Below are positions 1 to 64,000 of a stretch of DNA of 64,000 nucleotides, in pieces. Source of the stretch: Nereocystis luetkeana (Eukaryota; Sar; Phaeophyceae; Laminariales; Laminariaceae); contig JARUPZ010000011.1 in the NCBI GenBank assembly GCA_031213475.1, positions 2,604,001 to 2,668,000 of the forward strand, written 5' to 3'. Numbering within the stretch: position 1 is the stretch's first letter; every line of letters starts with the position of its first letter. The position numbers and the translations under genes were made by a program. Under the pieces are notes generated by a model. The model saw only the letters and a program-made list of their open reading frames with translations. It had not been told where the DNA came from and searched no databases.

Positions 1-93
1 TTGCGTCTCGCAGATTGTCGAGGCTGCGCCTGATCGTACCATGTGCTCCCAGGCTTTGAGAGTTAGGAATGACTGGGGGGAACCTGTATCCAA

Positions 94-603
94 AAGGGCG
101 ACGCATCCAAGGTCGCTGCGCTCAAAAGCATGCCGATGCCCAAGGATCTCAAACAACTACGGTCCCTCCTTGGTGGTCTATCCTACTACAGGAAATTCCT
201 GGCCGAAATGGCCAAAAGGATTCGGCCCATCACCTCGCTCCTGAAGAAAGGGGTGAAATACCTTTTCACGCCGGCTATGGAGGTCATCGTCCGAAAACTC
301 CTCGAGGACCTTTCGGCGCCCCCAATCCTGGTCTATCCGGATTGGGACGCGGTCGCCGACAATTCCCGTCCTTTCCTCCTCTACTGTGATGCTAGCATCG
401 ACGGATTTGGAGCCACGCTCGAGCAGGAACAAAAAGACGGTTCAATCCGTCCTATTGTTTTCATCAGCCGTGCTACCCTCGAGTCTGAGCGTCACTGGAC
501 GCCGCTCGATCTCGAGGCTGGCAGCATCGTCTGGAGCATTAAACGCCTGCGCGGATATTTGTGGGGTGCCCCCTTCCGCATTTTCTCGGACCACAAGGCG
601 CGG
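94..603 (+). pseudogene. Ty3/Gypsy retrotransposon fragment (end of reverse transcriptase plus RNase H)
   Basis: A plus-strand reading frame (open from the Met at 130) matches the end of a Ty3/Gypsy reverse transcriptase and the start of its RNase H. LRSLLGGLSYYRKFL is the typical post-catalytic RT segment. FLLYCDASIDGFGATLEQ is the first RNase H motif with its Asp, and FSDHKA corresponds to the later TDHKAL motif. Homology starts a little upstream, near 94, where the frame reads ASKVAALKSMPMPKDLKQ. The catalytic YxDD part of RT lies outside or is lost, and no integrase follows. Similarity stops abruptly after DHKA at about 600, where unrelated DNA with a LINE-like tail begins, so this is a truncated relic. 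Identification of the domain is firm; the element's boundaries are not visible. Confidence 0.85.
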
Positions 604-635
604 GATCATGAGTACCATGACAGTGGCCAACGTTG

Positions 636-680
636 AAGCCCATGCTGCACATTACTGTCGGATGGCGAACGTAATAACAT
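636..680 (+). repeat. Retroelement 3'-tail motif copy
   Basis: This short segment contains CTGCACATTACTGTCGGATG followed by GCGAACGTAATAA. It closely matches 21856-21900, the ends of the repeats at 8681-8956 and 22167-22432, and the 3' end of the minus-strand LINE fragment near 20345-20375. It sits directly after the point where the Gypsy fragment breaks off, so it probably marks a very short 5'-truncated LINE insertion. Confidence 0.5.
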
Positions 681-3273
681 TGACGTGGGGTTACGAGACG
701 GTGCAACTCGCAAGGAGCATGCTAGTTGGAAATTGAAGAATGCAATACCACCTTGAATACGGAATGCGGCAAGCCGAAGGGGGAAAATACTATATTTGTC
801 GTAATGTATGTGTGTTTGTGAAGATATAATAACGTGGGGTGCTAAATTATCCAAATTTAAGTGAGGATGATGTACTGCTGAAAATATCCGTCGGCGATAA
901 TGGTATTATTTCGTTATGTAGTTCTATAGTGTCCGGTCCATTTCAATCAGCAAATATTTTGCGTCCTCGTAAACATTGTGGAAGGCGTCGTCGGCGATTC
1001 CACCCCCGCCGCCTCCCCCCTCAGCATGTTTATGGTATGGGTTCACTGTGAGAATGCGGCGAGGCGTGTACACAACAGTGCAGATGTGACCCATACTCCG
1101 CACTGGCCGCTGGAAACGATGGGGCGAATCCTTACCCCACGCAGACTATTCACGCAATCATGAAAGCGGGTTTGCGGAGAGGGGAGATCCTTGACTAAGA
1201 GCTCACCCGATGTGTCACTTTGATTGGACTTCAGGCAATCAAGCCGAATTCAGCACCCACTTGCTTTGTCGACGCACGTTTCCGGACGCGTCACCGCCCA
1301 ACAACAGGTCGTAACGTGGCAACCTGTCCTTGTCAGATATGATGCCTGATGATGTGAACAAGTAAGTGAGCATGTACGAAATGGACCTCATCTCTCTTAT
1401 CGGAAAAAATCTAGAAAATAAAGCTGGGACATCGAAAACATTATCAAAACTCATATCTTCAAGCTTTCCCCCCCCCCCTTTTGAGGCAAAGCAACAAACA
1501 AAAACCCGCCCCCCCCCTGCTTGGTTAATACGATGTAATACATTTTTTATCAGGAGCACAACTTTTTTTTTTGTAGCATGTCATCGCAGTTGAAGAGAGT
1601 GCCCAGAAAGCTCACGAGATAGGCTGTTAAATAGCACCAAGAGGTGGAGAGTGCTAACTAATTCTGAGGAAGAATGGGGAGGGCAGGCAACAAGCTGCTG
1701 TGCTGCAGGGCATGTATGGCAACCTGTGCAACCACGGAAAACGTTGTGCGGACGATTGTGTCGTTCGGCTTATTATATCTCTTAGCTTTCGTGAAATGGA
1801 AAGACTATTGGGGGACCACGATGATGTTGTCATATTGTATGATACCGGTATGTTGTATGATGACAAAGAAGGGCGAAGACGTGAAGAGCAAAGCAAGCGA
1901 CATACACGATGGGATCTTTGCCGTTTGCTGGATAGCTCATGTACACGTTGGCTACCTCCGATCATCTCGGGGATATGAGAGCTCTTTGATATTACTGCTG
2001 TGTGCCTGATTGCACGCGTAGGTCGTTTCCAGGGTGTAATATGTCGTATTTTCAACACAAACATTGTGGTTTTCACCTTGCACAACACCTTCCATTGACC
2101 TGGAAAAAAGGCTGGGGGTGTGTACAATTGATACCCATTGTTCGCAAAATGGAAGTGGACATCAATCTCAATCATCAATCTCAACCTCAATCTCAATCTC
2201 ACCATTCTTGGCCACAGCCTCGCCAGGGGACCCTGATCATCCAATTGGCGTCGAGGCCGACGCCAAGCGCGCGTCAACCAAAGGCAAAACGAAAACGGCG
2301 AATGTTCGAATTGCCCTGCTTTGCAAGTGACGCCAGACCGGCATGGTTGATTGTTTTTATCGCAGCTGCAACCGCCTAGCATATATATGATCATGTCTAT
2401 GGGGGAAGACATCCTGGCGCCCACACGTCATTGCCAGTTCGTCGCCGTCCTTTCAATCAGAACTCGATCACTTGGCTTCCCTTCGAGGGCTTCACATAGA
2501 TCCTCGGAAAACGTCGCATCCAAATTGTCAAGGAAAAATTATGCTTTATTTGGTGACTGATGCTGGCATACGTTAGTCTTCACCAGGTGCATTCTACATA
2601 CGGCAACACCTATTAGTGAACCACTCGCCGCCCTCTCTCGCAACTATTCAACCAACCGCCACTCGCTAGTCCTTGATGCAATGCGCCGGTCTAACGGCAT
2701 GCAACATACACAACCAAATTCGATAGTCTCCGCTCATATCCAACCTTATCGAAAAATGATGTCCAGGTGGTGGCCGCTGTCCAATCTATTTGCAAAGTAG
2801 CCACCCGATAGCCACCCCCATCTCAAATATATACAAGAAACTCACTACGGCTGACACATCAATATCTGTCACATTAACACAGCACAGTCCCTACGACATG
2901 CACAGAACTACAGCAACAAAATTCAAACCTCGAACAGAACAATAGGGAGGGCACATTTACGGGCAGTGCTCAAATCGTTACCAATAACTGTTAGCAGCAG
3001 CGAGGCCTTGAGTGCTCGTTGGGCAACATGTAGAGCGGCCCAGAGCCGGAGAGGCTATTCTACACAACATAACCGGGGAGGCGTGACCTTACGGCCAGTA
3101 CCTCCAGCCGTCACATGCAACCAGCAGTGGAGCTTCGAATGCTTGCTACTGTAGACACCATGCCCAGCGGCATCATAACCGGAGGGGGCTACTCTACATC
3201 CGGGTAAGAGAAAATACAAGACAAAACCCACAGCACGACGGATGGCGAAACGGGCGAGACCGCGGCCGATCCG
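681..3273. other. Stretch without a recognised gene
   Basis: Only short reading frames without recognisable protein similarity are present. Short homopolymer tracts occur near 1466-1520 and 1562. At 2160-2205 there is a short run of the word CAATCT. I see no splice-linked exons and no copies of the repeat families listed elsewhere. Confidence 0.5.
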
Positions 3274-4495
3274 TTACATGGCAGCGGGCGGCGACGGTGG
3301 CTCCACCGTTTTCTTCTTGCGGCGCAGGCGCTTGGATATCGACTCAATAAAATGTGCGCCCAGGCTGCGCTTGGAATCCTCTCCTCCCGAAGTTGGCTCA
3401 AACGATAAGGCGGCTGCATTCACGCAATACCTGCATCAGGGAAACAGGAGAATCGCAACGGAACAGAGAGGGCAAGTCACAAACACAGCTGCACGGAGAA
3501 TATAAACAATCCGCAACGACCGAGAAAAAGGGTATCGTCTGGCAAGCACAGCGGCCTCCTGTCAACCCTGAATCACACCGAAGGAGTTCCTGGGCTTGCA
3601 GGCTTCACGGGATGTAAAGGTATTCTACAGATCACGTTATTAGTTGAACGCTTACTTGACATATGACTGCGTTTTCCTACCCAGCCAGATTGCTTATATT
3701 GCCCCGAGGCCTGGACGAAACTAGGTTATCTTGTTGAATGCGCAACATATAGCTGGTGGGAACGAATATTGCATTCATTCTCCTGTTCCTCGACCTACGT
3801 ATACGCGGAGCATTGGTACGAGTAGATCATCCATACGAATCCCTGGACTCAATGAGTGCTGTGCTCATACAAAAAGGCCTACGGTTTCTATTAAGGAGAT
3901 CGGGCCACGTAACTACCCATCCCGATGTCTGCTCAAAGTTTTGAAATTAGTTACCAGGTAAGTACAACAACAAGCAGTGGCGTCATGAAGAGAGGGCTTA
4001 CCGTAGTCCTGTCGGTCTAGGGCCATCGCTGAAGACGTGTCCCTGGTGCGCGTGACAGCGAACGCATACGACCTCCTTTCGCACCATCCCATGCGTTATG
4101 TCCGTCGTCTCCCAGACATGTGCCGGGTCGATCGTCTGTGCAAATCAATCAAAGAGACCGCAAGAAATGGCGGCAGTCCGGAAACGACTGGTGTCAAATA
4201 TCGGCGTCGATCTCTCAGCGTCACAGCTATAGCATTAATAGTCACCGTGTATTATATGTTCACCTGCACTATTGTGTAGTCGGCACCAATCGTGTAGACT
4301 ACCGGGAGCGTTGAGGGGAGTCATCGAGTTTCGCTTGATACGGACTAGCGAACTCCTGTATACGGACGGTGGTTCTGTTCGCCTTTCACCTCCATGGTCA
4401 ACTCCGTTGGCGTAATACTGACCACATATCGCCGTGACTGCTGTAATATGTAACAGCGCTTTATAGCCTATAAATTGAAGTAGACAATATGTACC

Positions 4496-4529
<34 letters not shown>

Positions 4530-6812
4530 TCCAGTGTGCGTACGTAAGCTTACCGGCCAACAACCCGTCGCCGCAGCAGTCCAGTCCACTCGTTTCCAAG
4601 TTTCCAAAGCGAAGCTACCAACGCCAACGCGCAATCCCGCACACCCTACCGGTGTAGTATGACAGAGCAGCAATCAGTACATCTAACCTCGTAAAAGCTT
4701 GGCCATCCTGTCCCGCTCTCAAACTTGTGTTGCGAAGAATACGCCGGGAGGCCGCAGACGGCGCAGTTGTACGTCCCCCGTTGCTTGGTGTTGTACTTGA
4801 AGCCGTTCGAGTACCGTCCCGTGAAGGGAGGTTCCGTGCCCCCCCCGACGACATACCGCTGCATCATGTTCAGCTTCTTCTCCTGTCGGGGGTTGGTCAA
4901 GTTTAGGTTGCAGAAATCATAAATGAGTAATGGTACATATCGACGTGCTTCAAACATGCGTATACAGTAGGCACAATTCGATGCGAGTCGACGAGGGAAG
5001 AAAAGGCTGAAATCTTCTCGCGATAAAAATGGAGGCACGTACCGTAGCGGGAAGGGGGGAGAAGAGCCTGCTATGTGACCCCGGATCTGAGTTACGAGTT
5101 GGAAGGAGAGAGAGAAGAAGATGTGCGAAGATAATGAATGGGATGGGAAAAAAAAAAAAAAAAAAAAAAAAACAGCAGTGGTGGTAGAGGCTGTTAGTAG
5201 TCGGGAGGGTTCGCACTTGTTCCAACCGAGCATCCAATATGAACAAAGATCGGTATAACCGCATCAACTCCAAGATGGCTTAAAAAAGGTGCGGGTTGGT
5301 GCCTCGGCGCGTTCCCAGCCTGTATTTCAGGGTGTGTTCAACGCGAGTTTCAGCATCAAACTACAGACATTAAATCTCAGTCCAGCGGTCCTGCCAGGTC
5401 CTCGTACAGAAATATACGGATCGTGCATGGTCAGCGAAATTGTTTGCTCGGGTGGCATTTCGCGGCAGAGGGTGTATGTACTTCGATCCGCACCGTACGG
5501 TACATATTTCATCAATCCCGTACGTACGATGTATAAGGGAAACAGCTCTTGGCAAGTAAAGCCTCGAGTACCCCAGAGCGGAGATTTTTTCAAGGATATA
5601 CGTACGAGTATTACATGTAAGATATCCATGGCCGTATTCGTGTACGTTGGGTTGGGTATTAATTATCCACTCGATTTTTATACCACATTTTATTTGTATT
5701 GGTACTTTTACTATTAAATATTAATACCCGTAATTACAGCTGGTAAATACGAGGCACCAGAGGATATGTACCTGGTATGAGATAGCACTCGATCAAACAG
5801 GGACACTACCTGTACGAGCTGGGCGATAGTGAGGATATCGATCGTTTCGCCATGCCTCAGAATGTTCACACCGAGAATCAGCATCATCCACTACTCTGTA
5901 CGTACAGGTTTTTCGAGGTTTCGTATAGGCTTTTAGTACAGAAATATTCGCGTGTGTGATACGGCTTCTCTCGACGAAATCAACTCGGATTCCAAAACTT
6001 CGGGTGTCGTACAAGTCAAGTGCGCTGTAGGCTCAGGACCACGGTTGTCGAATTTGGAGTCAAACTTGAAAATATTTCCAAACGCCTTGCGTGGTACCAG
6101 TACATAATACTCGTACGAGTAGTACGTAGGTGCGGCTAGAGCGGCGTGATCTGTGTCGCGTTTCACATATTTTTTTGGAGATGTACTATACGAAGCTCTC
6201 TATACTCTATACAATGTACGCTCTGGGTATATGATCCTCGTGTAGATACTCACATCATGACTCTCTTGCTGTTCTCTCGCTATACCCGTGATGTGTCTGT
6301 CTAGGCTGTAGGTGTGTGGGTATTGGCCGCAGAGCGCGCTAAAACTACGTATCTACTGGCACATTCTTGAGCAAAAACATCTGACCGAGACTGCAGAAGC
6401 AGTACCAGGTATAATTTTTTCTTCGTTCGGGATCGAACCGGATATAAACGACAATCAATCCGTCCGATGTCGGACACAACGACACAACCCAATCCAACAA
6501 GCTCAAGCTAGAGACCCGAGCTATCCTTCAGCAGCAAACGCAAAAGCTCCATCGCTCGGGTTGCGCGTTGGTGTATAGTTCACCCAGCTCCTGTAAGTAA
6601 TTGAGACAGGAAAGAGTCCTGCGCAGTCTAACTAATAGTAGGGGCATACAGGCTACGTACGTACAGCAGCAGAGTGTGTCTCCAAAGGACATCAAAGTGA
6701 GAAAAAGAGTCACCTTGGCAAGCTTCGCTGCCCCTGACTTGAGCCTTGTGATGTCATGCCCAGATGCCGATACTTGCTTGGCAGTACTCGCAGCCACAGC
6801 TTTGTTCTCCAT
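3274..6812 (-). CDS. msrB: Peptide-methionine (R)-S-oxide reductase, MsrB family, four exons
   Basis: MsrB reduces methionine-R-sulfoxide in oxidised proteins, normally using thioredoxin. Exons on the minus strand are 6812-6714, 4882-4688, 4135-4002 and 3430-3274. Introns start GTGACT, GTTAGA and GTAAGC, all end in CAG, and the phases (0, 0, 2) agree. The joined product is 194 residues. Exon 1 gives the Met start and the N-terminal GHDIT motif. Exon 2 gives GTEPPFTG, the zinc pair CAVC and GTGWPSFYE. Exon 3 gives the second zinc pair CVRC and [14 protein letters not shown]. Exon 4 gives RYCVNAAAL with the catalytic Cys, then an unusual basic, Pro-rich tail (SKRLRRKKK) that could be a localisation signal. 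Intron 1 carries a truncated SINE, and intron 2 a TA repeat. No plastid or secretory leader is apparent. A small extra exon in intron 1 cannot be excluded. Family assignment is certain; exon 1 is slightly less so. Confidence 0.88.
4501..4527. repeat. TA dinucleotide microsatellite
   Basis: About 13 uninterrupted TA units lie inside intron 2 of msrB, immediately after a TACCAGGTA word. Confidence 0.9.
4967..5172 (+). mobile_element. tRNA-derived SINE (family 1), 5'-truncated copy
   Basis: This copy lacks the tRNA-like head and begins in the body at TAGGCACAATTCGATGCGAG. It continues through the conserved body (CTATGTGACCCCGGATCTGA, then GGAGAGAGAGAAGAAGATG) and ends in a poly-A tail at 5148-5172. 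It matches the 3' two thirds of the full copies at 7862, 19051 and 52094. It lies in intron 1 of msrB, antisense to that gene. It creates a spurious minus-strand reading frame rich in Phe. Confidence 0.88.
5173..6713. other. Remainder of msrB intron 1
   Basis: No additional msrB exon with recognisable sequence is visible. The stretch is rich in GTACGTAC-like and TACGAGTA-like words. It contains TACCTGGTA near 5768 and TACCAGGTA near 6405. Confidence 0.4.
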
Positions 6813-7861
6813 TGATGTGGTTTTGATTCCCGCGGGCAGCTCCCTCGAGATGGTGGGTTACGGCGGCGGTTGCTACTGCTGTATGTTTTTTTATGTGTGG
6901 AGTAGGGTGGCGTGGAGCGCACAAAAAGCTTGTTCCAAGAAGACAAGATGGCAAGAATCAAGAATTCGTCCAAGCTCTTTCGGGTCTCGGCGAATCGGCT
7001 AAATACAAAATATACCGGTTTAAATAATATGCCGAGAGAGCCGAGAACCGAAGGAGAAATCCTAAAAACTGCTCAAGTTTGCTGCTCCTGGATTGGCGCA
7101 TTTCTCTCACGAAAAGGAACTGCTGCATAATTTTGCAGACTGCGCCGTCGCCTAAAATACCAAGGACTGCTGCTGCAGCATTTAGCTCGACTCGGGGCTT
7201 GCAGCCAGACCCATACTCGATGAAACGTGGGAGGGCTCTAATTACTTACCAGGTATACGCTTTCTGTACAAACAGGGACACCGGAGACACCCGGCGCGCT
7301 TCAGGACATGTCAGCGACACAGAGCATCTACGTACGTACGTACTTGTGTCACCAGGAACATTAACCATTGGAGCGCAGCCGCGCGGGACTGTCATCATTT
7401 TGTTTTTTTAAATCTCGCTGCAAGCGTGATGACCTTCGAGTACGGCAACGCTGTGTGGAAGTGTCAAACTGGTTGTGGTCACCACCACCACCACCACTAC
7501 CTAGACTACTGCTGTATTGCGGCGAGCTGATGAGAGACACATGGAGCGTCGGTCTTGCGTGCTCCAGCTCTGCTCTGCTGTGGTGCTGTGGAAGATTCCC
7601 TTGTGAAGAATGGATTAATTATCAGGCTGTTAATTAATGTATTTACAGCACAGGTGAGCCACAACAATTCAACACAAAGTATACAGAGGGGAGAGGGGAA
7701 AGAATGTTTGTTGGTTCGAGCTTTCCGTTTCGGAGCTCTCGGCTCTGCTGTCTGGCCCTGTCATCATTCCGCATTCCCCACTTACTTCCTGTCTTCCTGT
7801 TTCCTGTTCGTCATACCATGCATACATGAAAATGAATACCACAACGGGTATACGTAAGTAC
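6813..7861. other. Stretch upstream of msrB without a recognised gene
   Basis: This is the region 5' of the msrB start codon, so it should contain that gene's promoter, but I see no clear core-promoter element. Short CACCAC and ACGTACGT runs occur near 7330 and 7480. Confidence 0.4.
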
Positions 7862-8211
7862 CGGTCGCCCCGGTGGTTCAAGTGGTTAACCTCGAATTCT
7901 GCTTGTTTGAGTCCTGGTTTCGAGCCCCAGGTGGGTCGGACTTTGACTTTATTTGCAAAAATTAAAATTAAAAAGGATTCAATTGTTGAGAGCGCCTTGC
8001 AGTGTGGGTATAGGCACAATTCGATGCGAGTCGACGAGGGAAGAAAAGGCTGAAATCTACTCGCGATAAAAATGAAGGCACGTACCGTAGCGGGAAGGGG
8101 GTAGAAGAGCCTACTATGTGACCCCGGATCTGAGTTACGAGTTGTAAGGAGAGAGAGAAGAAGATGGGCGAAGATAATAAATGGGATGAGCAAAAAAAAA
8201 AAAAAAAAAAA
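7862..8211 (+). mobile_element. tRNA-derived SINE (family 1), full-length copy
   Basis: The element starts CGGTCGCCCCGG and carries an A-box-like TGGTTCAAGTGG and a B-box-like GTTTCGAGCCC. A transition TTTATTTGCAAAAATTAAAA follows, then the family body, and it ends in poly-A (8192-8211). The sequence AAGTAC flanks the head, and AAAGTAC follows the tail, so a short target-site duplication is possible. The other copies have GGTTCGAGCCC as the B box, so this copy has one mutation. Confidence 0.9.
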
Positions 8212-8238
8212 GTACGATCTGTGGGAGATGCGCTCTGT

Positions 8239-8450
8239 ACATTTTTTTTTTCTTCATTCATTACTTTTACTTTCCAGCCTATCACTTACTTGTAGTAGCA
8301 GGAGGTTTTACCCTCAACGGAGCTTCTGGACAAGCCGTGTGGTCACACAGGCTCTACTAGGTGTCTACCCTTTCCCCCCCCGGTACGTGCCTTTATTTTT
8401 TGTCGCGTATAGGGTTCAGCATTCCCACTGCTCGTCGATTTTCATCGAAA
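8239..8450 (-). mobile_element. Diverged SINE (family 1) copy, inverted relative to its neighbour
   Basis: Read on the minus strand, this region resembles the SINE body but is strongly diverged. It has CGACGAGCAGTGGG, a degenerate GCACGTACCG block, TAGTAGAGCC, GTGTGACCAC and a terminal A tract (T tract at 8240-8250 on the plus strand). The tRNA-like head is not recognisable. It lies just downstream of the full copy at 7862 in opposite orientation. Confidence 0.55.
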
Positions 8451-8680
8451 GTAGCAGACTCACACGCTCTCGCGCTTTCCGCTAATCAATGTTGTTTACT
8501 GTTGTAGATATATATATCTCGCATTAATTTTCAGAAATAATAGCTTGTGGGGGGAAGGGTTGGAGGAGGTAGAAAAGCTACAGAGAGAGCGAGACGGCAA
8601 GGACTCTCTCATACCCTGGTAGGTACTACCGATAGCAGTGTAGACCAGCAACACCACACGGCCTTCTGCGCGTTGAAACA

Positions 8681-8956
8681 TGCGTGTAGCAGTAATAAAC
8701 CAGCCATTTCGATGGATAGCGGGTTTTTGGTAGATGCTTTAGGGGGTGCTTAAGGAGGGGAGTGGTCGTTTTTTGGTGGACGAGATGGAGGGATGTTGGT
8801 TGTAGTAGTCTTCTTGAGCGTCACATCAGTTCTGGTTTGTCGTAGGATACTGCCGCGCTTTTGTTCTGGAGAGTTCTTCACTTTCTGTTATTATAGTCGT
8901 TTATTAGAACAACACTACACATTGTCGGATGGCAAGCATAATAATGGCAGTATTAA
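8681..8956 (+). repeat. Interspersed repeat with LINE-type 3' tail, copy 1
   Basis: This block is about 85-90% similar by eye to 22167-22432, including GATGCTTTAGGGGGTGCTTA and GATACTGCCGCGCTTTTGTT. It ends in ACACATTGTCGGATGGCAAG followed by CATAATAATGGCAG, the tail also seen at the 3' end of the endonuclease-type LINE fragments. The trinucleotide array starts directly after it. I read it as a 5'-truncated LINE 3' untranslated region or a non-autonomous element that borrows that tail. Confidence 0.75.
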
Positions 8957-9032
8957 CAGTAGTAGTAGTAGTAGTAGTAGTAGTAGTCGTAGTAGTCGTA
9001 GTAGTCGTAGTAGTCGTAGTAGTCGTAGTAGT

Positions 9033-9093
<61 letters not shown>

Positions 9094-9159
9094 CGTAGTA
9101 GTCGTAGTAGTCGTAGTCGTAGTAGTAGGAGTAGTAGTAGTAGTAGTAGTCGTAGTCGT

Positions 9160-9191
<32 letters not shown>

Positions 9192-9355
9192 TAGTCGTAG
9201 TAGTCGTAGTCGTAGTAGTCGTAGTAGTCGTAGTAGTCGTAGTAGTCGTAGTAGTCGTACGTAGTAGTCGTCGTCGTAGTAGTAGTAGTCGTACGTAGTA
9301 GTCGTAGTAGTAGTAGTAGTCGTAGTAGTCGTAGTACGTAGTAGTAGTCGTAGTC

Positions 9356-9435
<80 letters not shown>

Positions 9436-9484
9436 CGTAGTAGTAGTAGTAGTAGTAGTAGCCGTAGTAGTCGTAGTGGTCGTG

Positions 9485-9526
<42 letters not shown>

Positions 9527-9530
9527 TTAA

Positions 9531-9571
<41 letters not shown>

Positions 9572-9572
9572 C
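8957..9572. repeat. GTA/GTC trinucleotide array, about 0.6 kb
   Basis: The array is nearly pure AGT repeats with interspersed CGT triplets, sometimes alternating as (GTAGTC)n and sometimes as (CGTAGT)n. Its reading frames give poly-Ser/Arg or poly-Val and are not genes. It starts at the 3' tail of the repeat at 8681-8956, which suggests it grew from a retroelement end. Confidence 0.95.
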
Positions 9573-9897
9573 TGTAGTAGTATTAATAGTACAGCTGCAC
9601 AGTATATGTAGTATTTAATAGTGTGTCCCCACTCTGCTCTCTAGACTTAGTGTCGGTACGCTCGAGGCAGCTGAGCACCGGCACTATAGCGGCAACCGGC
9701 ACTACACAACCGGCAGTATTATTATAATATTTGTATCGAGGGACCACACTGACTGGCACTGATGTTTAAGATAAAAAGATGTCTCTACGTACAGAAAGGC
9801 ATTTCGTGCCACGGGTAGTTTTCTGGCTGATCAATCACATTATTATGCTGGGCTGGTAAATGCGTAGCTAAACCGCGGGCGCATAGACTGTTTGTAG

Positions 9898-10297
9898 TAG
9901 GAATTAGGTGGAGGTCCTACTCACAAATAAATGCTTTTTTAGCTGTAAATTCACCTAAACCCAGTTTCTCTTCACATGTCGCATATAGAATCGCTGTGGC
10001 TATCACACGACGGACCGTTTTATAGCACGTTCGTTCGCATACAGAAGGTCGTAGGGAGTAAGACGGTGGGTCCGGGTGATAAGAGGACTGGTCCGTGATA
10101 AGACGACAGGTCAGGGTGATGTAGACGTCCACGTTGTCGGAGGTGGTGTATGCGAACGAACGTGCTATAAAACGGTCCGTCGTGTGATAGCCACAGCGAT
10201 TCTATATATATGCGACATGTGAAGAGAAACTGGGTTTAGGTGAATTTACAGTTAAAAAAGCATTTATTTGTGAGTAGGACCTTCACCCTAAATCCTA
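9898..10297. mobile_element. Foldback (long inverted repeat) element of about 400 bp
   Basis: The left arm begins TAGGAATTAGGTGGAGGTCC at 9898. The right arm ends with the inverted counterpart GGACCTTCACCCTAAATCCTA at 10297. The arms, each about 150 bp, are nearly perfect inverted copies, for example ACGACGGACCGTTTTATAGC against GCTATAAAACGGTCCGTCGT. They surround about 100 bp of unique DNA. No transposase is encoded. It is a foldback or MITE-like element, or a long hairpin. Confidence 0.85.
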
Positions 10298-10739
10298 CCA
10301 GGTATAGTAACCTTTCAGGGTCTACTTGTAGTATATACATACTCAACGTTGACATCACAATAAGCCGCGCGAGCCATCTTGAGCCAAAATATGAGAGCTG
10401 TCATGTACTACTACTACTACTTACTTGTGTACTACAGAGAACAGCAGTCAGTTTACTACGTCTATTGTACGGACTGACGAACTGCGTTTCGTACGTACGT
10501 ATACCCCGAGAAACCCACACCCCTCCTCTCTTTGGCTGGTCCGCCGCACATACATGCCCTGGCGCCCTGGCCGAGTCCGTCGTTCAAAAGCCGGAAGCAC
10601 AATTTTCAATCTGACCTACAAGTATTAATATTTAGTAGGAATTCTATAACAAAATCTTCTGGACATACCAGTAGAGTTCTCTGGTTTCTGGGAATATGTT
10701 TCAAAGCGGTAAAACAAAACAGACCCCTGCTTGGCTCTC

Positions 10740-10999
10740 CTGATCCCACCCGGACCTGATCCCACCCCGATGTGATCCCATTTGGCACCCTGCTCCCGCC
10801 CACAAGGTGCACAAATAGAATTAGCCTTCCGCAGGAGCTGGCGAAGGCCGTGAGCGCGAAGCGCGAACCGTAGGCGGTCAGAAATCGTCGAACGGTCAAA
10901 CATCGTCGGATGCAAAAAAAAAAAACGTCGCAACCCGGGAATTGAACCCGGCATCAAAATCATCATGGTGCTCGGCACCTAGATCGCGGAGCTATATCA
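10740..10999 (-). mobile_element. Second tRNA-like repeat family (tRNA-like head with body)
   Basis: On the minus strand, 10999-10925 looks like a tRNA. It has a D-arm-like GCTC...GAGC and a T-arm CCGGG-TTCAATT-CCCGG containing a good B box (GGTTCAATTCC). The acceptor 5' strand does not pair with the 3' strand and the anticodon stem is poor, so it is not a functional tRNA. A T12 tract follows, then a body with CTGCGGAAGGCTAATTCTAT and GCGGGAGCAGGGTGCC. A similar body occurs on the plus strand at about 59800-59875. I interpret it as a second tRNA-derived SINE or a tRNA pseudogene next to a repeat. Confidence 0.45.
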
Positions 11000-11007
11000 C
11001 CCTCCAC

Positions 11008-11113
11008 CCCCCCACCACCCTCTCACCACCTCTCCACCACCCCCCCACCACCTCTCCACCACCCTCTCACCACCTCTCCACCACCCCCCCACCACCTCTC
11101 CACCACCTCCACG
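11008..11113. repeat. CCACCACC(T/C)CT minisatellite
   Basis: Degenerate units of roughly 10-12 bases (CACCACCTCTCCACCACC and variants) repeat over about 100 bp. The plus strand is almost purely C, A and T. Confidence 0.85.
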
Positions 11114-13034
11114 TCATTTTTAGGCTATTTATAGTCACAGTACGTGTACGCACAAGCATATACCAGGTAGAGAGCATAGGAATATTCCTAGAAAATTATC
11201 CCCATCTCGTACACAGCAGTGGTGAACCCAGCTCATTTATACCTTGTATATGTCATGGTATTCATGGCGAGTCCCCCTTTCGGGACTAAGCTGCTTCCTA
11301 CCGTAGGGTGCAGTTTTTTTTGTTTATCCGGCTTTCGCCTTGCAAGTTATAGAGGTGTCGGAGTGGGTTGTGAAGCGCCGTATCTTCGATACATTTCTCA
11401 GAAAAATCTGGATGGACTTTGTACCCTCTTGCTTTCTATGCATCTGTGCATACATCCCTTTAAGGTGGGCTTGTGCCATGGTAACAATGGTCTCCCCGTT
11501 TCCCCTCTATTGTCGAGAACGCGTGTTTCTGATGAAACGCGCCTAACAACTTATTTAAACAACCCCCCTGCTTTCAGCCTCTGAGAGTCAAGAACTTGGA
11601 AATCATCAAAATAAGACATCAAACTCTGTGAGTGACTGTACGTGTCTACCAGGGTAGCTCGAGCTGCATTACCCAGTAGTCGGGCCAGCTCCATACTGCC
11701 TCATGTGTTATCCGGTAACCAGCCTATCCTCAGGCATACTATCAAACATGCACGTGCTTGTGGACGGCTTGTGCCGGGTTTTACCGGCACGTTGACGTTT
11801 GCTCCGCTCGGTCTCCAACTCGCAACCCGGGCATTTTTTTCAATCCAACACAACTCTCCAACACCGCGCAAGCCCTAACGCGTGCCCACCACACGTGGAG
11901 CTCTTTTCGCGTATTCCTTCATTCAATCGTGCCGCCACTATTCCTTCCTGCAAATTTATTATGTTCTTCTTCTCGCACTCGTTGTGATCGTGTTCTCATC
12001 ATACTCTCCTTGTACTGTGTTTCCTACTTCCCTCCTCGGCGCCACCTTCTTCCCTGATGACCATACACTTTCACCGCTATTGATACACAGATCCAACTCT
12101 ACTTAATTGCAGGTAGTACGCTGCTGGTACGTACAGCAGTTTCCTGCTGAAAACAGCAGCGCCGGACGCACCTCAGCGGTAACGGCGATGTTATCCCATC
12201 GCGTCCGCGAAGCTTGAGGTTAGTTTGTTGTACTTGTAGGCAATGCCTTATTTTGTGGTACACTCGTATACCGTACGTAGAACACCCACGAACCGCAAAG
12301 AATATCATCCGAAGCACCAACGGGCTTTGTCATATATCCCCCCGTGTGGTTAACTTCCAAGTATTAGAGCGATGCATGCTGTATATCCATGCAAGCGTGT
12401 GAGTATGCATTCATTCATCAGAATGGATAGTGACCCTTCACCGTGCCGCAAAGAGGACGCGACAAACGTTCAACGGCAAAGCGTCCGAGGCCGTAAGATC
12501 AACGATATCTCTCGACCCTTCGGTAATGGGCATATACCTATATCGTTGCATGGGCTAGACGTTGCCGTCCTCAAGGACCTCTTTTATCGTGAGGGAAGGA
12601 AGGTTCCCTGTGTCGGGCAGGCGTGGTTATCGCGTGCAAGAAGGAGCGTGCGATAAAAGAGTACAAGACTAAGATTGCCGGTAGGATTGAGTCTCGGTAG
12701 GATTGGAGAGGCAACGGGAAATAACTTCGCGGGTGCCGTGGGCGCGCCTTTTGGGTTGGGGGGCGCACCACTGACGAACAAAGCGCAATGGAATCATGCG
12801 GAGGGATGGGGGTTTGGTGGGGGACGAGGCAAAGAGAGTGTCAAGACTATGAGGGTTGCGAGTGTGGAGAACGGGTGTGGCAAACAGCGTTCATATCGCC
12901 ACGCAGGCGCTCATATTACCCGGATATACTGCTGCAGGTGACGTAATCAAGTAATACTATACGGAAGGCCGGTTCAAAAACGTGAAAGTATCGTCCGACG
13001 ACTACGCCCGGCATCTTCCAAACGCCGATACTAA
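11114..13034. other. Stretch without a recognised gene
   Basis: The longest frames are short and show no recognisable domain. Some codon-like stretches, such as the frame ending near 12656, look protein-like but could not be assigned. Confidence 0.4.
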
Positions 13035-13143
13035 TATTACGGGGGACCATAGTTAATAGGACCTGTGGTATACATAAAAACCTATATATTTAACAATTTC
13101 TACTAACAATATTTGGTCCTATTAACTATGGTCCCCCGTAATA
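13035..13143. mobile_element. Small MITE-like inverted repeat of 109 bp
   Basis: Perfect 29-bp terminal inverted repeats (13035-13063 and 13115-13143, containing GGGGGACCATAGTTAATAGG and its complement) enclose about 50 bp of AT-rich DNA. No coding capacity. A TA-type target duplication is possible because the ends are TATTAC and GTAATA. Confidence 0.8.
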
Positions 13144-14530
13144 GACCTCCTGGGAAGTTGATTCCGTCGTTGTTGCCATTCCCAACACCGTGCGCACGGT
13201 ACGCCACCTCTTTCAAACGTCGCCGATTCGTTACAGCAGTCGCCGTTTCTTCGTTCTTGCACAATGGTTGCTATGTCGTCTTTTTGTGTGCGTATGTTCG
13301 TGCCAGGTACGTGCGTACGGGCTGTGTTGAGTGTTGAGTGCGATATCTGAATCGAAAATTGCGAGGGACTCCGCCTTCTCCTTCACCGCTACCGTAACAT
13401 TTATATATATATTATATCTCGAAGAATTTTTTGTTGCCGCTACTGAAGACTTTAGTACGTAACACAACGAATGCTGGTTGACCGACCGCTTCAACAAACA
13501 AACACTGTTCTGCCTCTCGTCTTGTGATTCCAATCGCGTCAGGTCGTTCTTATGTGTCGTTCTTATGTGTCGTTCCTATGTGTCGTTCTTATTATGTCTC
13601 CCCCACTACGGGGGGGTGTTGGTGTGCCCGATGGAGCAAACTCATGTACTATTTTTTTGTTCTCTTTTTCGCCAATATTTGATAGGTGTCTTCGACGATG
13701 CCTGTCCGCTCGCTGTGTGTCTTCGCTTTATCCCGTTTCATTGTTGTGCTATCCCGTTCCTGTCTTTCTACCTCATCGCCTCTGGCAGCATATAAGAACC
13801 TCGTGAACCCTGCATGGTCGACGGATGGGAGCGCGTTCATGGGCATGCCGGCCGCGGGTGTGTGCTGCTATGCTGCTTGTCCTAAACAAATACTCTCCGA
13901 TATGTCAATCGCGTAAAGTCGTAACATACACGGTATGCACGGCGTTGCCTCCGAGTGGCGTTGCTGACCCCTCATCTCCAGCTGCAGCCGAAGGATCCCG
14001 GGTATCACACGCTCACCTCGTTTGGGCTTCGACGGTCTTCAGGTCTGTTTGTGCTGACCAGTCCTTCCCTCCCCGTCGCGCCTATAGTAACTCAGATCCA
14101 GCGACGGACTCACCCAATGGTATATGGGGGGGGTTCACGTGTCTCCGCAAGAAGAAACAGCCTACGGCCGGTTACCTCCGGTGGCTGTGGACTAGCGGGG
14201 AAGACACGGCACCTTCTGGTGATTCTGCCGCTAGGTGTGGCTCCGTGGAACTTGATCTACCAGACCCCCCTATTTACAATTCTTATTCATGACTATTCAA
14301 TACGGTAACGCTCACACCGCTCTGCATTGTGGCGGAATTTCCGGCTCTACGAAGGCAGTAGGCAGGGTTCAGTGGAATTGGTCGTATGACACGTGCGAAA
14401 ACAGATTCCGGCTTCTTCTCGTGCCTCGACGAACACCCGTGCCACAGTACTTGACCAAGGCTCCTACTTCTGTGCCCAGATTTCTTCCTCTAGGCATGGC
14501 ACAGTGGAGTCGGACCTATCAGCTTCCGGT
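13144..14530. other. Stretch without a recognised gene
   Basis: A 13-bp unit, GTCGTTCTTATGT, is repeated about four times at 13543-13595. Two reading frames of more than 100 codons at 13825-14310 lack any recognisable motif. Their sequence partly resembles decayed repeat DNA that leads into the LINE 3' end at 14531. Confidence 0.4.
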
Positions 14531-14827
14531 GTGGCCACTTCCAGAGACAGCAATAGGAGTACTATTAATATGTAACTTCCTCTTTGGGTTCCTTACTGTA
14601 AACACTACCTGTAAGTGATACGATCGTTCCCCTAGGGCGGAGTAAAGGTTCTCCACCCCGCACAAATGATCAAACTCGGCCACCAGCTGTGACCGACCGC
14701 CAACATAAAAAACAAAAAAACGGTACCCTGGTTGTCTACCTTACGTAGTGAGCGGCGTGTTTTACAGTGTCGTTGCTAACCCAACGCCAACCCAATCTAT
14801 ATGTTTAATGTATGGGGGGGGGCGTAC
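14531..14827 (-). mobile_element. 3' untranslated region of the FADD-type LINE
   Basis: This block lies immediately downstream (minus strand) of the LINE stop codon. It is clearly related to 48096-48373, sharing GAGTAAAGGTTCT, CCCTGGTTGT and AGTGAGCGGC. A C tract on the LINE sense strand (14813-14822) separates it from the coding end. Confidence 0.7.
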
Positions 14828-16316
14828 TCATTTGTTGCTTGCCTTAGTCATTTTACCATTGACCACGCATCCCTTTCGAGACGGAGCACCGTTCCTACTC
14901 CTAATAGAGACACCTCCAACAATTGGGCGCTCATTACGTTGTTTCCATATATTACATAAAAACTTTTTGCTAATCTTATCCCCTTCCTGTTTGGCCGCCT
15001 GTGACCACCATCTATCTCCTAGGATAGCGATCGTTTTCTCGCTGCTATCTAGTGTGTCAAACTCCTCCATGTCACATTCTTCTATTTCCCTCATCTATCT
15101 CCTCTTCTAACACACCCCGTTCCTCCTTGTATATTTCACATTCTCCTACTATGTGAGTTCTACTCTCTATCGCTTTGCCACACGGGCACATCTGTGCATC
15201 TATTTCCTCCTCCTCCCGGCTACTGGTATACCTCTTTCTTCTTTCTGGCAAGTCCAGGTCGCCTACACGAAACCGCAGCTTCAGCGTTTTCGCGAAGTCC
15301 ATTGGGCCGTGCAGATACGTTTTCATTCCTATTCCTTCCCTCAATCTCCCGTATATTTCTAGGTGTTTTTCCGATTCCACCTTGTTTCGTAGCGCTAGCC
15401 TTTCCCTTCTTTCTATCCTTTCTTCTACTTCTGCCTTGTACTTCCCAAGCTTCCCGGCGAACATCACCTCTTCTTGGTTTCCCCCTATATCCTTCCATAA
15501 TATCTCAACTACGCTATCCCACCCTATTCCAGTTCGCCCTTTTGTTACTTTCTCCCATACAGATTTATCAACTATGGTCGGCAACCTCTTTTTTGGCATG
15601 TTCCTTACTTTATATTGCCATTTCAACTTTCTCACATCCCTGTTTGTCTTGAGTGGGTGCATTCCCAGTTCTGCTCTTAATATTGTATTACTAGTCGTAC
15701 TTGAGCATCTTAGGATTTTTTTAGCTGCTGTCATCTGTACTGTTTCCAACCGTTTTACGAATTTCGCATTCCCTTCCCATACTTCTCCTGCATGTTCTAG
15801 CTTTGGTACTATCACATTCATCAGGATACATCTCTTAATCCTGGTGTCAAGGTGCGACTCTGTTAGGATCGCATCCATCTTGCCTATGTGTGCTTTACCC
15901 TTTCCTATTACTTTTGCTATATGTGTATCCCAAGAGCAGTCTTTTGAGATCTCTACGCCAAGGTACGTATACTGGTCTACGATCGGTAATTCATCTTCTC
16001 CCCACTTCCAACTGAAATTTATCGGGTTCACCTTATCTTCGTTACGAACAACTACTGCGCATTTCTTGACGTTCGCCGCCACCCTCCATTTCCTAGCGTA
16101 TTCTAGCGCGTTCTCTATTTGTTTCTGCAATCCTTCAGGTGTTTCTGATATCCCCACGAAGTCATCAGCAAACATCAATCCCGACACTGTATCTTCCCCT
16201 ACCACCGTGACTCCCTGCCTTGCTGCTTCAACTGCTACTATCAGGTCGTTAATATATATCTTGAATAGGTTGGGTGACAGCGTACATCCCTGTGCAACTC
16301 CTTGTAAAATATCAAC
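14828..16316 (-). pseudogene. Non-LTR retrotransposon (LINE) reverse transcriptase, 5'-truncated and frameshifted
   Basis: The minus strand encodes the C-terminal part of a LINE reverse transcriptase. QGVAQGCTLSPNLFKIYIND is the motif before the catalytic site, and FADDFVGIS is the catalytic box (about 16160-16185). A thumb/connection region follows, and then a Cys/His motif, CPCGKAIESRTHIVGEC, typical of LINE C-termini. The frame ends at 15072 after EEEIDEGNRRM. The true C-terminus continues in another frame from about 15094 (REIEECDMEEFDTLDSSEK to MTKASNK), so one frameshift breaks this copy. The upstream RT palm, fingers and endonuclease are absent. Similarity starts exactly after a 22-base G tract at 16323-16344. 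Clade is uncertain. Confidence 0.88.
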
Positions 16317-16322
16317 ATACCT

Positions 16323-16344
16323 TGGGGGGGGGGGGGGGGGGGGG
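16323..16344. repeat. Poly-G tract at the LINE 5' truncation point
   Basis: About 22 consecutive G residues lie on the plus strand (C on the LINE sense strand), directly at the 5' end of the recognisable LINE sequence. Confidence 0.9.
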
Positions 16345-18354
16345 CAAACGCTTTTCGAGCATTTGCCGCACTTTTTTAAGCGATCCGGCCGACCACGCAC
16401 CCCCCTGACCTTCTGAACACTGCGTCTTTCGGCGTAAACGCCGTCGCCGCCCCCCCCCCCTCGCTCTCCGAGCACTAGCCATACCTACCTTGCTAGACGA
16501 AACTGACCCTCTTGACGACGCATCTACGTCAACGAAAGCCATCATCCTTGTATGGCGGTGCCACCGCTGGCACGTGGTTTCATTGCATCGACCTTTCACG
16601 CACGGGCCGGGGCGCCTCAATTGTTCATCGCCAACGACGCTTTGGGATAATGTTTTTGCCGTGGGCCCCGCAACGGTGCTTGGCGAGCGAATGCCCACTC
16701 TTTGTTATTGAGGTTGACTTCGTCGGTATACTTCTCTCCAGACGACGTCAGCGATACATTCATCTGCCGGTATAAGAGCCTTACGAGACGTGCAGTGTTT
16801 CTACGATGGTCGATCCACGCATTTTCTCACAGGGTGGGCGTGTATTAACATATCCGAAGGCACCCAACACGACGTGCTGTGATGATGTTCGTTCGGGATT
16901 ATTGCATTATCACCGTCTGACTCATGTTTTAATGTTTACGGAAAAAAGCCGCGCTACCCCCGACGCCGAGAGACGCAGGGTGCTAATGGATTTGGAGGTT
17001 GATGGTATCCTGTTTACCGTGAGGTACCTTCGGCGCTATACTTTCAGATTTCTGGCCGTCAGTCGCCTTTGAGCTCATATATATGTGTAGCGTTAGATTT
17101 TTGGCCGTCAAGCACCCCCGAGGTTATCTTGGGACCACTCTATTCATAGTAAAAATTGCACCATTTCGCAAGATTCGATGCTCAAGAATACCGGACTGGT
17201 CGGTGAGCACAACGCAGGCTCTGTTGAGTACCACAAAAGCAGACGCTATAAGACCAACGACGAGCATATTTCCCCCTTGCCGAAGCCAGCTACACTCGTA
17301 TAACGAGCATAATAACCTGACCACATACCGGTAATAATCAAGGATTTTCACGGTGTAGCACACAACCGCGGTGTGGTTTTTCTATTATTTCCAGAACCCT
17401 GGGGTGTAGTGCGTCGCAGATTATATTTCTTATTAATACGGCGGTGCGGCGCTGTGCGGATTTTGGTATTTGACTTGTATACGGTGTGGTGCGGTTGACA
17501 CTGGTGGTCAAAATCCCACGGCACCGTACCCACACTGCTGTAGCAAACTACCTCAGCTAACTGCTTGGACTTAAGGGCCCCGAAGACTCGTCACGGTGTT
17601 CATGTTGGGTTTTTTTCCGAGAGTCGAACGATGCGAATCGGTGCGTTTTTTTATCGGTCGATGCGGTGCGGTACGCAGGGAGTTTTGGTTGTGAGAATCC
17701 CCCGGTGCGGTGCGGTGCGGTTATGTTGAAAAGCAAATCGTACGTTGCGGTGCGTTTTTTTGTTGTTGCAATTACATGCCTCAGATGATCAAATGCCTCA
17801 TACCGCCCCTGTAATAGGCGCGACAGTTGTCGGTAGAGCCGTGTACCTGAGTTGGCCGCCCAGCTCCGGTAAAATGGCTGAAACCCACGTGAATCTGAAC
17901 GCTAAACCTAACCCTACGTAGCCATATTTAGTCTAACCCTCAACGCCTGTGGGAAGATTCTCGGAATGAATCTGTAACGGGGAGTGTGTGTCAGCATATT
18001 CAATCTAACCCTGAACACCTGCCTGTGGGAAAATTATCGGAATGAATCTGTAACAGGGAAGAGGTGTGTGCGCTGTCAACCATATCATTATTGTTTTTCT
18101 TACATAGTCGTATGCCATTTATTTTAACAGATCAGATATTTAGCGGTGAAGGTCGGGCGTGCTTGCTCTTGCGCGCCCGTTGGTTTTGATGCGCAACCTG
18201 ATCAGACAGCAAAAAAAAAACTTTTTTTTTCTTCCCTGCCATAATACAGGTTTTTCCATCTTTAGTTTTTTCTACCTGGTAGTTTATAGGGTTCGGCGCG
18301 GGAAGGCTTTCCTCATTTATTTTGATATTATTTCTGCTCTTATATGTCCATATC
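16345..18354. other. Stretch without a recognised gene
   Basis: A GGTGC-rich tract with units such as GCGGTGCGGTGCGG occurs at 17625-17755. At 17931-18063 a block of about 70 bp containing TCGGAATGAATCTGTAAC is duplicated in tandem. No gene is recognisable. Confidence 0.45.
17931..18063. repeat. Two-unit tandem duplication of about 70 bp
   Basis: The words AATCTAACCCT, CACCTG, TGTGGGAA and TCGGAATGAATCTGTAAC occur twice in the same order with small differences. Confidence 0.75.
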
Positions 18355-18385
<31 letters not shown>

Positions 18386-18713
18386 CATCCCATTTATTAT
18401 CTTCGCACACCGTCTTCTCTCTCTCCTTCCAACTCGTAACTCAGATCCGGGGTCACATAGCAGGCTCTTCTACCCCCTTCCCGCTACGGTACGTGCCTTC
18501 ATTTTTATCGCGAGAAGATTTCAGCCTTTTCTTCCCTCGTCGACTCGCATCGAATTGTGCCTACCCACGCTGCAAGGCGCTCTCAACAATTGAATCCTCT
18601 TTTATTTTTATTTTTGCAAATAAAGTCAAATGTCCGACCCACCTGGGGCTCGAACCCAGGACTCAAACACAAGTAGAATTCGAGGTTAACCACTTGAACC
18701 ACCGGGGCGACCG
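18355..18713 (-). mobile_element. tRNA-derived SINE (family 1), full-length copy, minus strand
   Basis: Read from 18713 on the minus strand, the copy has the head CGGTCGCCCCGGTGG, A box TGGTTCAAGTGG and B box GGTTCGAGCCC. Then come the TTTATTTGCAAAAATAAAAA segment, the family body and a poly-A tail (T tract 18355-18382). It is very similar to the copy at 19051. Translation of the head gives the LGLEPRT-type string typical of translated tRNA-like repeats. Confidence 0.93.
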
Positions 18714-19050
18714 GCTCTACTACTATATGTGCGCCCGCGGTTTTTCTATTGGGCCGGCGCCGGGAGTTGTTCTACCCTGCCCTCCTACTCTTTACGTGAT
18801 ATTATCGGTCGAGTCCCTTCCCTTAGTTTCGCCGTCGACTATTATTAATAGACTTGGAGCAATACGATTGGTCGGGTGCTATATACACCGCATGGCCGCA
18901 TGGCACATAATTGATACCAGGTACCAGGTATACATTTCCTCTTGCGTATGATATAAAAAATATATTGTGTGCCTCGGAGGTGGAAACCAATGGATGTCTT
19001 GAATTGGCACAGTATTAATAAATCAATCTCGAGCTATTGCTATTAATAGT

Positions 19051-19409
19051 CGGTCGCCCCGGTGGTTCAAGTGGTTAACCTCGAATTCTGCTTGTGTTTG
19101 AGTTCTGGGTTCGAGCCCCAGGTGGGTCGGACATTTGACTTTATTTGCAAAAATAAAAATAAAGAAGGATTCAATTGTTGAGAACGCCTTGCAGCGTGGG
19201 TAGGCACAATTCGATGCGAGTCGACAAGGGAAGAAAAGGCTGAAATCTTCTCGCGATAAAAATGAAGGCACGTACCGTAGCGGGAAGGGGGTAGAAGAGC
19301 CTGCTATGTGACCCCGGATCTGAGTTACGAGTTGGAAGGAGAGAGAGAAGAAGATGTGCGAAGATAATAAATGGGATGATGAGCAAAAAAATAAAAAAAA
19401 TAAAAAATA
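19051..19409 (+). mobile_element. tRNA-derived SINE (family 1), full-length copy, plus strand
   Basis: The head starts CGGTCGCCCCGG, with A box TGGTTCAAGTGG and B box GGTTCGAGCCC. The family body follows, and the A-rich tail (19384-19409) is interrupted by T residues. It faces away from the minus-strand copy at 18355-18713, with the two heads about 340 bp apart. Confidence 0.93.
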
Positions 19410-19942
19410 CTGTAACTCACGACATATATTTTTTCATTTCACCCACAACACGCCACGCATGTCGAAGATATATCTGCTGGAGCACGCCAACGCTCTTTTC
19501 CACCCCCCCGGCCACTTTTCCACTGCTGTGTGTCTGTGTGTCTATGGCCGGCCGGTATCTCCGGTTCTAGTTTTGCAGTTGTATCGTACCTACCTGGTAC
19601 CTGATACCATTGGTACCTGGTGCACTTCTTATCACATGTTCCGGAATTTCAGAATTCCTCATTTTTCTCCACGAGAGACCGTTCGTTGTGACGGTGCAGC
19701 AGTAGCATGCTGCGTGTAGAAGCGTTCCAGTGACATACCAGGTAGTACTCTGTCTGGTGAGACGAAGAGGCTTGCTCGTCATTCTCCGCTTCAAAGAAGT
19801 TTATTTAGATATTTAGGAGGAACAATACCTACCACAACTATGAGAAGTAGGTGTGGGATGGGCACGCCAGATCGCACACCAGGTGGGTGTGGTACTGTAT
19901 GCATTCATAACTCTGCTCAGCCCAGATATTTCCCATTATTGT
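19410..19942. other. Stretch without a recognised gene
   Basis: TACCTGGTACCTGATACC is at about 19592 and TACCAGGTA at about 19737. Nothing else is supported. Confidence 0.4.
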
Positions 19943-20039
19943 TTAACCCTTTTAGAACCGCAGTCCCGTTTTGGGGACAAACTACTTGAAAATTGAGTGG
20001 TTTGTCCCCAAAACGGAACCGCGGTTCTAAAGGGGTTAA
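19943..20039. mobile_element. piggyBac-like TTAA foldback MITE, copy 1
   Basis: The element is TTAACCCTTTTAGAACCGCAG ... CTGCGGTTCTAAAGGGGTTAA-like, with near-perfect inverted arms (GTCCCGTTTTGGGGACAAAC against GTTTGTCCCCAAAACGG). It is flanked by TTAA at both ends. The TTAA target and CCC start are the hallmarks of piggyBac-type ends. No transposase is encoded. Confidence 0.8.
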
Positions 20040-20104
20040 GCAGCATAATATCCGTATACTTACACACTGGTGGTACTAATGTTTATTGTGTCGGTTCTAC
20101 TTGC

Positions 20105-20120
20105 GGGGGGGGGGGGGGGG
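20105..20120. repeat. Poly-G tract
   Basis: About 16 uninterrupted G residues follow TACTTGC. Confidence 0.9.
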
Positions 20121-20344
20121 TGATTAGGGCTACGAAGAGCCAGGGTTCGAGATATTCCACCCCTCCCTCCATGAAAATTGGGCCCTCTTGAAAAGCCAAT
20201 GCGATGAGCAGACATATTTGTTCGTTGCCATTTGCGCCCTATTAACAGGCTTGCCCGCGCGGGAGTGTGGTGTGAATGTTTTAACAACCGCATGTTTCGT
20301 ATTATGGTAATATATTGCATTTGATCTGTTTAAAGTAATCATTC

Positions 20345-21301
20345 TACTGTTAATGTTTGCCATCGGGCAATGCGCCTCAAATACGCTTCGATGTCGATAA
20401 TATATATCAGTAAACAGCTACGGAGATGAAAAGAAAACCCGGGAGAACCATGCAAGGTTGGACAAGTTCACAGAGCACTGTAGCTTCATTCGATAACGTC
20501 TTAAGATCAACTTACCCACTTGTCTTGCCCTTTGTCCGGCCTTCTGTTATCACGCGTTCGCCCACGCCTGTAACTTCAAACCTACCAGGCCGCATCCAGG
20601 CTCCATCTCCACGCCATGGGTGTAGGTCTGCCACCCCCCCCGAACAAAACTATGACTAAGGCAATAAAAGAAAAAACACGCGCCCCCCACCCCTCTTGGT
20701 GATCGTGTAGCTGGAACTTGAAGCGGGATACCCTTCGTGAGATGGCGTCCTAGATGGTCTCCGAGGCGATCTGCAATAGCTGCTCCTTCAGCGCCCCTTC
20801 CCTCGCTATTGTTCCTCTCACCATCGCTTCCCCACATAGCGCTGGATAGTCGGTGAAGACGCTGCCCACTACCCCGAGGTGCCCAAAGCTTTCCACAAGG
20901 AAGGTAGCGAGTTGTCAAGTGTATGCCTCCGCTCGTCGAAAGACACCTCTCCTATCGGCGAGCTCAGTATTGGCGCTTTTGCGCGCCTCAGAGGTAGCGG
21001 CAGCTGGCCCATCCAGCTCAGCAGTTCCTCCACGCAGGTATCTCTGAATTTGCGGGTAGGTGTGGGTGATGTCGAGCAGAACGGACTTACTTTGGTCGCG
21101 GATTTCTCTGGAAAGGATGTCATGAAGACCTCCTTTCGGATGAGTATACTGCATATATATATCCATCTGGAGAGAACGCCCGCTATGGAGGGGGTTCCCC
21201 ATGTTCCCTTTTGCTGGGGAACTCCAAGCAGGTTCAATGCGCGGGACATCGCGGGGAGCAGCGGCTAGTGCTGGTCGACCTGAGCTCGCGCTCAAGGGCA
21301 T
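20345..21301 (-). pseudogene. Endonuclease-type (R2-like) LINE, 3' fragment, decayed
   Basis: The minus strand carries pieces, in several frames, of the C-terminal region of a LINE whose restriction-like endonuclease follows the RT. SVLLDITHTYPQ is the catalytic Asp-containing strand, followed by GPAAATSEARKS. A second frame gives SFDERRHTLDNSLPSLWKALG, and a third gives ALKEQLLQIAS and ISRRVSRFKFQLHDHQ. The end PMAWRWSLDAAW stops at 20582. The same order occurs in the larger copy at 43530-46018. The 3' untranslated part ends near 20345 in CGCATTGCCCGATGGCAAAC, the tail shared with other repeats here. RT itself is missing. Confidence 0.75.
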
Positions 21302-21855
21302 ATCATTACGTGACGCATGTCTACAAACAGTATGTCCACTGGTGATGTGTTACATTTGGTTGAATTTTCGATCAATTTTCGGATTTTATTGTCTCACATA
21401 TTTATATTTTCTGGTGTACGTTCATATGGGGCTCCTCAGGGCGGGCTGTATAGAGATAGATATACTGGTGTGTATGCGGTATAAGAACTGCAGTGTTGCC
21501 TTTTGTTGAAGCTTTTAGATATTCCGCGGAGGAATATTACTACTTTTTAGAACGTGCCTGGTTTAGTACTGTTGGAAGGCATGCCTGCAGTGCTATAAGT
21601 AAGTATTAACATTGCAACACCATTGGGGCTCAGAGGAAAACGTGCGCTAAAAAGTGTCATTATATCAGTACGTAGTCATATAACATCGGCCGGACGAAGC
21701 AGCCCGGGTTGCCGGGGTAGGGCATGTGTCCGAATTGCAACGTGACGAGATGTACGATAAGAGACATAAAAGGTAGATAGACTTGCTACAGTATAGGTTT
21801 CCTTCGTATACGGAGATTTCTTCTTTCAAGAATGTTTTTGAATGATCAACGTGAA

Positions 21856-21900
21856 ATCATGCTGCACATTATTGTCGGATGGCAAGCCTAATAATAACAT
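21856..21900 (+). repeat. Retroelement 3'-tail motif copy
   Basis: ATGCTGCACATTATTGTCGG is followed by ATGGCAAGCCTAATAATAAC, matching the tails at 640, 8920 and 22400. No LINE body is visible upstream. Confidence 0.5.
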
Positions 21901-22166
21901 AATAATAGCATGGTGATAGCTGTGTTGTTCCAGGTCTCTCTATACCTGGGTCCCTTGTTTTCCGGAACAACAGTACATAGCGCGCATGGCGAGGCTATGA
22001 TATAGCCACGAGCTCCCCCTTTTCCATCGTCCATCGGGAACACATACATGCCTTAATATCATTGATAATATCATCGCGTACATGCCACCACAGGTCTTGT
22101 CGCCATAAATTGGACTGGGACTGGTCACGAATACTGTACGTACGTACGAACATATCTTTCTGAATG

Positions 22167-22432
22167 GTGCGTAGCAGTTATAAACCAGCGATTTCGATGG
22201 ACAGCGGGGTTTTGGTAGATGCTTTAGGGGGTGCTTAAGGAGGGGAGTGGTCGTTTTTTGGTGGATGAGATGAAGGGATGTTGGTTGTAGTATTCTTCAT
22301 GAGCGTCACATCAGTTTTGATTTGTCGTATGATACTGCCGCGCTTTTGTTCTGGAGAGTTAGTTCTTCATTTTGTGTTGGTCTTTTTTCAGAACAACACT
22401 ACACATTGTCGGATGACAAGCATTAAAAAAAA
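22167..22432 (+). repeat. Interspersed repeat with LINE-type 3' tail, copy 2
   Basis: Direct counterpart of 8681-8956, with the same GATGCTTTAGGGGGTGCTTA core. It ends ACATTGTCGGATGACAAGCA plus a short A run instead of the trinucleotide array. Confidence 0.78.
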
Positions 22433-25400
22433 ATGGTCTTGACATGAAATATATATTGATCTCATCCTTCTCAGCATCAGGAACAAAACTGCATATATAT
22501 GAATAGAACACCGAACGGACAGGTTTTCGTTCAGGGACTAACTTGACGGGCGTGTGAAGGGAAGATCGCCACGCAACAGAATAATACTACTACTGTACGT
22601 TTACTTGAGAGCTAGAGAATAACCAGAATAATAATGCTTGCTGCTACCGTGCTGCTGCCGTGCGAGGCAACTGTTACCGGTACTTTACGTACAAAGTAAG
22701 TGGCGTCGTCAGCAGGATACGGACTCTCTGCTAAGGCATGTCTGATGAATATCTGGGACGGGCAGTAAAATAATCAGGACAAGCTTGTCCAGGCTGGATG
22801 GATTCTCGTTTGAGAATGGGTGGGTGCGTTCCACCACACTCTGTAATTTTCAATACAACGACTCCCGAATTTCTTATTTTGATCCTGTACCTGGTGTATG
22901 TCATGCGCGAAGGATTTGCCTTTATTTCCTATTTCCAATCTCAATAAGATACAACACTATACCAGGTACGGACGCTTTTTCTCTCCGTCCCTTCTCTTTC
23001 ATGAATATCTATTCCTCGTATGTGTTCTGTCTATGACATGATACACGCATGGCGCAACCGGGTTGTTTTTCTGTAAGTAAGTAGCATGGAGCTCTCGAGC
23101 CAACTGGCGCATTTATTTGCGAAAAGTCAGCACAGCAGTGTTTACCTTGCCTTATAGTTATGGGCTATGGGCTCTGCCCGCTTCGCTCACATGTGTGTTG
23201 ACAATGTGTTCTTCTATTCTTCCTCGAGAGCGAGCGTATAGCCTGCGGAAACCGCCCGCGGAGCAAAGCGACGGCGGTAATCGAATACCAGGTACAGCAG
23301 TAGTACCGATAGCTCCAGCTCGCCGATATATATATATATACCAGCAGTGTAAATAGCCGTGCTTCGGGTTGTCGTTGTATCATCATATATACCAGGTATA
23401 TGTGTATCATCAACCGCCGGTGATCTACTACAGTAGTAGTATACACACTATCACACTCCATAGCTCATGAGCTACTGCAACTACTGTAGATACATCGTGT
23501 ACAACTGACTCCTCTTCAGAACAAGTAAGTGCAGATGAGCTTCTGCAAGCTGGGGAAAACATGCGCAGCTCATATGACATGGATATCCCGGGGAAAGTTG
23601 TATGTTCAGCTCATCATGTAGGTCCTATATTTATCACCCTGAGCAAGTATACGTGGGGACCACAGGCACTACTACTACTACTGTATATCCTCTACAGCAT
23701 GCAGAATGTGTAAGCTCGAGCTTTGAAAACATGCGCAAGATGAGCTATTTATCGTCTTGCTACCTACTACCAGGTACGTACCTGATATAGCTCATCAAGT
23801 CGGGAAAACGCGTGCAGTCGAGCTAGTTTATCACTTGCTCGTCCCGGGGAAGCATGTATAATGCGCAGTCGCGTCGTTCCGATATACCTGGTACCTGGTA
23901 CCACACAGACAGGTACCAGGTATATATTGCAGCTTACCCAGGCTTACCCTGGACAAAAAGATATGTAGACAAATATGTGTAGATGAGCCGAGAATACAAT
24001 GAATCTGAATGTGTTGGTATGTACACCATTCAGCACAGTACTACTACTGTACCAGGATGAATCGGGAGAGAGGAGAAGATGGCAAGGCAATTGCATGGCC
24101 AAGACTTCGCAGTTATAGGTACTGCTGTAGCACTCGGTAGAGACCTCGGTCGTACTCGTACCCGTACCCGTACCCGTACCAGATACACTCTCATATTGCC
24201 ACGGCGGTGTAGAACGTAGAAGATCCCCTGAAGACGTAACTCTCTGAAGACTCAAGACTCCTCAAGACCCCGTCAAGACCCCGTAGGTCGTGCCATCTGA
24301 AGAAACGTATCTTTCGGATCATGCGTCGCATACGTACGAACGTCAAGCGGAGAGAAAAAAAATATCGGCTCTATTATTTTTTCGTATTTTGCTGCATGTA
24401 CAGCAGTAGTAGTATTTTTGGTCGAGTATTTTTTTGCCACTTTTTTTCCCCGATTTGTTCCGAGATCTTTTGACCTGGCCGGACACCGGACACGGCAAGC
24501 ACACACCCGAACACCCACAACATCACCTCTTCCAATTTTTCCGACGAGAATCACTACTACTGCTATTGGTACCAACTCGACTGCTGGCACTACTGCTGTC
24601 CTTCTCTCTCTGAGCTTTTCTGCCTCCACTGCTACCCTCTCGACTCCTCGCACACCGGCTTGTGGGTGGAGTATTCGAGGCTCAGGCGACGGCGATGGGT
24701 GTGGACGTCATGGTGAGTGGTAGCTGCTGTATCCATTTTTAATTCATAATAAAATGCTTCGATACCCCAAAATCTTATAAAATTTAGAACCAAATTTGCC
24801 AAGGAGCGAGTCTCCTCCTGTCTAGCAGCAGAGCAGGAGAGCAGCTGCTGTAGGAGCGAGGAATGACAGGCGCACGCGGCCTGCGTGTCCTACGTACGCA
24901 CCACGAAGGATGCTGTCCTTTCCTTGAGACTTCTGGCCATGCACAGCGGACACGGCAGCAATAGCTTCTTCATATTGGGACTCAAGTAACTACTCACTTG
25001 CACACGTGTAGACCCGAAACTGCTGTGCGGGCGGGTGCTCTCACAGCATCCAGGAAGCAAAAGTAGTACGCGTAGACCATCAGCGTAGACCACCACACAA
25101 AGTAGAGTCACTACAGTCTATGCGTCGTGACCCTGTTTCGTAGGTCATGTACAGTCTTGTACCTTTTAGGGGGGGCTGTCGTGGGTGACTTGCGGTGAAG
25201 GAATGCGAGTGCTCTACTCGTCTTGATGTTTTGGGAATGATATCGTCGGGTACGTTTCGAGTTGACGTGCCGTTCACCTGATGGTTCTACGTATATAGCT
25301 GGTCCCAGGTACCTGGTATATGATACTGCTGTACCTGGTACGATAAGAAGCTTGAAATTAAATGTGAGGCATCCTTCCACCGCGACTGACATGCTTTTAG

Positions 25401-25916
25401 CTGTTTTCATGTCACCTCGAGCGCCTTGGTTTGTTGTGCACCTGGTATGTGGCACATGCGTTTTTCGTCCCTTCGTTTCCTCGGTACTCCTGTGCGTCCT
25501 GTGTCGATCATACAAGGTCGCTCTTTGCAGAGTACCTTGTACTCGTCACGCCTGGCCTATTTCACATCAAGAAATAAGAAACGAGAAACAAGAACAGAAC
25601 ATATTTTGGTGCATACTTTCTCATCGGTCGGACGTCGACTCGTCACGACCGACAGAGCGGAGATGCGAGAGGGAGATGTCTGCCGTCCGCGTATTATTCC
25701 TCGTGGATGTGGAGCAAGAAAGAGGAGGACTACGCGTACCAGCATTTTAATTTTGCAGCAAATTTATTCTCGTCACATGGTGTGAAGACGACGGCAGCCT
25801 TGCAGCCTTGCTGTCGGCGGCACAGCAAGCAAGCATGCACCGAGTATTTATATATAGTGCTGGTTGAGACCGGTTGGCAGCCTGTCGTCGCCGCACGGTA
25901 GGATACTCGTATGATG
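22433..25916. other. Stretch without a recognised gene, rich in palindromic words
   Basis: Many TACCAGGTA/TACCTGGTA, TACAGCAGTA-like and TACTACTG words occur here, notably at 23287-23400 and 23885-23925. A short (GTACCC)n run lies at 24155-24180. The frame ending in GTGAGT at about 24713 (ATGGGTGTGGACGTCATG) could be a first exon of the DEP gene at 27387, but this is weak. Confidence 0.35.
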
Positions 25917-25999
25917 GTTTAGAACAGCAGTCCCGTTTTGGGGGCAAACCTCTCGAATTCCAAGTAGTTTGCCGCGAGAACGGGGGCTGCGGTCCTTGA
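25917..25999. mobile_element. piggyBac-like foldback MITE, diverged copy 2
   Basis: AGAACAGCAGTCCCGTTTTG and the inverted counterpart (CGAGAACGGGGGCTGCGGTC) match the family. The terminal TTAA and CCC are no longer recognisable, so this is an old copy. Confidence 0.65.
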
Positions 26000-26000
26000 A

Positions 26001-27386
26001 AGTACCATGATAGCCAACGATCGCCTCATCATAAGGACAAACTTACAGCTTAGACACAATGGAGCAGCCCCTGATGAGCAGCCTGTGAAAAATAGGCGGA
26101 ATATCCGAAACCGTACTGGCGAGAGGGGGCACATCGTATGATAACGCAGTAGTACCCTGGTATTAATACATCTCTTCTATTAATAGGATTGAAGAATCGG
26201 CACGGACACTGGTTGTGCTGGTTTTCGACGGGTAGAAAGACCAGAACACACACACGAGTATGTATGAAGTATACCAGGGTATGTAGCCACAGCAGCAGCA
26301 CGAGTGCGGCCATAGACTATTACCATGGTATTTCAGCGCTGTAGAACATTATTTCATCACGGGTCATTCATTATACCAATGAGTGCTCGCGTCTCGTATG
26401 TATTACTCGTATGGGCACTCGCCCCCAACCATTGCCAAGAGTAAGATATCGGTATTAATAGTAGTACTTGTATAGCAAAAAATAAGGGTTCGTAAAATCT
26501 CTTCGTTTGACTTGAAAAGTACCAAGCAGAAGGTACTATTAATAGGCTATTAATAGTATTGATAGGTACTGCTGCTGTTTATGTTCCAACTGACAACCCT
26601 CCGCGACCGTGACGCCCAGATATTAATATCAATCAATCAATACCAGGTAGTGTATACTCCTGACTCGTATTAATAGTCGTCAATAGTATACCTGGTACCT
26701 ATTAATAGTAGAGTAGCAGTAGTCGTAGTCGTACATACAGGACCCTAAATAATAATATGAGCAATAAGAAGACTGAGATTTACAGGAAAATGAGAAATTC
26801 GGCAGTCCTCTACTTTACATTGAACCTATAGAACACGCTCATTCTTACATAAGAAATCCAGCCTGGACCAGGTTTCCTGCTTGTGTATGTGGATAGATGT
26901 CCTGCACTATAATATATTGCTGTATACCTGGTACTGCAATACACAAGTACCTCGTACAGCAGTATGGGCCCGGCCAACAAGCAACACTTATGTACTGTAT
27001 ATATCGTGCGTACCTGCATACCAGGCAAGAAACAGTACAGGTATGAGCAGGCTTGGTCCCAAACTGTGAGCACCCTTTCTCGCAGCTTACCGGTACTATT
27101 TTTGTTAATATTATAACATGGCGCAAGCCGCTCAGCATGCCATCTTATTCCCATTTTGTTACTCCTTGCGTCCCCCCTAAAGTGGGTCTTGCATTCTTCT
27201 TACTGTAGGCTCTTGTTTCTTATTTCTTACCAGGTATTCCTCGGCGTATTCTGTACTGCTGTACAGTAAACAGCAGTCCGAGTATGTACTGCTGTAGTAC
27301 GTATGATATGCTCTCTCTTACCGATATACCTGGTACTACGTTGTTTGGTTTGTGTTTTTCGTGTGATCTAAATCAACGCAACCCAG
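26001..27386. other. Stretch upstream of the DEP gene without a recognised exon
   Basis: The stretch is full of TATTAATAG and TACC(A/T)GGTA words (for example 26455-26710 and 26920-27030). It should include the first exon or promoter of the gene whose exon starts at 27387, but I cannot point to it with confidence. Confidence 0.35.
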
Positions 27387-29105
27387 AAACTGGCCAAGCG
27401 CATGCGGACGGAGCTGGAGATAGAAGATCGCTCCCATCGGCTACAGGTACGATCGTATTAATAGTCATGTCTTATCATACGAAGTATGTATCATACCATG
27501 TCATAATTTCGTGATGGTTTCTTCTGTGTTGTGATCTGCTCATCTTTGTCTACATCGCGGAAGTATAACCTTAATTTTGGCACCCACCAGCGATATAATT
27601 AGTGGTCCCGTGTCTGTTGCGCGCCCCCGCAGGGCCCCCTGGAGGGCCGTCTGTCGCCAAAAATTGCGATATATGCGCGAATATATGCCCGAAAACCAAG
27701 TAACAGTGTGTTTAAACGCCTCCCGAAAATTGAAAAGGTGTGTATCGAGATGCCTTGGGACCTGGGATGGCTTGGAGTAGAAACGAGCTGATCACACTTA
27801 CGTCCAGCATCGCTACACCAAGGTCAATCGATAAACAGAGAGAAACATACCGGTATACCAGGTATATTTGTTAATTTTCTATTATTAATAGCCATTCGCC
27901 ATAGTCGGCGACGTTCCCAACTCCGAGTCTCTTTTGTCGTTCCCACGTTACGGCTCGAGTAACACGCCATTATCCGCAGCAAACCCGAGGATAGGCCAAC
28001 TAACTGTGTGAAAAACGCCTTTTAAATGAAGTAACGACGAATACAGGAAAGCGCCTTTTAAACGTCTCTCGGCAGCGAGCGGCGACTAGAACTATTAATA
28101 TGTGCCTATAAAACAAGATATAGCCTACGGCGAACAGCAAGATGTGCCTAATTTTCTTTTGTTCTACGACAGGCGAATAGAAAAAAAGCCTACGAGTAAA
28201 AAAGTATGTCTTACCCGCGGCGAAATTTTCAAAAAGGGGGCTAAAAACAAAATGTCGTTAAAAATAAAGGTCAACTTGAAAAACGGTGTTTAAAAAAAAA
28301 CACCTTCGGCGAACAAAAAAGCCCGCAACAACAGCGCAACAGCTAATAATTGCACCTGGTACGCACTAACCCTATCGTATACCGTATCAGGTACCAGGTA
28401 TACGATATACGTACATACCGATTATGTTGTTTGTCTCGCGCTCAGTCTGGCGTCATGTTGGGCATGCCTCCGCTAGTTGACTTTATTTGTAGGATCGTTC
28501 ATAGGATCGTGCTTTACCCGCGACAACAGCAGCAGTAGTACACACGCAGTCGTATCCAGTTCGAGTCGCGTCCTGTGTAGTTGCTCGATGTTGGCAAGAA
28601 TACTTCACCGGCCATCCAAGAAAACAGGGTTTCAGGAATCCTCAGAGTATTGTACGCGCCCTCTCCTTTACGGTCGAGCGTGGTCGATTCCCGTACCTCT
28701 TGGAGTGTTTTGCTTCCGTAATAATTAGGGACATAATGACGTGTCTGTTCTTCTTCTTACTGTTGATTCGTTGTTGTGTTCCTTACCTGGTATTTCTTAT
28801 CTGGACTTGCACGTGCTTCCCTCCCCATGCTCATGCAGACGTTCAAGTCGTGCTTTGTCGGCAGCCATGCCGTGCGATGGATGATTCGGAACGGCTTGGT
28901 TTCAAACGTGAAGGAAGCAGAGACCGTCGGCGACTACCTCATCGACCATGGCATATTTTGCCACGTAGGCAGGACGCACATGTTCGAGAACTCCTCATTA
29001 TTCTACCGATTTGCAGAGGATTGGCCAGTTGCCCGAACATCGCCCAAGTTGATTATCACCAATGCGGCGACATCGGTCGCCCGCAAACTGCGCAAGGCGA
29101 TGTGA
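27387..29105 (+). CDS. DEP-domain protein, last two exons (5' end not found)
   Basis: Exon 27387-27446 encodes 20 residues, KLAKRMRTELEIEDRSHRLQ. A donor GTACGA follows, and the next exon runs 28839-29105, after TCATGCAG, to a TGA stop. Both boundaries are phase 0. The second exon has the heart of a DEP domain: TFKSCFVGSHAVRWMIRNG, then ETVGDYLIDHGIFCHV and SSLFYRFAED. It ends with a short basic tail, VARKLRKAM. DEP domains are helical modules that tether signalling proteins to membranes or receptors. The 20-codon exon corresponds exactly to exon 52747-52806 of the larger DEP gene, so the two are paralogs. No start codon is assigned. The intron holds several TACC(A/T)GGTA words. Domain call is firm; gene boundaries are partial. 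Confidence 0.85.
28090..28340. repeat. CGCC(T/G)NCGGCGAA-type palindrome-rich block in the DEP gene intron
   Basis: Short palindromic cores such as CCTACGGCGAACA, CGCGGCGAAA and CACCTTCGGCGAACAAAA recur every 50-100 bases in A-rich DNA. The same style is seen at 47340-47480 (CGCCTTCGGCGAACGAAAAA and TTCGCCTGCGGCGAA). Confidence 0.5.
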
Positions 29106-30971
29106 CAGGCGGCTCCCTCCTTCCGTTCCGAGGTCTCGCGAAAGCCCGTTCGGCGCCGGTATGGCGGGTTAGGGTTAGCCTTAGGGTCCGTTCAGCAAGC
29201 ATGGCGTGATTGTGATCATGCCCCCTGGTTTACCGTCATGTTTTTGGCTTGTTTTCGATGATTCTTCCGTGCAGTCTTTACGAGCACAATTTTTGCAAGT
29301 CGAGCTCTAGGCAGCTAGCTCTATCTAGCTATCTAGGCTCCAAATTGTTGCTTACTACAGTACCTGGTACGTATTTTGCCACGGGCGGTTATCTTATTGT
29401 GTGAACCTCGCACTGTGCTTGGTTCGTATTGTCTTGTATATGTGTAATTGTGCTATTCCGCCGTTGTGAAATGCTTGGCTGGTAAGGCGATGGCATGCTG
29501 CTTCCACTTTCGGTTAGAATGGAGATACGCGTAGAGATGCGGTATGTTTTCGAAGAAGGCGTATGGGTATGATTATGATTACCGTCGGACTTTTGAGAAG
29601 TGCATCCATCTCTGGTGTTTTTAAGCGTCTTCTCAGAGTTTCTTGAGTAGTTGTTCAAAGTAGACTATCAGTGTCAGACGCGATTTGTTTTTTTTAGTTT
29701 ACCGCGTGTAGTAACGAAAGGGCATGAACTGTAGTCTCTGTAGAAATTGAGAGCTACGTAGGTCAATTCAGCCAGTACACTTCCTAGATATCACAACGCC
29801 TGCTGAGCGCCATCGTCGCTTGTTTGCAGCTGTCGCTGTCGATGACAATGAATGACCCATTGCCATTTGACTGCTTCAAACAAACAACATCGCACGAACG
29901 GACTAGAACCCGCGGCACAAGCACTCCAACCAATTCGGTTTAATTTTATATGGTGTATGTTGAACGATCTTCGCCTACGACGGGTGCATCAGCCTGTCAA
30001 AGAGTAGTATACAAATAGTATAAAGTACCTGGTACGCAATACGTAGCGTAAGTGACTGAGTATACCGGACCTCCGCTGGGGCAGATTTGAAAACGCTCGT
30101 GGTCAGTCGACAGCACGTCGATGGCTGATGGAACGATTCCTTTGTATTATATTAGTTGAGGCCAGATGCATTATCACCGGGTCTATTCTAGTATGCGGGG
30201 AGGGTGGGGAGGGAGGGGGGGGGGGGGGGGTATGTGGTACCACTTGATGCCTGCAGTTTTTCTTTTGGTCGATTTTTTAATCTGATTGGTACTGGTATAC
30301 GTACCATGTACAGCAGTACCTGGTATGATACAACCTACGCACGCTCGGCCACAGTGCACAGTACTGGTATACGCAGTGCGGAGGAGCCTCGCAGGTTAGG
30401 TACAGTAGGTTGGGTGCTGTGCTAGCAGTGCCTGCAGAAGTAAGTAGGGATGTTTTGATAGGCCAGGTCGGCGAAATGGAGGGTGTCTGATCGGGATGGG
30501 GGGTGTGGCACATATGCTTGCAACAACACTTGATCTGGACGGGAGCCTGGATTAATCTGAGAACAGCTTTGTTTATTCAACTTCCCCCCGTGATCACTCC
30601 CAGGGATATTATCTACCTGGTACCTGGTACCGTTTTGTCACAGCCCCCGCCCTCAATGAAGACGACATTGGCAACCGAGACCCTTCCTAAACTCCTGCAA
30701 GCGTCATGGGGGCTCCGTGGATGGCACTACCGTGGTTCTTCTATCGGAGGGCGCTTGCAGCGTTCTCCCCCCGATGAGCCTCTATTATTTGAGGGTTTGA
30801 AGGTGTTCGAGGGTGCTTCCAGACCTCTCCCCCCGATAAGCAACGTATTGATAGCGATCCATAGCTGCCACTATTTGCTCCTAAAAGTGTCCAGCTTCAC
30901 GACATCTTAGTTTCTCTGCACCATCTAACCCCCAGGGATGGTGCTTGTGAGCAGCCCATGAACACCCCCCC
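29106..30971. other. Stretch downstream of the DEP gene without a recognised gene
   Basis: It contains a G-rich tract (30197-30230 with about 14 consecutive G) and several TACCTGGTA words. A 135-codon frame starts at 30503 but has no recognisable motif and runs through a TACCTGGTACCTGGTACC cluster, so I do not call it a gene. Confidence 0.4.
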
Positions 30972-31052
30972 CCTCTATCTCGAAAGGGATGCATGCGTGG
31001 TCCAAGTGACTTATAAGATGACTAAGGCTAGCAACAAATGAGTACACCCCAA
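30972..31052 (+). mobile_element. Short 3' fragment of the FADD-type LINE
   Basis: The plus strand reads KMTKASNK followed by a stop, with upstream CTCGAAAGGGATGCATGCGT matching the LINE sequence at 14828-14890 in opposite orientation. About 80 bp are recognisable. It is a small relic of the same family as 14828-16316. Confidence 0.65.
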
Positions 31053-32310
31053 CTCCGCCGCTTTCGATGATGCATTAAGTAGATTTTGCGTCCGAAATCT
31101 TCTTCTACTAGCCCGCGGGACGAAGAAACAGCTCCTTTCGCTGGTAGGCATGATCTGATGCTTTACGCATATCATTCGACGGGCATTTTGTTTCGGTATC
31201 CCACGCATAGGCACGACACCAAAGTTACTGCCTGTATACGCGTACTACGAGAGAGTTACGTAGCACATCTTGTTCCAAGACATTTCTGACTGCCGTGGCT
31301 GCTTGCCCGAGACCGTCGGAACACCATTTCTGTTTTACGTGTTTTTCGTTGTATATCGGACCAGGTATTGTAGAGCAAGTTTCACTTTCATGGTTTCAAA
31401 AAATCAGTTTCTGGGTGAATTACGAATGACTTACTGATAGTATAGAGCTCTTCTAGTCAGGAGCCCCAGAAAAAAGGAAGTGCTCTTCATGTCCCTCTCG
31501 TGTCGTAGCATGCGTCCCACAAAATGGAAAACCAAAAGTACTACCAACCATATGCACTACCTGGTATACCATACCGTAAAACACGCAAGGCAGCACATCC
31601 CCTGGAACGGAGTTCAGATACAACTTTCTCCTATTACTAAACTATTGGTGTATAGGGGAACACACACAGCCAAAATGGCGGCGTTGGGATGGTGTCGTCG
31701 ACATCATCCCGTAGACAGTATAGACACGTTCCTCGGCGTTTGCACCTTCTTCGGTGTCGACAAAAGCACCTACTACCCCTACTGTACCTATAGTATGCCA
31801 TTCGTCTTTGCTTGTGTGCTATCTCGCGTCTAACCTGGTGCGGTCTACTAGAGGGGTCGGTCTCGGTTTAGGGGGCAGTTCCTGTAATCTTGGTCTTGCT
31901 CCTCTTCCTTCCCACCCCCCCCACCACCGGCGCCCCACTCGGGAGGACACGACCCGGAAGCCCCCCTCCCCGCCGGGCCACCCCCCTCCTCGTCCTCTGA
32001 GTCCTCCTCTTCGTCCTCATTTTCGTCCTCCTCCTGCTGCTGCTGCTGCTCGTACACGGTACGGTATAGTGCATATGGCAGGCATCGCTGACAGGGGGGT
32101 TTGGTGCACAACGTAACGGTTGTGATGGCACGTTGCACGAAAATTTTTCAAAACTGCCCGCCGGACCTCTGGCATACAGCGTACAAACGGGTCCCTTGGG
32201 CTTCCATCCCATCTTGTTGCACACTATATCTACAACAGTATGACGCATGTATGACGCATGCATGTGTCATGTGTGCATACTGACTGTAATATGTCGCCCT
32301 GCATACTTGC
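31053..32310. other. Stretch without a recognised gene
   Basis: It includes a CTC/GCT-rich tract (31890-32052) that, read on the minus strand, gives Gln, Glu and Gly runs. This is simple sequence rather than clear coding DNA. Confidence 0.4.
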
Positions 32311-32540
32311 ATACTATTGAAACGATCAAAGATACTGTTGAAACGATCGGAGATACTATTGAAACGATCGAAGATACTATTGAAACGATCAAAGATACTG
32401 TTGAAACGATCGAAGATACTATTGAAACGATCGAAGATACTATTAAAACGATCGAAGATACTATTGAAACGATCGAAGATACTATTAAAACGATCGAAGA
32501 TACTATTGAAACGATCGAAGATACTATTAAAACGATCGAA
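32311..32540 (+). repeat. 21-bp minisatellite, about 11 units
   Basis: The unit is GAAACGATCGAAGATACTATT with few variants (GTT for ATT, TCAAAG or TCGGAG for TCGAAG, AAAACG for GAAACG). In the second half, units starting GAA and AAA alternate, giving a 42-bp higher-order repeat. One frame reads (E/K)TIEDTI repeats inside a 137-codon open frame (32247-32660). The unit length is a multiple of three, so open frames here are expected without selection. Coding is possible but unproven. Confidence 0.93.
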
Positions 32541-34320
32541 GCTTCAGAGCGAGGGGAGGACGGAGAAGACGAAACTTCATTCGATATGACACGATCCTTC
32601 TTTCGTTGTCGTAACACTAATAATGTGGATGAGTACAGCACGCCCGGCATACATGCATAGTCTACACATATTATTATTATCGTCTCCTATTAATATTAAA
32701 AAAACAAGGTATTTCACACCATTAATAAGTCAAGTAATAAATAAATAAATTTCACCCATACCCATATTGATGTGCACATCAGAATCGGCCAAAACGGGGA
32801 GCACGCGAGAAAATATTCCGAAAAGGGTTGAAAAAAATAGGCCGACGACGCCAAACCCTAAGGGAACACAGAGAGGAAGCCAGCCACCATAAACCGCAGA
32901 AGGAAACCATTAACGAAATATCCCCTAAGGAAAATGCGAGGGGGGTCAAACCGCAACTCGAAAAGGAGAGTCCTGGCGCCGAACCCTATGATAAGGAAAG
33001 CGAGAGTGGGGCGCATCCCAAACGAAACTCATAGAATAAAAACACGATCGACCAATCGATAGTGATGTTGTTCTTGTTGTTGCTACTGTCTTCTACCCAA
33101 CGAAGTTAGTACACCCAGTGTCCGTCCTGATTCTTCATTCTCGAGACATACATATTATATGGCCAAAGACTTGTGAAACAGAGAAGGCCGAAATAATCGC
33201 AACTTAAATCAAGCTAAGCAAGCGTAACCAAATGAGGTGCCAACGAACCTCACATATTTCAATTCACTACAGTACTTCCTTGGGAACAGAGTAGCAGAAT
33301 TAATTTCCCCCACCCACTGGCGAGGAGGGTGGAGACGCAAGATGACCGCGGGGGGTGTAGGGGGTGAGCCCAAAGGAGGGACTCGTGGTAGAGCGTTACA
33401 TGTAACCCGCAGGTTGCACAAAATTACCCTGACCCCAACCCTATGCACCGCTTCTATCCCTACCCCTTCTCCTAACCCCCAATATGCCCTCAGATAGCGG
33501 CGGAGAGCATATCACTGCAGGTCGAAAAGTTGAGTATTAGCCACTCAATCGGTAGAACTCAAACAGCTGACGTAGTGTATTACTGCCATGGGGCATATAC
33601 ATATATGTGCGTGAAACGTAGCTACAGCACGTCGGATATATTCTTGTATGGGAACGTGCAAGGCGCTTCGCTCCGCGGGCGGGTTCCGCCCGCTACGTTC
33701 ACGCTCAAGGAAGATAACGAAAAGCAAATGAAGCAGATAGAGAGGTCCACGATTTTAGGTGCAAACGGACAGCTTGCAAATGCCGAGAGGTCTATGATAT
33801 TTGTTTGTATAGGACGGGTAGATATCGATTTTTTCGTTCGTTTTGAGAACACACAGCGAGCTCCACAAATACCTGACTGACCCTCGCTACCTCTGTCTGT
33901 TTGCTCGCGTTGTCGCGCTCCGATTGGTACGTACTTGCTTCGCGGTTTTATGCAGAGGGTTGACTGCGCGCTACTGTGTGTTGTGCTTGCGGTCGATGCT
34001 CGACGACAACATGCTCGTACGAATCAAAAAGGCCCACAAAGCTCTTCTTCTGAAAAAAGTGAAGAAGGCGTTCTTCAAGTGGGAGCTGTGAGAGGCCAGA
34101 GAGGTGCCAGTGGAGCCCGCTGAGGAAGGACAAACTTAAGAAAGTCTGGAGAAGGTTTAAGTCTATTGAACCACCCCCCCCACCGCGCCTCCTGTTCCCC
34201 TATTTAAGTTTCTGTGCCACGCCTTCGGTGGAGTGAGCGAAAGCAATGGAATAGACTACTCATAAAATGATGGATGAGTAATCACTCAGCACCGACATCC
34301 CTGCACCCCTACGGAACTCT
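32541..34320. other. Stretch with an unassigned short reading frame
   Basis: An 82-codon plus-strand frame at 33843-34091 ends LVRIKKAHKALLLKKVKKAF, a strongly basic helix-like tail. A nearby frame at 33690-33820 reads KQMKQIERSTILGANGQLAN. They look protein-like but I cannot name a family or link them by clear splice sites. Treat as a possible unknown gene. Confidence 0.25.
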
Positions 34321-34417
34321 TTAACCCTTTTAGAACCGCAGACCCGTTTTGGGGGCAAACCACTCAAATTTCACGTAGTATGTCCCCAGAACGGGACTGC
34401 GGTTCTAAAGGGGTTAA
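34321..34417. mobile_element. piggyBac-like TTAA foldback MITE, copy 3
   Basis: TTAACCCTTTTAGAACCGCA at the left and TGCGGTTCTAAAGGGGTTAA at the right are inverted copies, with TTAA at both ends. It is inserted next to a tRNA-like sequence that begins right after its right TTAA. Confidence 0.85.
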
Positions 34418-34486
34418 CGCTTGGCATCGTCGGCAAGATATCTGTTTTGGGTCGCGAGTTCGATTCTCACCACCCTCCACAACAAG
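34418..34486 (+). ncRNA. tRNA-like sequence (probable SINE head or tRNA pseudogene)
   Basis: It has a B-box-like GAGTTCGATTCTC and an A-box-like TGGCATCGTCGG with spacing similar to a tRNA. The antisense reading gives ENRTRDP, typical of translated tRNA-derived repeats. The 5' acceptor strand has been displaced or disrupted by the adjacent MITE. No full cloverleaf is formed. Confidence 0.35.
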
Positions 34487-37400
34487 CCTTTTTGTAAAAA
34501 AGTTGAGCTTCCCCATATGTCGAACCTGAAAAATATTCTCTCTGGGTCTCTGTCCTTTGCGGTGAGCAGTATGCGGCGCGTTCTTCACGTGGTGTAGCAA
34601 GGGCTAGGTGGGTACAGTTGCAGCAACAGACGTTGAGCCTCTCCCCGAGTAGGTAGTTTTCGCGCCTAAACATTATCTTGCGGCTGGGGCGATGCCGACA
34701 TTCGACTTCTCCGACCCCATAGTCAAAAACCGGACCCGTCGGCGTTCGGTACGGCCACCTCACACGCTTTGACCGAGAAGACGAATCCTTCCACGGGAGA
34801 CGTCGAAATGGCACGACTGCACCTGGTGCTTTCGGGAATACGTATCTGATCTCGACCGGCAATTGCCGCGACGGTTACCGCAGAGTATGCCGTCACGACG
34901 ATAGCCCGTCCCATGGACTTCTCCGCTAACTCGTACCGTCCACTCGAGCCTGGACATCCATCCTACTCGACTCTGGCCACCCTTGCCACCCACGACCATC
35001 GCGCTCACCCCCCGCGCCTCTCTATTTGAACTTGCTGTGCTCCTACCCCGGTGTACACGTCATCCCCAGCTTCCACAGCCCCCATGTGGCCACAGCTGCG
35101 CTCATACCCACAAGGGGTCAAACGCTCCCGCCCGTGACCACCGCGTTCATCCCCCAGGGCCTAACTGTCTCTGTTTTTGAGATCGTAGATCTCACATTTT
35201 GCGCCGTTGTTAATGCGGCGCGCGTACGGCCTCGACTGGCCCGCGTCTAGCGATAGTAGGCCTGCGGAAACACACCTGTGGAGGTTCTTTCTGCAATTTT
35301 TCGACCCAATAACTGTCGCGACTCCATTACCAAAGCCTGCCACAAAGCCGTCCACCGCCACCACCAATGCCCTTGTACATGCCCAACGCCGATTCCGCTT
35401 CACTACGGACCCCGGCGCCCGCACCAAACAACACAGTATGCGACTACCGCAACACCACTCACTGCCACAGCCACAACCGCCTTTCTACCACGTCTACCAG
35501 ACACATATTCTAGCTGCAGCAGCGGCGACCGCGAGGCCGCCTGACCGTGATGGCCGGCCGCGTCCACTCCCGAATAGCGACGCCCCAGGCGGCTGCACCG
35601 GTCTCACGTATTCATCGAAGCCGCGGCTGTGGCAACCGGCACTCACTTGCGACGGCCCTGGAGCTTGCGCCTCACCCTTGTTCCGCTTCTCTGGGCCTTC
35701 TACGGGAGCACACAATCTGCGACGAGCACCAACCCTGCTGAAATGCCAGAACTCATCTGACCACGAGCGACATCGATTCGCTTTCTATTGAGTAACCCCA
35801 GTGGCCTTCTCGACGTTTATGCCGTGTTCGCGGTATCTTGCACTGTAGCAGCACAGCTAATTTCACCTCCCCTCGCCAGATCCGCGTGCGGACAAGCCTT
35901 ACGTGCTCAAGGTGGACGCTACCTCAACTGTGGTAGCCTAGACTGCAACGTAAATGCTTGCAGACATATATGTTTTGCGCAGCGTTGGACGCGCCTGACG
36001 ATGGACAGCAGCTACGTCGACGACAACATAATTAACAGCGGAAGCGTGAACGGCCAATCATGAATTCGTCGCGGCTACACTCTTGTTAGAGTTACGGCAC
36101 CCCCAGCGACACGGCACTTCTTCGGTACCCAGGACCAGCTTCACCTTCATCTTCCTCCCCCCCTCCAACTGGCGCCACCTCTCTCTCCTTCATCTCAACA
36201 GTTATTGCTTGACCAAGTATCAATCCCCTTGTCCAAGTGATTACCTTGAGGTGTGGATGGGAGGAAGCGTAAAGGTCGAGCCTTACCAAGATGTTCCCCT
36301 CGACCCTCTTCTCTTCGGCGAGCAACGCTGTGACTTGCTGTCCATCGCCGAATCCCCTGCAGACGTTTCCAATCTATCGGGCGTATCGACGACCGCGGGT
36401 TCCAGCGGTTCCGGCTCCCTGCACGGCGCAACAGTCTGTGGTCGTCAGGAGGCATCCGGGGTACATCCCCGGGTTTCCTACGTGGATATGGATCTTGGGG
36501 CATAACGGATGCTGCCGCTTGCTGCTGGGAATATCGCCCACAGCAGTTATTCGTTTCCGGCGGACTCTGTCCGGGCTGTAATTCCTGTCTATATTTCACA
36601 CGTTTTGACGTAGGGTGGTGATCTCACTCGGGCACTTCAGCGATGCTGGCCTTGGGTTGAACGTGGTTACCCGGTCCGTCCTCAATAGCCTCGCCAACTG
36701 GACCATCCCTACGCTCGCGCTCGTCACAGGACGTGCGCCAGCCCCGCGGAATAACAGCACCTTCTTTGGAAACTGCGGGCACCGAAATAAGAGCGGGCAC
36801 CGAGGCCTCAGCTGACCCTCCGTATTGACATCACAGCTGCCCCTGACCCGTGGGGTAGCCCCGCCAAGAAGGCAACGATTCGGGGCCATTGTTGACGCGG
36901 GCATGCCCAAAGCCCCCCGTCCCGTCAGCCTACCATGGACCGTGCGACGCGGCACGAGCCCTGAAGGCCTCAAACCACAGCTGATACAAATCCTAGCGAT
37001 TTCACCCCTACAGCACAATCGTTCACAGATTCGAGCGGGTCCACAGGGTGTCTCCGCCACCCTCGGAGAGCCTCCTGAAAACTCGGCTATGCCGACCTTT
37101 TCCCGCGAGAACACTGGGAGTGCAGCCGGACCCATTGGCCCAGGTTCTCTCCCGTGGACGCCACGCGACATCCCAAGCGACAGCCGCGTCCTATGACTGC
37201 TTGACAGCACAACGCAGCCAGTCTACGTCCGAAACTACATTTCGGACGAGTTCCCCACTTTGGGAACCATCGCCCAAGTTTTGTTCAGTGGCACCTTTCG
37301 GACTTCTGTTTCCGCGGTGGTTTTTACAACTGCGTCAATCAGCTTTTACATCGATGTTAAACAGGTTATGGTGCCGCGCAAAGGAAGTATTTGGACTACA

Positions 37401-40400
37401 CCGCGACCCAACAGCTCACCATGGCTTTTTCGGACCCTAGAGAACTAAGGGCATCCGGACGAACTGTGTCCGACTCAGACCAAGCAATGCAACCGGCAAT
37501 GCAATCGACATCCTCACCGGATATCGATTTCGAGGCCAACAAACGCCGGAGCTTCTTCCAGACTCTTCCACAGTCTACCCCTACCCCAGAGGACTTTTTG
37601 AGCCGCTACCCACCGAACTCGTTCCCATTTCCCGAACCATCTATTTGGACCTTTGCGAGTCCATCGAGTCGACAACGACCTCGAGCCTACACCCACCGTC
37701 CCCCCCTCCGTTCGCGTCTTTCCTTCCGGTAACGACACGAGACTGGAGAATCTCCACAGGCATCAGCTTCGGGTTGTTCGCTCGGCCGCTCCATGCGCCT
37801 TTCCCGCCCGACGCGTTTCCAAAGAGTCACTTTTCTCCGGTCTTCGCGGTTTCCATCGAAACAGCCACCTGCCGACCACCCCCTGCCCTCGTTCGGCCGT
37901 ACGTTTTCCCACAGAGTCACTTTGCCCCGGTCTCGGGCTTTCCTACTGAAGCCACGGCCTGCCGCACAGTATATTTACCTCGGTCTTCACCCCTTCCACG
38001 GAAGCCTCCGCTTATCAGCCAGCCTCTTTGCGCCAGCCTCCACCAATTCCACCGACGCCATCGACGCCACCGCCTATCGACCGCTCCCTGCCCCTCCCAT
38101 TACGACGTAGTCTCCACCTATCGATGTCTTTCCTCCACGCCATGTACGACACTTCCCCGGAAACCCCCGCGACCCTTGGTGATGCCGATCACTCGGGGAT
38201 ATTAGACGCTCCCGTGTCAAAAACAATTCTGAGTTGGTCCCTCGACACCGTCCGAGACACTATCCCCCCCTTTTCACCGCCCACCTCGGCGACGCCGACC
38301 AGTTGGGAATGCCAACCGCTCCCCTCGGCACGGTTCCGCGACACCATTTCCCCCTTTTCACGGCCCACCTCGACGACGCCGACCAATAGGGAATGCCAAC
38401 CACTCCCCTCGACACGGTTCCGAGACATCATTCCCCGTTTTCACCGCCCACCTCGGCCACGCCGCCCATTTTGGGAATAGCAGCCGCCTCCTATTAAGTA
38501 TTGTATTGAATCAGCTCTCGACAAAGGTTCGAGACACTACTGTCCCCCTAACGGCTACCTGCGCCCAACCTGCATTTTCAGCTCCCCTATGCAATGTACA
38601 AGGCCACTTACGCCCTTTCTCGACCCAGCTGCTCAACCCATCTTTTTCCGGACCTAAGCCACCGATGGCCATTCAACATTCCTCGATGACGACCGAACCA
38701 CGGATTATACCTTCCAACTCCGATTCACTGGCGTCCAAGCACCCTTGCTTCCGTCTACACCGCATTTGCTTTGTCCATCTTGGTGCTCCACCGGCGTTCC
38801 GTCTTTCACCCTTCAGTGGACATGGTCCCTGCGACACGATAATTTCTCCAACATCGAGTGTTCTGTCGCCGGTGAACACCAAAACAGGTGCCTTTCGTAT
38901 TCCGTATTTTCGCATTCCCTTTCCCGCCCTTGGGGACATCGTAATGGAGCCACTGCCACCATTTATCTACGCTAAGCCTTTCTGTTGGCCTTCACCATCT
39001 GATCCCGTGGTCTGTTCTTTGCATTCATGAGTTTTCCGAGTTGTGTATCGGCTTCGGCGGGCTCGTTGCCCCTCCCTCCCGATCCACCACCACCACGACA
39101 CAGCTTGCTGTTTCAGAGGCTGTGTTCTTGTTTCATCCCTTACGAGCCTCCCGAGCCGGGTGTTGGCTTTCGTGGGTTCGTTCTCCCTCTCTCCCTCCCG
39201 ACCCATAAATTACCACTCCATTGCTCCCTTCTTCTGAGCCTGGGTTATTGTGTTTTCAGTCCACGACTCTGCCCAGCTGGGTATCGGCTTGGGCTGGCTT
39301 GTCCGTCCTCTCTTCCGACCAACTACCATTCTACCGCCCTCCTCCACCGACGAAGCACATACTGCGCGCGTTCCATACCGGGCATCGGCTTGAGTAGGCT
39401 TGCACCCCTCTCCCTCCTACCGCACTATTAATAGTACCATTCCGCCGCTGCCCTCACCGACGACTATTTCGTCGACGTTCTCCGTGACACATCACCCGTG
39501 GACACCTTCGATCCCGCCACAAAACCTTCGTCGGGCCTATTTCGGTCCCACGACATCGCTGGTGAGTCGCTCGGCAGCTCCATGAAAGGCACCGTGGGCA
39601 CTGATGCTCTTCCTGGATTGGATTTCAGGCCGCCTATCGTCTCCCCACCCTCCACCGTTGGCGCCTAGGTATCAGCCCTTTCTCATCCTTCGTCAGACCT
39701 TTATCGCTTCCCAGAACCGTCATCGCTCCGGCGCCGCCGCCGCTGGAAACCCTCGGATCACCGCCTACTATAGTTTTTCTCGCTGGATATCTGTAGCCAC
39801 GCCTTCAAGATCATGGATCCCCCACCGCCGTGCGATACCTGTAGCCACGCCTGCGAGATCATCGACCCCGGACACCTGTAGCCACGCCTTCAGGATCATC
39901 GACGCCTCTGCCGCCGTGCGAATACTTCGCAACCGAAGGTTCGCCACCACCTCAGTTCCGCCGCGGCACGTACCACCAAGTACCGCTCCAGATCATGCCC
40001 CTTCACCGTCTGCACGGTCTGCGCTGCCTCCAACAGGCGTTAGCGCGACTACGAGCAGCCTCATTTCGCATGAGGACGACACCGACACCTTCTTCACTGA
40101 CATCGTCCTGTACGCTCCACGCTCCGAAGCCCGCCGTCGAGCTTAATTCAAGATCATCCCGGAAATGATCTTCTGCACACCCTCCATACACAAGCTGCGC
40201 TCCATCTTGTGGAGTTCGTCGTCGAGCCTGGGGACGTCCTTCGTTGTTCCTGGTTGTTTTTTTTCCCGCGTCAAGAAGTTTTCGATTAAGTGGTGGGCAC
40301 ACTTACCACGCACCAAGCCCCTGTGCTTCGCCAATTTTCGATCCATCTCAATGGATTCCTTTCGCCCACCGCTACCTCATGTGCCAGGCGCACGACACTT

Positions 40401-43283
40401 GGCACCAAACGAGCCGCTCCCGTACCCTTTCCTTGCCACCACTGTACCAAACAGCCCCGGTATACGAGAAGCATCGACTGCCTTGGACATTCTACCACTG
40501 ATTTTTACCACTGCTTCGCCGACAAGCCGACTTTGCCCTTGCCGCTGTTAAACGGCCCCGGCGCCACCGTCAGCGCCCACCACTTCGACCCCTCTATACA
40601 ACCGCTACAGCCGCAGCACTAGCAAGTCTATCCTTTCATTAACGACACCAAATAGCCCCTGCGTCATTGCTACCGATGGGTCTTCATCGACGCACTTTAA
40701 TGCGCTGCTACAGCGTCAACCACCGTGCCTACATGCTCAACGCGGGAAAACGCACTTTTCACCGCCACGGCCTCCGCCGAGATTTTCTTCGACCAACCTT
40801 AATGGAGTACCACCGCCCCACCGCGAGCCAAAACAGCGCTTCCACTGCCATCCGCAAAGCCCACGCCATCACCGGCTCGCGCTCGAAACTTGCATCACCC
40901 CCAATCAAGACCACCCATTGCGTTTCATCGTACCATCCGGCGCCAACAGCGCTCGTACCGTATCGTCCGAGACCAGCATGCCGTCGTTGTCTCGTGAATG
41001 GAGCGTCGTAACGTGTTATTTTGAGACCTCCCATCGTGTTTCATCGGACCCTTCTTTGTAGGCCCCTACACCATCCGGTTCCGCAACGACCCTGACCCTA
41101 TCAAGATCAACCACCGGCCTGCTCACTCCACGTCTTAACGAAACGCCAACTACGGATCCGCGCGCCCGCAACGCCACAAGTCAGGGTGCCTTACTCGCGG
41201 GGTATAATCGCATTCAGACGCACCCCCCTGACCCCCGCGGCCGCCCTTGGCTAATCTTCAGTAGCAACGAGAACGTACATCGTTTCGGTTTTGCTTTTCA
41301 GTGTTCTCCAAGGTGTTTCTTCTTTGGTTTAACTTTTCGGTTTGTTCTGTTTTTTGGTCCGCACGACTGTAAGCGACTTGTGTTGTTATTTTACTCCAAC
41401 CCAGCAGCCGCTTGTTTCGCATGCAAGACTGTTATAGGCCCGCCTTCTGTTTTCCGCCGGTTTTCCTGGCCTCGTTTTTGTATATATAGGCCGCAAGTCT
41501 GTTGTGTGTCCCTACATTCGATTTTCCGCTGGTCTAGCTTGCTTCGTTTCCGAAACTACTACAATAGGAAGCTAATATTTCGAGTTTTGGCCTCCTATTG
41601 CCACCCGGTTAGCTTGCTTCGTTTTCATAGCAGGGTGCAAAACCGTCGTGAATTATTTCCCTTGACCTTTCCTCTTGGCCTACGAACGTAGTTGGCGCTT
41701 GTTGGAACTGTGCCTCTTTTTTGTTTCTGTTTTTGGGCTGCACAAGGCGCCCCGTTTCCAACTGTTTTGAGCAATCATATGATTTTGCGTCTGTTACGTA
41801 GTATGTGTGCAGTATTGGCTTCATACCGGCCTTTCAGGGTCTCACGTGCTCGACCCCTCGCTGCGAGCATTTCCAAGTGGTACGATAGTCAACGACCCCC
41901 CTTTCCGGCTTACTTACGCGCAGCACGATAATCTCCGGGTCCAACGTTTGTTTACGAGCCTCTTTTTTCGGCTTTCTTTTCAGTATGAGTGTTCTCGAGT
42001 CCAACGCCTCCCCCCTTTTCGGCTATCTTTTAGTATCAGCTCATAAAACCGCTGTATTTTTGTCTGTCTGTTTCTCAGTCCGCCTTTTCCCTTCCCTGCA
42101 CCATGTGCATGATGGAAACGTTTAAATCTCCCGTGTTCTCCGCGTTCGCGCCACACGGGTATTTGTTTCATTTTCGCATTTCTCTGCGTAGTTCTTTCTC
42201 AACTCAGCCCCTATCGTTCCTGCGTATCAGCTTCCGACCGGGCTGGCCCCAGGGTAGCCTCCTATTGATGGAGTCAGGCGTTATCGACTCGCAGCTCCCC
42301 ACTACGTCATAGCCCCTCAGAATCCCACGATCGTTGTACACCTTCGACCCGTCTTGGTATCTTAGCAGCATAAGCCTTCGGTATTTTTCCCGCCTTCCAG
42401 AGTTTTTGGTTTTGCTTGGTGTCTTCGGTAGTTATCGTCGTGTTTAATACACTCTGAACTTCTATTTGAGTGTTCGGTTCGCCCTTCTTTTCTCCAGCAC
42501 GAAGAGCGTGCGTATTTGTGATTTTGCTTCAGCCAGCCACGGCCGGCTTAGCTAGCCTAAAACCCTGTCACAGGCCGTACGTAAAACCATGGACTTATCG
42601 TAACAACACTATGGCTTTCACCGTCTCGTTTCCCCCTTGCTCTACGCGCTTGGTAGAAGCATATATTTGTTTTGTGAAGACCCCGTCTTCATTTCTTTTT
42701 GGATGTTTGCTTGTTTTTCGACGCACTACCTGGTATGCTTAAGCGCGTTTCAAGGTGGACACGTCGATACTCCCCGGTCTCTCATCGCGATGCACCAGTT
42801 CTTGTCTTTTTGCTGGTCTGGCCCCTTCCTGTTTCGTTTTGCGTGTTTGCTTTTTAGGCATTCTTCCGTGCGTATCAGCTTCAGCTATCGATGTTTTAGA
42901 GATTGCCTCTCAAGGCATTGCACCACGCCGTAGGCCATTGACTTCCCGTTGTTAGCCCCGAAGGTTCCTCGTTGTTGTCCCCTGTTTTGCCTTCGCGGCT
43001 GGCTTTGGTAGCCTCCGGCGTTCCGTTCTTCGATTCGGCCAAAGGCCTGTCTAGCCTCTCAGGTCCCACGCTAGGCCCCCTGCATTCATCGCTTTGTAGA
43101 GTATGCTTTGTTATTTTTTTACTTCCACGCTAGCCTCTCAGGTCCGGTCCGTTACGGACACTGCCTTGATGGTTCTTAGCGTGCCTTGCTTTCTCTCTTG
43201 GCTTCCGGCGAGTTCCTCAACGATCGCCTCATCATGTATTATATATATATATACCATAGATACAGTCTGTTATTTATAGCACG
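34487..43283. other. Long pyrimidine-rich tract with degenerate tandem repeats and no recognisable gene
   Basis: The plus strand is C/T-rich for almost 9 kb, and translated frames are Pro/Ser/Arg-rich. Internal repetition is visible. A unit of about 84 bp occurs three times at 38241-38480 (28-residue unit including TPTSWECQPLPS / TPTNRECQPLPS). A unit of about 90 bp occurs twice at 37800-37970 (FPKSHFSPV / FPQSHFAPV). Units with GTAGCCACGCCT occur three times at 39785-39905, and units with ATCGGCTT recur at 39045-39400. From 41340 to 43150, short units with GCTTGCTTCGTTT or CAGACTGT-like words recur. No RT, integrase or other domain is convincing. It may be an old satellite-like or retroelement-derived block. 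It almost lacks the TACC(A/T)GGTA word. Confidence 0.5.
38241..38480 (+). repeat. Tandem repeat, three units of about 84 bp
   Basis: Each unit begins CTCG(A/G)CAC(C/G)G and contains TTTTCAC(C/G)GCCCACCTCG and GGGAATGCCAACC. Unit starts are at 38241, 38324 and 38408. The third is degenerate at its end. The unit is a multiple of three and is open in one frame (150 codons, 38028-38480). Confidence 0.8.
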
Positions 43284-46200
43284 AGTAAAAAAATGTGGAC
43301 ACGGGTGGACACATCGATCGCTTTTTGTTTTTTTCTGGCAAAGCAGCAACAACAACGACAACAACGGAAGAAAACCGAAACTCCGTCCAGGGAGCAGCGG
43401 TGGCAACTGGGGTGGCAAGTGTGACCGAATCAGAGGAAATAAGTGGCCCCACGTTGCGCCCGGAAGGGGGATTTAACCCTCGGGTAGTTTTTGAGGTCAG
43501 AAATTCTCGCAACGCACTATCCGAAGCGGGGAGTGACCATCTGTGTTTTCCGCACCTACATACAGTCCATCATCAGGACCCAACCTGGCCTAAAACACTT
43601 CGGCGCCGGTATCGCAGCCTTCTGGAGGAGAGAGGTCGATGAGGCTGACGCCTTCCCGCCGGAGTTTAGGGAAGTCTTTCCGCAGTCAAACCTCACGGCC
43701 TTGGGGGGAAAATGCCGCCCGATTTGTGTGGGGATGACGTGGAGGTGCTTTATGCCGCCTAGTATTATGAGAGAGTGGAGACCGAGTAGTAAAGAGCTCA
43801 ATCCCGAAGCAAGGTAGTTTGGGGTTGGGGTGTAGGGAGGGGTAAAGTATGTAGCGTTACGGGCCCGAACACACCATGAGGCAGGCAACTTGATCATCCA
43901 GACAGACGCGCTTAACGCGTTCTACTCGGTCCTACGGAAGCCCATGCTCGAGCAGGTGGCCGCTTGCACGCCAGCGCTTACGGGGTTCGTTGCCAAGTGC
44001 CACGGTGAGAGGCCCACCTCAGTGTTCTTCCAGATGGAGTCGGGAGAAAGCACTCAGCTCGAACGATCCCGTGGGGGGAAATAAAGAGACGCTATGGGCC
44101 CGGCTCTGTTCTGCCTGCCGCTGCGGCCGGTGCTTACGAGGGTTCGCGAGGAGTACTTGTAGCAGGGGGTTGCAGGCTATGCGTACCTAGACGACATCAC
44201 TATCACGGTGCCCACAAGATATCACCCGGGACGGTGGGAGTGGTGCCCTTCCTCGAATGAGAGTTAGCAGCGAGGGGAAAACACTGCAACCCGGGTAAGA
44301 CAGTTGCTTTGGCCCCGGAAGGGACTTGTGCCCACCCTGGAAGAGGTGTCACTTTTGGCAGAAGTGGGTGTCCGCATCGCGGACAAGGGAGGGATAGAGG
44401 TGGTTGGGGTGCCCGTCAGCACTGACGAGTTTGCGATAGAGAGCGCGATAGGGATCGTGCGAGAGAGGGAGGCAGAACAACTCGCGCGGATGGTGCCACG
44501 AATGCCGGAGAAACAAGCGACCAACCTCAATAGCCACCGGCTCTATAGTGCACCGAACGGCGTATGTCGAGTGGGTGATGGGACCCGAAGCTGTCCCTGC
44601 CAACTTGTCGACGGGCAGATAATGGCGCAACGTGGATGCTCGAAAACCTTCTCGAGTTTTCTGGGACAGCGGGGGGATCGCAGTTCTTCTAGGAGGGGTG
44701 CATGGCGGGAGGATTTGCACTGATACCCCACCAACGTGCGGAGGCTAGCTTATCAACGGGGGTCGAGGGGTTCGGAATGTCGTCGGTGGAAGCGAGAAGG
44801 ATGTCCGCATCGACAGGGAGCTTGGTGGCAACGCTGCCCGCAGTCCTAGCTGACCTCTCCGGCAGTCTTGGGGGAGAAAGTACGGAGGAATCTACCGGAT
44901 TCATAACTAGTGGCCGATATTTGGGAGGGATTGCGAGGCCTTCGAGATGATGGCGGGGTCACTGAAGAGGAGGTAGGTGGGTGGAGTAGTGCCGGGCAAC
45001 TGGAGGGACAGGGTATTCCGCCCCCATGAGGTAAGCGCATCCGGGAAGTTGGATAGAGAGTGTTGGCAGCACACAACTCCGAGACCATTAACTCACACAA
45101 AGCCCAGAAAAACTCGGAATGCAGGCCAACCGAGTGCGTTGCGACCGGCAAGTCACATCTCTGGACGGACTCCCCATCCATACCCGCTCGCCGGAGGAGG
45201 TCGGTCTTTTCGGGGAGAGCGATATCCGGGAATGCGCAAAGGCCAGGCAACGGAGCCAGTCAGGACCAGGAGCTGCCGCGTGGTTACGAACGAGTTCTGT
45301 AGACGCTCAACGCGCCATACCGTCCCAGGAGTTCCTGTACGCAGGGCGGCGACATCCCATTAATAATAGAGATCGAGGAGAACTTAGCCACGTGTTTTAC
45401 CTGTAGTGCAGCGGACGCCAACACGTGACATGTACGTTTGTCACCGCGCGAGCGCACAGATGCATCAACACCCATCGTTGGCCCACGCGACCTCCCGCAT
45501 CCTGAAGCGGATGTCCGTCCACCGCCACGTCGAAAGCGGTGCGCCCTTTGACGCCGACGGGGACATACGTATGGCTATCGATATCGAGAAGAGACGTCTC
45601 CGAGACGCGTCGACATCGACTTTCTGACACAAAATCTTACTTGTCGACGTCGCCTACGCGGACCAAACAGGATAAACTGCTTCCACCTCTGAGGTGCGAA
45701 ATTACGAAATTACAACCACTACGCTCGTATTGGACATGCGCCCTTCGACGAGCGCAGCCACAAAAAAGTCACAATTGCGATGAAAAGCTATGGGCGTCTT
45801 GGGAGAGAGGGAAGCGAAATCATCGATCAGCTGGCGACGAGTCTGGTCGGAGGAAGGGACGGGGGGCAATGACCACTAAAGGCATCTGCGAGGAACGCCT
45901 TCCACGTATATTTTCAGTACAACCTCGCAATACGGGACCGTCAAGCGACTAGAAGGAGGAGGGAAGAGGAGGGATGCTGATGCCGATGGCTTGGGGTTGG
46001 CACGTAGATGCTGAGTAGGAATTTTTAAGCGCCGGACGGACGAAGGCTAGTAAGGGATTGGATATACCATGCCTAGAGTGGGTAAGAAAATGAGAGTGAG
46101 GATATGTTGCTCGGGAACATTGCCGCAGGCCGGTGGTTGCGAAGAATCTGTATCTAAGAAATGTATCGATGTTTTCATGAGGGTAAAGGTAGTTGGATGG

Positions 46201-46466
46201 AGTCGCCACCAGGTTAGATTTCATTGGTAAGGCATAAGTAAATGTCACCCTTTCATGTTTGATTGATGAAACCTCGGTTAGGAGTCAGTAGAGTTAGCCA
46301 TAAGGGGGACTGCATTCTTGGTCCAATTCTGTCAAATAGTCAGGTCTGTTTGATAGCCCCTTCCAAGGTTGATTTAATTGGATTCTAGTTACCCTCGTAA
46401 ATGTGGATAGCATTATTAGAATGAGCGCTACGCACTGTCAGCTGGCAAATGGAATAATATTACTAA
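43284..46466 (+). pseudogene. Endonuclease-type (R2-like) LINE, long but decayed copy
   Basis: Fragments of one polyprotein lie in order on the plus strand with stops and frameshifts. Upstream block: YIQSIIRTQPGLKHFGAG, AFPPEFREVFPQSNLTALGG, REWRPSSKELNPEAR. RT motif A: IIQTDALNAF (about 43893). GPALFCLPLRP follows, then the catalytic YLDD (44184-44195), then VGVRIADKGGIEVVGVPV and LIPHQRAEASLSTGVEGFG. A Cys/His finger remnant (TRDMYVCHRA) is at about 45425. The restriction-like endonuclease follows: GAPFDADGDIRMAIDIE, then ILLVDVAYAD (about 45635-45665) and IIDQLATSLVGGRDGG. The C-terminus PMAWGWHVDAE stops at 46018. The 3' untranslated part ends CACTGTCAGCTGGCAAATGG plus a CAA repeat. The order RT, Cys/His finger, endonuclease is that of R2-type LINEs. 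Inactive copy. Confidence 0.82.
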
Positions 46467-46593
46467 CAGCAACAACAGCAACAACAACAGCAACACCAAC
46501 AGCAACACAACAGCAATACCAACAACAACGACAACAGCAGCAACAACAGCAAATACAACAACAGCAACAACAGCAACAACAACAACAACAACA
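46467..46593. repeat. CAA/CAG trinucleotide tail of the LINE
   Basis: Repeats of AACAAC and AGCAAC follow the LINE 3' end directly. The poly-Gln/Thr frame across it is not a gene. Confidence 0.9.
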
Positions 46594-48095
46594 CGGACGG
46601 GAGGAGGGGTGGACAGAAGGACAGAAGGACAGACCTTCTTTTAGTACAAACTGAACGTCGAGGACATACCTGGCATACCATACAATGTCGTAAATACGTT
46701 GAAGAACACAAATTCTCAACCTGAAAACCTTCATAACAACTATGAGTACAGCAACACCCATGCAGGTTTACTCGGCCACTCCACGCAGAATCGTGGTGTG
46801 TGTATAGTGCTATGAGGTTTAGATTGGTTTGGCGATTGGTTAACCTTCTACCTTTAGCCCAACGGACTAAGACCCTCACAATAGTATTACTGGTACGTAT
46901 ATAAGCTTTCCAGGAATCACGATGCGCGTATAGTACTACCAGGTAGGTACCAGCGCAACAACCACTTCAAGTCCCGCAACACGCGCCGAAAGCGCGTTGC
47001 ACCCCCCCGGAGGACCCGCGGAGGACCCCCGGAGGTCGTTTTGTCAACACATGTGTGAATATACGTCCGAAAATCACATAGTAGCGTATTTTATACCACG
47101 GTGCGTTTTTTAATACCTGGTAACTGCTTCCCGAGCCTCGACACAGAGCGTCAGGATTTGTGTAGTGTTTCATTCTCCCGAGGGTGTACTGGGAAGGATT
47201 TCACCGAAATCTCTAATGAGGTACGTACATGATAAATGTGTCCTATTAATAGCAGGATGCACAATGCACGGAGCGACCATAGAAAGAATGGAGAACAACA
47301 GGCACCTGATAACCATACAAAAAAAAGCAGGCAAAAACAAATCTTCGCCTTCGGCGAACGAAAAACAAGGCCCAGAACAATTTTATTCGCCTGCGGCGAA
47401 GACAAACAAAGGCCTAAAACGTTTTTTTTCACCTTTCTTTGGCAAAGTAGACGCCGCAACAAAGAATTCGCCTGCGGCGGCGGAAAGTTCCGGCACGAAA
47501 AATCCGTGTTACGACAGGCCGGACATGGCCTTCGCCGATTGTTACGGGAAACAGCTATTTCAACCAAGATGTTGTACAGCTAAATTAATGCCTACATACC
47601 TGGTACGATATTTTCAGGGGCTATATACCGAAACACGAGCCCACCTTGATGAGCCGAATAAATCCAACAAGCGGCTCCGCGAAGCCCAGTCCCACACCTC
47701 CATCCTGCGAGGCTACGAAACCGGATTGAAGGAACAATGCCCAAAGGGGGCAAGGAAAGGAAGCCTACCGGAAAGGGGCTCGAAAACGATAGATAGATAC
47801 CGAAGCTACCGCCGCATCCCCAGCGAATCGGAGGGGGGGGGGGTACTCGATAGGAGAGATGTACTCGATCTCATGCATGGCCGTAGTCGTATGACCATAG
47901 ACCCTCGCATCCCTACAATGCCGGGACGGAGCATGTGGGTTTTTCACCGACCAGGCAGACATTGCTTGCACCAAGCGCGAAGCGCCGTGAAGTGTCCTAC
48001 GAGTCGCATGAAGGATGAGCTGCATCCTATCAAGAATCGCTTGTGAGGCGGACTTGCATATGGATGACAGCTTCAATGAGTTGATTCAATTTCCG
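46594..48095. other. Stretch with a 293-codon frame of doubtful coding status
   Basis: The frame 47165-48046 is long, but its sequence is built from repeat material. It includes CGCC(T/G)NCGGCGAA palindromes (47345-47480), a TACCTGGTA word (47598) and a poly-G repeat unit (47806-47845). No domain is recognised. I treat it as repeat-derived. Confidence 0.4.
47806..47845 (+). repeat. CCCAGCGA/poly-G repeat unit, isolated copy
   Basis: ACCGCCGCATCCCCAGCGAA is followed by TCGG and a G tract, the same order as in 48374-48600. Confidence 0.6.
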
Positions 48096-48373
48096 GTGTA
48101 GGCAGTTCCAGACACAGCAATGGCAGTACTATGTAACTGCCTCTTGGGTGCCTGACCTAGAACACTATGTGATACGATCAATTCCCAATTGTGCAGAGTA
48201 AAGGTTCTTTACCTCGCACGAATGATCTAACTCGACAACCAGCTGTGGGCGACCTCTAAACAAAAAAATGAAAAAAACGGCACCCTGGTTGTTTAGCTCA
48301 CGTAGTGAGCGGCATGTTTTACAGCAGTGTCATTGCCATCCGACGCCAACCCAACCTATATATAATAGGGGGG
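48096..48373 (-). mobile_element. 3' untranslated fragment of the FADD-type LINE
   Basis: It is clearly similar to 14531-14822 in the same orientation (GCAGAGTAAAGGTTCTTTAC, CACCCTGGTTGT, GTAGTGAGCGGC). Here no LINE coding part is attached. The similarity ends at the G tract at 48368-48382, the position where the coding part begins in the other copy. Confidence 0.75.
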
Positions 48374-48600
48374 AGGGGGGGGCGAAAATGTACCCTTGAT
48401 AACAGAAGAACGCAACACTACCGCCACATTCCCAGCGAGGGGAGACGGAGGGAGGGGGGGGGGGGGGGGGGGGGGCGAAAAGGTAAGCTCGAAACAGGAG
48501 AACACAGGGTACAACCACACCGACCGACACATCCCAACGAGAGGAGGGGGGGGGGCGAAACTGCATTATGAAAACGGAAGACATCTACTGTACTACAGCA
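48374..48600 (+). repeat. Tandem G-tract repeat units
   Basis: Units have the order CGAAA, 30-50 bases with ACAG(A/G)AGAAC, CCGCCACATTCCCAGCGA or CCGACACATCCCAACGA, then a poly-G tract. CGAAA occurs at about 48383, 48476 and 48556. The longest G run is about 22 (48453-48474). Related single units are at 47806 and near 60860 (CGCGCCATCCCAGCGACG). Confidence 0.7.
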
Positions 48601-50907
48601 GTATCCGTAGTAGCTAAACTCTTGAATCGCCCCCGGCGACGATCGGGGGAGGGGGGGAGGTTGGACGGAAAAAAATGGAGAATGACGCGTGCGTGTCATT
48701 GTTGTAATGAAAACATCATAACGGTGGTATAAAGAGATACAACGCTAAGGTTGAACACGAGGGAGAGGCACATTATTAGTAAAACATGTTATCACAACAC
48801 CCGGGGCGATCGTTAAAAATACCCGCAAACTATTTATACGTGTTTGTGGAAAATGGGTTTTGAATGCATGCATCGATCTATATATTATATACCGCAACCA
48901 ACCACAATATCATTAGCTGGCCCGAAAATGCCCCAGACTGTGATGAATATATAGGGGGGGAGGAGTGGGGCGATATTTGCTTTTCGCCTTTGGCGCAGGC
49001 AGTGCTTCCGACGAGCCCCCCCCCCGCCCCCCTCATACCAGCCGGGGGAGGGCGGTGTAGCTTATAAGGCAAAACCACTAACTAACTAGCGGCGGCTTCG
49101 CGGCGAGGTTATACTCGTACGACTTCGCCGATACAGGCAGCATAGACTATACCTGGTACATAATATAGGAGTAGTAGTACTATATTTTTAACGAACAACC
49201 GACGGAATCACACATCATTTTCGTATCACAAGAAATCACAATCAGTCAGTGTTGTACGTACTCGCATTATATAGTGAGTATAGGCCTCGAGTACCTCCAC
49301 GCTATCGGCCTTAGTATAGTGATTTTACAATAATAATACTCGTAGTAGACACATATACGAGGAGAGGCTTTGCCCCGGGTGGCCTGCCCGCGCCCGCGGC
49401 TCCGCGCACGCCCCAATAGTCGAGGGTGTATATGTATGCAAATCGAGGCCCGCCGTAAATAAATGCGAAAATGCGAAAATACTGCCATGGGTGGAAAAAG
49501 AACACCTTTAGGCGCCGAGAAAAAGAATACTGATGACAACAACAAATACCTGGTAAGTTATTACCAGGAGTACCTCACATTATTAGGTACGTATGTATAA
49601 GTATATATATATATATGGGGGATGAGGCCTCCACCATCCACACTACTAATAATCCACACACATATACGAGATAGATCCAGAGCAAGCAGTGGGGGCTCTA
49701 GACTCGAGTCGTGGAGATGGAACCTTATAGTTATAATAGGAAAGCGACAACAAAAAGAGGCTTTTGACAATAAATATGGTCGTCCTATTTACTACCCCCC
49801 CCCCCCCCTGTAATACGTGTATTATTGTACGTGTACGTACGTATCAGCAGCAGTATATACCTGGTATGATATACCAGGTACCAGGTATACAGAAAATGAA
49901 AATGTGAAAGCCTCGATCATGCGCGCCGTCGCGCCGTCCGACCAAAAAAATCTCCGTTTGTTCGTAATTCCTTTCTTCCTTCGTGTACTTCATTCAACAC
50001 TCTCCTCCCCCTCTGAACGGCGGGATCTTGGGGGCGTCGGTACCGTATACGGCCGTACGCTGACCTATACCCGACTTGTTTCAATACCTACCTGTCTGTG
50101 GTCTGTCGGGAACCACAGACAGGGAGATGTAAGTTTTTCAGGCAGGGACAACGCGCAACATGTACCGGTATCTACTTTGCTCGCTGAATAACATTGTGGT
50201 ACCTCTGCTGTGTGTCGTAGTTTTGTGACCACAGAGCTTGTACGATGGACTATCTTTTGGTCTCCCGAGGAGGATGGCTTGTTTTATTATGTACCAGGTA
50301 TCTATCTTCCTGGTAAGTACCTGGTCACATCAGACACATCTGAGATTTGTGAGCACAGATCTTGTATACCTGGTACATAGGAATGTGAAGAGTTGGCACG
50401 GACACTGACTGGTTGTGCTGGATGTCGACGGGAAGAGAAAGTAGAAATAATGGAGAACACACAGACTCCTTCCTCCACACCGCCACCACCCACACACCCG
50501 CCACCACACCACCCACCACCCACCAACCAGCCAGCGAACTAACCTCCACCCCAACACACCTGTACTCATAAACAGTGCCGTCACACATATTATTATTAGT
50601 ACAGAGCAGCCCACCAGCGGCCAGTAGTATTTATCCTGGAAAATTCCATACACAGTCCAGACATCGTTTATGTTTCCTGTTCGACTTTCACAGCCTTGGA
50701 ACCTTAGCTCCGATATTTTAGCCGATGAGCCGACGGACCGATACTCCGTATTAATACCCCGACTTCCAAATAGCCCAAGAGAAAAGACAACAAACGCTCC
50801 ACCGCGCACTGCACAGCAGCTTCTACACTCTGCACTCATTCCTCGCTCGAATACAGGCTGGGAACCCGGTTGCCTCAACGCGTCCGTGCCTCCGACTCGA
50901 CAAAACC
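48601..50907. other. Stretch upstream of the DEP-oxidoreductase gene without a recognised exon
   Basis: It contains TACC(A/T)GGTA clusters (49857-49890, 50290-50375), a C tract near 49793-49808 and a CACCACC-rich run at 50470-50530. The promoter of the gene starting at about 50908 should lie here but is not identifiable. Confidence 0.35.
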
Positions 50908-53900
50908 ATGGCTGGGATGGACAAGGAGTTGATGGAGGAGGAGATCAAGGTGCCAGAAATTGTATTCAGAAACGTTGTCTTGGGCCGTCTGGCAAGCTTT
51001 CCGGAGAGCTTTGGGATAGTTTGGCTTTTGTTTGGGTGCGGCGCGTGTGTAACCCTTTCGCTCCTTGTAAAATAGCAGCCGGCTTTAGAAGCGGAGATTA
51101 TCGTGTGATCTGCAGAGCGGGTTGCCCGCGTGCTCACCTTCTCTCACGCGTGTTCTCTCCTTTCGCGTGTAGTAGCGTTTGCGGTATTACAACCGATTGT
51201 TGTTGCTATAGGCAGGTATCAAAGGTACATTATATTTTGTTTCGCAGACATAAATATGGCACTCCGAGACGGCGCCTTGCTGTCCTACTATTAATAATAA
51301 TTGCAAGACCCGGGAACAAGGCGAAGCTCATGTCCGGCGGGGTGTTGCTATTTATCCGACTCGGTGTTACACGAGGTGCTCGTCGTGCCATGCCCTCATA
51401 ATGTACCGTTAAACTTTGTCGTAGACGGTAGACTACAGCAACAACAGCAGTAGTTTCAGGTTCTGGCCAGGAAGGAGAGGATTGCGCTGCGGTGCAATGT
51501 GGCAGGGAGATTACGATATTTCACGGTGGAATGCGGTCCAACCTCAACACCACAACACTCCCTCCCCTCCCGCCCTCGAGCTTCTATCGATGAATGATGT
51601 GTACAACTGCTGTACTCGTAGAACCTGCTACCTGGTAGCTCGTGCGTGTGATGAGATGATATGATGCTCGAGGTGTCGCCTGTCGCGCCAGAAGTAAACT
51701 ACTACTGCAGTATTTTGTATTTTGTGGACGTACATGTTTCGCACATCCAACCACCATCTGCCATGTTGTGCATATGTGCATGGCATGATCGCTACACATT
51801 GATATGAGTGTTTGTGCACTCCCGTCTTTTCTTTGTTTTTTTCGTTTCCCTCTTCCCGTGTCTTTCCGTCGAGCTTATTATTTGGCGCCATATATTACAC
51901 ATTTGATTAGACTAGAAAGAGCATATTTCATACACTGGGTACTTGGGACTTGCACGATGTCGACTGGTGAAAAACGGAGCACACACACACCTGGCTGGTT
52001 GTTGTTCCCGCCTCTCTATAAGGTGGGCAGAGATGGGGTCAGAGGACGGGCTCCAATATAACTCTGAAGTCATGCTATTATTAGTATTACCTATGCGCCC
52101 CGGTGGTTCAAGTGGTAAACCTCGAATTCTACACGTTTGAGTCCTGGGTTCGAGCCCCGGGTGGGTCGGACATTTGTCTTTATTTGCAAAAATAAAAATA
52201 AAAAAGGATTCAATTGTTGAGAGCGCCTTGCAGCGTGGGTAGGCACAATTCGATGCGAGTCGACGAGGGAAGAAAAGGCTGAAATTTTCTCGCGATAAAA
52301 ATGGAGGCACGTACCGTAGCGGGAAGGGGGTAGAAGAGCCTGCTATGTGACCCCGGATCTGAGTCGCGAGTTGGAAGGAGAGAGAAGAAGATGTGCGAAG
52401 ATAATGAATGGGATGAGAAAAAAAAAAAAAAAAAAATGCGGAGGGATGGTGAAAATCGGTTCTGCGCTTCAACTCTTACAACTCGAAACGTATCGTATAA
52501 CGTAAAATCAACGACTCTGCTGATGGGTTGAAGCTACGATAGTGGTAATAGTATTATTTCTGGTATTAATATTTATAGTAGTGTGCCTGGCATTATACAT
52601 CGAAGAGTTTTAATATTGATATTAATAGTGCATCGACGGAAAGGTCATTATTAATAATAGCACTCACTGACCGAGTAGCCCTGACCTCTCTCTCTGTCGT
52701 ATCGTCGTGCCCCTCTCTCTCACAATGCGCGCATGAAACATCACAGCGCCTTGGGGAGCACATGCACAGAGGACTGGAAATCAAGGACCGCACCTACCGA
52801 CTCCGAGTGAGTGCCAACCAAGCCCATAACGTATACGTACACCTGTTATATTGTTATATACTGGTACCTGGTACTGAATTATACCTGGTACTCTGGCATG
52901 TGTTTAACCCTCCACGTGCTCGCACTATGAATAACACAACCCTGGTCTGGCGGGGCGGGTATCCGCCGACATGGACATACGGACATGGATAGCTTTCTTT
53001 GTCTATTTTTCAGCAAGTGTTTGGGATTGGGGAGCTGGTTGGGAGTATCTTTCGTCCATGGCTTGTGGCCGTTTTTTTTTTTGTATGTCTTCTGTACTTG
53101 TAAATCATGACTATTAATATTTCGATTCGAGGAATACTGGTAAATATCGTAGCGGAGGACCTTTGATAATCTGGGAGAAGGGATCTTTAGGTTGGTAGGC
53201 TGTTCAGGTGTTTTGGTTCTTTTTGTGATCAAGGTACCGGCGAAGACCCAACCCAACCCCTGACTCTAATCCTCACCCCAAACCGCAGCCAAAACGGGCC
53301 AAAACTCGCCATAAACGCGGCGTTTGCATCGAACCAGGAAATTTCCCAGTTGCGGACGACGATTCCGAAGTGCAGACCACGCTACCCATTGTTCAAGTCA
53401 AAAACATCCCTAAATATCCCTTCTCCCAGATTGCTAAACCTACTCTCGTAGCGTCCCTCTCTCGCGAAATGAATTATTTCAACATTTCACCAACCCCCCT
53501 CGTTTTGTCTTTTGGTATCATCGCATCCTATCCTATCACATATCACAAGAGGGACGGGGGGGAGGAAAGAGGAAAGGCGAACATAAAACAAGCCGTTGGT
53601 CCCCAGTCCCCAGCTCCAAAATTTTGCGATTAATATCAACATTAAGACGAGGACTTGATACGCGAGTAACTCCGTGGCACGATTAGATGAATATGTTGAA
53701 TAAGTGATTTTTTATGATATATTGTTGGTCGGTCGGTCGGTCCCCAGGTTGACCTTCTCTTCATAGGCAGTAGGGTCTAGCTATATCTATATCTATATGT
53801 AATAAATAGCTGTAGACAGAAACTCCTCGTCATGTGTGTACCTGCGATGGATGGTTCACGAGTACTGAATAGAATTCATACCTTGTTTTTTCGTTGTTTC

Positions 53901-56900
53901 GGAAAAACTACTAGTACTGAAAAAGATTGATCGCTACTCGTACTCGTATTAGGGCCCATCTTTTTTAACGGGGAACGCTATTAATAATGATTGGAAATCA
54001 TTTTTTTAATTTCGATGAATTTTAATTTGGTGTAAAAAAAAAATGTGTTTGTGTCGGTCACCGGGAACGGCGTATTAGGGCCCATCTTAACGGGGAACGC
54101 TATATGGAAGAGAATTTTTAATTTCAATGAATTTCAATTTATCCCGAAAGAAAAACGTGTTTGTTTCCTATCGAGGAACAGCGTACTATTTTAATAGTTG
54201 TCCATCAAAAAAAAAAATCTGACTTACCTGGAAAAACGCGCCGCGTCACACAACGCCCAGCCGATAAACAGCGACGCGCGCAGACGAGAGCAAAGGTTTG
54301 CGTTGTCGCGTGCGCGCCGCCGCTAGACTCCTTTTCTTTTTGGTCGCGCAGGATAGGAAGCTATCACTTGCAGGGTGTCTTGGGTGGGCGGACGAAGCCC
54401 TCAAGCGCCACGTGCGGAACAGCAGCGGTGATGCAGCTATCGAGGTCTCGAGCGTATCCTCCCTAATTTTGCTCGTTTGCTCAGTTTTCGTGATCGTTGG
54501 GCCGATCGAGCAGGCCGAAAAATTGAGATTGCGGCCGCCATGATTACTTTTGAGGCGCCACCGCCGGGGTACGATGTGCTATGGTCTGTGGGCATGGGCG
54601 CGGCTATTGCTTCGTCACCTACCGTTGAGGTTCGCGTTTTGTCGCCTCGATCGTGGTCGCGGAAGCGGCCAAGAATCGCCCCAGACTCCACCGAGGGTGT
54701 TGACCCACCATGAACATGCTACGTCAAGACCCGAGGAACTCCCAAATTCCAAATTGAAATTAAAAAAAAACACACGAAAAAATTCCCAAAAGACTTTTCA
54801 CTCAAATTCAATTTTTCTAATTTGCCTGCTTGGTGATCCGCTCGTCGGCCAATCAGATGCAACTTAAATTAGAAAAAAACAAGAAAACAAATTGAAAAAA
54901 ATGAACGCACCGCGTCACACAACACCCAGCCGACAAACAGCGAGGAGCGTAGACGAGAGCGAAGATTTGCATTGTCGCGTGCGCACCGCCGCCAACCTCT
55001 TTTTATTCTTGGGTGGACGGACATAGAGAGCCCTCAAGCGCCACGTGCGGAACAGCAGCGGTGATGCAGCTATCGAGGTCTCGAGCGTATCCTCCGTTTT
55101 TCAGCTCGTTTGCTCGGTTTTCGTGATTGTTGGTCGATCGAGCAGGCCGCAAAATTGGGCTTGCGGCCGCCTTGATTATGTTTGAGGCGCCACCGCTGGA
55201 GTACGATGTGCTATGGTCTGTGGGCGTATGCGCGGCTGTTGCTCCGGTCACCTCTCCTTGAGGTTCGCGTTTTGTCGTCTTGTTCGTGGTCGCCGAAGCG
55301 GCCAAGAATCGCCCCAGACTCCACCGAGGGTGTTGACCCACCATGAACATGTTACAACGAGACAGAGGAACGCCCAAATTCCAAATTGAGAAAATCACAC
55401 GAAAAAAGCCCCAAAAGAATTTTCACTCAACGATTTTTTTTGTTCGCCTTGAGAATGCCTGCTTGGTGATTCACTCTTCGGCCAATCAGATTCAAATTAG
55501 ATTAGAAAAAAAAAGTCAAATAAAATAGAAGAATTTGAAAGTCCTCGATAAGATGGGCCGTTGGTAGTGCGGTTATCCACGAGTTCAACAATAAGGTGTC
55601 TGCGCATACCAGGTATTATTTTTGTTTAGCAAAGATTTCCGTCGGCAAATATTGTACGTCACGGGACAGCTTTCGCGGACTTTAATTGCGCGCCGCGCAA
55701 TGTATATAAGACCCCTGTTCTGGCTAGCACTGGAGCAATGTATAGTCGTTCCCATTGACTAGAGCCAACTTTTATGAGAATCCTCGGCAGACATCGGTCG
55801 ACAAAACCAACGACACCGTCATGAAATCTGAACGTAATGCGCTGGTGAAGGTGTCCGACCCACCCTAGTGTCACAGTGCTCACACCTCGGTCGGTAGCGT
55901 GGGCTGACCAGGCGTTTGATTGAAAAAAACTTTTGGCCCTTGTCTGCAAAAAACAGACGATAAAAAGTCTCGACCCCTCTCCGATAGCAAGAAATGTACC
56001 ATTTTTCAGGTTTGACATCGATCGACAAACCCAACGATTACGTCACGAACTCTGAATGAAGCGCGCTGGTTAGAGGCTACGACCGACACTATAGTAGTAT
56101 CACAGTTCTCACACTTCGGTCGGTGATATGTGGCGTGGGTGGGCCAGGCGTCGTCTCCTAAAAACACAAAAGAGGACTTTTTGAAAAAATTGACGAAGAG
56201 CGTAGGACGCCGCGGCCAACCTATCGCCCCCTAGACCACGGACGCCAATGATGCCTCCAAGGCCATCATTTTCACTCATTGGCTTTGCCCGGTACGAAAG
56301 TCGTTCATCGTGGGTGGATTATATGTCGAGATCGAAGGTCAATCGTCGCGTGACTGCGGGTGTGCTGCGAGCTGTGTCTTTCTTCTTCTAGTTATCGTGC
56401 GGCTTGATTTCGCGTGGTTCCCGTTAATACAGCGATTTTATTGGAAGATGGCTCCCGTCGTTCGCGTTATTTGAGCCGTTTGATTGGAAGATAGCTGGCG
56501 TCAACTGCCCCGTGTTATTTTACGCTTGCCAATTCCTCCAACTTTGGAATTTTTGGGAAATTGTACTTGATTAAGGAGGCGTTTTGTCACCAGTTGTGAA
56601 CGTCTTGGAAAGCAAAAATACGAGAAGAGCTAAATTTTGATTTTTACCCAGGGTGAAATCGAAAATCGACAATCGACATGATAATAAACAAGGCGCTGAT
56701 TAGTCCCTGTTCAAAACATGTTCCTCTTCGTTTCTTAGGTTCCGAGAAAATGAACGATTTACAACCCAATGAAGAAAACTAGAAGTTGACGGCTGGAAAT
56801 CGAAAAGCAAATCGAAAGTAAGAACAGCAACAATTCAGCGCGTCGTACTGGTCGGCGCAGCCACGTCAAAATATCACATCAGGACCGCCGTACACTGCAT

Positions 56901-59900
56901 CCAACCCACAGCTATTATAGCACGGCAACATGGCCGCACCCCCGTAAACAGCCAGCAGGCGAACCACAACACCAGCCCCGACGTTCTCGGGCCTTTGTTT
57001 CCCGGCGTTCGAGCCTAAGCGCACATATTTATAGGTTGAGGGCAGTTGAGCATGAAACACTCAAGTACGAGGTCGGAAGTTTGTTCTCAGTATAATTTCA
57101 AGTTTGATCTAGGGGCGTCAACGTTGGACGCGCCGCCACCTCCATGGGAGCCCCAACGACCTCCCGGAATCGAAATGCCGTCGCGCTTGGCTGCTTGTGT
57201 GGTGGGTCTGTGTTACCGAGCGCTAGATTGCCGGCATATGTGCACAGCGAACGGCGGCCCAAGTAGGTTGTGCTCTCCGTTGCTTTTCGCCTGGATTTCT
57301 ATTTTCACTTGACGATTCTGTTGGGACACCTCGGCTAATTTTAATCGAAATCGAAATGAATTCGATATACGATTGCGCTTTTTTATTCCGTGTAGACACA
57401 CCCTCATTCGGAAAACCGGGAAGATCTGGAATGGATTGAAAAAATGCGCCAAAAACACCCCCGAAAAAAATGATGAAAAAACGCTCTGATAATTCAGGCT
57501 CTAGAATCTAACTCAGAAATGGAGAGTACAGCAGTACGTAATACATCGGAAAATAATACATGTACAGTATTAATAGCAGTATTTCCGGGAGACACCGAAA
57601 AAATCCCCCCATACAGGATGGAGAAGATGGCGTCGAAATCGGAAGGGGAAGAAAGTGGAAGAAGAAATCACCGAAGAGCAACTATGAATAGCACCGGTAC
57701 AGCAGGCAGTGCTTGGAGATATAGAGCCAGCTGTGTTATTAATAGCCACAAAGCCGGATTTCTTGATATGGCCCTACCTTTACCTTGTTATCTTAATATC
57801 GTCAAACCTCCTTTCATAACACGTCTCTTGACGGGTTGCCCGCCCACCCTCTGCACGTATACTTCGACTCCACTCTACCTTTTTCAGAGTTCGACTTGAC
57901 TGTACCCTTTTCGGAGGTGTTTGGTAATCACATAATCATCTAATCAATGATGTTGATGCTTGATAATCTCGAATTATCGATACGACGCGCTTATGCTCTC
58001 GCCACTTGCTTGCGCTCCGCAGACGTACAAGCAATGTTTCGTGGGCAAGGATGCCGCGGATTGGCTCATCAAGAACAGCTCCAAAATTTCTTCGAGCGCA
58101 GATGCGGAGGCAATCGGCAACCTCCTCATGGGTGAGCCCGACAAACCGCTCACCGACCAAACGACTGCTGTAGACTGTTACATTCATTCCTCCATAGTCC
58201 TGGTAGACATATACGAAGTATAGCAGGTATATACGTCAGGTTCAACAAATAAACAGATGCTCCCAGTACCTGAGAATATTTCGGAGAGAGCATACTGCAG
58301 GTACTTGCAGTACTCGCAGTATTTCGGGAGTCTGACACTGTGGAAAACTGCTGTTTTTCGAGTATTGCAGGGTTCTAAACTCCGGGTACTGCCAAGTAGT
58401 GGCAGTTTTCTGCCCGTTGCCACTGCGAGTACTCGGCAGTACCAAAACCCTCTCACATACTCGTAGTTAATCGGATTATGACGCATACTCAGTACCGAGA
58501 ACGTATACTGGGAGCATCCGTGCAACCTTTATTGTTTATGCTTGGTGATTTATGAGTAGGCTTTACAATCTGTGAACCCGGATCTTTCGGGGTGTTTTTT
58601 ACTTCAAAATGACGTCGCGCTGTCTGCACTTCGGAATCGTCGTCAAAGCAATTGAGAGAAAAAAATGGTTCGATGCTAACGCGGCGCAGCCGTGTTTATT
58701 TCCAGTTTTGGCTGCGGTTTGGGGTCAGCGTTATAGGGGTTGGGCTGGGTCTTCGCGAGTACCTTAATCCCAACTGGAAGCAAATACCTGAACAGCATTC
58801 CCACCTAAAGATACGGGCTCACAGATTATAATGGGACCTCTGATTTATTGTGATCACGAGCTTTTTTGTTCTTTCTTGGAATCTTTTTGTCTTCTTTCTG
58901 GTACATCGACCTCGCCGCGATTATCGGCTCGGATGTGAGAGCGCGAGGTTTCGATGTTTCTATACACACCCACAAGAAGAACAAAAGTCTTCGAAAACAG
59001 CGCGCGGTCTCTTGTCGTCCCGCGCACAGAAGTCTTATCATTTGTGGTTGATCCGATGGTCTACGGGTACACGATGGTGATATCGCTACTGCTGTATATC
59101 TGTACCAGGATCATGCCTGGTGTTCCGATACAGATGACGTACGGTATCGACGCCATCGTTAGTAATATTTGTTCTTGTTTTTCGTAGTCCTGCAGGGGTC
59201 CGATGGTCTAACCCCTCATCTTGGCCTCTGTTTTGGTTTTTTGTTCAGAGCTGGACTACTTCAGCCACGTCACGAGGGACCACCCCTTCCAAAGCAACGG
59301 ACTCTTCTACCGGTTCACAGAGGATGCCCACACAGGAGGAGTCGCGGCCGACGAGTCCGGCAAAAAGGTAAGGGCCTTAATTAAATTGAAGGCTTATCAT
59401 ACGTACCTATAAAGTTGGCACCGGCTGATTTCACGTTTCAAACAAGGGATGTGTAGCAAAACCGCAAAATGTGGAAACCGCTCGCAAGAACGCAACACCC
59501 GCTGCCCGACAAAACGTGCCAAAACATACTTAAGGTTTTTGCCAATGTATGGAAGCGTTCTCCATCTGGGACCACACAAATCTCGAAACCGCAAAAAGAT
59601 GAAAGATACCAGAGGCGGAGAAATTGCACCGACGTGCAAGGTTATTCAGATTCGCACGTGAATTCGTGTATAGCGGCAGTTGTTGCAGATTTGTATGGCC
59701 TACATGGTACCGTTGTTGTAGACATGTACCAGGTATGGCCTACATGATATCGTACATGCTCCCAAACGGGATCACGGCGTGAGGTGGGGTGAGCCTCCGG
59801 CGGCTTCTGCGGAGGGCTGATTATATTTCTGCACGACTAAGCGGGAGCAGGGTGCCCACTGGGATGGGCCCACTGCGAGGTCAAAGTACTACTGGGACCA

Positions 59901-60677
59901 GGTTGCCAGGTGGTGCAAAATAAACGTGCATATCCAAGAACCTTGCACGTACGTGCAAAATCTCCGCTGGTGCTTGACTCCAGCGACTGATGCTACGATT
60001 TCCCTGAAACCTACGTACATTCAGCACAAACTCAAATGTCGGCGACTGACTTTTCGTTTAAAATTTAAAATGCTCGAGCTATAGAACTTTGGTGATTTTG
60101 GCGGCTGATGCTCCCGTTTCACATCTTTGCATGGTCATTCAATTATCGTCGGCTAAGGTTAAGCTTCACCCTCGTGGTTTGTGGTGCTCAGTGCAGTATT
60201 CGCAACAGGTTCTGCTTGCTTCCCAATCGACTCCTCCGTCCTGCTGTAGCGTAACTTGGCCACACCATCATTGTCCACCTCTTTCTTCACGCGTTACGCT
60301 ACGAGTATGCTGCTGGTGCTGTAATGTGCTCACAGACAGCGTTCTTTGTGGGTTTGTTGATTATTTCACCAGGCAGGGTGTGGCGTTGTTGTTTGTAGCA
60401 CTTCGCCTGCAGATTCGACCAGAACAAATAAACTTGACCCGTTTAGTACTGCAGTCCCGTTTTGGGGACAAACCAATTGGAATTAAAGGTCTTTACCCCC
60501 AAACCGGGACTGCCGTACGAGAGGGGTTAAGTCGATCCGGGTCATGCGTGCGTTTCCTGAGCTTCGCATTCTTTTTGAGTCAACCATGTTGATCGAATGT
60601 TGAATATTTTCTCCCCTGTGCTCCATCCAATGGTTGTTCTTGATCTTACTCGTATGTATGTGCCTGTGTGTTTCTAC

Positions 60678-60741
<64 letters not shown>

Positions 60742-63700
60742 GTATTTTCACATTCGTTAAACCGTTGTTTCTACCGGTCGACATCGTAAACCTGCTTTGG
60801 TAGCAAGTACCATAAGTATCAATATTAATATTATTACTAAATGCGTAAGAGAACAAGATACGAAGTGCCACCGCGCCATCCCAGCGACGACTTTCCTACC
60901 CGAGCTATTCCAAAGAGCAGGTTACCGTTTACATTTATTAATAGGTATTAATAGTGTTGAATTGAACCCTTTAGAAGCGCAGTCCCGTTTAGGGACAACC
61001 CACTCACACGTACCTGGTATATAGTTCGTCCCCAAACGGGACTGCAGTCATGGAAGGGTCAACGAACACTACTCAAATACTTCCCGTACCCATATCTGGT
61101 ATCGAGTCGGCGTCATGGGGTTCTGCTGTTGTACGTAGCCTCCACATGGCCGTGTGATTTTTTTCTTGTGTGTAGACCTATGCCAATGGGACAGCGAAGT
61201 ACCTGGTATCGATTAAAAGTTTGAATTTCAAAGATACCCTCCAAAAAGAATTAGAACACGCTTCCTATGGGCACGTTTAGAAAAAAAAAAGTTCCTAACT
61301 TTTGGAAAAGCCCGAAAAAAGCAAACATCGGCTTGAGAAAATTCAGGCCGCTCTTTGGCTCGAAGCGGCGAGATTCCGAGTCCTCGACAGGCATCGATCA
61401 ACAAAACCAACGATTGCGTCAAGAATGCTGAACAGAGTGCGCTCATTAGGGGCTCCGACCCACCCTAGAGTCACCCGTCTTCACGCCATGGCCGGTGTCA
61501 TGTGGCGGGAGCTGACCAGGCGTATAATAAAACAATATTTGGCCGCTGGTTTACACAAAACAGAAAACAAAACTTCTCCATCCGTCTCGAATGGCAAAAA
61601 ATAAAAGCTTTTTTTCAGGTTTGGGAGGATACCGTAGGACGCCGCCAGCAAGCTCTCGCCCCTTAGACCATGGATCCACCTGATATCTTCGAGGCCGTCA
61701 TCTATATTTGTTGGCCTTGCCAGATACCGAGCGGGTTGGCTGTGGGCTATCTATGTCGAGATTGAGCGTCGATCGTCGCACGAGCTGGTTTCTATCACCG
61801 TGTGACAACTTGCAACCAGAAAAACACAAAGTGCGCCGCCTGCAGCCGTTGGGGAAGAAAAAAAGAAAAAATCAAACATTTTTTCGGCTGTTCTTTGAAA
61901 GCAATATATTTGAAAAAATAAATTGGGCTTCGCGTTTGCATTGGCATAGGTCTTATAGCTCAAAAGACACAAACTGCTGTCGATGTATATGATGTACTTA
62001 TTACACTACACGCCAGTCCACGAGGGAAGATCCGAAAGTGCTGAACCCTTCTGGCTATCTATTACCAGGTATATGAATACGTAGTGCTATTAATAGTGCC
62101 AGCCAGTGCTGCAAGGCACCTATTAATACTTACATACCTGGTACCTACATACCGCCGTAGTGGGAAGGGGAGTGGGGGAGAAGAGTCTGCTCTGTGACCT
62201 CGGATGTTACAACAGCAGTAGGAATGACGGACAGCGGTGTTGTATTGTATTGTGTTGTTTGATCATGTCATTAGAGGGGAGCAAAAAGGGCGACGATAAG
62301 AGCATGGAAAGAACAAAAAAGAGAGCAACGGAGGCGCACACAACGAAACGGGTGTACAGCAGTATTTAGTAAGATATTCGCATACGTAATAGATTGAATT
62401 ATCGCTCGGCGTCTGCACCTTCCCCGCTGCTGTCGAGAAAATCTGATTCGAAATTCGTCCGAGGGTGTGTGTGTTATCTGTCACTCATGATCACTCTTAT
62501 CTTGATTGGTGCAAACCATACGGTATTAACTTAGTAACTTATTAACTTATTAACTTGGACTTATATGTCCAATGCTGTTGCCCTTGCCGTTGGCCGACAT
62601 GCGTCGAACAGGATTCGTGGACGCTTCTCGCCACGCGCCTCTTCCCCACGACCTCTGGAGGTGAAGCCCTCACCCAGGCCGACCTGGAAACCGTGGTATC
62701 GCGCGATGCCGACATGATCGACACCCTGGTTGACATCGGGGTGTCACCCATCGACGAGCACAACACCAAGCTCCTCGACAACGTGCATCCCGCAAAGTGG
62801 AAGGACGCCGAGCCAGATGGGGTCAGTTACATGAACATGCAGCCGAGTCTACAGCAGTAGATAGTTTACCGCCCAAACGCGTTTGGATGCCAGCTGCCCA
62901 AGTAACAGATTTCACCGATGAAGTTGGGATAGACGAGTACGGCATATCAGTACACTCCTAGGCCCCCTTTCGTAGAGGGCCGTTCCCACGCTGCCGTATC
63001 ACATTTCATACAGATGAAGGAAGGGTAAGGGGCAACTCCCGTCCTGGATGTCGACATGTTTCGCTCCGGCTGTCGTCAGTCGTCACTTTGCCACTTATTG
63101 TCGTCGTGATGGTGTCGTGCTGTTGCTCCCTCCCCTCCCTTCCGCCTTGAGGCAGACGTACAACCTGGTCGCCATCGGAGCCGGAACCGGAGGTCTGGTT
63201 TCTGCCGCAGGGTCAGCAGGCGTCTACGCCAAGGTCAGATGCCGCGGTGTTGCTATATCCGCTGTGATTGGCATGATATCGTGCCCCAGTAGTACAGCCT
63301 TCGCCAATTGCCCCCATCCTGCATCCTGCATCCAATTTATACAAGGGTGCGTGGTAGGCCGTTTCGCCTCTACGGCCAATCACGACCGCTCCAAAGATTA
63401 TGCCTTCGCAGCAAAATCTCTACGGCAGTAGAAGATCGGCACGTCACGTTTTCCCGACAACCACAGCAAGATGCAGCGCCAACGGAAATAGAAAAATAGG
63501 TACATAAACAAGCGGCAATGCAACGAGAGCGCGATGCGGCATTCGAAAGCAATCGCTCTTACCCGTAAGGAACGTCAGTCTGTCTCAATCAAGTCTCACA
63601 CGTACAAGAAAAAAACCCGGAAAAAAACATACCAGGTGTAGTAGTCGGCGCTATGTCTCTACAGCAGTACCAGTACGTACGTCGACGAATCCTGGAACAT

Positions 63701-63957
63701 TGCCGGGACCGACCCCAACAATTCCAGCTACTCCAATTAATAACTCCTGCACCCTGCACTGCTGTTTGCGCTTTCTCGCTACTATTTTTGTGTAGGTTGC
63801 TCTGATAGAGAACCACCTTATGGGCGGCGATTGCCTCAACGTTGGCTGCGTTCCGTCCAAGGCCCTCATTTCCGCCGCGCGAGTGGCCCACACCGTCAAG
63901 AACAGTGAGGCTTACGGGGTGGAAGTCACGGGATATGTCACCGTCAACTTCGGGAAG
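50908..63957 (+). CDS. DEP domain fused to FAD-dependent pyridine-nucleotide-disulfide oxidoreductase (3' end beyond window)
   Basis: Proposed exons are 50908-50949, 52747-52806, 58023-58131, 59249-59367, 62612-62821, 63156-63233 and 63796-63957. All have AG/GT borders, and phases match throughout (0,0,1,0,0,0,0). Exon 1, in an ACCATGG context, gives MAGMDKELMEEEIK and is the least certain. Exons 2-4 form a DEP domain: HRGLEIKDRTYRLR, TYKQCFVGKDAADWLI, then LDYFSHVTRDHP and GLFYRFTED. Exon 5 gives an acidic leader with GVSPIDEHNTKLLDNVHP. Exon 6 has the FAD-binding GAGTGG after YNLVAI. Exon 7 has GGDCLNVGCVPSKAL with the redox-active Cys pair, as in mercuric-reductase and lipoamide-dehydrogenase relatives. 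The NAD(P) and dimerisation domains lie outside the window. Individual domains are certain. The join between exons 4 and 5 is inference. Alternatives are a DEP gene ending at the stop near 59412 and a separate oxidoreductase starting at Met 62555. Confidence 0.72.
52094..52436 (+). mobile_element. tRNA-derived SINE (family 1), full-length copy in intron 1
   Basis: The A box is TGGTTCAAGTGG (52104-52115) and the B box GGTTCGAGCCC (52147-52157). The body matches the other copies and the poly-A tail is 52418-52436. ATGCG occurs just before the head and again right after the tail, consistent with a 5-bp target-site duplication or part of one. It lies in intron 1 of the DEP-oxidoreductase gene. 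Confidence 0.93.
53236..53380 (+). repeat. Dispersed repeat, inverted partner at 58612-58765
   Basis: GAAGACCCAACCCAACCCCT, ACCGCAGCCAAAAC and GACGACGATTCCGAAGTGCAG all recur in inverted orientation and order at 58612-58765. Both copies lie in introns of the same gene. Confidence 0.7.
53945..54190. repeat. Two-unit tandem duplication of about 126 bp
   Basis: TATTAGGGCCCATCTT, AACGGGGAACGCTAT and AATTTC(G/A)ATGAATTT recur at an offset of about 126 bases. Confidence 0.75.
54232..55515. repeat. Direct tandem duplication of about 0.65 kb in intron 2
   Basis: Unit 1 (about 54232-54890) and unit 2 (about 54900-55515) align over their full length with an offset of about 669. Shared blocks include CGCCACGTGCGGAACAGCAG, CGAGGTCTCGAGCGTATCCT and GACTCCACCGAGGGTGTTGA. 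Reading frames in the units are not conserved between them, so neither is likely to be a gene. Confidence 0.85.
55785..55930 (+). repeat. Interspersed repeat family (CGATCGACAAAACCAACGA type), copy 1, partial
   Basis: It shares ATCGGTCGACAAAACCAACG, CCGACCCACCCTAGTGTCAC and GGTCGGT...GACCAGGCGT with the copies at 56009 and 61384. Confidence 0.65.
56009..56375 (+). repeat. Interspersed repeat family, copy 2
   Basis: It has the same opening as the neighbouring partial copy (ACATCGATCGACAAACCCAA) and continues with GTAGGACGCCGC, CGCCCCCTAGACCA, GGCCATCATT and ATGTCGAGAT. This full order recurs at 61384-61800. Confidence 0.7.
56376..58022. other. Rest of intron 2
   Basis: No exon-like segment is recognised here; a 126-codon frame starting at 57519 has no domain and is probably chance. 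Confidence 0.4.
58256..58518. mobile_element. MITE-like element with 13-bp terminal inverted repeats in intron 3
   Basis: GATGCTCCCAGTA at the left end is matched by TACTGGGAGCATC at the right end. The interior is rich in GCAGTA/TACTGC and CGAGTA words that can pair. No coding capacity. Confidence 0.6.
58612..58765 (-). repeat. Dispersed repeat, inverted partner of 53236-53380
   Basis: On the plus strand it begins CTGCACTTCGGAATCGTCGTC and contains GTTTTGGCTGCGGTTTGGGG and GGGTTGGGCTGGGTCTTCG, the complements of the blocks at 53236-53380. Confidence 0.7.
59775..59905 (+). repeat. Body fragment related to the tRNA-like repeat at 10740-10999
   Basis: CTGCGGAGGGCTGATTATAT and AGCGGGAGCAGGGTGCC match the minus-strand body at 10790-10870. 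The tRNA-like head is absent. Confidence 0.5.
60434..60530. mobile_element. piggyBac-like foldback MITE, copy 4
   Basis: TTGACCCGTTTAGTACTGCA and the inverted end (CTGCCGTACGAGAGGGGTTAA) flank GTCCCGTTTTGGGGACAAAC. One end keeps TTAA while the other has become TTGA. Located in intron 4 of the DEP-oxidoreductase gene. Confidence 0.75.
60678..60741. repeat. ATT trinucleotide microsatellite
   Basis: About 21 uninterrupted ATT units, in intron 4. Confidence 0.95.
60962..61062. mobile_element. piggyBac-like foldback MITE, copy 5
   Basis: TTGAACCCTTTAGAAGCGCA to CATGGAAGGGTCAA, with internal arms GTCCCGTTTAGGGAC and GTCCCCAAACGGGACTGCAG. A TACCTGGTA word sits in its central loop. Confidence 0.75.
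61384..61800 (+). repeat. Interspersed repeat family, copy 3
   Basis: It follows the same order as 56009-56375: GCATCGATCAACAAAACCAA, CCGACCCACCCTAGAGTCAC, CTGACCAGGCGT, GTAGGACGCCGC, TAGACCATGG, ATGTCGAGATTGAGCGTCGA. Located in intron 4. Confidence 0.72.
62157..62207 (+). mobile_element. Small SINE (family 1) body fragment
   Basis: CCGTAGTGGGAAGGGGAGTG and GAAGAGTCTGCTCTGTGACC correspond to the SINE body, with several substitutions. Neither head nor poly-A is present. Confidence 0.5.
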
Positions 63958-64000
63958 GTTAGATACACATATTACTTTTACCTTACCTGGTAGATCATTA

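Follow-up and report, generated by a model that had tools for sequence, protein, structure and literature searches.

Bacterial membrane proteins of the VTT/DedA group (COG0398) form pairs or fusions with oxidoreductases and, in the portion of the report drawn on here (PMC10127716), COG0398 DedA proteins are most often fused with PF07992 and PF02852, the two domains of the enzyme described below. In these arrangements the same oxidoreductase family adjoins, or is fused to, a membrane module. A second described system, again as given in an excerpt of its source (PMC2246266), is the bacterial Bact_Pyrredox, in which a pyridine-nucleotide oxidoreductase carries cyclic-nucleotide-binding domains in tandem; here too a signalling module is joined to a member of the wider disulfide oxidoreductase superfamily. 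DEP domains, in turn, are carried by EPAC, P-Rex1 and DEPTOR together with GEF, cyclic-nucleotide-binding or mTOR-binding parts.

Here we describe a locus of Nereocystis luetkeana in which a DEP domain, resembling those of EPAC, P-Rex1 and DEPTOR in sequence and in the possession of an EPAC1-like basic loop, precedes a redox enzyme instead. The module differs from that of the bacterial VTT/DedA pairs in being a eukaryotic DEP domain and not a multi-pass VTT protein, and the nearest bacterial subclade has no VTT neighbour. Bact_Pyrredox, within the excerpted account (PMC2246266), has another signalling module in another order and is prokaryotic. The bacterial enzymes of NF004991 and PRK06370.1-3 are matched over their full length and above the cut-off, with 47-52% identity to 30 Nitrospirota members, but lack the approximately 150 additional N-terminal residues that contain the DEP domain here. 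Both halves are members of known families, and public annotation may well already contain the fusion; no description of a DEP-disulfide oxidoreductase fusion was found in the titles or abstract openings of the papers listed by literature searches.

Gene model and introns

The window, which is the whole stretch of 64,000 nucleotides analysed (C11:2604001-2668000), contains seven exons on the + strand between 50908 and 63957 (Table 1). Their splicing gave an in-frame chain of 260 residues with a DEP domain and, after it, the FAD-binding portion of a disulfide oxidoreductase. The exon coordinates of the first-pass annotation were confirmed. The DEP and oxidoreductase exons had been placed on the same strand, and one spliced chain indeed matched both DEP (2.6e-21) and Pyr_redox_2 (3.1e-8) in Pfam, which together are well beyond chance. 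The coordinates proposed for the oxidoreductase exons (62612-63957) were correct as well, but the enzyme does not end with them: it continues past the window edge in nine more exons. A tblastn search with a bacterial relative as query found this remainder, which was then completed manually on the basis of reading frames and splice sites. In full, the model comprises 16 exons (50908-70181 in window numbering), encodes 660 residues and ends at a stop codon.

Table 1. Features of the DEP-oxidoreductase locus (window numbering unless stated otherwise)
Feature	Position	Strand	Description
Exon 1	50908..50949	+	Start Met and N-terminal helix, MAGMDKELMEEEIK
tRNA-headed SINE in intron 1	52096..52436	+	Head called tRNA-Val by ARAGORN
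Exon 2	52747..52806	+	N-terminal DEP strand and first half of basic loop, ..GLEIKDRTYRLR
Exon 3	58023..58131	+	DEP core, TYKQCFVGKDAADWLIKN..
Exon 4	59249..59367	+	DEP end and linker start, donor AAG/gtaagg
Intron 4	59368..62611	+	3244 bases; junction of DEP and oxidoreductase halves; with repeats
Exon 5	62612..62821	+	Linker (34 codons before the sole in-frame ATG) and oxidoreductase N-terminus, DEHNTKLLDNVHPAKW..
Exon 6	63156..63233	+	FAD-binding GAGTGG motif
Exon 7	63796..63957	+	Redox-active disulfide GGDCLNVGCVPSK (Cys219, Cys224)
Nine more exons	Beyond window, same contig, to 70181; L007 1424-7181	+	

The start ATG of exon 1 lies in the context ACCATGG and is the first in frame after the stop before 50755; the donor of exon 1 is AAG/gtgcca, and the coding log-likelihood of this exon was +17.9 bits, although exon 1 was within its own training set. 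The acceptor of exon 2, which closes intron 1, is poor (20% of AG sites score equally well), that of intron 12 is weak (13% of AG sites score equally well), and the intron after 64549 requires a GC donor.

The prediction of very large introns was also supported, and intron 2, which had been put at about 5.2 kb, measured 5216 bases. This intron contains a duplicated block of approximately 0.5 kb and shares repeats with intron 3 and with intron 4. The tRNA-headed element of intron 1 has three full and one partial further copies in the window and 1047 first-look candidates in the genome, and all of the 40 candidates that were scored showed 93-100% identity. We considered whether the tRNA in intron 1 might be a functional gene and rejected this, the tRNA being the head of this abundant repeat. 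The introns are thus at least partly filled with repeats, and their size needs no special function.

Junction of the two halves

At the junction of the two halves, the exons join in phase 0 without a frame break, as had been expected from the donor after 59367 (AAG/gtaagg) and the acceptor before 62612 (aacag/GAT). Note that matching phases carry little weight on their own, given that phase 0 occurs in 12 of the 15 introns in the full model. The region might instead hold two adjoining genes, namely one for a short DEP protein whose reading frame runs through the donor and stops near 59412, and another for a separate oxidoreductase that starts at the ATG at 62714 (MIDTLVDIG..) and has its own promoter or noncoding first exon. 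Reading through the donor does meet a stop after 14 codons, and the ATG at 62714, the single one in frame within exon 5, is about nine codons before the start of the NF004991 match (residue 153, profile position 7), where the bacterial proteins start. The acceptor at 62612, moreover, is mediocre (4.9% of AG sites score equally well). On the other hand, the donor at 59367 is strong, being among the top 1.1% of GT sites, and the 34 codons between the acceptor and the ATG are coding-like (+7.1 bits under a model whose training set was the other exons), with a sharp drop upstream of the acceptor to -20.2 bits in the 22 codons before it.

This linker score was reached by none of 3260 open windows in introns 1-4, and in positions 1-50000 it was equalled or exceeded by 273 of 17830 open 34-codon windows on the + strand (1.5%) and 336 of 15557 on the - strand (2.2%). 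We also scanned the 3.2-kb intron 4 for open stretches that begin with ATG and run to a reasonably strong phase-0 donor; the sole candidate scored -19.7 bits, and no coding-like first exon in phase 0 was detected there. No second copy was seen in the assembly (465 Mb, 1987 contigs), in which the N-terminal half of the enzyme matched this locus and, more weakly, a single other site (C16, 46% identity across 56 residues). Given the strong donor, the coding-like codons upstream of 62714 and the lack of a coding-like phase-0 first exon in intron 4, a single DEP-oxidoreductase gene appears to be the better-supported reading, and the presence of two genes is improbable.

Identity and bacterial relatives of the enzyme

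Residues 153-659 passed the curated cut-off of NF004991, a model of FAD-containing oxidoreductases (712.8 bits against 620), over profile positions 7-507 of 509, and the other 24 models listed, of the 28 matched, were below their own cut-offs. The scores were 355.5 bits for dihydrolipoyl dehydrogenase (TIGR01350; cut-off 408.8) and 377.1 bits for the mercuric reductase MerA (TIGR02053; cut-off 454.45). A Pfam search of the full protein placed the DEP domain at residues 23-93, Pyr_redox_2 at 183-504 and the dimerisation domain at 527-635. The two cysteines of the redox CxxxxC pair, together with Cys494 and Tyr625, are identical in all 30 bacterial relatives compared.

The enzyme had been described as mercuric-reductase-like, which is true of its fold but does not hold as a label. 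If it were a true mercuric reductase, the fusion would be a metal-detoxification protein. The best PDB match is in fact a mercuric reductase (5x1y, 2.5e-76), and Tyr625 aligns with a tyrosine of MerA, where other family members have histidine. However, the score with the MerA model was below its cut-off, and the metal-binding N-terminal domain was not found in the Pfam search of the full protein. In MerA, a C-terminal vicinal cysteine pair passes Hg(II); in the last 40 residues, neither this protein nor any of the 30 bacterial relatives has a cysteine. We therefore set aside the identification as a true mercuric reductase, which is very unlikely.

Residue 377 is Ile and is followed by Arg, in place of the Glu found at 377 in 27 of the 30 bacterial relatives. 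In this superfamily, Glu at that place goes with NADH and the following Arg with NADPH, and a shift of the cofactor towards NADPH is a possible reading of these residues.

In the genomes of one phylum, that of the Nitrospiraceae relative L001, 49 of 148 passed the cut-off of NF004991, as did two of 100 genomes of the phylum of L002 (Pseudomonadota). A scan of genome contigs recovered two relatives, of which L002 is a more distant enzyme, and scans of viral contigs, made with alignment A1 and with each half of the protein (enzyme and DEP), yielded no relatives. The residue comparison and the tree included 30 relatives, all from one phylum; L016, L017 and L018, which were below the family cut-off, were dropped, and L048 and L049 are outside the tree.

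In a tblastn search with the L001 protein, itself a VTT protein according to Pfam, 24 of the 30 best loci above the cut-off showed a VTT/DedA gene immediately upstream in the same orientation; the match at L047 was weak (27% identity, 1e-17). A candidate VTT-oxidoreductase fusion at L034 (an open frame of 859 residues) was rejected, as the VTT match in Pfam lay outside that frame. In the tree, the present enzyme grouped with six relatives without a VTT neighbour (split support 1.000), and its placement among those six had a support of 0.204. No VTT gene was found near these six closest relatives in the available upstream sequence, which was approximately 1.4-1.5 kb in five of them and approximately 0.5 kb in L019, nor next to the two Pseudomonadota relatives. 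The membrane partnership therefore belongs to the wider family and not to the nearest subclade seen, and the bacterial VTT neighbours are an indirect analogy for membrane recruitment of the present enzyme.

DEP domain and proposed working of the predicted fusion protein

The DEP domain (PF00610) scored 75.8 bits against a gathering score of 32.7 and was matched over the complete profile (1-72 of 72). Four places in the genome matched the DEP model, among them exon 3 (C11:2662020-2662130). The nearest PDB relatives of the DEP half are DEPTOR (1.1e-17; alignment beginning at residue 16), P-Rex1 and EPAC2, with E-values from 1.1e-17 to 2.2e-14.

According to the cited part of one study of EPAC1 (PMC10338474), the predicted membrane surface of that protein includes a polybasic loop at residues 75-86, RDRKYHLRLYRQ. 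When residues 27-38 of the present DEP domain, KDRTYRLRTYKQ, were compared by eye with the loop as given there, seven of the 12 positions were identical and five basic residues were kept. Considering this EPAC1-like loop and the nearest PDB relatives, membrane recruitment through the DEP domain is plausible. By itself, the same part of the study states (PMC10338474), the EPAC1 DEP domain shows no binding to the plasma membrane, so the basic loop is not sufficient in EPAC1.

From start to stop, the encoded protein comprises an N-terminal helix, DEP, a linker of approximately 60 residues and the enzyme; the domains, the redox cysteines, the full-length enzyme and the frame-keeping splice path can be read directly from the DNA. 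We consider it probable that one 16-exon gene encodes this 660-residue chain of helix and DEP, linker and a complete NF004991 (PRK06370-like) class-I oxidoreductase, and that the protein is docked to a membrane or receptor by DEP. The likeliest reading of its sequence would be an NAD(P)H disulfide reductase recruited by the DEP domain to either site. Judging from the dimerisation domain, the enzyme would be a homodimer, in which electrons would pass from NAD(P)H through FAD and Cys219-Cys224 to a disulfide or another acceptor. The two DEP domains of the dimer would dock the enzyme, via the basic loop, to either anionic lipid or the tail of a receptor, and reduction would then take place at the membrane or signalling site.

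In a fused gene, the DEP domain could also, instead of tethering the protein to lipid, serve as a protein-protein adaptor (for a receptor tail, a kinase or a scaffold) or regulate the enzyme from within. This role would accord with DEPTOR, the nearest PDB relative, which is by its PDB molecule name an mTOR-binding protein, and with the failure of the EPAC1 DEP domain alone to reach the plasma membrane in the part of the study cited (PMC10338474). Nevertheless, the basic loop appears by eye to be kept and the bacterial relatives have a membrane protein as their partner; we regard the adaptor or regulator role as possible but the less likely of the functions of DEP. With docking at a membrane or receptor as the preferred reading, a tentative history, itself rather unlikely in its entirety, would be that a eukaryote acquired a bacterial disulfide reductase, dropped the DedA partner beside which the enzyme would work in many bacteria, moved from a preference for NADH to one for NADPH and added DEP, so that lipid or receptor signals call the reductase to membranes.

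Redox signalling is usually held to be localised by the sources of oxidant. A reductase with its own DEP docking module would bring the reducing side, too, to a membrane or receptor, and an acquired DEP-reductase, if true, would be a direct link at the protein level between membrane signalling and thiol-disulfide control. It would also be a eukaryotic counterpart to the reported and unexplained bacterial pairing of the same oxidoreductase superfamily with DedA proteins, which we take to be lipid-scramblase-like membrane proteins. With such a counterpart, the question of which substrate awaits these enzymes at membranes could be tested in two widely different settings.

Further DEP-coding loci and oxidoreductase relatives

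A second DEP exon (window 28824-29102; Pfam, 6.6e-18), with a stop at its end, lies about 22 kb upstream of the main DEP-oxidoreductase gene and on the same strand, and no further exons belonging to it were located upstream. Another DEP locus of the genome, L009 (G000:C27:5324883-5325089), has its DEP domain within an open frame of 849 residues, the first part of which resembled, by eye, the closing stretch of a kinase domain of the protein kinase type.

Among the relatives of the oxidoreductase, the two pseudomonadotal sequences, L048 and L049, have Phe at the position of Tyr625, which is Tyr in the 30 others, and their redox site reads CINVGC instead of CLNVGC.

Composition and repeats of the window

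Window 36001-44000 differs from the rest in base composition (GC up to 57%, GC skew down to -0.24). Intron 2 of the main gene contains a tandem duplicated block (window 54235-55515), the copies of which are about 85% identical.

Repeat-related features of the window
Feature	Position	Strand	Remark
Long open frame resembling a piece of retrotransposon reverse transcriptase	73-633	+	by eye
Long open frame resembling a piece of retrotransposon reverse transcriptase	15075-16484	-	by eye
tRNA-headed SINE-like repeat, partial copy	4967-5166
tRNA-headed SINE-like repeat copy	7866-8210
tRNA-headed SINE-like repeat copy	18364-18709
tRNA-headed SINE-like repeat copy	19055-19401
tRNA-headed SINE-like repeat copy	52096-52436		ARAGORN: tRNA-Val(TAC)

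A tRNA-headed SINE-like family

ARAGORN called a tRNA-Val(TAC) in only one of the window copies, that at 52096. Because a genome search gave 1047 first-look candidates for this repeat, and all 40 of those that were scored had 93-100% identity, the sequences suggest a recently active family.
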